From Bacteroidales bacterium (GTDB lineage: Bacteria; Bacteroidota; Bacteroidia; Bacteroidales; VadinHA17): a DNA stretch of 40,018 bases. Positions 1 through 40,018 of the stretch are shown piece after piece (position 1 is the stretch's first letter; each line of letters starts with the position of its first letter). The notes beneath the pieces were generated by a model. That model did not search any database and was not told where the DNA came from. It saw only the letters and a program-made list of their open reading frames with translations. The position numbers and the translations under genes are program-made. The stretch is taken from positions 1 through 40,018 of the forward strand of contig JAAZBN010000077.1 in assembly GCA_012513795.1 (NCBI GenBank), in the 5' to 3' direction.

Positions 1-641
1 AAGAAAAAAGCAGAGGCGGCAAGAAGAAACCAAAAAAAGGTGATGCCCGCGTGGATATGACGCCGATGGTGGACCTCATGAGTCTGCTCATCACGTTCTT
101 TATGCTCACAGCAGCTTTCAGCAAGCCTAAGGTGATGGAAATAGTCCTTCCGGAAAAACTCAAGAAGGATGAGACCGTTGAACCCCCGAAGATTGCAGAA
201 AGCCGTACTCTCAATATCATCCTTGGTCCGGATGACAAGGTCTACTGGTACCCCGGCAAAGCCGATCCGGAAGTGACCGTGCTCCAGGAAACCGATTTCA
301 GTGCCGAAGGCATCCGCAGGGTGCTGCTCGAGAGGAACAGGGCTCTGTTCCGCAAGATTGACCAGTTTGAGAAAGATGTTATCTCAGGCAAGATCGATAT
401 CAAGCAGGACTCAATGCGAAGTGCCATCAGCCAGCTGAAAAAGGATGATGATACAGGGCCTATCGTTCTTATTAAAGCTTACAAGACATCCAAATACAAG
501 AACTTTGTCGATATTATTGACGAGATGTCTATTGTAGGCATTGCCCGATATACATTTACTGACATAGACTGGATTGAAGAAAAACTGGTGGTTGATGCCA
601 TTAACAGGGAACAGGCCACTTCTTCAGGTTCAGCACAATAG
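1..641 (+). CDS. exbD: ExbD/TolR-family biopolymer transporter subunit, 5' partial
   Basis: ExbD is part of the inner-membrane proton channel (with ExbB) that energises TonB. The reading frame is open from the window edge (first full codon at base 3). It begins with a Lys/Gly-rich cytoplasmic stretch and then reads RVDMTPMVDLMSLLITFFMLT, the hallmark ExbD membrane segment with its essential Asp (MVD). The GTG at 51 falls inside this conserved motif, so it is not the start; the true start lies upstream of the window. The remaining ~170 residues form the periplasmic domain. This copy has a longer periplasmic part than classical ExbD, as is usual in Bacteroidota, where two ExbD paralogues often follow ExbB. 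TonB follows 11 bases downstream, so this is the end of an exb-tonB operon. Identification is secure; the exact paralogue is not determinable here. Confidence 0.9.
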   Translation, partial: EKSRGGKKKPKKGDARVDMTPMVDLMSLLITFFMLTAAFSKPKVMEIVLPEKLKKDETVEPPKIAESRTLNIILGPDDKVYWYPGKADPEVTVLQETDFSAEGIRRVLLERNRALFRKIDQFEKDVISGKIDIKQDSMRSAISQLKKDDDTGPIVLIKAYKTSKYKNFVDIIDEMSIVGIARYTFTDIDWIEEKLVVDAINREQATSSGSAQ

Positions 642-645
642 GAGG
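641..645 (+). promoter_or_regulatory. Strong Shine-Dalgarno site for tonB
   Basis: GGAGG starts at the last base of the exbD stop codon and sits 7 bases before the ATG at 653. Most genes in this window lack a recognisable Shine-Dalgarno site, as is common in Bacteroidota, so this perfect one stands out and fixes the tonB start. Confidence 0.7.
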
Positions 646-652
646 ATACGCC

Positions 653-1429
653 ATGGCAAATGAAAAGAAACGGTATCCAAGCTTTGACGACATAGTATTC
701 GAAGGCCGAAATAAGGAATACGGCGCCTATGAGATCCGCAGGAAATATTCCAGGACAATGGTCATGTCAATCATTGCCGGGATCATTATAGTGCTTATCG
801 CCGCTATAGTACCTTATATCAAGGCCAAGAATATTGCTCAGGTCAAGCAGAGAGATGCCAACGAGGTTATAGCCGAGATGGCTAATGACATCAACCAGGA
901 AGCAGCCGCTCCTCCCCCCCCTCCGCCGCCCCCACCGCCATCAGAACAGCAAACAGTGGTGAAATACGTGGCACCTGTAATTGTTGACACAATCAAGCCC
1001 GAAGAGGCAACTCAGTTCATGACCGCTGACGACGTGGTTGAGACTGTTGTTGACGAAGAGGTGGTTGAGGTGATCGAACAGGTACAGGAGGAGGTGCAGG
1101 AAGAGGCCCCGCAGGAGGTGTTCGTGGTGGTTGAAGAGATGCCATCATTCCCGGGAGGGGATACGGAACTCTTCAAATTCATCTATGACAACATCAAGTA
1201 TCCCGAGATTGCCAAGGAAAACAACATCCAGGGCAAGGTGATCCTTCGCTTCTGCGTGACCTATAAGGGAAAGGTTGACCAGGTATCAGTCGTCAGGGGT
1301 GTTGACCCATCGCTGGACGAGGAGGCAATCAGGGTTATAAAGATGCTCCCGCTCTGGAAACCAGGCAAGCAGGGAGGTAAACCCGTGAACGTCTGGTACA
1401 GCGTACCTATAAGCTTCCAGCTTAAGTAA
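653..1429 (+). CDS. tonB: TonB-family energy transducer
   Basis: This protein carries proton-motive energy from ExbB/ExbD to outer-membrane TonB-dependent receptors. Residues 1-34 are cytoplasmic and include FEGRNKEYGAYEIRR, a typical Bacteroidota TonB N-terminus. Residues 35-56 are the single membrane anchor. Residues 87-96 are an unbroken run of ten prolines, followed by a Val/Glu-rich acidic stretch (about 125-162), which together span the periplasm. Residues 165-258 are the TonB C-terminal domain (YPEIAKENNIQGKVILRF ... PLWKPGKQGGKPVNVWYSVPISF), which contacts the TonB box. The 258-residue length is normal. It follows exbD by 11 bases and is followed by a strong terminator, so it is the last gene of the operon. 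The receptor at 37510 is one plausible client, though that is inference only. Confidence 0.95.
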   Translation: MANEKKRYPSFDDIVFEGRNKEYGAYEIRRKYSRTMVMSIIAGIIIVLIAAIVPYIKAKNIAQVKQRDANEVIAEMANDINQEAAAPPPPPPPPPPSEQQTVVKYVAPVIVDTIKPEEATQFMTADDVVETVVDEEVVEVIEQVQEEVQEEAPQEVFVVVEEMPSFPGGDTELFKFIYDNIKYPEIAKENNIQGKVILRFCVTYKGKVDQVSVVRGVDPSLDEEAIRVIKMLPLWKPGKQGGKPVNVWYSVPISFQLK

Positions 1430-1447
1430 GCTGACTGAATAGAGTAA

Positions 1448-1479
1448 AAAAAAGGTGTCTCTCAGGGGACACCTTTTTT
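1448..1479. terminator. Bidirectional rho-independent terminator
   Basis: A perfect 12-base inverted repeat (AAAAAAGGTGTC at 1448-1459 and GACACCTTTTTT at 1468-1479) encloses an 8-base loop. The GC-rich core plus A-tract and T-tract makes it functional from both sides. It lies between the convergent tonB gene and the minus-strand gene ending at 1505. Confidence 0.92.
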
Positions 1480-1504
1480 ATTATAATATATCTGAGCCCG
1501 GCGG

Positions 1505-2344
1505 TCAGCGTTCAAGCATCATGGTGATATAACGCTCCGCCAGGGCTGTCTTTTCCATACCCAATCCGCTCACCACGATCATCCTCCCTCCTTTTGTGGC
1601 CAGGTGAAGCACACCGTTAAAGCCGTCTTCAAATGCATACTTGAATACCTCTTCATCCTGAGAATACGCCACACCGGCAAGTCTCGCCGCCATCCCTTCT
1701 GCCTCTGCCGGATCATCACGATCAAAGAGGTAGATGTCAAACCTGTCACCGTCAACCTCATATGAAGCCCTGAAAGCCCTACTCAGAAACCCATGCCCAA
1801 GAATACTCTCAAGCAGGTAGGTCTCCTGATTCTGTAATAAACCTTCCCCGGGAAAAAGTTCCAGCAGTGCAGGAAATTTGTTGCTTCCTTCAATTGCTGA
1901 TGATATCCCGCCTGCAAGCTCCAGCATGGCATCATTTACCCTCTTGGAGCGGTCATGGCTCATTATCTTGATATAATAACGGTCCTTGTAAAAGTGAACA
2001 ACTCCCTCCTCATTGTACCCCTGAACTCCCACAGGGATAAAATTATAACCCGGGGAACGCTCCATGGAATAGATGCCGAAAGCCCTGGCATCATCACCAA
2101 ACCGGTAGATTTCAGCCTTGATGGTCTTCTTTCCTCTGACATACTCCTTAATATTCAGGTCAATAAATCCCAGTGCAAGGTAAGCGTCAGCTGCACCATT
2201 TATATAGTCCCACAAATCGTCAGCGGTATAAACGGGGTAATTACTGGAACTCCGGTACTTTTTGAGTTCAGGGAACAGCTGCTGCCCACTGATATATGCA
2301 GAGGCTGCAATGAACAGTAAAAATGCAATAATTGACTTTCTCAT
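1505..2344 (-). CDS. Secreted DUF6599-like protein of unknown function
   Basis: No reaction is known for this protein. The first ~20 residues (MRKSIIAFLLFIAASAYISG) are a signal peptide, so it should be periplasmic or surface-exposed. The mature part contains YTADDLWDYINGAADAYLALGF and AEIYRFGDDARAFGIYSMER, which I recognise as the pattern of DUF6599 proteins. The family name is from memory and was not checked by a search. The gene starts 17 bases after the stop of the aldo/keto reductase gene upstream on the same strand, so the two are probably co-transcribed. The bidirectional terminator at 1448-1479 lies just beyond its stop codon. No catalytic motif is visible. Confidence 0.75.
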   Translation of the reverse strand: MRKSIIAFLLFIAASAYISGQQLFPELKKYRSSSNYPVYTADDLWDYINGAADAYLALGFIDLNIKEYVRGKKTIKAEIYRFGDDARAFGIYSMERSPGYNFIPVGVQGYNEEGVVHFYKDRYYIKIMSHDRSKRVNDAMLELAGGISSAIEGSNKFPALLELFPGEGLLQNQETYLLESILGHGFLSRAFRASYEVDGDRFDIYLFDRDDPAEAEGMAARLAGVAYSQDEEVFKYAFEDGFNGVLHLATKGGRMIVVSGLGMEKTALAERYITMMLER

Positions 2345-2361
2345 AACAGTACTTTTTAATT

Positions 2362-3543
2362 CTACGCAATCAGATCATAAGGAACATTCACCAACCTGGT
2401 TATGTCAGTTATCTTACGGCGGATATCAAATCCCCTGACACATGCAGTTGTGCAGGTTGAACATGCAGCACACGGATCAGCCTTTGCCCCGATCTCCCTG
2501 AGCAGATCGGAGGCCATGGCTGCGTCGTGGTAACCGTACGCATACATGTAGGCCCTCATCAATTCAGGTATAGGCAGGTTGTTTGGGCAACCAGGAATGC
2601 AGTTACTGCACGCGTTGCAATACAATCCCTGGCAGTCTGATTCAGCAATGAGTCCGGCTTTGTCCTCATCTGTCAGGTCAATATCCCTCATTACCTTCAG
2701 GTCTGTCTCCAACTGGTCAAATGCCGTTATCCCGGGAATGGTGGTGTGCACATTCGGATTTGCGATGACCCATCTGAGGGCTGCCTGAACATTAACGGGC
2801 TTTGTTCTCTCCCTGTCAAGCCAACCTCCTGCCAGTGTCTTCATCGCAACCACACCCATGCCTGCCGCCACTGCCCTTTCCAAAGCGCTGTTCATCTCAC
2901 TTAGATATGTCTGCCTGTAGTTATATGATGTGAGCACTACGTCCCAGATTCCGTCATCAGCCATTGTGTTTATCACCAGCGGCTCATTCTTGTGTGTAGA
3001 GATACCGATAAACCGTACCCTGCCCTTTTTCTTCAGATCAAGCATTGCATTGACAATTTCCGGATGCCTTACCATCTCAACACTGTCCGCGGCATGCATG
3101 TACAGGATGTCAACATAATCCAGCTTCAGCCTGGTGAGACTCAGGTTGAACTTTTCCAGGAAGTCCTCTGCAGTGGTCTCCTTCGAAGGAAGACCATTCC
3201 GGTCAACACCGGCAGGTTTCACCTTTGTGGCAATCACAAATGAGCCGCGTGGAACCTGGCTGAAAAACCCTCCGAGCATCTCTTCGTTCCTTCCGTTCAT
3301 ATACCCGTGAGCAGTATCAAACATCTTCATCCCTCTTTCATAGGCAGCCCTCACCAGGGCGTTGTTGTCTGATCTCATTACCCCGAAGCTTACAACAGGT
3401 AGCTTCAGACCTGTACGTCCAAGGGTTCTGTACACAATCTCTCCGTTCTCCCTGGTGCCGCTACGGGCAATTGCCGGAGCGCCCATCATTGAAATGCCTG
3501 CAGCACCTGCTATCCCTGATCTGAAAAATGTTCTGCGCTTCAT
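2362..3543 (-). CDS. Tat-exported aldo/keto reductase with C-terminal iron-sulfur cysteine motifs
   Basis: Aldo/keto reductases catalyse NAD(P)H-dependent carbonyl/alcohol interconversion. The N-terminus MKRRTFFRSGIAGAAG is a twin-arginine (Tat) signal, so the folded enzyme is probably exported to the periplasm. The AKR barrel covers about residues 37-290, with the catalytic tetrad visible as Asp76 (FDTAHG), Tyr81, Lys107 (ATKVK) and His150 (LYMHA). The C-terminal part has two ferredoxin-like cysteine sets, C309-x2-C-x2-C-x3-C319 followed by P, and C358-x2-C-x2-C-x3-C368. This arrangement is known for an AKR subfamily with a 4Fe-4S dicluster domain. It is the first gene of a likely two-gene unit with the DUF6599-like gene. 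The substrate is unknown; sugar-related chemistry is an inference from the other Tat enzymes in the window. Confidence 0.92.
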   Translation of the reverse strand: MKRRTFFRSGIAGAAGISMMGAPAIARSGTRENGEIVYRTLGRTGLKLPVVSFGVMRSDNNALVRAAYERGMKMFDTAHGYMNGRNEEMLGGFFSQVPRGSFVIATKVKPAGVDRNGLPSKETTAEDFLEKFNLSLTRLKLDYVDILYMHAADSVEMVRHPEIVNAMLDLKKKGRVRFIGISTHKNEPLVINTMADDGIWDVVLTSYNYRQTYLSEMNSALERAVAAGMGVVAMKTLAGGWLDRERTKPVNVQAALRWVIANPNVHTTIPGITAFDQLETDLKVMRDIDLTDEDKAGLIAESDCQGLYCNACSNCIPGCPNNLPIPELMRAYMYAYGYHDAAMASDLLREIGAKADPCAACSTCTTACVRGFDIRRKITDITRLVNVPYDLIA

Positions 3544-3693
3544 ATATTTATCATTTATGTTATCAATACCCCGGTCTGCAATGTTGATAAATATCCCGGA
3601 TTCCTCCGTCTGCAGTCGGCAGTAATGAAGCCAATATACAAATATTTTAACTTAATTTGGGATAACTGCGCTGCAGTGAAAAATCAGGCAGAC

Positions 3694-4353
3694 ATGGGAC
3701 GATACATCCATAACCTTATCTCAGGTGGTGAAGGATTGCAGCTTGATTTCAAGTATTGCATCTCTGACCCGCAGAAGATAGCCCGCACTCTCTCTGCATT
3801 CTCCAATACTGCCGGAGGAAAGCTGCTCATTGGTGTGAGGGACAACGGATCTCTTGCCGGGGTAAGATCAGACGAAGAATTATACATGATTGATGCTGCC
3901 GCACGGCTCCACTGTGATCCGGAAGTGACGATCCGGACCCGGAATCATACAATCAATGGTAAGAATATCCTTGAGGTGGAGGTGCCCAAAAGCAAGATAA
4001 TCCCGGTGAAGGCAAAGGATGAGCATGGAAGATGGAAAGCCTATTTCCGGCAGAAGGATCAGAACTTTATGGCTGACAGAGTAATACTCCAGGTATGGCG
4101 ACGCAGTGCAAAAGCCAGTGGCCTTCTCCTCAGATTTGAGGAGACAGAGAACCTGCTGCTGAATCATCTTCGCAACGGCAGTCCGGTCACTGTGGCAGAA
4201 TTCAGAGCGCTTGCGGGAATCAGCGGACGTGTGGCAGAAAAGATACTGAGTGACTTTATTCTCTGCGGGCTTATTGAATATGAGGCCAGTGAAAGAGGTA
4301 TCTGCTACCGTCTGAGCAATGACTTTGGCACTGTGCCATTACTCAATCCTTAG
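3694..4353 (+). CDS. AlbA_2 (Schlafen-like) domain protein with winged helix, putative regulator
   Basis: This matches a Bacteroidota family annotated as an ATP-binding or helix-turn-helix protein with an AlbA_2 domain. Residues 1-140 hold the domain, with GEGLQLDFKYCISDPQKIA and the glycine-rich GGKLLIGVRDNG (41-52). Residues 150-205 look like a winged helix. A DNA- or RNA-linked regulatory role is inferred from the domains; the targets are unknown. The frame stays open upstream to an ATG at 3625, but I prefer ATG 3694. Family members begin right before this motif, and the 23 extra residues look non-conserved and AT-rich, with a near-consensus -7 box TTAATTTG at 3652-3659. The gene's last 15 bases overlap the end of the convergent SpoIIE gene. 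Confidence 0.8.
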   Translation: MGRYIHNLISGGEGLQLDFKYCISDPQKIARTLSAFSNTAGGKLLIGVRDNGSLAGVRSDEELYMIDAAARLHCDPEVTIRTRNHTINGKNILEVEVPKSKIIPVKAKDEHGRWKAYFRQKDQNFMADRVILQVWRRSAKASGLLLRFEETENLLLNHLRNGSPVTVAEFRALAGISGRVAEKILSDFILCGLIEYEASERGICYRLSNDFGTVPLLNP

Positions 4354-7300
4354 GCCTGCTACCAGTATGTCATCTGTCTGGGGAGACTGGCCCATCCAGC
4401 TGTCAAGACGCTCTGCGAGGATCTCCCGTTGCTTGCCCATCGGATATTCCCGTATATCAAGTATCAGCTTCCTCAGATTCTTCTTCAGGAATTTCTTACC
4501 CGTAACCCCGTTAAACTGGTCGGCATAACCATCAGTGAACAGATAATAGGATGACTCTCTCTCAAGTTTCCACCTGTGCTGGGTAAATACATGGCTGCCC
4601 TCAAGATGCATCCCTAAAGGAATCCTGTCACCATAAACCGTCTCAAGAAGATACTTTCCGCTTACAAGTGTTCCCTCATTGGGTTTGAATTCACCCCTCT
4701 CCCATCTTGATAGCTCCTGGTCATTCATCTCACGTATCCTGAAACACTGTGATGCAGCCCCTGAGTATTCTACAGTCCTGGCTGACCGGTCAATGGTCAG
4801 CAGAGATATATCAATCCCCTCCTTCTGCACCTCCGATTCCGGCAGCGGTTTGAAAGTCTTTGATAATTTGTTCCGGAATACGCGTAAGATTTCAGAAGTA
4901 CTCAGCGCCGGTGAGCTGGTGACTATCTCTGTGAGAAACGATTGGGCCATGATTGTCCGGAATGATGACGGGACTCCATGCCCGGTGCAGTCACCCACAG
5001 CAATAAATGTTCTATTTCCTGCATGCTTTACCCAGAAGAAATCTCCGCTGACGGTCTCCTTTGGCCTGTCAAAAACGAAACTGTTTGGGAATGCCTCACT
5101 TAACTGTTCATCAGCTGGCTGCATGCCTTTTTGAATTATCCCTGCATATTTTTCCAGCCTTTGCATCTCCTGTCCGCCTCTTTCCTTGGCCTCATTCCTT
5201 TGCTTAAGCAGGTTCTCAAGCTTTCTGTTCCTTATCTTAAGTCTCCTCGCATAGTACCTGATCAGACTGTAGATAATCCACCCTGCCAGGGCTATGTAGA
5301 GCAACCTGGCAACAAGAGATGCGTACCAGGGCTTCCACACGGTGAAAGAGTATCTCAGTTCCTCGCTTTCCAGTCCTGTAATGTTCCTCGACTTAAGGAG
5401 AAAGACATAATCGCCGGATGGCAGATTGGTGTAATCCCTCCAATTGCGCACTTCCCAGCCAGACCAGTCCCGGTCATATCCTTCAAGCTTCCATCTGTAC
5501 TCTCTCTTCCTCTCACCTACACATGAGGTTGTAGTCCAATGGAAAGAGATATTATTATCCCTGTGCTTTAATCTTATGCGTGGCGTTTCAGGCTGGATCA
5601 CTGCAGGTATCCTGAAGCCCTCATCTGTGGTAGTGAAGAATGTGCCGTCCATCAGGGGGGGTGCGTCACCGGCGTTGATCCGGGTAAAAAATGTACTGCA
5701 TTCACCATATCTGAAGGCAAGCTTCGTTTTATCAAGGATAAAAATGCTGTTCCCCTTGGCAAGCCAGACAGAACCGTCAACGTATGCTACACCCCTGGTG
5801 GCAATATCCGGAAGGAAGTCGAACTGGCGCCTGAAGACTACATGTCCCAGCCGGGTGGTGGTGACCAGGGCATCAAAATTACGGGTATCATACCCTGACA
5901 GGATGATCTCACCCTCTGGTGTCTGAAAAAGATTATTTACCTGAACATTGTCAAAGGTATTGCCCGTCAGGTTATGGTCTTTTTCAAACAAGTCGCTCTG
6001 ACGGTTGTAATGAAATATTCCTTTCCCGGTACATAAATAGAGCACATCATCTATTAAGGCAATGCTTCTGATTGTGTCACAGAGGATTCCCTGTTCCTGT
6101 CCGTAGTTTATAAAGGTTGTGTCATTCGGCTCACAATGCATGCGGATAAGTGCTGATTGCGATGCGGCAACCAGCCACCATTCTCCCGGAGCTGATTGTT
6201 CAATATCTGTTACGGCACCTTGGAAATGGCCTTTGAAGGTATTGTAAACCACCCATTCATAATCATCGTACTTCAGTAGTCGGATAGTCCCGTCATCTGA
6301 ACCTGCAACAAGAAGAGTAGAGTCTTCCATCGCTCTCCTGACAGCAGTAAAACTCATTTTGCTTAAATACCGGTTTGCATCACCGTCACTTTCTATCTGC
6401 AAAATGCCGTTGGAAGTGGCTGCCAAAAGTACCCCTCCGAGATATAGATCATTGATAATCAGGTCATTGACTTTGGATCCGTGGTTTCTGATCCTCTTGA
6501 ATCGCATAATTCCTTGTCTGTCTGAATAGTTTTTCAAGAGGCCGTCATCGGTGCCGACAAAGACTGAATCAGCAAAACTGATGATGGGACCTGCCGGGCT
6601 GGATATTCCGGCTGCGCTCCCGAATTCTCCTGCCGGCAGCGAGACCCAGGCTCTGTTAATGAATCCCCTGGTACAGAACCATAACTGGGAGTTGGACATA
6701 TGGTCGCAGTACATGGCAGTAACAGACGACTCTCTGATACTTGCTGTCCGGTCTGAGATGTGCTGCAGAAGCTTGCCCTCGTGGCTGAAGATGTATACAC
6801 CGCCATTCAGTCCAAGTCCGACAGCAATCTTATTACCGGGAAGGATGACCACGTCAGTCATAGTCCCCTTCTTCAGCAATTCATTGTTTCTTTTGCCGAT
6901 AAAGTCCTCAGCCAGGGTACCGGTCCTGAAATTGAAGAGCATCAGACCCTTGCCAGCAGCAGCAATGAGCAGGTTATCCCTGTCATAGGGCAGGAGTTTC
7001 ACAAAGAGGGTGTTCACTGCCTTTTCTCCACCAGCAATGCGCACTACATTGCCATCCCTGTATTCAAAAAGACCTGCCCTGTCGTCAGCAATAAAAAGTC
7101 GTCTTTCAGCAACCACCAATTTTCTCGCCGAGGCAAGGCTATATTCGTCTTCCAGGTCAGTCATTGAAATAGAGTCGGTTCCCGTTGCCAGCCTGTAGAG
7201 GTGTTTACCGTCGACAAAGGAGACACCGTTGCTGTCAACTGCTATCGAACTGATGGTCAAGATCTCCGCAACAGCGGAAGAGTCACTTATTCGATTTGAC

Positions 7301-7653
7301 AATGAACAATATGCTATTTTTCCTGACTTGTCAGGCTGCAGAAATCCCAGGTCTTTTTCGCCACCGGCAAAGACAATTCCTCTGGTATCTGTTGCCAGGA
7401 CCGTTACCCTTCCTGCTCCTGATGCAGGTATAAGATTCCAGTTGCTGCCGTCGAAGGAGAGAATTCCGCCTCCGTCATTGCCGAAATACATGACCCCTCT
7501 GTGGTCCATCGTGACACACAGGTTTCCCAGTTCACCGGGAGTCTCAGCCGCATCGATCCAGCTGACCAACGGGGTTCCATGCCTGTTGATCTGCGAATAT
7601 GCTGACAGTGAAAAAAACAAAAGGAATAGTACCAGATGAAGCCCCTTCTTCAT
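4339..7653 (-). CDS. Periplasmic propeller/Y_Y_Y sensor fused to a SpoIIE-type PP2C phosphatase
   Basis: This 1104-residue membrane protein probably senses an extracytoplasmic cue and answers by dephosphorylating a cytoplasmic Ser/Thr phosphoprotein, such as an anti-sigma-factor antagonist. Residues 1-20 are a signal peptide. About 40-690 are beta-propeller repeats of the two-component-regulator type (many GxxxxFDGxxW-like and LxxATxxGI-like blades). 698-772 are a Y_Y_Y domain (YRWKLEGYDRDWSGW, LPSGDYVFLLKSRN). 776-800 are one membrane helix, 802-840 a coiled coil, and 855-1103 a SpoIIE/PP2C domain. Metal-binding aspartates are visible at D871 (SGDFFW), D888 (GDCTGHGVPSSF), D1041 (FTDGYADQFNG) and D1094-1095 (QTDDILV), so the phosphatase looks intact. 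The gene is divergent from the C25 protease gene. No cognate anti-sigma or STAS protein is in the window. Confidence 0.93.
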   Translation of the reverse strand: MKKGLHLVLFLLFFSLSAYSQINRHGTPLVSWIDAAETPGELGNLCVTMDHRGVMYFGNDGGGILSFDGSNWNLIPASGAGRVTVLATDTRGIVFAGGEKDLGFLQPDKSGKIAYCSLSNRISDSSAVAEILTISSIAVDSNGVSFVDGKHLYRLATGTDSISMTDLEDEYSLASARKLVVAERRLFIADDRAGLFEYRDGNVVRIAGGEKAVNTLFVKLLPYDRDNLLIAAAGKGLMLFNFRTGTLAEDFIGKRNNELLKKGTMTDVVILPGNKIAVGLGLNGGVYIFSHEGKLLQHISDRTASIRESSVTAMYCDHMSNSQLWFCTRGFINRAWVSLPAGEFGSAAGISSPAGPIISFADSVFVGTDDGLLKNYSDRQGIMRFKRIRNHGSKVNDLIINDLYLGGVLLAATSNGILQIESDGDANRYLSKMSFTAVRRAMEDSTLLVAGSDDGTIRLLKYDDYEWVVYNTFKGHFQGAVTDIEQSAPGEWWLVAASQSALIRMHCEPNDTTFINYGQEQGILCDTIRSIALIDDVLYLCTGKGIFHYNRQSDLFEKDHNLTGNTFDNVQVNNLFQTPEGEIILSGYDTRNFDALVTTTRLGHVVFRRQFDFLPDIATRGVAYVDGSVWLAKGNSIFILDKTKLAFRYGECSTFFTRINAGDAPPLMDGTFFTTTDEGFRIPAVIQPETPRIRLKHRDNNISFHWTTTSCVGERKREYRWKLEGYDRDWSGWEVRNWRDYTNLPSGDYVFLLKSRNITGLESEELRYSFTVWKPWYASLVARLLYIALAGWIIYSLIRYYARRLKIRNRKLENLLKQRNEAKERGGQEMQRLEKYAGIIQKGMQPADEQLSEAFPNSFVFDRPKETVSGDFFWVKHAGNRTFIAVGDCTGHGVPSSFRTIMAQSFLTEIVTSSPALSTSEILRVFRNKLSKTFKPLPESEVQKEGIDISLLTIDRSARTVEYSGAASQCFRIREMNDQELSRWERGEFKPNEGTLVSGKYLLETVYGDRIPLGMHLEGSHVFTQHRWKLERESSYYLFTDGYADQFNGVTGKKFLKKNLRKLILDIREYPMGKQREILAERLDSWMGQSPQTDDILVAGLRIE

Positions 7654-7777
7654 ACCCTGAACAATCTCCCTGAATTTAAGGTTAAATATACAAATTCAAT
7701 TTATATAACGTCAGCAACAGCGTCAGGCATATAAATTGAGGTATTTTTTAATTATCTTGGCTGAGTATATTCAGGTT

Positions 7778-10700
7778 ATGAGGGTTAGTCATAGGACAAC
7801 CGCATTCATTGCGGCGTTGATGATTCTGTTAAACATGCCTGATGCAGAATCACAGGCACAAGCCGGAAGGTCATCCGGAGACAATTCCGGGAGGGGATAC
7901 CCTGACCGGCCCTCATCCATCAACTATAATGCCGAAGAACCACATCTGCTTCATGTCACTGACCAGGGAGTGAATTACCTGAGAATGTTCCTGCCCGGTC
8001 ATCATCATACCTCTGAGACAGGCAAGCCTGAATTGCCCGTTTACAGCAGGCTGGTGGAGGTACCTGACGGGATGGAACTGGTAGTAACTCTTTCGGATGT
8101 GGTTTCACGGAAGATAAAACTTGACGACAAGGGCGTCACTGAGCCAGAGCTTTTTCCTGCCCAGCCTGCCAGAACAAAGAACGAAAGTCCGCAACAAAAG
8201 GTTACCGTTAAGGACAAAAAAGCATATGAGGCTAGTGAGATCCTCAGGCATGATACTGTCACAGTAAGCCACGAAGGGATCTTCAGGGGACAAAGGTTAG
8301 CCAATATTGCTGTATACCCGGCCTTCTACAATCCCAAAGGAAGATATGTTGAGCTGATCACTTCAATGACTCTCACTATAGAATACAAACCCACCGACAC
8401 CAAGGGAGAAGATGATGAAATTATTCCTTTTAATAAAGGCGGCTATGCTTCTGATGCTTATGTCCCAGGCTACTCAGACAAACCGCTGCATATGATTATT
8501 GTGACCGATTCCCTTTTCACCCGGTTTCTCTCTCCCCTGATCATGTGGAAAAACCTGAAAGGAATCCGGACAACGGTAATACACAGGGATGCCGGTCCGC
8601 CGGATACGGTTTTCAAATACCTGAAGGAAAGTATCTCCGATCTCTATTTCAGCCTGCAGGCGAGAGGCATATCGGTACAGTATCTGCTGATAGCCGGCGA
8701 TCAGTCAATCATACCAACCTCGCGGGGCACAACAAACATATCTGATCTTTACTACGGTGAGTTTGACGGGATGGGCGACTACATCCCTGAGCTTTTCATT
8801 GGCAGGCTGCCAGCCAGTGACACCACTCAGCTAAAAGGCATGGTAAAGAAAATTATTGATTATGAAACACTCAATTACCTGCCGGATAATGATTTCTGGG
8901 CAGGTGCCCTGGTGACAGCAGGCAACGCACCCGGCTTTGAGCTTTACATGAATGGCCAGGTCTCATACATCTACAATAATTACCTTAAGCAGGACGCCTC
9001 ACTCAATGCCATCAGATGGCTGTATCCCGATTCACCACAGAAGGATGACTCCCTGAAGACTGTATTCAACAAGGGATTGAGCATACTAAATTACACGGGA
9101 CACGGTGAAGCAACCGGTTTCAGTGATCCGGTCCTCAATACATCCATGGTTAAAAACCTGGCCAACGAGAACGAATACCCGCTTATTATAGCCAATGCCT
9201 GCCGGACCGCACAGATAAACGTTGCATCCTGTTTTGCATCAGCTATCACTGCCGCTCCGGGAAAAGGAGCCATAGGATATATCGGCTGCACTAACGACTC
9301 TTACTGGAGTGATGACTTTTTCTGGGCTGTCGGTCCCGGGACACCAGGACCTGACGTCACCTACGAAACAACAGGAAAGGGTGCTTTTGACCACCTGTTT
9401 CATACTCATAATGAGCCGCCTGGAGAATGGTATCATACCATGGGGCAGATAAATTTTTCAGGGAATATGTCTGTTTCGGCAAGCACAAGCCCGCGAAAGA
9501 AGTACTATTGGGAAACCTACATACTTCTTGGTGATCCCTCTCTCTCCCCGGTGATAGGGAGACCTGACACGTTTGATATTGAACTGCCGGACAAGGTACC
9601 CATGTCACTAACCTCACTGAACTTCTTTGCCAAACCCTTCTCCTATGCTGCCATATCGGATTTTGACACTCTCTGGGATGCCAGACACGTAAGTCCCTCA
9701 GGGAATGTAAGCCTTGCTATTCCGGGTGGGATCAAAGACTCCTGCCTGGTGGTGGTCACCGGGCAGAACATGATTCCATTTTATAAGACCGTTCACTTCG
9801 GCACTGTATCTGAACCATTCATCACAGTGAACAACATCGTTCTCGATGATTCAGAAGGCAACGGTGACGGCATTCCTGATTATGGTGAGTCTATAAACCT
9901 GAAGGTATCCCTGAAGAACATTGGTGGATCACCTACCTCCACACTTGCCGCACAGTTAATTGCCACATCAGGAATGATTACAGTGGAGGCCGGCACATCA
10001 GCAATCGGAGTACTTGATCCGGGTGAGACTCTCAACATCTCCGGCAAGTTTATTTTCAGTGTCTCTGACGCTGTTGAGGACGGTGAGCTTGCCTCCCTCC
10101 TGCTTAACCTCAGTGATAACGGCGAGGAGTACAGGTTCGGTATTGATATGACGCTCCATGCTCCTGTTTTGCGGATAGTGTCTGCCGTGCATGACGATTT
10201 GTCTCTCGGAAATGCCAATTTCCTGCCTGACCCGGGAGAGACCATCTGTCTGAAGGTCAGGGTGAAGAATGAAGGCTCCTCGGCTGCCAGCGGAACAGTA
10301 TCCATTATGCCGGCCGGAGCATGGCTTACAATAGCGGAACCGCAGCTTGAGACTGACACGCTGCAACCGGGTGAAGAGAAGGATATCTGTTTTGAGGCAA
10401 CTATTTCACTGCTGGCCGGATCAGGTCTGGTGATACCCTATGATATCCGTTTCGTCTGCGGGAATTATGAGGCTTCCGGAAGATGGTCAATAAGCACGGG
10501 CAAGACACGAGAGACATGGGAATTCAACAGGTTTGATGTCTTCCCATGGATGCAGGATGAAGAGTATCCATGGATTATCACCTCTGCAACAGCATTTGAG
10601 AATATACACTCTGCCAGATCAGCTCCCATCCCTGACAAAACAGAATCGGCCCTGGCTATATATGTAAATAATCCCGTTGCCGACACACTATCATTCTATG

Positions 10701-11512
10701 TCAGGGTTTCATCTGAACCCACCTATGACCAGCTTACCTTCAGGGTCGACAGCATTGTTGACATGCAGATATCAGGAGATACTCCCTGGGCACTGAGAAA
10801 AAAGGTGCTCAAGCCGGGGGTTCACCTCCTTGAATGGATATACTCCAAGGATGTATCACTATCAGGAGGAATGGATGCGGCATGGCTTGACCAGGTATCC
10901 TTTCCGGATATCTCATTCCTGGAGGCTGATCTCCACATAGACACGGTTTATGCTCCCGAGACTACGGGAATGCTCAATGACGTGACGGTTAGAGGCAGGG
11001 TGATCAACTTCGGAAGGAATGCGCTCACCAGCTTCCCGCTGGCATATTTGGTGAATGACGGAGACCTTGTTCATGAGACTTTCTACAGGAAGATTGACCC
11101 GGGCGACACTGTAGACGTCTCCTTCACAAAGAAAATAAGTATTATTAAAGATGTTCCTTACAGCATCTCAGTGCTGAGCCGTCTGCCCGAAGACGCCTAT
11201 CCGGGCAATGATACGGCAACGGTCTCCTTTGTGATCTCCGGCACCGGGCCTGACCTCACTGAAGAAAAACTGACCGTACTCCCTAATCCTTTCAGGGATA
11301 GTTTTACCATTGAGTTTGACTACGAGGGAGGTGGTGATGCGGATATTGAGCTGATTGACATCACCGGAAGAGTGATGACACGCCTTTCGGCCGGACTCTC
11401 TGCCGGGAAGAACCGGATTACTGTCAATTGCTCTCATCTGCCCCCGGGCGTCTATACTCTTCGTCTTACCCTGGAAGGGAAAAGCATCAGCATGCGAGTT
11501 GTCAGGCAATGA
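7778..11512 (+). CDS. Gingipain-like C25 cysteine protease with type IX secretion signal
   Basis: This is a secreted endopeptidase, probably displayed on the cell surface. The start is ATG 7778; the frame extends upstream only to a TTG at 7736, which would put 14 unrelated residues before the signal peptide (MRVSHRTTAFIAALMILLNMPDAES). A propeptide-like region (~30-225) precedes the C25 domain (~235-590). Counted from ATG 7778, the catalytic His is H442 in LNYTGHGEATGF and the catalytic Cys is C475 in PLIIANACRTAQ, at the positions seen in Arg-gingipain, followed by GAIGYIGCTNDSYWSDDFFW. About 600-1160 are beta-sandwich/CARDB-like repeats. The last ~80 residues (PNPFRDSFTIEFD ... ITGRVM ... 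LPPGVYTLRL) are a type A T9SS sorting domain. The length of 1244 residues fits such proteases. An HD-domain gene follows 7 bases downstream. Substrate specificity cannot be read from the sequence. Confidence 0.93.
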   Translation: MRVSHRTTAFIAALMILLNMPDAESQAQAGRSSGDNSGRGYPDRPSSINYNAEEPHLLHVTDQGVNYLRMFLPGHHHTSETGKPELPVYSRLVEVPDGMELVVTLSDVVSRKIKLDDKGVTEPELFPAQPARTKNESPQQKVTVKDKKAYEASEILRHDTVTVSHEGIFRGQRLANIAVYPAFYNPKGRYVELITSMTLTIEYKPTDTKGEDDEIIPFNKGGYASDAYVPGYSDKPLHMIIVTDSLFTRFLSPLIMWKNLKGIRTTVIHRDAGPPDTVFKYLKESISDLYFSLQARGISVQYLLIAGDQSIIPTSRGTTNISDLYYGEFDGMGDYIPELFIGRLPASDTTQLKGMVKKIIDYETLNYLPDNDFWAGALVTAGNAPGFELYMNGQVSYIYNNYLKQDASLNAIRWLYPDSPQKDDSLKTVFNKGLSILNYTGHGEATGFSDPVLNTSMVKNLANENEYPLIIANACRTAQINVASCFASAITAAPGKGAIGYIGCTNDSYWSDDFFWAVGPGTPGPDVTYETTGKGAFDHLFHTHNEPPGEWYHTMGQINFSGNMSVSASTSPRKKYYWETYILLGDPSLSPVIGRPDTFDIELPDKVPMSLTSLNFFAKPFSYAAISDFDTLWDARHVSPSGNVSLAIPGGIKDSCLVVVTGQNMIPFYKTVHFGTVSEPFITVNNIVLDDSEGNGDGIPDYGESINLKVSLKNIGGSPTSTLAAQLIATSGMITVEAGTSAIGVLDPGETLNISGKFIFSVSDAVEDGELASLLLNLSDNGEEYRFGIDMTLHAPVLRIVSAVHDDLSLGNANFLPDPGETICLKVRVKNEGSSAASGTVSIMPAGAWLTIAEPQLETDTLQPGEEKDICFEATISLLAGSGLVIPYDIRFVCGNYEASGRWSISTGKTRETWEFNRFDVFPWMQDEEYPWIITSATAFENIHSARSAPIPDKTESALAIYVNNPVADTLSFYVRVSSEPTYDQLTFRVDSIVDMQISGDTPWALRKKVLKPGVHLLEWIYSKDVSLSGGMDAAWLDQVSFPDISFLEADLHIDTVYAPETTGMLNDVTVRGRVINFGRNALTSFPLAYLVNDGDLVHETFYRKIDPGDTVDVSFTKKISIIKDVPYSISVLSRLPEDAYPGNDTATVSFVISGTGPDLTEEKLTVLPNPFRDSFTIEFDYEGGGDADIELIDITGRVMTRLSAGLSAGKNRITVNCSHLPPGVYTLRLTLEGKSISMRVVRQ

Positions 11513-11519
11513 TAATACC

Positions 11520-12104
11520 ATGAGTAACAAAAAACCTACAAGAGAAGAGGCAGTTGAGCTGTTCCTGAGATATAACAGTTCGGAAAGCCTGTACAGACAC
11601 GCCCTCGCGGTGGAGGCGGTAATGAGGTATATGGCTCGCAAACATGGCGGGGATGAAGATATGTGGGGCGTGATAGGGCTGATACACGACCTCGATTATG
11701 AGAAGTATCCTGATCAGCATTGTACAATGACCGAAAATATCCTCCAGGAAGAGGGATGGCCTGAAGAATATATCAGGGCAGTCATCAGCCACGGGTACGG
11801 TATCTGCTCATCGGCTGAGCCTCAGACCCTTCTTGAAAGGACTCTCTTTGCCATAGACGAGCTTACCGGGCTGGTGGCCACAAGCGCCCTGGTACGACCT
11901 TCACGCAGCGTGCTTGACATGGAAGCCAGGTCTGTGCGCAAGAAATGGACAGACAAGAGGTTCGCTGCCGGGGTTGACCGCAGCATTATTGAAAAGGGAG
12001 CCGCGATGCTTGGCACCGACCTCAACGACCTGATCACAGACACAATAATGGGCATGCGCGAGGCGGCAGAAGAAATCGGCCTGAAAGGCAATCCCCGGCA
12101 ATAG
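11520..12104 (+). CDS. HD-domain (HDIG-type) metal-dependent hydrolase-like protein
   Basis: HD-domain proteins are usually metal-dependent phosphohydrolases acting on nucleotides. The HD pattern is visible as H27 (LYRHALAVE), H56-D57 (GLIHDLDYEKYP), H91 (ISHGYG) and D113 (AIDELTGLV). This resembles the small cytoplasmic HDIG family often annotated as hydrolase or phosphohydrolase. Start ATG 11520 is chosen over the in-frame TTG at 11499, which would overlap the protease gene; it gives a 194-residue protein beginning 7 bases after the protease stop codon. There is no signal peptide. Co-transcription with the secreted protease is likely from the spacing, but a functional link is not evident. 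The actual substrate is unknown. Confidence 0.88.
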   Translation: MSNKKPTREEAVELFLRYNSSESLYRHALAVEAVMRYMARKHGGDEDMWGVIGLIHDLDYEKYPDQHCTMTENILQEEGWPEEYIRAVISHGYGICSSAEPQTLLERTLFAIDELTGLVATSALVRPSRSVLDMEARSVRKKWTDKRFAAGVDRSIIEKGAAMLGTDLNDLITDTIMGMREAAEEIGLKGNPRQ

Positions 12105-12154
12105 AGAGAGCCCGCACTGTTACACGGCAGTCATAAAATTCTCAGTAAGCATTG

Positions 12155-12186
12155 AAAAAAAAGCGCCGGATTCACCCGACGCCTTT
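12155..12186 (-). terminator. Rho-independent terminator of the Gfo-DUF1080 operon
   Basis: Read on the minus strand, GCGTCGG (12182-12176) pairs with CCGGCGC (12169-12163), giving a seven-pair stem with one U-G wobble and a 6-base loop. It is followed by eight U residues (12162-12155). On the plus strand the wobble becomes a C-A mismatch and the U-tract is interrupted, so it works better for the minus-strand operon than for the HD gene it also faces. Confidence 0.8.
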
Positions 12187-12209
12187 ATTTTGCTGATCAG
12201 CAGCTCCTG

Positions 12210-12956
12210 CTAAAGCTCCCTGATCTGGATATTCCTGAACCACACATCATCACCATGATCCTGCAACGCAATATATCCCTCAGCAGCAATATTTGCCCAG
12301 TTGGGATTTTCACCCGGCCATTTGCTGTCAAGAATGATTTCGTTGAATTCAGGTGTCCAGAGATGATATTCAAGAACCGTTTCACCGTTCTGAATGTGCC
12401 ATACTGACCCCTTGTATACTTTTATTTCAGCAGTGTTCCATTCACCTGCAGGCCTGGCATTCTGTGGCACAGCCGGTATCAGGTCATAGAGTGCGCCTGC
12501 CTTGCGGTTTCCGTTCTTGCCAGCCTCGGCATCGGGATGACGCTCATTATCCAGGATCTGCATCTCAGGCCCTGTCTTCCAGGGGGCCGACCATTCAGGT
12601 GATTCCTGAACCAGATAGATGATGCCGCTGTTGCCGCCCTCAGAAATCTTCCATTCAAGCTTCAGGTGGAAATTGGAGAATTTCTTATCATAAAGGATAT
12701 CACCGCCCTGTCCGCCAGCTTCACCTTTTCCTGAACCGATGCAATGAAGCGTCCCGTCAACAATCTCCCATCCCTGTTCGGGAAATGCGGTCTTGTTGTA
12801 GCCCCTCCAACCCTGGGTTGTTGTGCCATCAAAAAGGAAGGTCCATACTTCGGCTTCAGTCGATTTTTTCTCGGCGCTCTTCTTTTCCTTTCCTGATCCG
12901 CAGGAGAAAAAAGTAGCAGCCAGGATAAGTACTAACAATGTCTTTATCAGTTTCAT
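12210..12956 (-). CDS. DUF1080 (3-keto-disaccharide hydrolase-like) lipoprotein
   Basis: DUF1080 proteins have a concanavalin-like fold, and several are linked to cleavage or hydration steps on 3-keto-glycosides. A lipoprotein signal is clear (MKLIKTLLVL ... TFFSCGSG, lipidated Cys19), placing it in the periplasm or on a membrane surface. A Lys/Glu-rich linker follows. The domain spans about residues 36-248, with FLFDGTTTQGWRGYN, GDILYDKKFSNFHLKLEWKI, GGNSGIIYLV, GPEMQILDNERHPDA, GALYDLIPA, AGEWNTAEIKV and GYIALQDHGDDVWFRNIQI, all core motifs of the family. It lies 40 bases downstream of the Tat-exported Gfo/Idh gene on the same strand and ahead of a terminator, so the two form an operon. A role in glycoside breakdown after C3 oxidation is inferred from family and context. 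Confidence 0.93.
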   Translation of the reverse strand: MKLIKTLLVLILAATFFSCGSGKEKKSAEKKSTEAEVWTFLFDGTTTQGWRGYNKTAFPEQGWEIVDGTLHCIGSGKGEAGGQGGDILYDKKFSNFHLKLEWKISEGGNSGIIYLVQESPEWSAPWKTGPEMQILDNERHPDAEAGKNGNRKAGALYDLIPAVPQNARPAGEWNTAEIKVYKGSVWHIQNGETVLEYHLWTPEFNEIILDSKWPGENPNWANIAAEGYIALQDHGDDVWFRNIQIREL

Positions 12957-12996
12957 AAGCTGTAGATTTAAGATATTTGAAGTTATTGTTGGTTTA

Positions 12997-14481
12997 CTAT
13001 GCAGGCATATCAGGAAGTGACCAGCCGCTGCGATAGGTATGCCTGATCATTTCGGCTGCAAACTGCTTCGCATTGATCGGATCAGTATATTTCCTGTCAA
13101 ATGTCGGATGGCCGTCAGTAATGCTGAAATGATCCTCAATGCAGATCTTTATGGTCTCTTCGTCATTGATATTGGTGAACTCCATCTTCTCACCATTCCA
13201 TTCCAGGGTTTTGTTCAACCCCTGAAGCCTTACTGCGAGCACACCCATAACAACCATCTCATTGAAAGGTCCGGCTTCAGAGAAGTCAGATTTGGTCATC
13301 ACCCTTGACTCCGCCGGCTCCTTGCATGCACGGACCCAGTCCATCTCATGGCTGGTGGTTACACGGCGTTCGGTCTTCGGTGAATTGGGCACCCGGCCTG
13401 AAAGGAGCCATGGATCACGGCCATAGCAGCCGCAAATCAGCGTATCCTTTGAACCGTGGAAGATACACCCTCCATCCGGATCATAAGCTTTGCCGGCCGG
13501 CCACCCTTCCGGTTTCATTGGCAGTATACCTCCATCGGTCCAGGTAACCTCAACCTCGGGGTACTTTACCTTAGATCCTCTCTTCACCTGCCTTTCGGGG
13601 AAGACCAGCTTGACCGACTGGGCATTGGGGGCACAGTCAGTAAGCAGCAGTGTTGAGTTACCCTCTGCCTTCGTGGGGTATTGGAGCTTCAGACCCTTGA
13701 AAACAGGATGGAGAATATGGCATGCCATGTCACCCAGGGCACCTGTACCAAAGTCCCACCATCCCCTCCAGTTCCAGGGAGTATAGATGCTGTGGAACGG
13801 ACGCATCGGGGCAGGACCGATAAAGAGATCCCAGTTGAGGGTGTCAGGCACCCATTCGCCCTTTGCAGGCCTGTTCAGGCCCTGAGGCCAGATTGGCCTG
13901 TTGGTGAATGTCTCTACCTTCTTAACTTCCCCTATTTCACCATTCTGGATCCATTCAATAATGAGGTTTACACCCTCTCCCGAGCTGCCCTGGTTGCCCA
14001 TGGAGGTGGCAACCTTGTGCTCCGCGGCAAGCCTGGTGAGCAGCCGTGACTCATAAACACTGTGAGTGAGAGGCTTCTGCAGGTACACATGCTTGCCAAG
14101 GGTCATTGCCTGAGCAGCTGACAGTGCATGGGTATGGTCAGAGGTGGCAATGATGACCGCATCAATAGACTTGCCCATCTCATCATACATCTTCCTGAAA
14201 TCCCAGTACTTCTTTGCTGTGGGATACGCATCAAAGACCCTTTTTGAATACCCCCAGTCAACGTCACAGAGTGCAACGATGTTCTCTGAGGAAGCCACAT
14301 TCCTGATGTTTGTGGCGCCTACGCCGCCGATACCTATACCGGCAATGTTCAGCTTGTCACTGGGAGCGCGGTGACCCAGGCCGCTGACAACGCCGGATGG
14401 CAGGATGGTAAGGCCGGCTATTGCGGCACCCGTGGTGCCCACAAATGACCGCCTTGTGATTGTTCTTTTGTCCTCTTTCAT
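12997..14481 (-). CDS. Tat-exported Gfo/Idh/MocA-family oxidoreductase
   Basis: This is an NAD(P)-dependent sugar oxidoreductase of the glucose-fructose oxidoreductase/inositol dehydrogenase type. The N-terminus MKEDKRTITRRSFVGTTGAA is a Tat signal (Arg10-Arg11), so the enzyme is probably exported folded with its cofactor bound, as known for Zymomonas glucose-fructose oxidoreductase. The Rossmann motif is GIGIGGVGATN (48-58), and the conserved Lys-Pro is in YLQKPLTHSVYE (Lys136). The C-terminal half carries the family's substrate domain (MGNQGSSGEGVN, WRGWWDFGTGALGDMACHILHP). The start is placed at ATG 14481 because the 40 residues encoded upstream are not signal-like. It is the first gene of an operon with the DUF1080 lipoprotein. 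Similar pairs occur in pathways that oxidise a sugar hydroxyl to a keto group. The substrate is unknown. Confidence 0.92.
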   Translation of the reverse strand: MKEDKRTITRRSFVGTTGAAIAGLTILPSGVVSGLGHRAPSDKLNIAGIGIGGVGATNIRNVASSENIVALCDVDWGYSKRVFDAYPTAKKYWDFRKMYDEMGKSIDAVIIATSDHTHALSAAQAMTLGKHVYLQKPLTHSVYESRLLTRLAAEHKVATSMGNQGSSGEGVNLIIEWIQNGEIGEVKKVETFTNRPIWPQGLNRPAKGEWVPDTLNWDLFIGPAPMRPFHSIYTPWNWRGWWDFGTGALGDMACHILHPVFKGLKLQYPTKAEGNSTLLLTDCAPNAQSVKLVFPERQVKRGSKVKYPEVEVTWTDGGILPMKPEGWPAGKAYDPDGGCIFHGSKDTLICGCYGRDPWLLSGRVPNSPKTERRVTTSHEMDWVRACKEPAESRVMTKSDFSEAGPFNEMVVMGVLAVRLQGLNKTLEWNGEKMEFTNINDEETIKICIEDHFSITDGHPTFDRKYTDPINAKQFAAEMIRHTYRSGWSLPDMPA

Positions 14482-14612
14482 TTTACAGGTGGTTAGTAAT
14501 TCCAAACAAACCTTAAAAGTAGAAATTTCATCGGTAAAACAAAACGCGGCCCTCTGCATAATTGTCTCCCCCGCTCCCAAAAAATAAGTAAATTGCATCA
14601 TGTGAAAAAAAT

Positions 14613-15080
14613 ATGGAAGAGACTAAGTTCAACATTGACCTGCATGAAGACAAAAAGGCAGGAAAGATACTGAGGATAATATTTGGCGTTGCATGCCTTG
14701 CCGCTGCAACGGGTTTTATGTACAGCATAAGAGGCACCTCATCCTCAACGGCATCAGCCTGGATAGCCACAGCTTTCCTGATGCTCTTCGGCCTGTGGAT
14801 GATAGCTTCCGGACTCGGCTACACGAGGAGATACATAATTATCAGCGGGGAGAAGATCATCCTTCGCCAGGAATTCTACCGGCCTCCGCTCATTTTTACC
14901 CCATCCAACCTTAAGGCCGTGGAGTTTAAACCCCTGACAATAGGATTTCTCACAGCCAACGGCACAATAAAGCTCAGGCTGGGAACATATTACCCTGAAA
15001 ATACAGCATCTATTATGGAAGCTGTGGAGGATTTCTGCATAAGGAATAATATAGAGATAAGAGGTGAACACGGTTTTTAA
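14613..15080 (+). CDS. Small two-helix membrane protein with PH-like C-terminal domain
   Basis: I do not recognise a named family with certainty. The 155-residue protein has two hydrophobic segments (about residues 18-38 and 48-68) followed by a soluble domain. Its pattern (TRRYIIISGEKIILRQEFYRPPLIFTP, FKPLTIGFLTANGTIKLRLGTYYPEN) resembles bacterial PH-like domains of membrane proteins. No signal peptide is apparent and the N-terminus is polar, so both ends are probably cytoplasmic. The next gene, a Gfo/Idh/MocA oxidoreductase, starts 12 bases downstream, so the two are likely co-transcribed. Whether it takes part in sugar metabolism or is merely co-located is unknown. Confidence 0.72.
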   Translation: MEETKFNIDLHEDKKAGKILRIIFGVACLAAATGFMYSIRGTSSSTASAWIATAFLMLFGLWMIASGLGYTRRYIIISGEKIILRQEFYRPPLIFTPSNLKAVEFKPLTIGFLTANGTIKLRLGTYYPENTASIMEAVEDFCIRNNIEIRGEHGF

Positions 15081-15092
15081 CACGGAAGAGAT

Positions 15093-16244
15093 ATGACAAG
15101 ACTCAGGATGGGCATGATTGGTGGCGGAGAAGGCTCTCTTATCGGGCCTGTTCACCGCATGGCAGCCCGGATTGACGGTATGGCGGAACTTGTCTGCGGA
15201 GCCTTCAGCAGTGATCCCGCCATCTCTGAAATCACTGGAAAAAGAGAAGGCATCCCTGCCTCGCGGATATATAACACCTGGCAGGAAATGATCAGAAATG
15301 AAGATCAACTGCCCTCTGACGCCAGACCTCACTTTGTTACAATTGTCACCCCCAATCACCTGCATTACGGTCCGGCCATGATGGCCCTGGAGGCAGGTTT
15401 TCATGTAATGTGCGACAAGCCTCTTTGCATCAGCGTGGCTGAAGCTGCCGAACTGCAGGAGGTGGTTGAAAGAACAGGACGATTGTTCTGTCTGACACAT
15501 AATTACACAGGCTACCCCATGGTCAGAAGGGCTCGGGAAATGATTCTTGGAGGTGAACTGGGAACCATCAGAAAGGTAATCGTTGAGTACCTTCAGGGTT
15601 GGATGTCAACTCCCGTTGAGAATACTGGCAACAGGCAGGCGGCCTGGAGAGCTGACCCCGGCAGGGCCGGGATAGCCGGCGCAATGGCTGACATAGGGAC
15701 TCATGCATTTAACCTTGCTGAATATATCACTTGTCAGGAGGTGACAGCCCTATCGGCTACTCTCAGGTCAGTAGTGCCTGGAAGAATTCTGGATGATGAC
15801 GGTACTGTAACACTTCTCTTTGGCAATGGCATGAACGGTACTTTGATTGCAAGCCAGGTGGCAACAGGTGAGGAGAATAACCTCTCTGTCAGGGTCTATG
15901 GCGAAAAGGGTGGTCTGACCTGGCAGCAGATGGAGCCCAACACCCTGACACTGATGTGGAGTGACGCTCCGATACAGCTTATCCGCACCGGCACCACCTT
16001 CCCGGGAACAGGCAGGGCAGCACCGATGCATACCCGGATACCGGCCGGGCATCCCGAAGGATTCATCGAGGCCTTTGCTAACCTCTACAGGAATTTTATG
16101 ATGCACATATCAGCCCTGGATGAAGGAAGGAAACCGGATCCGCTGGCTGACTACCCTGGAATAAATGAAGGTTTACGTGGAATGAAGTTCCTCGAAGCCG
16201 TTGTGGCCTCCTCCGCCAGGAAAGCTGCAATTACTGATCTCTGA
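15093..16244 (+). CDS. Cytoplasmic Gfo/Idh/MocA-family oxidoreductase
   Basis: This is an NAD(P)-dependent sugar or cyclitol oxidoreductase. It starts directly with the Rossmann fold (MTRLRMGMIGGGEGSLIG, residues 1-18) and has no signal peptide, unlike the enzyme encoded at 12997-14481. The conserved Lys-Pro is in HVMCDKPLCISV (Lys109). The substrate-domain motif GAMADIGTHAFNLAEYIT is clear and contains the usual catalytic-site Asp/His region. The 383-residue length is typical, and GGAAGAG precedes the ATG. It ends only 3 bases from the stop codon of the convergent TIM-barrel gene, leaving no room for a terminator. A role downstream of the exported enzymes, such as reduction of an imported keto-sugar, is plausible but inferred. 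Confidence 0.92.
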   Translation: MTRLRMGMIGGGEGSLIGPVHRMAARIDGMAELVCGAFSSDPAISEITGKREGIPASRIYNTWQEMIRNEDQLPSDARPHFVTIVTPNHLHYGPAMMALEAGFHVMCDKPLCISVAEAAELQEVVERTGRLFCLTHNYTGYPMVRRAREMILGGELGTIRKVIVEYLQGWMSTPVENTGNRQAAWRADPGRAGIAGAMADIGTHAFNLAEYITCQEVTALSATLRSVVPGRILDDDGTVTLLFGNGMNGTLIASQVATGEENNLSVRVYGEKGGLTWQQMEPNTLTLMWSDAPIQLIRTGTTFPGTGRAAPMHTRIPAGHPEGFIEAFANLYRNFMMHISALDEGRKPDPLADYPGINEGLRGMKFLEAVVASSARKAAITDL

Positions 16245-16247
16245 TAA

Positions 16248-17099
16248 CTATTTCAGCAGCCGTTTAAGATAGTACTCCCGGCTGATCCTGATGCTTTCCA
16301 TCGGAGTGTGGGTACGACAGTGATCCTGCTCAACAAACCAGTACTTCATACCAGCTGTACGTGCTTCGGCCAGGATGGGTTTGAAATCAATTATACCCTC
16401 ACCCAGGGTGGCATCCTGCTTCTCAGGGGTCAGATCCTTCATATGCCACACCTCAAACCTTCCGGGATAGTTCCTGAAATAAGCCAGCGGATCCTTGCCT
16501 GCAGCTGTAATCCATGCAATATCCAGTTCAAAGATCACCAGCTTTGGATCTGTCAGCTCAAGCAGCACATCATAGGGTACACGTCCGCCTATCTCCATGA
16601 ACTCTATCTGGTGATTGTGAAACCCAAACCTGATACCCGCCTTCTTGCATCCCGCACCCACCTTGTTGAGGAAATCTGCCGTCACCTGGTAACCGTCAAT
16701 GGTGCCGGTCCAGTCACCCGGCAGCGATGGAAGTATTATATACTTCATCCCTGCTTCAGCAGCATCATCAACCATCTGTTCGTAATTATCCGGCCTGACA
16801 GCGCTGTGGGAGCTTATTGGCAACAGACCACTCCTCCTGACCAGCCTGCCAAACTCTTTCGGCTTCATCCCATAAAACTTGCCCTCACTGTGACTGGCAG
16901 CTTCCACCCAGTCATAACCTGCTTCCGCCGCCTCGGCCAATGCCCGGGCAGGATCCTTGGCCATGGCATCACGAATGGTATAGAGAGCCAGTCCGGTCTT
17001 GCCTGAAAATCTCGGACCGGCAATCATGTCACTGTTAATCAACGGTGTTGCAGCCACAACCAATGCTGATCTTTTAATAAAGTCTCTTCTGGTGCTCAT
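16248..17099 (-). CDS. Tat-exported sugar isomerase/epimerase-like TIM-barrel protein
   Basis: The protein belongs to the xylose-isomerase-like TIM-barrel superfamily (AP endonuclease 2 family), whose members are divalent-metal isomerases, epimerases, dehydratases or lyases. The N-terminus MSTRRDFIKRSALVVAATPL is a Tat signal with Arg4-Arg5. Likely metal ligands are Glu66 (YDWVEAAS), His161/His163 (FGFHNHQIEF), Asp193 (FELDIAW), His219 (VWHMKD) and Glu257 (WFVEQDHC). The length of 283 residues is normal. The gene converges on the cytoplasmic Gfo/Idh gene with a 3-base gap. In related pathways a protein of this fold acts on 3-keto-glycosides, so this one may carry out elimination or isomerisation in the periplasm; that is inference from context. 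Confidence 0.9.
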   Translation of the reverse strand: MSTRRDFIKRSALVVAATPLINSDMIAGPRFSGKTGLALYTIRDAMAKDPARALAEAAEAGYDWVEAASHSEGKFYGMKPKEFGRLVRRSGLLPISSHSAVRPDNYEQMVDDAAEAGMKYIILPSLPGDWTGTIDGYQVTADFLNKVGAGCKKAGIRFGFHNHQIEFMEIGGRVPYDVLLELTDPKLVIFELDIAWITAAGKDPLAYFRNYPGRFEVWHMKDLTPEKQDATLGEGIIDFKPILAEARTAGMKYWFVEQDHCRTHTPMESIRISREYYLKRLLK

Positions 17100-17206
17100 G
17101 TTGTAATTTTCAGGTTAGAAGTCGAAATAAGTTGGCCTGTCCGCTCCAGGTGCTGGCAGGGTAACAAAAATAACATTAAATTTATAAGTTCAAAAGGCCA
17201 TCCCCC

Positions 17207-18196
17207 ATGAAGCTATGGGAAAAACATAACGATGATGGTACTGTAAGATGCCTCCTTTGCCCTCATCAATGCCTTATCAGGCCGGATGAAAGAGGTCTGT
17301 GTGGTGTCAGGGAAAACAGGAACGGCGAGATAGCACTGGTAACTGCAGGCATTATCTCAGGATGCGCCCTTGATCCGATAGAAAAGAAACCTCTTTATCA
17401 CTTCTACCCCGGATCAATGATACTGTCAGTGGGATCGTACGGTTGTAACCTCAGCTGCGACTTCTGCCAGAATTATCACATTTCGCAAAACGTACCAGAC
17501 GAAGAGGCTGTCAGGCTGAAACCCGAACAGCTTGTAGGGCAGGCTGTCAGGGCAAAAAATAACATTGGCATTGCCTACACCTATAATGAACCGGTAATCT
17601 GGTATGAATATGTTGCTGAATGCGCAAGGCTGGCGGCAGATGAGGGGCTGAAAAACGTTATGGTATCGAACGGTTATATCAACAGGGAGCCCCTCAGTGA
17701 AATGACAGACTTCATTGATGCATTCAACATCGACCTGAAGTCTTTCAGCAATGAATTTTACAGAAAATACACAGGAGCAACCCTGAAGCCCGTTCTCGAT
17801 GCAATAAAGATCATAGCATCCTCCGGGAGGCACCTGGAGATTACCACACTTATCCTTCCCGGACTCAATGATTCTCCAGCCATGATGAGAAAGGAAGCTG
17901 AGTGGATAGCTGATAATGCCGGTCAGAACGTACCGCTCCACCTTAGCCGATACTTCCCGATGTACCGGAGGCACGATCCTGCAACACCTCCGGAAACAAT
18001 CATGATGCTAAGTGAGATAGCAGAGGAGTATCTTGATTATGTTTATGCTGGCAACATGCATGGGGATGACGGAGGCAATGACACCATCTGTCCCTCATGC
18101 CATGCGATCGTCATCCGTAGAACAGGTTACTCTGTCCGCATAACAGGTCTGACCGATGAGGGGAGATGCCAGACATGCGGCCATCAAATACTCTGA
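17207..18196 (+). CDS. amrS: AmmeMemoRadiSam-system radical SAM enzyme (AmrS-like)
   Basis: This is a radical S-adenosylmethionine enzyme of the AmmeMemoRadiSam group (PflA-like fold). The cluster motif CxxxCxxC is C80-NLS-C84-DF-C87 followed by QNYHIS. Before it, C15-x2-C18-x3-C22 and C32 in GLCGVRENRNG form the conserved N-terminal cysteine set of this family. The barrel includes GIAYTYNEPVIWYEY, NVMVSNGYI and FNIDLKSFSNEFYRKYTGA. The C-terminus has two further CxxC pairs (CPSC, CQTC), a small zinc-ribbon-like end. The length of 329 residues is typical. Its usual partners, the AMMECR1 and Memo proteins, are not in this window. It stands alone, divergent from the TIM-barrel gene. A near-consensus -7 box (TAAATTTA, 17177-17184) lies 23 bases before the start. 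Confidence 0.92.
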   Translation: MKLWEKHNDDGTVRCLLCPHQCLIRPDERGLCGVRENRNGEIALVTAGIISGCALDPIEKKPLYHFYPGSMILSVGSYGCNLSCDFCQNYHISQNVPDEEAVRLKPEQLVGQAVRAKNNIGIAYTYNEPVIWYEYVAECARLAADEGLKNVMVSNGYINREPLSEMTDFIDAFNIDLKSFSNEFYRKYTGATLKPVLDAIKIIASSGRHLEITTLILPGLNDSPAMMRKEAEWIADNAGQNVPLHLSRYFPMYRRHDPATPPETIMMLSEIAEEYLDYVYAGNMHGDDGGNDTICPSCHAIVIRRTGYSVRITGLTDEGRCQTCGHQIL

Positions 18197-18257
18197 ATTA
18201 CAATGTCTGATTTTCTGCGGTGAAATTCTCAGATCGAAAGTCGAAAATCACTATCGT

Positions 18258-18545
18258 TTACTGCTTAGAGAGAGCGCTCAACCTTTCAAAATATCCGTCC
18301 ACCTTCTCGAAGAGCTCTTTGCGAAGAGCTGAATAATACTCCTTAACGATCTTCGGGTTATCCTTTCCATCCGGATGATTAACCCTGTCAATCAACTCAT
18401 TGCGAGCCCCTACCGCCTCTTCTATCAGGTCCTGAACCTCAGCTTTTTTCTGACCTTCATGCAGACTGGTGAACATAAAACAATCGGAGATCAATTCAAA
18501 AAAGAGGTAGTCGATATCCTTTTTCAGATTTCTTATACTGGCCAT
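18258..18545 (-). CDS. Conserved small cytoplasmic protein of unknown function
   Basis: I cannot assign a function. With start ATG 18545 the protein has 95 residues (MASIRNLKKDIDYLFFELIS ...) and is predicted to be almost entirely helical, with charged helices (GQKKAEVQDLIEEAVGARN, EYYSALRKELFEKVDGYFE). I recall similar short proteins in other Bacteroidota, but I could not check this. The frame extends upstream to 18632, but that extension overlaps the end of the aminotransferase gene and looks non-conserved. The gene is 32 bases downstream of the aminotransferase gene on the same strand, so it probably shares its transcript. No signal peptide or membrane segment is present. Confidence 0.75.
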   Translation of the reverse strand: MASIRNLKKDIDYLFFELISDCFMFTSLHEGQKKAEVQDLIEEAVGARNELIDRVNHPDGKDNPKIVKEYYSALRKELFEKVDGYFERLSALSKQ

Positions 18546-18577
18546 GGGTGTTGGTTTTGATGCAAATATACGGATTA

Positions 18578-19417
18578 TTATGTTTTGTTTTTCTCTTTGT
18601 AACCGAGGATACTCTGGTCGGCCATATGGCAATAAGCCTCACGCAACTTTCCTATCAGCGGGTCAGATACATCAAACATATAATCCTCAATTGATCTGAC
18701 AGCCAGCACCATGGGCGATGTGCCTGTTATGAAGGCGGACCTGTAATTGCCTGCCTGACTGCTTCTGACCGCCTTATACGTAAGGGACATCTTTTTATCC
18801 CTTATGATCTGTGTCACATACTTCCGGGTAATGCCTGAAAGCACCATGCTGTCAGGAGCGGTGTGAATGATCCCGTCCCGGGAAATGAAGAATATATTTG
18901 ATCTGCTTCCTTCAGTAATTAATCCTCTGTGGTTGACAAGAAGGGCTTCAAAGGCTTTACGCCTCTCGAGCTCTTCATTTACTGCAAGACGAAGCCTGGC
19001 ATTCATGATCTTCACCCCCGGAGCCTGACGCTCGGCATGATAGAATATCAGGGGGACCCCTTCGCGAACCATTGCCTCAGTCGGATATGATGAATGTATA
19101 TAGCAGATAAGCAACGAGTATTCCTTTCCGGTGAAGGTAACAGTCACCCTCACATTGATCTCATCATACCGTTCATGACTGACCAGTGAATTTAATCCAT
19201 ACCTTACCTGTGAAGCGATATCTGAACTGACCTTGTACCTCGTCAGAATCCCCTCTTCCAGCCTTTTCATGTGATCATCAAAAAAGAGCGGCACACCCTG
19301 ACGTGTTCTGATTACCTCATAGAATGATACATCCCCTGATGTGAAATCGTTACTTTTAACCGCCGCAACAATATGTCCATCAAGAAAAATGCAATTGCCC
19401 ACGCACTCCATTGCCAT
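18578..19417 (-). CDS. Class IV PLP-dependent aminotransferase (branched-chain/D-amino acid/ADC lyase type)
   Basis: This enzyme is a fold-type IV PLP protein: a branched-chain or D-amino acid aminotransferase, or aminodeoxychorismate lyase. The PLP lysine is Lys136 in GVKIMNARLR, aligned with IKSLN of D-amino acid aminotransferase. Glu169 in LITEGSRSNIFFI binds the cofactor ring nitrogen. DDHMKRLEEGI and DSMVLSGITRKYV are further family motifs. The subtype cannot be decided by eye. The start is set at ATG 19417 (ATG 19411 is equally possible), because the frame extension to 19456 runs through a -7 promoter box. The predicted protein has 280 residues or slightly fewer, is cytoplasmic, and its gene is divergent from the nuclease-fusion gene. 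Confidence 0.88.
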   Translation of the reverse strand: MAMECVGNCIFLDGHIVAAVKSNDFTSGDVSFYEVIRTRQGVPLFFDDHMKRLEEGILTRYKVSSDIASQVRYGLNSLVSHERYDEINVRVTVTFTGKEYSLLICYIHSSYPTEAMVREGVPLIFYHAERQAPGVKIMNARLRLAVNEELERRKAFEALLVNHRGLITEGSRSNIFFISRDGIIHTAPDSMVLSGITRKYVTQIIRDKKMSLTYKAVRSSQAGNYRSAFITGTSPMVLAVRSIEDYMFDVSDPLIGKLREAYCHMADQSILGYKEKNKT

Positions 19418-19431
19418 TTGCCAATTTTTGT

Positions 19432-19439
19432 CAAATTTA
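19432..19439 (-). promoter_or_regulatory. -7 promoter box of the aminotransferase gene
   Basis: On the minus strand this reads TAAATTTG, a perfect match to the Bacteroidota sigma-A -7 consensus TAnnTTTG. A TTTT element about 21 bases upstream may act as the -33 box. Transcription would begin around 19425, just before the ATG at 19417 or 19411, which argues against the longer frame starting at 19456. Confidence 0.55.
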
Positions 19440-19492
19440 TAAATAATCCGGAGCATCCTTAAAAGTAGTTATCTTAGCATTTTGCTGAAGGG

Positions 19493-20857
19493 ATGTTCGC
19501 TGTCGTTGACATAGAGACAACAGGTGGAAGCGCAAGGCTTGAGAGGATTACAGAGATCGCCATTTACATCCATGACGGGGAACAAATCGTGGACGAGTAT
19601 TCAACTCTCGTCAATCCCGAACGCAATATCCCGTACTTTATAACCTCCATGACCGGTATCACCAATGAGATGGTAGAGGATGCCCCAAAATTTTTTGAGG
19701 TAGCCCGTAAGATAGTGGAGATGACTGAGGGTCATATCTTTGTGGCACACAATGCGAGATTCGACTATTCATTTATCAGGCAGGAGTTCAGCATGCTTGG
19801 CTACAGCTTTAAAAGACCCATGCTTGATACGGTTGCCCTGAGCAGGAGACTCCTGCCTGGTCACAGATCATACAGCCTTGGTAATCTCTGCACTGACCTG
19901 GGGATAGAGATCCGGGGCAGACACAGGGCTGCCGGCGATGCGCTCGCAACGGTGAAGCTGCTTGAGATGTTGCTGGAAAAGGACAACTCACTCCTGACGG
20001 GAAGCCTGATAAGAAACAGGAAAGCGGCGAAGCTCCATCCCGCACTTGACCTCAGTAAGCTTAAGGATATACCCGAAGAGCCGGGGATCTATTACTTCCA
20101 TGATGAGAAGGGAGAACTGATCTATGTAGGCAAAAGCCGTAACCTCAGCCAGAGGATAAGCTCACACCTCTCCAATAACACCTCGGCAAGAGAGATGGAG
20201 ATGCGCTCAATGACTGCTGACATATCATGGGAGACTACAGGCAGTGAGCTGATAGCCCTGCTGATGGAGTCATCAGAGATCAAGAAGAACAAGCCGCGCT
20301 TTAACCGGGCCCAGCGACGGACAGGATTCCGGTGGGGAATTTACAGCCACACCGACGAAAAAGGATATATCAGGTTCTCATACAGGAATGTGAATGACGA
20401 TGAGGTTCCTCTTTCTCTCTTCACCTCCCGTGACCGTGCACGGGGCAAGCTTGAACAGATAATTGATCAGTACAGCCTGTGCCAGAAGCTGTGCGGTCTG
20501 TATGAGACTGATGGCGCATGCTTCCACCACCAGGTAGGCCTCTGCAGGGGAGCTTGCTCCGGAGAAGAAGATCCGCGATCATACAATGAGAGGGCTCTTC
20601 TTGCCCTTGATGAATTCATCTTCAGGGAAAGGAATTTCTTCATTATAGACCGCGGACGCAACGCGGAGGAAAGAGCAGTGGTCAAGTTGGTCAACGGTAA
20701 ATATGCGGGTTGGGGCTTCTTCAGCATCAATGATGTCGGATTCGGGCTGACCGCTGTGCATGACTGCATCAGACCAGAAACAGATAATCGCGACATACAG
20801 ATCATCATAAAGGGCTACCTGAAAAACCACAGGGTAGAAAGAATTATTGATTTCTGA
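19493..20857 (+). CDS. DnaQ-type exonuclease fused to UvrC-like GIY-YIG endonuclease
   Basis: The protein joins a DEDDh 3'-5' exonuclease (residues 1-165) to a UvrC/Cho-like GIY-YIG nuclease (about 190-454). Exonuclease residues are Asp6 and Glu8 (VVDIETTGG), Asp91 (HNARFDYSF), His144 and Asp149 (GRHRAAGDALAT), all present. The GIY-YIG motifs are GIYYFHDEKGELIYVGKSRNL, with Arg221 (SQRISSHL), and Glu259 in LLMESSEIKKNKPRFN, as in UvrC. The C-terminal part has UvrC/Cho-like cysteines (GACFHHQVGLCRGAC). UvrB-binding and helix-hairpin-helix regions are absent, so it is closer to Cho than to UvrC. It probably acts in DNA repair by incision and trimming. Comparable fusions exist in other phyla. 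The start ATG is 75 bases from the divergent aminotransferase gene. Confidence 0.92.
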   Translation: MFAVVDIETTGGSARLERITEIAIYIHDGEQIVDEYSTLVNPERNIPYFITSMTGITNEMVEDAPKFFEVARKIVEMTEGHIFVAHNARFDYSFIRQEFSMLGYSFKRPMLDTVALSRRLLPGHRSYSLGNLCTDLGIEIRGRHRAAGDALATVKLLEMLLEKDNSLLTGSLIRNRKAAKLHPALDLSKLKDIPEEPGIYYFHDEKGELIYVGKSRNLSQRISSHLSNNTSAREMEMRSMTADISWETTGSELIALLMESSEIKKNKPRFNRAQRRTGFRWGIYSHTDEKGYIRFSYRNVNDDEVPLSLFTSRDRARGKLEQIIDQYSLCQKLCGLYETDGACFHHQVGLCRGACSGEEDPRSYNERALLALDEFIFRERNFFIIDRGRNAEERAVVKLVNGKYAGWGFFSINDVGFGLTAVHDCIRPETDNRDIQIIIKGYLKNHRVERIIDF

Positions 20858-20884
20858 CACTGCAGACCACTGTTCTTTTCTTAA

Positions 20885-20892
20885 TATATTTG
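20885..20892 (+). promoter_or_regulatory. -7 promoter box of the DUF47-PiT operon
   Basis: TATATTTG matches the Bacteroidota -7 consensus TAnnTTTG. It lies between the nuclease-fusion stop (20857) and ATG 20916, giving a leader of about 16 bases. No clear -33 TTTG is seen. Confidence 0.5.
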
Positions 20893-20915
20893 CTTCAATC
20901 AATAATGACCCGCCG

Positions 20916-21566
20916 ATGTCACTTTTTACACGCACAACCAGGGAACTCACTGTAAGGATTGATGAATTCTTTGATACAATTGAGATTGGCATTCTGATCT
21001 TCAAGGAGGGCATCAAGGCATACGTCAACGGTGACACCAATGCATTCCAGAATCACCTTACCAAAATTGACGATCTTGAAGGTAAGGCAGACAAGCTTCA
21101 GAGAGCCATCGAGAATGATATGATAGTTCACTCTATCCTTCCCCAGCAAAGAAGTGAGATGGTGAAGCTTCTCTGGCAACTTGACGAGATCATTGACACA
21201 GCCAAGAAGTCGCTTAACGAGTTTTATGTGGAATTGCCTCACATACCAGCGTCACTGGCACATGACTTCATCTCCCTGGCTGAAGTGTCAGGCAATGCTG
21301 CAGAAGAGCTGATGCCGGCCGCCCGGGCCTTCTTCCGAGAACCTCACCTGGTGAGAGAAAAGCTTATCAGGGTCTATTTCTTCGAGAGGGAGACAGATAA
21401 GTCTGCCTTCCAGATGAAGAAGAAGGTGTTTCATGAGATGAATGACCTCTCGCTGGCAGAGAAAGCTCATATAAGATACATAACCCATCATATAGAGAAT
21501 ATTTCGGACTCCGCCCAGGCTGCAGCTGATCTCCTGGCATCAATGGCCATAAGGCAAATGCTCTGA
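20916..21566 (+). CDS. DUF47-family PhoU-like phosphate transport accessory protein
   Basis: DUF47 proteins are helical, PhoU-like accessory factors of PiT-type phosphate transporters. The start ATG 20916 gives 216 residues (MSLFTRTTRELTVRIDEFFD). An upstream in-frame ATG at 20847 would overlap the preceding gene and lies upstream of the -7 box. Family motifs include FKEGIKAYVNGD, DDLEGKADKLQRAIENDM, LWQLDEIIDTAKKSLNEFYVE and HHIENISDSAQAAADLL. The protein is cytoplasmic. The PiT transporter gene begins 2 bases after the stop codon, so the two are tightly coupled and probably interact physically. Confidence 0.92.
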   Translation: MSLFTRTTRELTVRIDEFFDTIEIGILIFKEGIKAYVNGDTNAFQNHLTKIDDLEGKADKLQRAIENDMIVHSILPQQRSEMVKLLWQLDEIIDTAKKSLNEFYVELPHIPASLAHDFISLAEVSGNAAEELMPAARAFFREPHLVREKLIRVYFFERETDKSAFQMKKKVFHEMNDLSLAEKAHIRYITHHIENISDSAQAAADLLASMAIRQML

Positions 21567-21568
21567 TC

Positions 21569-22768
21569 ATGATCTTCCTCTTCCTCACCAGCGGCCTCTT
21601 TCTCGGATGGACTCTCGGAGCCAATGATGCTGCCAATGTTTTTGGCTCAGCCGTAGGATCCCGGATGGTCTCCTTCACCCGTGCCGCAGTGATTGCCTCC
21701 ATCTTCGTCATCCTGGGAGCAGTACTCCAGGGAGCAGGCGCCTCAGAGACACTTGGCCGCCTTGGAACAGTCAACGCCATGGGTGGCTCATTCACCGTTG
21801 CCCTGGCCGCCGCCCTGACAGTATATTTCATGACCAGGGCAGGACTGCCCGTCTCAACCACCCAGGCAATTGTGGGCGCTATCATAGGCTGGAACTTCTT
21901 TACAAATAATGCAATTGACACACAGACACTTACACAGATAGTAGCAACATGGATCACCGGCCCTGTTCTTGGCGCTCTTTTCGCATATGTTCTCTATCAC
22001 CTTGTGAAGATCACCAGGAGAAGGATAAGAACGCACCTCCTGAAATATGAGTCATGGCTGAGGTTCGGGCTGATGATTGCTGGTGCATTCGGAGCATACA
22101 GTCTGGGAGCCAACAACATAGCAAACGTAATGGGCGTTTTTGTACCAAGTATCGCACTGGAGACAACAGATTTTGGCATCTTCACTCTGACAGGACCACA
22201 ACAACTCTTCTTCCTGGGGGCTATCGCCATCGCCGCCGGCATTCTCACCTATTCAAGAAAAGTCATGCAGACCGTGGGGGCCAACCTGCTCGAGCTCTCT
22301 TCCGAGGCTGCCTTCGTTGTTGTACTGTCTCAGGCACTGGTGCTATTCATATTCTCATCATCAGCGCTCTCAGGATTAATGGTGAAGATCGGTCTCCCTC
22401 CCATACCCCTGGTTCCTGTCTCCAGCACACAGGTGGTGGTGGGTTCTGTTCTGGGAATCGGTCTTTACAAAGGGGTCAGGAATATTAATCTTAAGGTGCT
22501 GGGAGGAATCGCTTCAGGATGGATAACAACACCCGTTGCTGCAGGCGTGCTGGCCTTCCTGCTGCTATTCTTTGTCAAGAACCTGTTCGGCATTGACGTC
22601 GGACACTCCTTCAACCCTCCGGCTTCCACGGGAGAAGGAATAAGCACTGCAATGATCATAAGGTACAGTATCCCGGCGCTGCTGGCAGTCACAGCCGCAT
22701 ATCTTGTTTACCTCGTTCTCTCAGAAAAGAAGAAGACAGAACGATTAAACAAGGAATATTATAAATAG
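21569..22768 (+). CDS. pit: PiT-family inorganic phosphate transporter
   Basis: This is a low-affinity, cation-coupled phosphate permease of the inner membrane. Both PiT signature repeats are visible: GANDAANVFGSAVGS at residues 17-31 and GANNIANVMGVF at about 180-191. The paired GLPVSTTQAIVG (92-103) and PVSSTQVVVGSVLG loops are also present. There are roughly ten hydrophobic membrane segments across 399 residues, consistent with the family. A basic cytoplasmic loop (TRRRIRTHLLKYESWLR, about 149-165) separates the two halves. The start ATG is 2 bases after the DUF47 stop codon, which defines a two-gene operon. The gene ends 16 bases from the convergent M49 peptidase gene, with no obvious terminator between them. 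Confidence 0.95.
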   Translation: MIFLFLTSGLFLGWTLGANDAANVFGSAVGSRMVSFTRAAVIASIFVILGAVLQGAGASETLGRLGTVNAMGGSFTVALAAALTVYFMTRAGLPVSTTQAIVGAIIGWNFFTNNAIDTQTLTQIVATWITGPVLGALFAYVLYHLVKITRRRIRTHLLKYESWLRFGLMIAGAFGAYSLGANNIANVMGVFVPSIALETTDFGIFTLTGPQQLFFLGAIAIAAGILTYSRKVMQTVGANLLELSSEAAFVVVLSQALVLFIFSSSALSGLMVKIGLPPIPLVPVSSTQVVVGSVLGIGLYKGVRNINLKVLGGIASGWITTPVAAGVLAFLLLFFVKNLFGIDVGHSFNPPASTGEGISTAMIIRYSIPALLAVTAAYLVYLVLSEKKKTERLNKEYYK

Positions 22769-22784
22769 AAACCAGCTGCGCGTT

Positions 22785-24836
22785 TTACCAGGCTTGCAGG
22801 AAGGAATACTTCTTCCCATACTCCATCATCTGCCCGAGGTAATCTGAACAATACTCAATCTGCACATCCTTGACCCTTCCATTACGGTCGGTGATGGTTA
22901 TCATCATGGGATTTACAAATCCGCTGTAGGGAGCCAGATTGAGTTTTGCATACCTGGCCAGTATCTCGGCATGAAGCTCCTGATCAATCTTCACCCCGTA
23001 GTTCTCAATCATCTCCTTGCCTGCGGCGAAGTCACCCTCTGACTTGATTCTCTGAACCTCCTTCAGCATCTCCCCGAAGAGCCCGCGCAGCTTCTCGTAG
23101 TCATTGACCCGGACGAAGGTCTTGCCATCACGCTTAACAACTTCAATGACATTCTCAGCCTTGCCCTTCTCATAAACCCAGTGTGCAATAGCCGACCGGC
23201 ACCTCATATGCGCCTGTTCAATGTCCTTGCCGGGCTGTATCCTGACGATCTGTGTCAGGAAACCATTGCGGATGTAGTTGTCATACTGCGCTTTGGCTGG
23301 TTCGTCAGATGGCACCAGGCCTATCTCGGCCATCTTCGGGTCCATCATGAAGTAAAGGGCAAACAGGTCTGCTCTCATCTCCTCAAGGGGAGAGGCATAG
23401 TTTTTCAGAGCGTTGGGATCAGTGCCGGGAGCAAGCTTGCCGCTGGCATGACCTATGCATTCATGCATATCGGTATGGAGAGCGTCAGAGAGTGACCCGT
23501 ATGTGACGGCCCTGTCAATCTCTGCCCGGTCGAAGGCAAACTCCTCCATGAATCCGCTGCCCCTGGCAACAATATCCTTGGCATCGGTGATATTGGCAAG
23601 CGTGACTGACTTTGAACCGGCTTCTGCCCTTATCCAGTTTGAGTTGGGCAGGTTAATGCCAAGCGGTGATGCCGGGTAGCAGTCGCCCCCGAGCATGGCC
23701 ACATTGATAACGCTGGCTGCCACTCCGGTAACCTTTTCCTTGCGGTATTGGGGATCAACGGGCGAATGATCCTCAAACCACTGTGCATTTTCAGTTATGA
23801 GAGCCGTCCTCTTGGACGCCTCCGTGTCCTTGTACTGCACAACAGCTTCCCATGTGGCCTTCATGCCCATCGGGTCACCGTAAGTCTCAATGAATCCGTT
23901 GATATAGTCAACTGAAAGTCCCGTGTTGCCTGCCCACATGACATTGTAGTCATCCCATGTCCCGAGGTCAGCCGTCCTGTAATAGTCGATCAGCAGGCCA
24001 AGCTCCTCTTTCTGTGTCTCGCTGAGGGCTGCGTCGCGGGCTTTTTCCAGCCATAACACTATCCTTTCAATGGCGGGACCATACATGCCACCGCTCTTCC
24101 ATGGGATCTCGGTTACTTTACCATCAATCTTTGTTACCTTCGAATTCAGGCCCCATGAGACCGGCCTCGGGTCAGAAGGATCAGCAATGGAGGCATAGTA
24201 TTCTTCAACCTCCGCCTGGGTCACTCCCTCGTAGAAGTTGTTGGCAGAAGAGGTAATCATGTCAGTACCCTCAGTCTGGTCAACCTTCTTCGCGTAAAGC
24301 ACCGGATCAAACAGTATCGGTGTAAGAAAGCTGGTCAGCTCATCAACCGTCTGATCCCCGGCCAATGGCAACCGCGCAACGTCTGAACCGCTTACCAGTT
24401 GAGCAAAGTAATCTTCTGAGAAACCTGGCACAAACTTGTCATTTGAATAATGATGATGTATGCCATTGGCGAAGAAGACCCGCTTTGCATATGTGATAAA
24501 CGCTCTGTATTCATCACTCTCACGGTCGCCCCCGTAAGTATCAATTATAGCTTCAATTGTCTTGCGAATGAGCAGGTTATATTTAAAGTTCTGATCCCAG
24601 AGTATATCACGGCCACACAGTGCTGCCTCGGAGAGATAGTAGATGAACTCCTTCTCCCCTGCCGTCAGCTGGTCAAATGCGGGCAGGCGGTACTTAAGCA
24701 CACTGATATCCTCAAATCTGTCAACCTCATAGGTAAATTCGTCATCAGCAGTCTCCTTCCTTTCAGAAGGTCCGCATGAGATAAAGAGAGCTGTTCCCAT
24801 TAATGCAATCATTCCGGTTAAAATGTATTTCTTCAT
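22785..24836 (-). CDS. M49-family (dipeptidyl-peptidase III-like) lipoprotein
   Basis: M49 peptidases are zinc metalloenzymes that release dipeptides from peptide N-termini. The zinc motif is HECIGH at 458-463, the HExxGH form characteristic of M49, and the third ligand is Glu486 in LEEMRADLFALYF. The N-terminus is a lipoprotein signal (MKKYILTGMIALMG ... FISCGPS, lipidated Cys21), so the enzyme is probably periplasmic or membrane-attached rather than cytosolic like eukaryotic DPP III. The length of 683 residues fits bacterial members. It is a single gene, convergent with the PiT gene. It might trim oligopeptides made by the secreted C25 protease or taken up from outside, which is inference. 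Confidence 0.93.
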   Translation of the reverse strand: MKKYILTGMIALMGTALFISCGPSERKETADDEFTYEVDRFEDISVLKYRLPAFDQLTAGEKEFIYYLSEAALCGRDILWDQNFKYNLLIRKTIEAIIDTYGGDRESDEYRAFITYAKRVFFANGIHHHYSNDKFVPGFSEDYFAQLVSGSDVARLPLAGDQTVDELTSFLTPILFDPVLYAKKVDQTEGTDMITSSANNFYEGVTQAEVEEYYASIADPSDPRPVSWGLNSKVTKIDGKVTEIPWKSGGMYGPAIERIVLWLEKARDAALSETQKEELGLLIDYYRTADLGTWDDYNVMWAGNTGLSVDYINGFIETYGDPMGMKATWEAVVQYKDTEASKRTALITENAQWFEDHSPVDPQYRKEKVTGVAASVINVAMLGGDCYPASPLGINLPNSNWIRAEAGSKSVTLANITDAKDIVARGSGFMEEFAFDRAEIDRAVTYGSLSDALHTDMHECIGHASGKLAPGTDPNALKNYASPLEEMRADLFALYFMMDPKMAEIGLVPSDEPAKAQYDNYIRNGFLTQIVRIQPGKDIEQAHMRCRSAIAHWVYEKGKAENVIEVVKRDGKTFVRVNDYEKLRGLFGEMLKEVQRIKSEGDFAAGKEMIENYGVKIDQELHAEILARYAKLNLAPYSGFVNPMMITITDRNGRVKDVQIEYCSDYLGQMMEYGKKYSFLQAW

Positions 24837-25060
24837 CTGTTAGTAATTTTATTCCAACGGTACAATGAACCCTCCCCTGTAAGGGAAAGGCCTGATGATG
24901 CAACTAAGGTAGTAAAAAGCATCCTTACAAAACATACAGACCAATAATTCCATGATCATGACGGTGAAATGCCCCAGGTTGTCATGTCATTACTGATAAT
25001 AAGCAAGTGTGGAGACAATAATCAGCCTACCTTCATTAAAGATCCTGCTACATAGTGATA

Positions 25061-26524
25061 CTAAACCTCAAGCTGGACCTCAGTGGCATGGAGTTTAAGC
25101 ACTTTTGTGTTTCCTCCTGTTGCCAGGTTCGGATCAAAGGGAGTGTTGTTTTTCCATGAACCGCATGTAAAGTCAGGTATATTGATGGAGGCTGACCTGT
25201 TGGCTACTGACCACTCGCTCAGTGGAGTGATCACGCTCCAGAGGGCTGCGTCATATACATCCTGGTCAAGAGGCAGTCCGTTGCGCAGACAGTCTATCAG
25301 CCGCCAGTCCATGATGAAATCCATGCCGCCGTGGCCGCCTATTGCCCTGGCCATCTCTCCAACCCTCTTTACTATCTCCGGCGTGTATTGCTCTTCCAAT
25401 GCTTTCTGATCTTGTGGTGACATCCACGTGTGTCCCAGTGCTATTCTGGCAGGTGAGGGATATTTCTGTGCAAATCCTTTGGTGCCGCTGAGCAGGTGTA
25501 TCCTGGAGTATGGCCTTGGGCTTGAGACATCATGCTGGATCATTATGCTCCTTCCCAGATTGGTCTTTACAAGCGTGGTGTTCATGTTTCCCCGGTATGC
25601 TTTCCCAGCATATGGAGCATAGAACGGATCCTCCCCGGCCAGTTGCTCCAGATCCTTTCCCATTACAAAATCATTGGACGAGAGTGAGGTAAGGTAATCC
25701 ATTCTGTCTCCCCTGTTTATATTCATGATCTGGCAGATGGGCCCCAGCCCGTGAGTAGGATAGAGATTTCCGTTGCGAACATTCTCTTTCAGCCTCCACA
25801 TGTCGGCATAACCGTTCTTGTCATAAGTCCAGTCCCATCGCAGGTCATGTATGTAGGCTCCCTCACCATGCACAATATCTCCAAAAAGCCCCTGGCGAGC
25901 CATGTTGAGCGTAAGAAGTTCAAAGAAGTCATAGCAGCAGTTTTCAAGCTGCATGCAATGCTTCCGGGTTCGCTCAGAGACCTCTACAAGCTGCCAGCAT
26001 TCATCTACTGTCTTTGCAGCCGGGACTTCCAGTGCCACATGCTTTCCGGCCTCCATGGCATAGGTTGCCATAGGCGTGTGCCACTCCCAGGGAGTGCATA
26101 TATAGACCAGGTCAATGTCCGGATCATCACACAGACCCTTCCATGCCTCCCCGCTGCCACTGAAGCTTCTTGCCTGAGGCAGTCCGAACCTGGAGAGAAG
26201 AACCTGGATTTTATCAACCCTGTCATGGTACTTGTCACACAGGCCGGCTATCTCCACACCCTCAATATGTGCCATTCTTTCAACCGCACCCGGTCCTCTC
26301 ATCCCAAGGCCGATGAGACCTACCCGCACCTTATCAAGCGGGGGTGCGGCATAACCTGACATATTGAATCTCTGGGTATGAACTGTTTCTGCAGCCTCCC
26401 TTACGACGGCCATTGCTTCTTCTTTCTTTGCACTCCGGGAACACGCAGTAACCGCTGAGGCAGTAATGGTTCCTGCCCCGGCAACTGCAGCAGTGCGGAG
26501 GAAATTCCTGCGATTAGTTTTCAT
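25061..26524 (-). CDS. GH109-like, Tat-exported Gfo/Idh/MocA-family glycosidase
   Basis: GH109 enzymes use a tightly bound NAD cofactor to cleave alpha-N-acetylgalactosaminides by transient C3 oxidation and elimination. The Rossmann motif is GLIGLGMRGPG (69-79). GKHVALEVPAAKTVDEC carries Glu-Val-Pro where ordinary Gfo/Idh enzymes have Glu-Lys-Pro, and MQLENCCYDFFELLTLNMAR plus GLFGDIVHGEGAYIHDLRW are the features I associate with GH109. The N-terminus has a Tat motif (NRRNFLRTAAVAGAG), and Cys28 in AVTACSRS may be lipidated, so it would be a Tat-exported lipoprotein. The length is 487 residues. The assignment to GH109 rather than a sister clade is by pattern memory. It is a single gene; about 220 bases downstream to the peptidase gene hold nothing recognisable apart from a short palindrome CATGATCATG. 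Confidence 0.85.
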   Translation of the reverse strand: MKTNRRNFLRTAAVAGAGTITASAVTACSRSAKKEEAMAVVREAAETVHTQRFNMSGYAAPPLDKVRVGLIGLGMRGPGAVERMAHIEGVEIAGLCDKYHDRVDKIQVLLSRFGLPQARSFSGSGEAWKGLCDDPDIDLVYICTPWEWHTPMATYAMEAGKHVALEVPAAKTVDECWQLVEVSERTRKHCMQLENCCYDFFELLTLNMARQGLFGDIVHGEGAYIHDLRWDWTYDKNGYADMWRLKENVRNGNLYPTHGLGPICQIMNINRGDRMDYLTSLSSNDFVMGKDLEQLAGEDPFYAPYAGKAYRGNMNTTLVKTNLGRSIMIQHDVSSPRPYSRIHLLSGTKGFAQKYPSPARIALGHTWMSPQDQKALEEQYTPEIVKRVGEMARAIGGHGGMDFIMDWRLIDCLRNGLPLDQDVYDAALWSVITPLSEWSVANRSASINIPDFTCGSWKNNTPFDPNLATGGNTKVLKLHATEVQLEV

Positions 26525-26705
26525 GGGTGCGGGTTAATTAACTATGGTATTATGTATGCAATATACAAACTTCCCCGTTTCAATCTACTGATTGTTCAGT
26601 GGTCATTTATTCACTGCTGAACCGCCTGCACCCCTATACTGCTAGCACCGGATCACCGGTGGCTGCAGGTAAACAGATCTGATTATTCATCAGGCACCGG
26701 CAAAG

Positions 26706-26939
26706 TCATTTGTCTTCATTCTCCTGAGTCTTTCCTCTTTTCCGGATGATATCTCCTGCCACCGATCCTGCCAGATAGCCCAGAACAGCACCCCATGGCA
26801 CCATCAGGTACCAGTTAGACTTAATGGCACACGTACCTGAAAGGCAGCCCACATATTTCCAGTATATGAATCCTCCTGCAGCGCCAACGAGCGTGCCAAC
26901 GATCTCAGGAAGGAATTTTTTAATAAAGGCTTTGTTCAT
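26706..26939 (-). CDS. DUF6132-like small inner-membrane protein
   Basis: A 77-residue protein with two glycine-rich hydrophobic segments (about residues 10-28 and 43-63) and a short loop carrying two cysteines (VGCLSGTCAIKSN). This VGCxSGTCxI loop is what I recall from DUF6132 proteins; the role is unknown. The C-terminus is charged and probably cytoplasmic (IRKRGKTQENEDK). Its start overlaps the stop of the glycosyltransferase gene by 4 bases (ATGA), so translation is coupled. The pair of cysteines suggests metal binding or a disulfide, but nothing in the sequence proves that. Downstream (26525-26705) there is only a weak hairpin near 26644-26665 without a U-tract. Confidence 0.8.
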   Translation of the reverse strand: MNKAFIKKFLPEIVGTLVGAAGGFIYWKYVGCLSGTCAIKSNWYLMVPWGAVLGYLAGSVAGDIIRKRGKTQENEDK

Positions 26940-28066
26940 CTATTTGATTTTGACTTTACAACACTTCTGATAAGCTCCCGTTCCCCTTCTTTCTCTCTCT
27001 CCCAGTTAAGCTCCCTGCGTGCTTCCACGGCATTCTCCTTCAGCGATGAGAGCAGACGCGGATCATCAGCCAGCAGTTGAAGTTCACAGGCTATGGATTC
27101 CGGTGTCACCGCCTCCAGCACTTTTCCGCAGCCGTACTTTTCAACCAATGCAGCCACTTCGGGTAATGGCGAGACCAGTGCCGGTATCCCGGCGGCAATG
27201 TAGTCAAAAAACTTATTGGGAAGGCTATAGCGCTGGTTGACGCATGTATCTGTATCAAGAGACAGGCCCGCATCACAACACATCGTATAGCGCATCATCT
27301 CTTCCCATGGCATCCTCGGGAGGAATATCATCCTGCTGCCAGCCGGGGATGAGGAGGCATCCCTGCGCAACCTTTCAATAATATCACCTGTACCCACCAC
27401 AAGCAATCGCACCCGCTCAGTCAAATTCATCGCGGCTAGCAATTGTCCGGCTCCCCTGCCCTCATTCAGACCCGAACCCTGTATGATCACCAGCATCTCT
27501 TCATTCAACGCACCCAGTTCACTTCTCTCATGTGGTATCAGGTGAGTGACATCAGGTGACACATTCCTGACTACAAGCGGATCAACGTCATACTCTCGCC
27601 TGTAGAGATCAGCAATGGAGGCGCTCACCGTGATCATGTGATCTGCCCGGGGCACGATAATCCGTTCGGCACTCTTCCAGAGAAAGTGTTTGAAACGCCT
27701 CTCTTCCAGTCCATACTGCCCGGTAAAATACTCATGCGAATCGTAGATCAGAACAGCTCCAGATAACCTGGAAACAAGATAACAGGGAACCAGCGTGTCA
27801 AGGTCTGATGCCACAATAATTTCATAACCCCTGAACAAAAGCCTGAAAAATAGCAGGATATTAAAAGAGAGATACATTAAAGGTCCCTTCCTGAACGGGA
27901 TTCTCAGAGTGGTTGTCTTTACCCGTGGGATGCTGACCGGAATGGTGGTGCCCGAGTAGCGGCCTACAACCGTTGTATCAAGTCCTTCTTCATCCATGAG
28001 CAATGCCAGTTTCCTTACTCTCATGTCAGTTGACAAATCACTTATTACAGCAATTACTGCTTTCAT
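26936..28066 (-). CDS. Glycosyltransferase, GT4-like
   Basis: This is a GT-B fold sugar transferase probably acting in surface polysaccharide or glycan assembly at the cytoplasmic face of the membrane. The N-terminal domain begins MKAVIAVISDLSTDMRVRKLA and contains YDSHEYFTGQYGLEERRFK. The C-terminal donor-binding domain has VIIQGSGLNEGRGAGQLLAAM and AAGIPALVSPLPEVAALVEKYG. The in-frame GTG at 28084 would add six residues (MPHNIG), but ATG 28066 fits the conserved beta-strand start better. A near-consensus -7 box (TATCTTTC, minus strand, 28124-28117) lies about 50 bases upstream. The stop overlaps the DUF6132-like gene by 4 bases. Donor and acceptor are unknown. Confidence 0.9.
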   Translation of the reverse strand: MKAVIAVISDLSTDMRVRKLALLMDEEGLDTTVVGRYSGTTIPVSIPRVKTTTLRIPFRKGPLMYLSFNILLFFRLLFRGYEIIVASDLDTLVPCYLVSRLSGAVLIYDSHEYFTGQYGLEERRFKHFLWKSAERIIVPRADHMITVSASIADLYRREYDVDPLVVRNVSPDVTHLIPHERSELGALNEEMLVIIQGSGLNEGRGAGQLLAAMNLTERVRLLVVGTGDIIERLRRDASSSPAGSRMIFLPRMPWEEMMRYTMCCDAGLSLDTDTCVNQRYSLPNKFFDYIAAGIPALVSPLPEVAALVEKYGCGKVLEAVTPESIACELQLLADDPRLLSSLKENAVEARRELNWEREKEGERELIRSVVKSKSNR

Positions 28067-28142
28067 TCCTATATTGTGAGGCACCCTGAAGAAGTACTCA
28101 GTTTACCATGGCGGTTGAAAGATACGAAAGAATTATTTTAGC

Positions 28143-28150
28143 TATGTTTG
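28143..28150 (+). promoter_or_regulatory. -7 promoter box of the plus-strand glycosyltransferase gene
   Basis: TATGTTTG matches the Bacteroidota -7 consensus TAnnTTTG and lies 19 bases before ATG 28170, in the short divergent intergenic region. A TTG about 25 bases upstream is too far away to be a convincing -33 box. Confidence 0.5.
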
Positions 28151-28169
28151 CATATTCTTATTACGTTTC

Positions 28170-29318
28170 ATGGACAAATCTCCAATCAAACACAAGGTAC
28201 ATCTCGTCAGTTTCAACATACCCTACCCGCCTGATTACGGTGGCATAATGGATGTTTTTTACAAGATCACAACCCTGAAGAAAGAGGGGATCGGAGTGAT
28301 TCTGCACTGCTTCGGTTACGGCAGGGGCCGATCACGAACCCTTGAAAGAGAGTGTCTCAGGGTACATTATTACCGGCGTGAACTCAACCTGTTCCATCTC
28401 TTCCGAAAGGAACCTTTCATAGTATTGTCGAGAAAGAACGATCTGCTCCTGAAAAACCTGACAGAGGACAGTCACCCTATCATTTTTGAAGGACTTCACA
28501 CAACTCACTTTCTTGACGACCCGGGATTGGCTGACCGGGTAAAGATGGTCAGGACCCATAACATTGAGCATGTCTACTACAGGAACCTGGCATTAAGTGA
28601 GACCAATTTTTTCAGGAAGTATTATTTCAATTCAGAAGCCAGGAAGCTTGAGCGATATGAATCAAAGCTGGCAGGCGCCACAAAACTGTTGTCCATCTCT
28701 CCCGGTGACACAGAATATTTCAGCAACAGGTACGGCAATGCTGTATTTGTGGGGCCGTTTCATCAGGGTAACGGGTGCCGTTCCATCCCCGGCAGGGGCG
28801 AATATGTCCTGATGCATGGTGATTTATCCACAGCAGAGAATAACTCAGCGGCAATGCTGATTCTCAGGGAGGTTGCTCCTCAATGGAAATATAAAACCAT
28901 ACTGGCCGGTAAGAGACCTTCGGCTGAGCTTATCAGGGCAGCGTCATCCATGAGACATGTCAGGCTTGTTCCGAATCCGTCAATGAATCAGATGAATGAG
29001 CTGATAGCAAACGCGCAGGTATGTCTGCTCAATGCATCGCAGCCTACAGGGATGAAGCTGAAGCTAATCAATGCCCTCTCTGCCGGTCGTCATGTGATTG
29101 CCTCCCGGGAGGTCGTTTCAGGAACCAGTCTAGAGAGTCTGTGCAATATTGCAGAATCGCCTGAAGAGTGGATCAGTCTCACAAGAAAACTGATGAAGGA
29201 GGAGTTCACTGAAGAGATGAGGCAGGAACGCGACCGACATCTTCATATGGTGGCCGATAACGCAGTCAACGCAAAGAGGATCATCGATACAATGAACAAT
29301 TCAGACGCCTCAGGCTGA
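28170..29318 (+). CDS. Glycosyltransferase, GT-B (group 1-like)
   Basis: A 382-residue GT-B glycosyltransferase, divergent from the other GT gene and without a signal peptide. The N-terminal domain starts KVHLVSFNIPYPPDYGGIMDVF, the usual PxxxGG acceptor loop. The middle part has RTHNIEHVYYRNLA and LLSISPGDTEYFSNRYG. The C-terminal domain keeps NASQPTGMKLKLINALSAGRHVIAS, a GT4-like donor-binding region, but the classical E-x7-E motif is replaced by Thr/Gly-containing residues (TGMKLK), as in several Bacteroidota group 1-like enzymes. The gene ends 58 bases from the convergent mltG gene. The specific product glycan cannot be inferred. Confidence 0.87.
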   Translation: MDKSPIKHKVHLVSFNIPYPPDYGGIMDVFYKITTLKKEGIGVILHCFGYGRGRSRTLERECLRVHYYRRELNLFHLFRKEPFIVLSRKNDLLLKNLTEDSHPIIFEGLHTTHFLDDPGLADRVKMVRTHNIEHVYYRNLALSETNFFRKYYFNSEARKLERYESKLAGATKLLSISPGDTEYFSNRYGNAVFVGPFHQGNGCRSIPGRGEYVLMHGDLSTAENNSAAMLILREVAPQWKYKTILAGKRPSAELIRAASSMRHVRLVPNPSMNQMNELIANAQVCLLNASQPTGMKLKLINALSAGRHVIASREVVSGTSLESLCNIAESPEEWISLTRKLMKEEFTEEMRQERDRHLHMVADNAVNAKRIIDTMNNSDASG

Positions 29319-29376
29319 GCCGGAATTTCGCTTACACATTCTGGCAACTACAGTAAAGGCAATGCAAAAACATAAC

Positions 29377-30402
29377 CTACTGGTATATTCTTCTCCTGTT
29401 CAGTTCCCTCCGGTATGAAGCAGCATACCTGTTATGCTCAGCGAGAGTGCGCGAGAAGTGATGATAACCTGTACCGTCAAACCTGGCAACGAAGAAAAGA
29501 TATTCATGTCGTTCAGCCTTGAGTACCGCCTCAATTCCGCTGCGTGACGGGCAGCGTATCGGTCCCGGTGGCAGCCCCGGATACATGTACGTATTGTAGG
29601 GTGAATCAATCTCCAGGTGTTTGTTGAGAATCCTGCGCAAGGAGAAATCACTCATTGCATACTTGACAGTAGGATCAGCCTGCAGGGGCATTCCCTGGCG
29701 GAGCCTGTTGATGTAGACGCCGGCAATACGCGGTTTCTCATCCTCCCTTGAAGCCTCCTCATCTACGATTGATGCGAGAATGGATACTTCCATGGGGCTG
29801 AGACCCTGCTCCTCTGCCAAAGCCTTCCGCTCATCGGTCCAGTAATCACGGTACTCACGCAACATGCGCCGGTAGAAACCCCGCGCATCTTCAGACCAGT
29901 AGAGCTGATAGGTATCGGGAATAAAGACAGAGATCAGTGTTCTGACATCAAACCCGTCATCGGCGTAGTTGGATTCGTCTGCGAAGAACGCTGACAATGA
30001 TGCCGAATCAGCCTCAATCTGGCCGCCTACTCTTCCTGCAAGCTCATCAAGTGTCCGGATATTATTGAAGGTAACATTGACAGGCGACTGCCTTCCGGAG
30101 CGCAACAGGTTGACCATATTGTTATTGCTCATCCCCGGCTCAATGACATATGACCCCGGCTTCACACTGCGCCCGAACGATTTTAGTTGTGAAGTAATAA
30201 CAAAACTGTTCCTGCTCCGTAGTATACCTGCGTTCTCAAGGGTATCAACAAGTGCACTGAAGTCGGATCCTGCAGGAACAAAGATCCTCACCGGCTCTCC
30301 GGCCTTTACATTCTGCCTGAGGACTATTGCCCAGAGAGCAATCGTCAGAACAAATCCAGCAAAAAGAACTATATAGAATATTGTCAGAATAAGTCTCTTC
30401 AT
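29377..30402 (-). CDS. mltG: Endolytic murein transglycosylase MltG
   Basis: MltG (YceG) cuts nascent peptidoglycan strands and so sets glycan chain length. Residues 5-29 are a signal anchor, leaving the rest in the periplasm. The catalytic Glu is expected at Glu216 in ILASIVDEEASRED (the family's ASIVEKET region), followed by RIAGVYINRLRQGMPLQADPTVKYAM and YNTYMYPGLPPGPIRCPS, which are diagnostic. The length is 341 residues. The start lies 11 bases downstream of the cardiolipin synthase stop codon, so the two form an envelope-biogenesis operon. Confidence 0.96.
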   Translation of the reverse strand: MKRLILTIFYIVLFAGFVLTIALWAIVLRQNVKAGEPVRIFVPAGSDFSALVDTLENAGILRSRNSFVITSQLKSFGRSVKPGSYVIEPGMSNNNMVNLLRSGRQSPVNVTFNNIRTLDELAGRVGGQIEADSASLSAFFADESNYADDGFDVRTLISVFIPDTYQLYWSEDARGFYRRMLREYRDYWTDERKALAEEQGLSPMEVSILASIVDEEASREDEKPRIAGVYINRLRQGMPLQADPTVKYAMSDFSLRRILNKHLEIDSPYNTYMYPGLPPGPIRCPSRSGIEAVLKAERHEYLFFVARFDGTGYHHFSRTLAEHNRYAASYRRELNRRRIYQ

Positions 30403-30413
30403 AGTGTTTTGAT

Positions 30414-31895
30414 CTAATAGAGCGGTCCGAATATCCGTGCAACAGACTCTTTATATCTCTGCCGCCTTGATCTCAGCATCCACTCCTCAATTTTAACTTC
30501 TTCACAGTTACTGAGATCCTCGGCAAAGAGTACTCCAAGCCTTAGTGCAAAATCCTCATCATAGATGAGTGCCGTCACCTCAAAATCAAGGTCAAAACTT
30601 CGTACATCCACATTGGGTGATCCCACAGAAGAAAAAATATTGTCTACCAGAAGATATTTTGAATGGATGAATCCGTTTCGGTAAAGGAATATCCTGACTC
30701 CGGCTTCAAGCAGTTCATATATGTATGACCGAGTATTCCAGTTTGCAATGATTGAATCAGTATACTCCGGGAAGATCATCCTTACATCAACTCCACTGAG
30801 GGCGGCAGTTTTCAGGGCTGCCAGCAGGCTCTCGTCAGGGCTGAAATAGGGTGAGGTGAGATAGATTGAGGTTTTTGCAGTGGCAATAGCTGAAAAATAT
30901 ACCTGCATTATTGTTGCCCAGTCAGTGTCCGGGCCGCTGGAGGCAACCTGCACCAGGCAACGGTGGCCGGTGAGTGAGACATGCTCCGGTGAACCATCCG
31001 GAGGCAACTCCTCGCCACTGACAAAATCCCAGTCGGCAATGAACACCCTGTCAAGGGCTGCCACAGCCTCACCCTCAAGCCTGAGGTGGGTATCAATCCA
31101 GGGCCCGAGGTCTGGCAGACCATGCAGATACTTGTCCGCAATATTCAGTCCGCCGACAAATCCGACCTTTCCGTCAACCACCAGTATCTTGCGGTGGTTA
31201 CGGTAGTTGATCTTGCTGGAGAAGCTCGGGAAGCGGACAGGATGGAAGGTGTATATCTCCACACCTGATTCACGCATCCTTTTTATGTATGGCTTCCGTA
31301 TGTTCCAGCTTCCCACATCATCATAGATAACCCTGACCCTGACTCCTTCCTTCGCCTTGCGCATCATCAGTTCACTGAATTCCATCCCCAGGGTATCAGG
31401 CTCAAACCGGTAAAACTCAAGGTGGATAAACCTGTTGGCTGATGCAATAGCATCAAGCATGGCAGGGAACGTCTGCCGTCCATTGACAAGCAGGTCAATC
31501 CTGTTGTCAAGGGTTAAGATCGACCTGTTGTTCCTGAGCATGAGGCGTATAAGATGCTCCTTGGACCTGACCGCAGCACTCTCATTGGAAAGAATATCGG
31601 AGAGCAGTGCAAGCTGACGATCAGCATTATCAGCCAGCCTGGCCCTGTCAGCCATGCTCTTGCGACTGTAGATACGCTGTTTGCGGTAGTTCCTGCCGAA
31701 AAAAAAGTAGATTATCACACCAACAACGGGAACAAAAAGAATCACCAGAAGCCATGACAGGGTTTTTACGGGATTCCTGTTCTCAAAGACAATCATAAGA
31801 CAGATGGCAAAGACGGAGACAAGGTAAACTACCGTCAGTATGTTCTTCAGAACGATTATAGTATTACCTGCCAGAATCATAGGGGCTCCGTTCAC
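30414..31895 (-). CDS. cls: Cardiolipin synthase (phospholipase D family)
   Basis: The enzyme condenses two phosphatidylglycerol molecules, or uses another phospholipid donor, to make cardiolipin in the inner membrane. Two N-terminal membrane segments (about residues 13-35 and 45-66) precede the phospholipase D domain. Both HxKx4D motifs are intact: H234-R-K-I-L-V-V-D241 with VGFVGGLNIAD, and H411-S-K-Y-L-L-V-D418 with GSPNVDVRSF. The length of 493 residues is typical. ATG 31880 is an alternative start five codons in. It is the first gene of the cls-mltG unit, and the terminator of the beta-barrel gene lies just upstream. Confidence 0.95.
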   Translation of the reverse strand: MNGAPMILAGNTIIVLKNILTVVYLVSVFAICLMIVFENRNPVKTLSWLLVILFVPVVGVIIYFFFGRNYRKQRIYSRKSMADRARLADNADRQLALLSDILSNESAAVRSKEHLIRLMLRNNRSILTLDNRIDLLVNGRQTFPAMLDAIASANRFIHLEFYRFEPDTLGMEFSELMMRKAKEGVRVRVIYDDVGSWNIRKPYIKRMRESGVEIYTFHPVRFPSFSSKINYRNHRKILVVDGKVGFVGGLNIADKYLHGLPDLGPWIDTHLRLEGEAVAALDRVFIADWDFVSGEELPPDGSPEHVSLTGHRCLVQVASSGPDTDWATIMQVYFSAIATAKTSIYLTSPYFSPDESLLAALKTAALSGVDVRMIFPEYTDSIIANWNTRSYIYELLEAGVRIFLYRNGFIHSKYLLVDNIFSSVGSPNVDVRSFDLDFEVTALIYDEDFALRLGVLFAEDLSNCEEVKIEEWMLRSRRQRYKESVARIFGPLY

Positions 31896-31911
31896 TTGCT
31901 TCCGTAAATAT

Positions 31912-31945
31912 AAAAAAAAACTCTTCCGGAAAACGCGGAAGAGTT
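31912..31945 (-). terminator. Rho-independent terminator after the beta-barrel gene
   Basis: On the minus strand a perfect ten-pair stem (AACTCTTCCG at 31945-31936 with CGGAAGAGTT at 31928-31919) encloses a seven-base loop. It runs into a U-tract formed by the A-run at 31912-31920. It ends transcription of the gene at 31965-32582 before cls. Confidence 0.92.
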
Positions 31946-31964
31946 CTCTGTGATGTCTGAGAGA

Positions 31965-32582
31965 TCAGAACATCAAGCCAACATGTACAAGGATTGCTCC
32001 CGTTCTGTCGTCAAGATTAAATGTCTGGTCGCCAATCTCAATCTCATCCCCGAACTGGTTCAGGTTACCCTCATATCTCAGGTCAAAGGTGAGCCTTTTG
32101 AGCAGATCAATACCTACGCCTGCCTGGTAACCAAAGGTAGCCCTCTTGTAGGTGGCTCCCTCAATAATCTCTTTCGGATCAGTGATCATGACTGATGCAG
32201 CCGGACCGGCATTGAGTCTCAGCGGACCTACCTTTACTCCCAGGAGGACCGGAATATTGAGCTTGTTGAACTTCTGACTGTAAATTTCAGCTGCACCTCC
32301 GGCCTCCACATCCTCATAGGTTACGGAGTTGGTGGCTGTGGCAAGAAGAAGTTCCGGCTGGATATAAAATCCTGAAAAGGAAGCTCTCATGAAGACACCT
32401 CCCTGGAATCCCCACTCAGCATCCTTGGCATTCTGGAGAATAACATTAAAGTTTGTACCCTGGAAGGTCTGGTCGGTAAAAGTGAAGTCTGTACTTGCCC
32501 CTGCCTTGATCCCGAATTTAACCTGGGAATATAGCGGAGCCGCCAGAACCAGCGCAAGAATGATGACAATGAACTTTTTCAT
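31965..32582 (-). CDS. Outer-membrane beta-barrel protein (PorT-like family)
   Basis: A 205-residue porin-like protein. Residues 1-19 (MKKFIVIILALVLAAPLYS) are a signal peptide, followed by FGIKAGASTDFTF and alternating hydrophobic strands (GFYIQPELLLATA, LNIPVLLGVKVGPLRLNAGPAASVMI, FGYQAGVGIDLLKRLTFDLRYEGNL). It ends in a terminal aromatic residue (VGLMF), as expected for an outer-membrane barrel. It resembles the OMP_b-brl_2/PorT-like group common in Bacteroidota; individual functions are mostly unknown. It is monocistronic, with its own strong terminator. Whether it belongs to the type IX secretion machinery cannot be told from the sequence. Confidence 0.88.
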   Translation of the reverse strand: MKKFIVIILALVLAAPLYSQVKFGIKAGASTDFTFTDQTFQGTNFNVILQNAKDAEWGFQGGVFMRASFSGFYIQPELLLATATNSVTYEDVEAGGAAEIYSQKFNKLNIPVLLGVKVGPLRLNAGPAASVMITDPKEIIEGATYKRATFGYQAGVGIDLLKRLTFDLRYEGNLNQFGDEIEIGDQTFNLDDRTGAILVHVGLMF

Positions 32583-32677
32583 TTCTTTCAGTTTTAGTTA
32601 ATAGAACAGTAGTTGTTGTTCTGATTAACGCAATAAGTGGGCCAAAGGTTGCAGAGAACAGGTTAAAAGATGTTCTT

Positions 32678-33211
32678 TTAATGCTTTTTCCCGAGCTCGG
32701 AGAAGATAATTTCTTTCATTTTATCAAACTCCCCGCGCTCGAAGAGGCGGGTCAGAAAGATTATCTTGCCATTGCGGTCAATGATTACATTGCGTGTCAC
32801 GCCTGACTGCTTTTCGGCATATAAACCGAATATCTCCGCTCCGGGATCAAGGGCCAGAGGATATGTTATTTTCATGTCAGAAGCAAACTTACTGACCGTT
32901 GACAGTGGCTCATCACGGTCAATGCCAATGACAGCCAGCCCCTTTTGCTTACCGGGAAGCCATATCTCCTCCTCGATGAATGGCATCTCCCTGCGGCAGA
33001 CACTGCACCAGCTGGCTGTGAACTGCAGCATCACAACCCTGCCACGCAGCTCGGAGAGCCTGTAACTCCGTCCTCCCGCTTCATTGATGGTGAAGTCAGG
33101 CGCCGGATCTCCAACCTTTACCAGGTAGTTGTGTTCATAAACCTGCTGCCCGTTCAGCAGAGTAGTCAAAAATAACATTGTCAAGCCTGCGATAAGCCGG
33201 TATCTCTTCAT
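32678..33211 (-). CDS. TlpA-like thioredoxin-fold protein, exported
   Basis: The protein has a signal peptide or N-terminal anchor (MKRYRLIAGLTMLFLTTLLNG) and a thioredoxin-fold domain of the AhpC/TSA-TlpA group. VGDPAPDFTINEAGG is followed by FTASWCSVCRREMPF with the CxxC pair Cys69-Cys72, so a periplasmic thiol-disulfide role is likely. The later loop that usually carries cis-proline reads SGVTRNVIIDRNGKI, with Thr-Arg in place of Pro, which is more like peroxiredoxin-type loops. ATG 33211 is used as the start; the extension to 33277 adds 22 residues with no signal character. It is a single gene, followed upstream of its start by a 130-base gap to the zinc-ribbon gene in which I see nothing. 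Confidence 0.9.
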   Translation of the reverse strand: MKRYRLIAGLTMLFLTTLLNGQQVYEHNYLVKVGDPAPDFTINEAGGRSYRLSELRGRVVMLQFTASWCSVCRREMPFIEEEIWLPGKQKGLAVIGIDRDEPLSTVSKFASDMKITYPLALDPGAEIFGLYAEKQSGVTRNVIIDRNGKIIFLTRLFERGEFDKMKEIIFSELGKKH

Positions 33212-33341
33212 GGCCACTCTATTTAAGCCCCCAAACTTACAAAAAGCGGAGCATAATACTGATATGCGATATATCATACTGATTCAATGTCGCTGAAGTG
33301 CATATTTAGTGGTGTCATTCTTCCGGCACTCCGGATGATGG

Positions 33342-33719
33342 TCACTCTTCCTCCTCAACCATCTCAAGGTAGCTTCTGGATTTCTGCAGGTCAAGGTAAC
33401 CCTCTTCTGTCTCCATGAACCCATACTCAAAGCAGTAAGACCATCTGGCCCCCTCCCTCGTTTCAACAAGATGTGTAAAGAATGTAAAGTTGTAACCTTG
33501 GGCTATAAGGGCATCTCTGTGAATATGGTGATGACCGTCTTCATACAGGTCAGCCAGCACCTTCCGGTTGCGCCTCAGCTGTGAATGGACATTACGAACA
33601 TAATTGTTCTGATCTCTGTTAATGCGGTTATTGTAATTATTACGGCACTGGTCAGAACAGAATTTCTTGTCAGACCGTCCAAGGAGCCTGGCTCCGCAGT
33701 CAAGACATACTCTTTCCAC
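33342..33719 (-). CDS. Zinc-ribbon protein of unknown function
   Basis: A 125-residue cytoplasmic protein with an N-terminal CxxC...CxxxC cluster (C5, C8, C21, C25 in VCLDCGARL and FCSDQCRNNYNN). This is likely a structural zinc site of the kind found in nucleic-acid-binding proteins. The middle is basic (QLRRNRKVLADLYED) and has a His-rich stretch (DGHHHIHRD). The C-terminus is acidic and ends in EEEE-like residues. I recall comparable proteins across Bacteroidota but know no function. It is divergent from the single-stranded DNA-binding protein gene and shares a 196-base intergenic region with phased repeats, which is the only contextual hint toward DNA metabolism. Confidence 0.82.
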   Translation of the reverse strand: MERVCLDCGARLLGRSDKKFCSDQCRNNYNNRINRDQNNYVRNVHSQLRRNRKVLADLYEDGHHHIHRDALIAQGYNFTFFTHLVETREGARWSYCFEYGFMETEEGYLDLQKSRSYLEMVEEEE

Positions 33720-33795
33720 AACAGAATGTTTTCATAAAGATATAAAAACTTTAAGTTCAAACAGACCTTATCAGTCTGATTATTATTCTGAAAAG

Positions 33796-33832
33796 CGTTT
33801 ACAAACGGATATAAACGATTCCTAAACGGATA
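33796..33832. repeat. Phased AAACG repeats upstream of ssb
   Basis: AAACGGATA at 33803-33811, AAACGATT at 33813-33820 and AAACGGATA at 33824-33832 recur at 10- and 11-base spacing, i.e. one helical turn. An inverted copy, CGTTT at 33796-33800, makes CGTTTACAAACG a near-palindrome. They sit between the divergent zinc-ribbon and ssb genes, upstream of a near-consensus -7 box CAAATTTG (33871-33878). They may be an operator for one or both genes. Confidence 0.5.
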
Positions 33833-33915
33833 GAAATGTTTATTAACCGGATCAACCGCCGGTCATAGTGCAAATTTGTATCGTTAACAGCATTACTAAT
33901 TAAAAACAAAAGGTC

Positions 33916-34356
33916 ATGAATGGATTAAGAAACAAGGTACAACTGATCGGTCGTCTGGGTCAGGATCCGGAGGTCAAAACGCTTGAAAGCGGGAAGAAGG
34001 TTGCTCACTTCAATGTGGCAACCAAAGAGAGTTACAAAAATGCCGAGGGTACAAAAATTGATGAGACTACCTGGCACAGTATAGTTGCATGGAACGGCCT
34101 GGCAGAACTCTCCTCCAGGTTTCTCTCCAAGGGCCGCGAGGTATGCATTGAGGGTCGGATAGCCTACAGAAGCTATACCGACAAGACCGGTATTCAGAGG
34201 AATGTCACCGAGATAGTGGCCACTGACCTGGTCATGCTCAGTTCAGGGAACAGGTCTCGTGAGTTGATATCTGACGAGACGGATGTAACCAGTGTTGTTG
34301 AACCGGCAGCCGACAGTGACCCAGTGGGACGCATCGGCAAGAACCGGGGCAAATAG
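33916..34356 (+). CDS. ssb: Single-stranded DNA-binding protein without canonical acidic tip
   Basis: SSB coats single-stranded DNA in replication, recombination and repair. The OB-fold domain covers residues 1-115 (NKVQLIGRLGQDPEVK, KKVAHFNVATKESYKN, TTWHSIVAWNGLAELSSRFLSKG, VCIEGRIAYRSYTDKTGIQRNVTEIVA). The C-terminus is short and ends in PVGRIGKNRGK rather than the acidic DDDIPF-like tip that recruits partner proteins, and no frame of the following bases restores one. AAAAGG precedes the ATG. This is probably a secondary or Bacteroidota-specific SSB. It is divergent from the zinc-ribbon gene, and a strong hairpin lies 75 bases after the stop codon. Confidence 0.95.
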   Translation: MNGLRNKVQLIGRLGQDPEVKTLESGKKVAHFNVATKESYKNAEGTKIDETTWHSIVAWNGLAELSSRFLSKGREVCIEGRIAYRSYTDKTGIQRNVTEIVATDLVMLSSGNRSRELISDETDVTSVVEPAADSDPVGRIGKNRGK

Positions 34357-34431
34357 TACCGGGCAGGTGATCGTCAACGGCAGTAATGTGTGACCGAGGG
34401 GGCGGACAGAGGGGAATGAGTGTTTCGCTGG

Positions 34432-34458
34432 CAGGTCCCGGCAGAGTGCCGGGACCTG
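34432..34458. terminator. Strong hairpin between ssb and iorB, probable terminator
   Basis: A perfect 11-base GC-rich inverted repeat (CAGGTCCCGGC at 34432-34442 and GCCGGGACCTG at 34448-34458) encloses a 5-base loop AGAGT. It is followed on the plus strand by only TTTG, so the U-tract is weak. It lies between convergent genes ending at 34356 and 34517, so termination of either is the likely role. Confidence 0.6.
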
Positions 34459-34516
34459 TTTGCTCCCAGCATGTCAATCTGTTTATTCCCGGCAGAACAA
34501 GGCACAGGGTACCACC

Positions 34517-35092
34517 CTACCTGCCTGCGGCATCTCTGCCGGCACGCAATGCCTTGAGATTGACCTCAACAACCTCGTCGCCCTTGCGGCCAAAAATCTT
34601 TCTGACTGCACCCTCAAGCGCTGTAAATGGCATGGAGATAAATGAGGATGCTGCTCCGAGGATCACCATGTTGCCTGATCTTGATGAACCGAGATCCCTG
34701 GCTATATTGTCAGCATCAATAACAATGGTGTTACCGGCTTTCCCCAATTCAGTCATAACCTGTTCATTATCAGGATAATCAGGAATATTCACAAACGGGA
34801 CCGAGTTGGTCACCAGCCAGCCGCCGGAGGCAAGCCAGGGAAGATAACGAAGGGCTTCCATCGGTTCAACACTGATGATCAGATCCGCACCGCCATGCGG
34901 AATCAGGTCTGACCAAATCTCCCTGTCAGAGAGTCTCAGATGTGATTGCACATCACCTCCTCTCTGACTCATTCCATGCACCTCAGCCTGTTTGAGAAAT
35001 AGATTCTGTTCCACGGCAGCAAGCCCTATGGTGGCAGCAATGGAGAGGATACCCTGTCCTCCCACACCTGCCAGTATAATATCACACTTCAT
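34517..35092 (-). CDS. iorB: Indolepyruvate ferredoxin oxidoreductase, beta subunit
   Basis: With IorA this subunit oxidatively decarboxylates aryl pyruvates to aryl-acetyl-CoA, with electrons going to ferredoxin. The 2-oxoacid oxidoreductase gamma-type domain is clear: CDIILAGVGGQGILSIAATIG, KQAEVHGMSQRGGDVQSHLRL, ADLIISVEPMEALRYLPWL. Start ATG 35092 gives 191 residues, the usual length. It lies 1 base after the iorA stop codon, so the subunits are co-translated. The frame extends further upstream inside iorA but not with conserved sequence. The protein is cytoplasmic. Confidence 0.95.
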   Translation of the reverse strand: MKCDIILAGVGGQGILSIAATIGLAAVEQNLFLKQAEVHGMSQRGGDVQSHLRLSDREIWSDLIPHGGADLIISVEPMEALRYLPWLASGGWLVTNSVPFVNIPDYPDNEQVMTELGKAGNTIVIDADNIARDLGSSRSGNMVILGAASSFISMPFTALEGAVRKIFGRKGDEVVEVNLKALRAGRDAAGR

Positions 35093-35093
35093 A

Positions 35094-36713
35094 CTATTTT
35101 CCTGATTTGTTTTTATCAGCCGCTTCGGCCTTCTTTCTTCGTGATGCTGTCTGAATACACTCACGCCTGGCCAGGATTACCGAAAGACCCTTATGGTACA
35201 GCTCGGTCCGGATAATGGCTTTGTTTTCCTCATGATTTTTACGCAGGGGTACAATTACCTTAAGATGATGCGGATCAACCCCCAGCCCCAGGCAGATACT
35301 CTCAAGCCTGTCAGTGGCCTGTGACTTTTGCCCGCCGGTCATCCCGGTAGTTGAATTGTCTGAGATGATCAGTGTAATGGGCGAGTCTTTGATCACTGCG
35401 TCAAGCAGGCCTGTCATCCCGGAATGAGTAAAGGTGGAGTCACCAATTACTGCCACGGCCGGAAAGAGTCCGGCATCGGCAGCGCCGACAGCCATGGTAA
35501 CTGATGCTCCCATGTCTACGCATGAGTTGACCATGCTGTATGGAGGCAAAGCTCCCAGTGTATAGCATCCGATGTCGGAAAAAACCCTCCCCGGTCCTGC
35601 CTCTGTCATCACCTCCGCCAGGGCCGAGTAGAGGTCAGCATGCCCGCACCCCTTACAGAATGATGGAGGGCGCTGACGAACCACTGAAGGAACATCCTTG
35701 CCTGTCGAAGCCTCCAGGCCCAGTGCCGAGGCAACAATGGAGGGATTAAGCTCCCCGTCACGTGGAACGGTGCCATCCATACGGCCAAGAACAGTCACAT
35801 CCCTGTCCAGAAGCCCTCTCAGGTGCTCCTCGATTACGGGATAGCCTTCCTCAAGTACCAGCACCCTGTCACTCCTTGCCACAAGGGCCTCAACCTTATC
35901 CCTGTTAAGCGGATAAGATCCGACAGATAGAATACTGTACTCTCCTGATCTGTCACCTATATTCTCCATCAGATAGTTATAGGCGATGCCACAGGCAATG
36001 ATGCCCATCTCCCTTCCTCTTCCCTCAGTGAGCCTGTTGTTTCCTTCAATCACTGGATCATCATGCAGCTTCTCATACACACCGGTGAGCCTCCTGTACT
36101 GTTTTCTGGCTATAGCCGGCAACAGGACGAACTGCCTGGGATCGGAAGGGAGTGTGAGGCTGTTCTGCCCTGCCTTCTCCCTGGTTCTGACGGCTGACCT
36201 TGAATGAGCCAGGCGGGTAGTGATCCTGAAGAGCACCGGAAGCCTGTACTTCTCAGATAATGCAAACGCATCAAAAATCATGTCATAGGCTTCCTGCTGG
36301 TTCCGGGGTTCGAACACCGGCACCATGGCGAACCTGCCATAGAACCGGGAGTCCTGTTCATTCTGGGAGGAATGCATAGACGGGTCATCGGCGGCAACCA
36401 CCACAAGACCTCCGTTCACTCCCGTCACTGCCGAATTAATAAAGGCATCAGCTGCCACATTCAATCCAACGTGCTTCATGGCTACCATGGCTCTCTTGCC
36501 GGCATAGGACATACCCAGGGCTGCCTCCATGGCAGTCTTCTCATTGGATGACCATTCCCTGTGCACCCCGTCGGCAGCAGCCTGCCGGGAAACCTGGATG
36601 TACTCCATTATCTCCGTTGACGGCGTCCCCGGATAGGCATACATCCCGCTCAGACCGGCATCCAGGGCCGCCTGTGCAATGGCCTCATCTCCAAGTAATA
36701 AGAGCTTCTGCAT
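35094..36713 (-). CDS. iorA: Indolepyruvate oxidoreductase alpha subunit lacking the ferredoxin domain
   Basis: The TPP-binding alpha subunit of the aryl-pyruvate oxidoreductase. The N-terminal pyrimidine-binding domain (residues 1-170) has GMYAYPGTPSTEIMEYI and AMVAMKHVGLNVAADA. The TPP pyrophosphate-binding domain (about 345-520) has FCKGCGHADLY (352-362), GDSTFTHSG (424-432) and Asn453 in SDNSTTGMTGGQ. The protein ends at residue 539 with a short basic tail right after VILARRECIQTASRR. The C-terminal two-cluster ferredoxin domain that archaeal IorA carries at this point is missing, and iorB follows after 1 base. Electron transfer would need a separate ferredoxin or a different acceptor. 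Short IorA may be the norm in Bacteroidota; I could not check. Confidence 0.93.
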   Translation of the reverse strand: MQKLLLLGDEAIAQAALDAGLSGMYAYPGTPSTEIMEYIQVSRQAAADGVHREWSSNEKTAMEAALGMSYAGKRAMVAMKHVGLNVAADAFINSAVTGVNGGLVVVAADDPSMHSSQNEQDSRFYGRFAMVPVFEPRNQQEAYDMIFDAFALSEKYRLPVLFRITTRLAHSRSAVRTREKAGQNSLTLPSDPRQFVLLPAIARKQYRRLTGVYEKLHDDPVIEGNNRLTEGRGREMGIIACGIAYNYLMENIGDRSGEYSILSVGSYPLNRDKVEALVARSDRVLVLEEGYPVIEEHLRGLLDRDVTVLGRMDGTVPRDGELNPSIVASALGLEASTGKDVPSVVRQRPPSFCKGCGHADLYSALAEVMTEAGPGRVFSDIGCYTLGALPPYSMVNSCVDMGASVTMAVGAADAGLFPAVAVIGDSTFTHSGMTGLLDAVIKDSPITLIISDNSTTGMTGGQKSQATDRLESICLGLGVDPHHLKVIVPLRKNHEENKAIIRTELYHKGLSVILARRECIQTASRRKKAEAADKNKSGK

Positions 36714-36814
36714 ATATTTTTAGCTTTTTATATTTTCTGTTACGATGACAGTAAAGATGATTAAAGTTAAGTTAAAATCAAGAAGTAAATGTCATTATTG
36801 TTTACTTTACGTCA

Positions 36815-36822
36815 CAAAATTA
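36815..36822 (-). promoter_or_regulatory. -7 promoter box for iorA-iorB
   Basis: On the minus strand this reads TAATTTTG, a full match to TAnnTTTG. It would give a leader of about 95 bases before the iorA ATG at 36713. A closer partial match, TAACTTTA, lies near 36755-36765. Which is used cannot be decided by eye. Confidence 0.35.
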
Positions 36823-36829
36823 TCTGTCG

Positions 36830-37510
36830 TTGAAGAAGTTTTTGGTGATTTGTGTCATGCTGCTCTTTGCGTTCCTGTCAGTGAACGCTCAGAGTGGCGG
36901 AAAAAGGTATATCCAGATTGACGGACTAACTGCTAACGAAAATGGGTATATTGTTCCGGATGTCAGTATATATTCAAAGCATCTGCGCCGTGGGGCAGCA
37001 AGTGACCACCGTGGGATCTTTTCCATAATAAGCACTCCGGGTGATACCGTTTTCTTCAGCGCCATAGGCTTCAAATCAACCCTGCTGACAATACCTGTCA
37101 ATGCCTTGGGTGACCACTATACAACTGATGTTATAATGGTTACTGACACTATCCAGATAGGTGAAGTACTTGTTTTGCCATGGAAGACCTATTCGGAATT
37201 CAAGAGGGCAGTGCTTGAGAACAAACCCGTGGATCCTTTGATGGAGAACATGGAATACAATCTTGCCATGGTACAGCAACAGATATGGAGTGACTTGTCT
37301 CCCACCCCCGGCGAGGCTTACCGTTTTACCATACAACAGATTTCAAACGACCTCTATACCAGGGGACAGTTGCCTGCCAATAACCTGCTCAATCCCTTTG
37401 CCTGGCAGAAATTTGTCAAGGGTGTAAAGGATGGGATGCTGAAGAATGAGCCATCCAAAACCACCAGGGTAAAAAAGGCAAAGAAGCGCAAGAAAAAAAA
37501 GAGTGACTGA
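36830..37510 (+). CDS. Secreted carboxypeptidase-regulatory-like domain protein, TTG start
   Basis: The signal peptide (MKKFLVICVMLLFAFLSVNAQ) starts at a TTG codon; no ATG or GTG lies upstream in frame, and the next ATG (codon 10) falls inside the hydrophobic core, so TTG 36830 is the best start. Residues 25-105 resemble a carboxypeptidase D regulatory-like beta-sandwich (GYIVPDVSIYSKHLRRG, GIFSIISTPGDTVFFSAIGFKS). The following part (FKRAVLENKPVDPLMENMEYNLAMVQQQIW) is seen in Bacteroidota exported proteins of unknown role. The C-terminus is strongly basic (VKKAKKRKKKKSD). The stop overlaps the ATG of the TonB-dependent receptor by one base (TGATG), so they are translationally coupled and probably act together at the outer membrane. 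Confidence 0.8.
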   Translation: MKKFLVICVMLLFAFLSVNAQSGGKRYIQIDGLTANENGYIVPDVSIYSKHLRRGAASDHRGIFSIISTPGDTVFFSAIGFKSTLLTIPVNALGDHYTTDVIMVTDTIQIGEVLVLPWKTYSEFKRAVLENKPVDPLMENMEYNLAMVQQQIWSDLSPTPGEAYRFTIQQISNDLYTRGQLPANNLLNPFAWQKFVKGVKDGMLKNEPSKTTRVKKAKKRKKKKSD

Positions 37511-39933
37511 TGGCACGGTCATCATGGAAAATACTCCTTCCGGTTTTTATTTTTCTTTATATGTTCCCCAACATCCGCCTGACGGGGCAGGAGAGGATAG
37601 TCTCAGGAACTGTGACTGACACTGCCGGAGTTGCCATCCCTGCTGCTACCGTCTATCTGCCGGCATTGAACATAGGAACCGTAACCTCAGAGAATGGAAC
37701 CTTCAGCCTGACCTTTGACTATGACGGCAATGACAGTGTCATGGTTGTTTTCACCTGCATCGGGTACAGAAAACTGACCATTGCACTCGGCCCGAATCAG
37801 CCTGACAATCATGTCACAGTCAAGCTCCTTAACCAGGTTATTGTGATGGATGATGTGCGTGTTACAGCCACCCGGCAGGATAATATCACAGTGATTAACA
37901 TACCTGTAGTGGCCGGCGCCGTCATCCCATCCATAGCAGGGGGAGTGGAATCTGCAATTGTCACTCTTCCCGGTGTCTCTTCATTCAGTGAACTCAGCTC
38001 AGGATACTCGGTCAGGGGCGGAAGCTATGATGAGAACCTTGTCTATATCAATGATGTAGAGGTCTACCGGCCTTATCTTATCAGGACAGGCCAGCAGGAG
38101 GGGCTGAGCAGGATCAATCCGGACCTTACCAGTTCAGTGAACTTTTCACCCGGAGGGTTCAGTGCTGCTTACGGTGACCGTATGTCATCGGTACTTGACA
38201 TCACCTACCGTGAACCTGAGAAAAGGGAGGGATCGGTTTCTCTCAGCCTTCTTACATCGTCGGCTCATGCCGGAGTAAGAAGCAATGATGATCGTTTATG
38301 GTTCATTGCCGGGGCACGATATCGTTCCAATGCCATCCTGCTGGGAAGTCTTGATGACAGAGGCGCCTACAGTCCTCATTTTGCTGATTTGCAAGCCTTA
38401 GGTGGTTTTGAGCCTGACAGCCGGACCAGGCTGACACTCTCGCTTTGGGGTTCATCAAACATATACACTTTCGTTCCCAGGAGCCGGACTACCACCTTCG
38501 GCACATTTGAAAATGCCTATCGTCTGTATGCCTATTTTGAGGGAGGTGAAAGGGACAGGTACCACACCGGAGGCGGTGCCCTGACCCTGGATATCAAACA
38601 CAGTGACAGGCATGCCTCAAAGTTCATCCTCTCGTCATGGATTGCCGGTGAATACGAGAACTATGACATAAGGGGCGCTTACAGTCTGATGGCTCTTGAC
38701 AAGAATGAAGGAATGGAGAACAGGCCGGACACAACCCTTAATGCAGGGATAGGCAGCTGGCTGTCACACGCCCGAAACTCATACAGGAGCAGTGTAACGG
38801 CACTGTCATACAGGGGCAACGCCCTGGCAGGCAGTAATGGCCTGGAATGGGGTGTCACGGCCAGATACCGGAACTACGATTCCAACAGGAACGAATGGCT
38901 GCGGGTTGACTCTGCAGGGTTCACCCTTGGAGGCACGGGTGAGGGGCTGGCTCTGACAACAGTTACTGACCTTGCCGTCACCACCGGGAGCCTGACAGCT
39001 GAGGGATGGTTCATCAGCCGGACCGGTTTCCTGATTGCAGGAAGGAAAAGCGACCTCAATGCCGGCTTAAGAGCATCATATGATACATATGGTTCCGAGC
39101 TTCTTGTCTCACCGCGCGTATCTCTGAGGACTGCTCTCTCAGAGCGGCTTTCACTATATCTTGCGGCCGGCGCCTATCATCAGCCCCCCGCAGGACGTGA
39201 ACTGCTGACAGGCACCGATCCTGACGGGCAGCAACTCAGGGCACAGCGATCATGGCACCTAACGGCCGGTACCCGGTACGATTTCATTGCCTGGGAGAGA
39301 CCTTTCAGGTTCACAGCCGAAGCATGGGGAAAGAAGTTCAGCCGACAGGTGCCTTACCTGATAGACAATGTAAGGCTGGTCTATTACGGCGGCAATATTG
39401 CCAGAGGTTATTCAGCCGGAGTTGACCTCAGGGTCAACGGTGAATTCGTCCCCGGAGTAGAGTCATGGTTCAGCCTCTCATTCATGAAATCGGAGATGAT
39501 GATTCCCTCACTCTCAACGGATTGGTATCCCGCTCCCTTTGATCAGAGGGTGCACTTCAGCATCTTCTTCCAGGATTACCTGCCTGATCATCCCGATTTC
39601 CGGGCCCATATAAATATTGCTTTCGGCACGGGCCTGCCGACCTCGCCACCGGGGATGGAACAATGGGATATCTGGTTCAGGATGCCTCCCTACAGGCGAA
39701 TAGATATCGGATTCTCAAAGGTAATGATTGGAAGCTCTGCTAAAACAAAAGTGCCGTTCATGAAAGAACTGATCGCCGGCATTGAGATTTTCAATCTGGC
39801 TGATATGCGAAACACCATTTCATACACCTGGATCCGCACCGTCAGAAACAGCCAGGGAGAGAGCAGAGAATATGCCGTGCCCAACTATCTCACCAGAAGA
39901 AGCCTCAACCTGAAACTGACAGCACAATTCTGA
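37510..39933 (+). CDS. TonB-dependent outer-membrane receptor with N-terminal carboxypeptidase-like domain
   Basis: An 807-residue ligand-gated outer-membrane transporter. The signal peptide (about 1-27) is followed by a carboxypeptidase regulatory-like domain (30-110: VSGTVTDTAGVAIPAATVYLPA, GTVTSENGTFSLTFD). Next comes a plug domain (about 115-215: SGYSVRGGSYDENLVYINDVEVYRP, GFSAAYGDRMSSVLDI) and then the beta-barrel, ending in LNLKLTAQF with a terminal aromatic residue. There is no SusD partner downstream, so it belongs to the CarboxypepD-TonB group rather than a classical SusC/D pair. It is coupled to the upstream secreted protein by a 1-base overlap. The substrate is unknown; it presumably draws energy from a TonB system like the one at the left end of the window. 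Confidence 0.94.
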   Translation: MARSSWKILLPVFIFLYMFPNIRLTGQERIVSGTVTDTAGVAIPAATVYLPALNIGTVTSENGTFSLTFDYDGNDSVMVVFTCIGYRKLTIALGPNQPDNHVTVKLLNQVIVMDDVRVTATRQDNITVINIPVVAGAVIPSIAGGVESAIVTLPGVSSFSELSSGYSVRGGSYDENLVYINDVEVYRPYLIRTGQQEGLSRINPDLTSSVNFSPGGFSAAYGDRMSSVLDITYREPEKREGSVSLSLLTSSAHAGVRSNDDRLWFIAGARYRSNAILLGSLDDRGAYSPHFADLQALGGFEPDSRTRLTLSLWGSSNIYTFVPRSRTTTFGTFENAYRLYAYFEGGERDRYHTGGGALTLDIKHSDRHASKFILSSWIAGEYENYDIRGAYSLMALDKNEGMENRPDTTLNAGIGSWLSHARNSYRSSVTALSYRGNALAGSNGLEWGVTARYRNYDSNRNEWLRVDSAGFTLGGTGEGLALTTVTDLAVTTGSLTAEGWFISRTGFLIAGRKSDLNAGLRASYDTYGSELLVSPRVSLRTALSERLSLYLAAGAYHQPPAGRELLTGTDPDGQQLRAQRSWHLTAGTRYDFIAWERPFRFTAEAWGKKFSRQVPYLIDNVRLVYYGGNIARGYSAGVDLRVNGEFVPGVESWFSLSFMKSEMMIPSLSTDWYPAPFDQRVHFSIFFQDYLPDHPDFRAHINIAFGTGLPTSPPGMEQWDIWFRMPPYRRIDIGFSKVMIGSSAKTKVPFMKELIAGIEIFNLADMRNTISYTWIRTVRNSQGESREYAVPNYLTRRSLNLKLTAQF

Positions 39934-39979
39934 CGTATAAGGATGTCAGAGCAACATTTATTCTTAATTTCGTATCCTG

Positions 39980-40018
39980 ATGAACAGGTTTGAGATCACA
40001 TTTACAGCCATCATGGCC
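39980..40018 (+). CDS. Start of a further gene, 3' partial
   Basis: An ATG at 39980 opens a frame (MNRFEITFTAIMA) that runs off the window end, 46 bases after the TonB-dependent receptor stop codon. Receptors of this type are often followed by a DUF4249 or other secreted gene, but thirteen codons are too few to identify anything. Confidence 0.35.
   Translation, partial: MNRFEITFTAIMA

Follow-up and report, generated by a model that had tools for sequence, protein, structure and literature searches.

The gene at positions 4339–7653 of the window, by which we mean the whole analysed stretch of 40,018 nucleotides (the entire contig C16), probably encodes a SiaA-like switch that spans the membrane within a single protein and acts on one or more SiaC-type proteins. 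According to this reading, a periplasmic cue would change the propeller/Y_Y_Y ectodomain, and the change would travel through a single transmembrane helix and a dimeric helical linker to turn the PP2C domain on or off. We infer this direction of control and the dimeric linker mechanism, for which the accessible text of PMC12143880 offers a linker model. A SiaB-type kinase would phosphorylate the N-[T/S] site of SiaC-type STAS-like proteins, the PP2C domain would strip that phosphate from one or more SiaC proteins encoded elsewhere in the genome, and unphosphorylated SiaC would bind and switch an effector other than a diguanylate cyclase. SiaA and SiaB act on T68 of SiaC, as stated in the portion of PMC7647112 available to us.

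An ORF check returns the gene at exactly 4339–7653 of the reverse strand, with an ATG start and 1104 codons for amino acids. The AlphaFold2 model, which took 36 aligned homologues as input, has a mean pLDDT of 86.6 and gives the following layout on that strand. A hydrophobic N-terminal helix (residues 1–21, 7591–7653; hydropathy peak at residue 4, model helix 2–17), taken as a signal peptide, precedes a first beta-propeller at about residues 27–340 (6634–7575), where single solved propellers align at about 26–340, and a second one at about residues 350–685 (5599–6606), whose borders are approximate and come from the strand pattern of the model and a match to the solved structure 4a2l over residues 27–775. 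Then come the Y_Y_Y domain at about residues 690–773 (5335–5586; PF07495 at 714–772, phmmer against 4a2l at 688–762), the transmembrane helix at about 779–800 (5254–5319; top hydropathy window 780–798, model helix 780–815), the helical linker at about 801–846 (5116–5253), which is of low confidence at 808–830 (pLDDT below 50), and a SiaA-like PP2C/SpoIIE domain at about 858–1103 (4345–5082), placed by Pfam, NCBIfam, phmmer, fold, trees and alignment. Both Pfam matches exceed their cut-offs, with E 4.8e-9 for Y_Y_Y and E 6.8e-14 for SpoIIE (PF07228, 52.7 bits against a cut-off of 25), and the Pfam search found no histidine kinase or regulator domain. Thus the ORF, the Pfam matches and the predicted structure bear out the proposal of the initial annotation that sensor and phosphatase are joined in one protein. 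The architecture is real but not a one-off, since the propeller/Y_Y_Y-SpoIIE build is common in the order; among open-licence papers, we found no description of it.

The phosphatase half is closest to SiaA in several respects. The best solved match in fold is the SiaA PP2C domain 6k4e (Z 31.8, rmsd 2.1 over 245 residues, 24% identity), which is also the best solved phosphatase by sequence. SiaA is the best NCBIfam match as well, at 118.5 bits, far below the 700-bit cut-off of that model (NF038263). In the same genome, profile searches of the contigs found eight SiaC genes, all eight with the N-[T/S] site in their proteins, and one two-domain SiaB kinase gene. The genome further holds two STAS genes, two small RsbW-like genes and six SpoIIE genes, three of them with a propeller/Y_Y_Y sensor. 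All SiaC, SiaB, STAS and HATPase_c_2 matches lie on other contigs, in agreement with the earlier remark that no anti-sigma or STAS partner is adjacent. Substrate candidates (eight SiaC and two STAS) are therefore present genome-wide, and the question of the target, which the initial annotation had left open, narrows to eight SiaC proteins and one kinase. As for its suggestion of partner switching rather than phosphorelay, the logic is supported, but the best-supported partner is SiaC with a SiaB kinase, not an RsbV/anti-sigma pair.

Across 295 genomes of the order, SiaC occurs in 122, SiaB in 124 (117 over the cut-off) and both in 121. We counted a genome as having the phosphatase if a listed match reached query residue 1073 or beyond, read by hand among the matches listed. 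Among these matches, SiaC is present in 68/68 phosphatase genomes and SiaB in 67/68, while the 227 other genomes, for which no phosphatase-spanning relative is among the matches listed, show SiaC in 54 and SiaB in 57. Six genomes with listed matches ending earlier were kept out of the 68 (G016, G018, G038, G089 and G264 at about 971–977, G163 at 894), and all six have SiaC. Among the matches listed, 47 'sensor-only' genomes have matches ending at 808–839 (G279, with its match at a contig end, is excluded), and 13 of them lack SiaC; kinases do not account for all of these proteins, since among five retrieved one (L232) has a phosphatase-like end. The presence of SiaC follows the SpoIIE match count as well, with SiaC in 100/100 genomes that have six or more SpoIIE matches. 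Because the genomes are related, none of these counts are independent.

Gene linkage in relatives points the same way. A propeller/Y_Y_Y-SpoIIE gene directly precedes siaB-siaC in two genomes of one genus (G049, locus L087; G159, locus L222), while a third genome of that genus, G252, has siaB-siaC without a preceding SpoIIE gene. Such a gene overlaps siaC tail to tail in locus L115 and lies 1.1 kb before siaB in L142. Both SiaC and SpoIIE are found in 26 of the 30 SiaB loci that score best. On the other hand, neither SiaB nor SiaC stands beside the sensor-phosphatase or beside its orthologues in the four loci inspected (L089, L090, L091 and L107), and among 80 loci of relatives (L107–L186) SiaB and SiaC each occur in four, so that linkage is rare for the propeller/Y_Y_Y sensor class.

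With several phosphatases and candidate substrates in one genome, the SiaC explanation may also take the form of a cross-wired hub, in which several SiaC proteins are served at once and specificity comes from expression or location. We regard this form as possible, though not the likelier one. The six SpoIIE and eight SiaC genes are found with one SiaB gene, and a single SiaC gene (C305) adjoins a SpoIIE gene, both of which would fit a hub. However, some SiaB genes may have escaped the count, because the assembly comprises 317 contigs at 88% completeness, and other genomes often keep the phosphatase, SiaB and SiaC together.

What the ectodomain senses is a separate matter, and a role as a glycan-sensing regulator, which the initial annotation suggested, would be compatible with SiaC as the target. 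The best solved match is the periplasmic sensor of BT4663 (4a2l), a heparin/heparan sulphate sensor (Z 32.5, rmsd 4.4 over 690 residues). This match, together with two same-sensor proteins that carry HisKA/HATPase, agrees with the earlier view that the sensor half is of the hybrid-kinase kind. The accessible text of PMC3243724 reports oligosaccharide binding by the ectodomains of hybrid two-component sensors. In addition, the window holds a 3-keto-disaccharide hydrolase (12213–12956), Gfo/Idh oxidoreductases (13000–14601 and 15093–16241), a GH109-type ORF (25064–26524) and a TonB-plug ORF (37510–39930), all from a Pfam scan. Several observations speak against glycans: the identity to BT4663 is only 16%; the Pfam search for Reg_prop (PF07494) came back empty at E<=10; the scan of 17 window ORFs revealed no SusC/SusD-type pair; the T9SS protein PorZ is also a weak match (Foldseek rank 19, TM 0.15); and the neighbour kept beside orthologues is a secreted peptidase. 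Overall, we consider glycan sensing a tentative assignment that is doubtful on balance. A WD40 match falls just below its Pfam cut-off.

The peptidase is a divergently oriented C25 (gingipain-like) protein with a T9SS sorting tail (7736–11512, forward strand), identified by Pfam, and its pairing with the sensor-phosphatase is kept in orthologues; the two may thus be functionally linked. On the other side, an AlbA_2 (Schlafen) protein (3625–4353, forward strand; Pfam) meets the gene tail to tail with a 15-base overlap, an arrangement kept in L107 and G112. A TIR-like identity of neighbours was dropped, as the one scanned gave TPR-type matches only.

A classical RsbU-type switch is an unlikely alternative; here an RsbV-like STAS protein would be the substrate, and the action of the phosphatase on it would release a target from an RsbW-like kinase. 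The two STAS and two RsbW-like genes of the genome would permit it, STAS-like genes lie 2.8 kb (L129) and 8.0 kb (L115) from relatives in two of the 80 loci, and genomes with the phosphatase more often have RsbW-like orthologues (58/68 against 91/227 genomes, among the matches listed). However, 10/68 phosphatase genomes lack this RsbW-like orthologue whereas none lacks SiaC (among the matches listed), 48 genomes have the orthologue without SiaC, the 80 loci contain no RsbW match, and the control genome of Bacteroides ihuae has STAS and HATPase_c_2 matches but no SpoIIE match. Furthermore, RsbW- and STAS-like genes go with another branch of SpoIIE phosphatases. In genomes without SiaC, 16 of 19 SpoIIE loci are near or fused to an RsbW- and/or STAS-like match; the 19 were taken from higher-scoring PF07228 rows, so this sample favours strong scorers, and one genome, G069, has five SpoIIE matches. 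These 19 split from the window phosphatase and the SiaBC-linked ones with support of 96/96 in a first tree and 100/100 in a second. The phosphatases of the window and L107 sit on a long branch in the first tree; in the second, four changes are required for the SiaBC-linked rows, and the branch of SiaA itself is long. Long-branch warnings apply to C226 and SiaA in the first tree and to C305 and SiaA in the second, from which the genome's own SpoIIE gene C226, a very long branch, was omitted. The SpoIIE phosphatases of the order can accordingly be separated into two kinds by their partners, and on locus, co-occurrence and RsbW-neighbour evidence a classical RsbV/RsbW partner ranks below SiaC.

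The initial annotation also predicted a PP2C output with all metal aspartates, and the residues are indeed in place alongside the SpoIIE match. D871, D888, D948, D1041, D1094 and D1095, which we take to be the metal ligands of PP2C, are all present; D948 is kept in 35/36 homologues and the other five in 36/36. Two near-constant positions of the alignment are altered (G896S and D945E). In comparison with the 52%-identical orthologue of L107, codon differences are 0.62–0.63 at third positions and 0.28–0.38 at first and second positions, alike in the propellers and PP2C. An inactive phosphatase or a scaffolding role might be suspected from the long tree branch and from unusual residues around the second metal motif, but is very improbable given the aspartates kept in the protein and its homologues and the constraint on codon positions.

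Based on the above analyses, our preferred reading of SiaC as the target can be placed in a wider picture, which we find plausible but somewhat short of probable. SiaABC may serve this order as a broad partner-switching network with multiple sensors and without c-di-GMP, where transmembrane phosphatases on two-component-type sensors would converge on SiaC. The effectors of SiaC would be new ones, some of them reached through a docking stalk like that of SiaD (K/R-x-S-D-x-x-Q in a longer context). Candidates are a small coiled-coil membrane protein of G049 and G159, a class III nucleotide cyclase (in G157 the stalk and the cyclase are fused) and perhaps a large ABC transporter. The gene at 4339–7653 would be one input and, because the divergent C25 peptidase is kept, may report on proteolysis at the cell surface or on type IX secretion. 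A search with the stalk model gave 13 matches, three of which (G049, G114, G170) are model-building sequences, and the stalk alignment search found none in the genome of the window. On its own, the motif [RK]xSDxxQ occurs hardly more often than expected by chance (11 times in 1547 proteins against 7 in shuffled ones), and only the longer context is informative. In the open-licence literature, we found neither a SiaABC network without a diguanylate cyclase nor, for this phylum, SiaABC outside c-di-GMP. The findings point to such signalling, and to one ectodomain type common to histidine kinases, phosphatases and class III cyclases.

Compared with SiaABCD of Pseudomonas aeruginosa, the sensor-phosphatase shares the PP2C fold and its best sequence match, and its genome likewise has a SiaB kinase and SiaC proteins with an N-T/S site. 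In contrast, its ectodomain consists of two propellers plus Y_Y_Y, it falls under the cut-off of the SiaA family, its genes are dispersed rather than next to siaB/siaC, and no GGDEF domain was found in the 88% complete assembly. For Campylobacterota, the accessible text of PMC9239204 predicts sensor-PP2C/STAS-kinase/STAS pathways, in which a periplasmic-sensor PP2C would likewise work via a STAS protein, although in that other phylum a c-di-GMP enzyme is the predicted output. RsbU/RsbW/RsbV modules, including the SpoIIE proteins of SiaC-less genomes, have in common with it a PP2C behind a helical linker and the partner-switch logic; unlike it, the RsbU-type proteins of the order adjoin or fuse to RsbW/STAS-like genes and lie on the other tree branch. 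With the hybrid two-component sensors of Bacteroides (BT4663, BT3049, BT4673) it shares the ectodomain fold over about 690 residues, whereas these have a kinase and regulator output instead of a phosphatase, and recognised Reg_prop repeats. The other propeller/Y_Y_Y-SpoIIE proteins of the order, identical in architecture, form its direct family, within which it stands out as divergent, its propellers going unrecognised by the Reg_prop model.

The window gene (4339–7653, minus strand) encodes a protein of 1104 aa, in which Pfam places SpoIIE and Y_Y_Y both above the cut-off and detects no Reg_prop repeat at E ≤ 10. We have modelled it with AlphaFold2 from 36 aligned sequences, i.e., the window protein and 35 from named contigs, 20–52% identical. 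The model (mean pLDDT 86.6) shows two propellers, the Y_Y_Y domain, one transmembrane helix, a helical linker (low confidence at 808–830) and a PP2C domain, in that order. Pfam and the model thus bear out the initial annotation, which had seen a sensor with Y_Y_Y and a SpoIIE phosphatase in one protein. The modelled ectodomain resembles the BT4663 heparin/heparan sulphate sensor (Z 32.5, rmsd 4.4, 690 residues, 16% identity; Foldseek rank 1), and the cytoplasmic part resembles SiaA-PP2C (Z 31.8, rmsd 2.1, 245 residues, 24%; rank 16). D871, D888, D1041, D1094 and D1095 are kept in 36/36 aligned sequences, and D948 in 35/36. Against the orthologue of Bacteroidetes bacterium SZUA-524 (locus L107, 52% identical), differences are roughly twice as frequent at third codon positions as at the other two.

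The initial annotation had also read the protein as part of a partner switch. The logic of this reading is right, but it was incomplete as to the partner, for which we now propose SiaC, the STAS-like phosphoprotein of the SiaABC switch. That is, the window phosphatase probably dephosphorylates SiaC, its candidate target. In P. aeruginosa, phosphate is added to SiaC T68 by SiaB and removed by SiaA, as described in PMC7647112.

Among 295 Bacteroidales genomes, SpoIIE is present in 221, SiaC in 122, SiaB in 124 (117 above the cut-off), and both SiaC and SiaB in 121; neither was matched in the 14 control genomes searched. When SpoIIE matches are counted among those listed (about ten per genome at most), all 100 genomes having six or more carry SiaC. 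Relatives through the phosphatase occur, among the matches listed, in 68 genomes, where SiaC is found in 68, SiaB in 67 and an RsbW-like orthologue in 58, and the corresponding numbers for the remaining 227 genomes are 54, 57 and 91, though such counts are not independent because the genomes are related. SiaC is absent from 13 of the 47 genomes with a sensor-only match (among the matches listed).

Trees were built from SpoIIE domains, including 19 SpoIIE genes sampled from SiaC-less genomes (loci drawn from L187–L206). All 19 fall on one side of a branch with support 96/96, and the same split is obtained at 100/100 after removing one long branch. The window protein lies on the opposite side together with the SiaBC-linked phosphatases, and on that side a SiaC-specific clade is not resolved. 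The loci were searched with the STAS and RsbW proteins of the own genome (the assembly holding the window). The SiaC-less loci show an RsbW-like match in 15/19, a STAS-like gene in 12/19 and either in 16/19; in four of them (L197, L198, L204, L205) the RsbW-like match is within the SpoIIE protein itself. The 80 window-relative loci gave no RsbW match, and a STAS-like gene in two, 2.8 and 8.0 kb distant.

Direct linkage is found in some of these relatives. Four of the 80 loci hold SiaB and four hold SiaC; in L115 siaC is overlapped tail to tail by a gene of the window-protein build, and in L142 such a gene lies 1.1 kb before siaB with one gene between. A single run of propeller/Y_Y_Y-SpoIIE, siaB, siaC and a small coiled-coil gene (membrane helix judged by eye) occurs in two genomes of one genus, G049 (L087) and G159 (L222). 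The run is present without SpoIIE in G252 of that genus, and with a TPR-SpoIIE in G114 (L088). Of the best 30 SiaB loci, 27 have SiaC, 26 SpoIIE and 23 an ABC transporter gene. In a recurrent set (L060 1–3525 and similar loci), a PAS-like SpoIIE is grouped with SiaB, SiaC and a large ABC-2 transporter whose start, MSEEILKALMQ, is conserved; in the own genome (L095 8302–13793), siaC and a SpoIIE gene are transcribed divergently from the ABC gene.

Eight SiaC genes are encoded in the own genome (3.13 Mb, 317 contigs, 88% complete), and all of them keep the phosphosite N-[T/S] (4 Thr, 4 Ser). Its SiaB-family gene (contig C127, L096 1475–2707) has two kinase domains in 410 aa, the second with a degenerate G-box that lacks the GGAGLG motif; L115 likewise carries a double SiaB. 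There are two STAS genes and seven HATPase_c_2 matches, two of them small stand-alone proteins, and GGDEF was not found in this 88% complete assembly. A SiaC gene on contig C305 shares its last 4 bases with the beginning of another SpoIIE gene. The stretch that follows this SiaC gene (L095 3203–10134) encodes a SpoIIE with a RyR domain and then two large proteins, the scanned one of which is TPR-rich.

The query is matched at E ≤ 1e-30 in 139 of the 295 genomes. Many listed matches are near full length, and others cover the sensor only, about residues 5–830. From five sensor-only loci fetched, the two domain-scanned (L228, L230) have Reg_prop, Y_Y_Y, HisKA and HATPase; L232, fetched as such a match, has a phosphatase-like end. 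In two further proteins (L220, L221), a class III cyclase is fused to Reg_prop and Y_Y_Y. Since the same ectodomain is found on phosphatases, HisKA/HATPase proteins and class III cyclases, it is an interchangeable module, in line with what is proposed for other sensors in PMC12143880. Three of the six SpoIIE genes in the own genome have the window-protein build, and the other two of these show recognisable Reg_prop repeats. The class III cyclases of L220, L221 and L224, including the two sensor fusions, adjoin SiaB kinase genes.

As to the cue, the phosphatase gene and a C25 peptidase gene are arranged divergently in all five of the orthologue group (window, L107, G112, G294, G212). A C25 peptidase is also near relatives in G244 and G038, and a partial one lies about 4 kb off in G248. 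The window copy (7736–11512) has a type IX sorting tail, which is found in 5/6 scanned C25 peptidases and not in that of G294. On the other flank, the gene for an AlbA_2 (Schlafen) protein (3625–4353) meets the phosphatase gene tail to tail and overlaps its 3' end, an arrangement kept in two relatives. The 17 scanned of the 79 listed window ORFs include a 3-keto-disaccharide hydrolase, Gfo/Idh oxidoreductases, a GH109-type ORF and a TonB-plug ORF, with no SusC/SusD-type pair recognised among them. Given the kept C25 neighbour and these carbohydrate-type ORFs, both surface proteins/secretion and glycans, to which the initial annotation had pointed, remain candidate cues.

The system is of a known kind, and its network-level reading is the interesting part. 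In the SiaC–SiaD structure described in PMC8457831, the diguanylate cyclase SiaD makes contact through R74 to D91, including I81, S82, D83, Q86 and M88. The small gene after siaC carries the motif Y..LV.Q.K.ITKISDRLQ.KL, which fits this contact pattern and, judged by sequence, is a possible SiaC-docking motif. A motif resembling the SiaD stalk that binds SiaC is seen on coiled-coil proteins beside siaB-siaC (L087, L088, L209–L214, L222, from G049, G114, G170, G159, G252, G099, G263, G199), and those of G170 and G263 run on into a SpoIIE-like stretch. A model built from three stalks matches 13 of the 295 genomes, 10 at E ≤ 1e-4 (3 being its seeds), and has no match in the own genome. By position and by eye, six of the seven non-seed matches at this level adjoin SiaB-SiaC, the exception being G134. 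The G170 stalk is followed by a SpoIIE tail, and the G157 one by a class III cyclase (PF00211, E 5.9e-56), in a protein of 287 aa (L216 898–1758) that adjoins SiaB and SiaC genes. Such a stalk-cyclase would parallel SiaD, although its cyclase type differs from that of SiaD.
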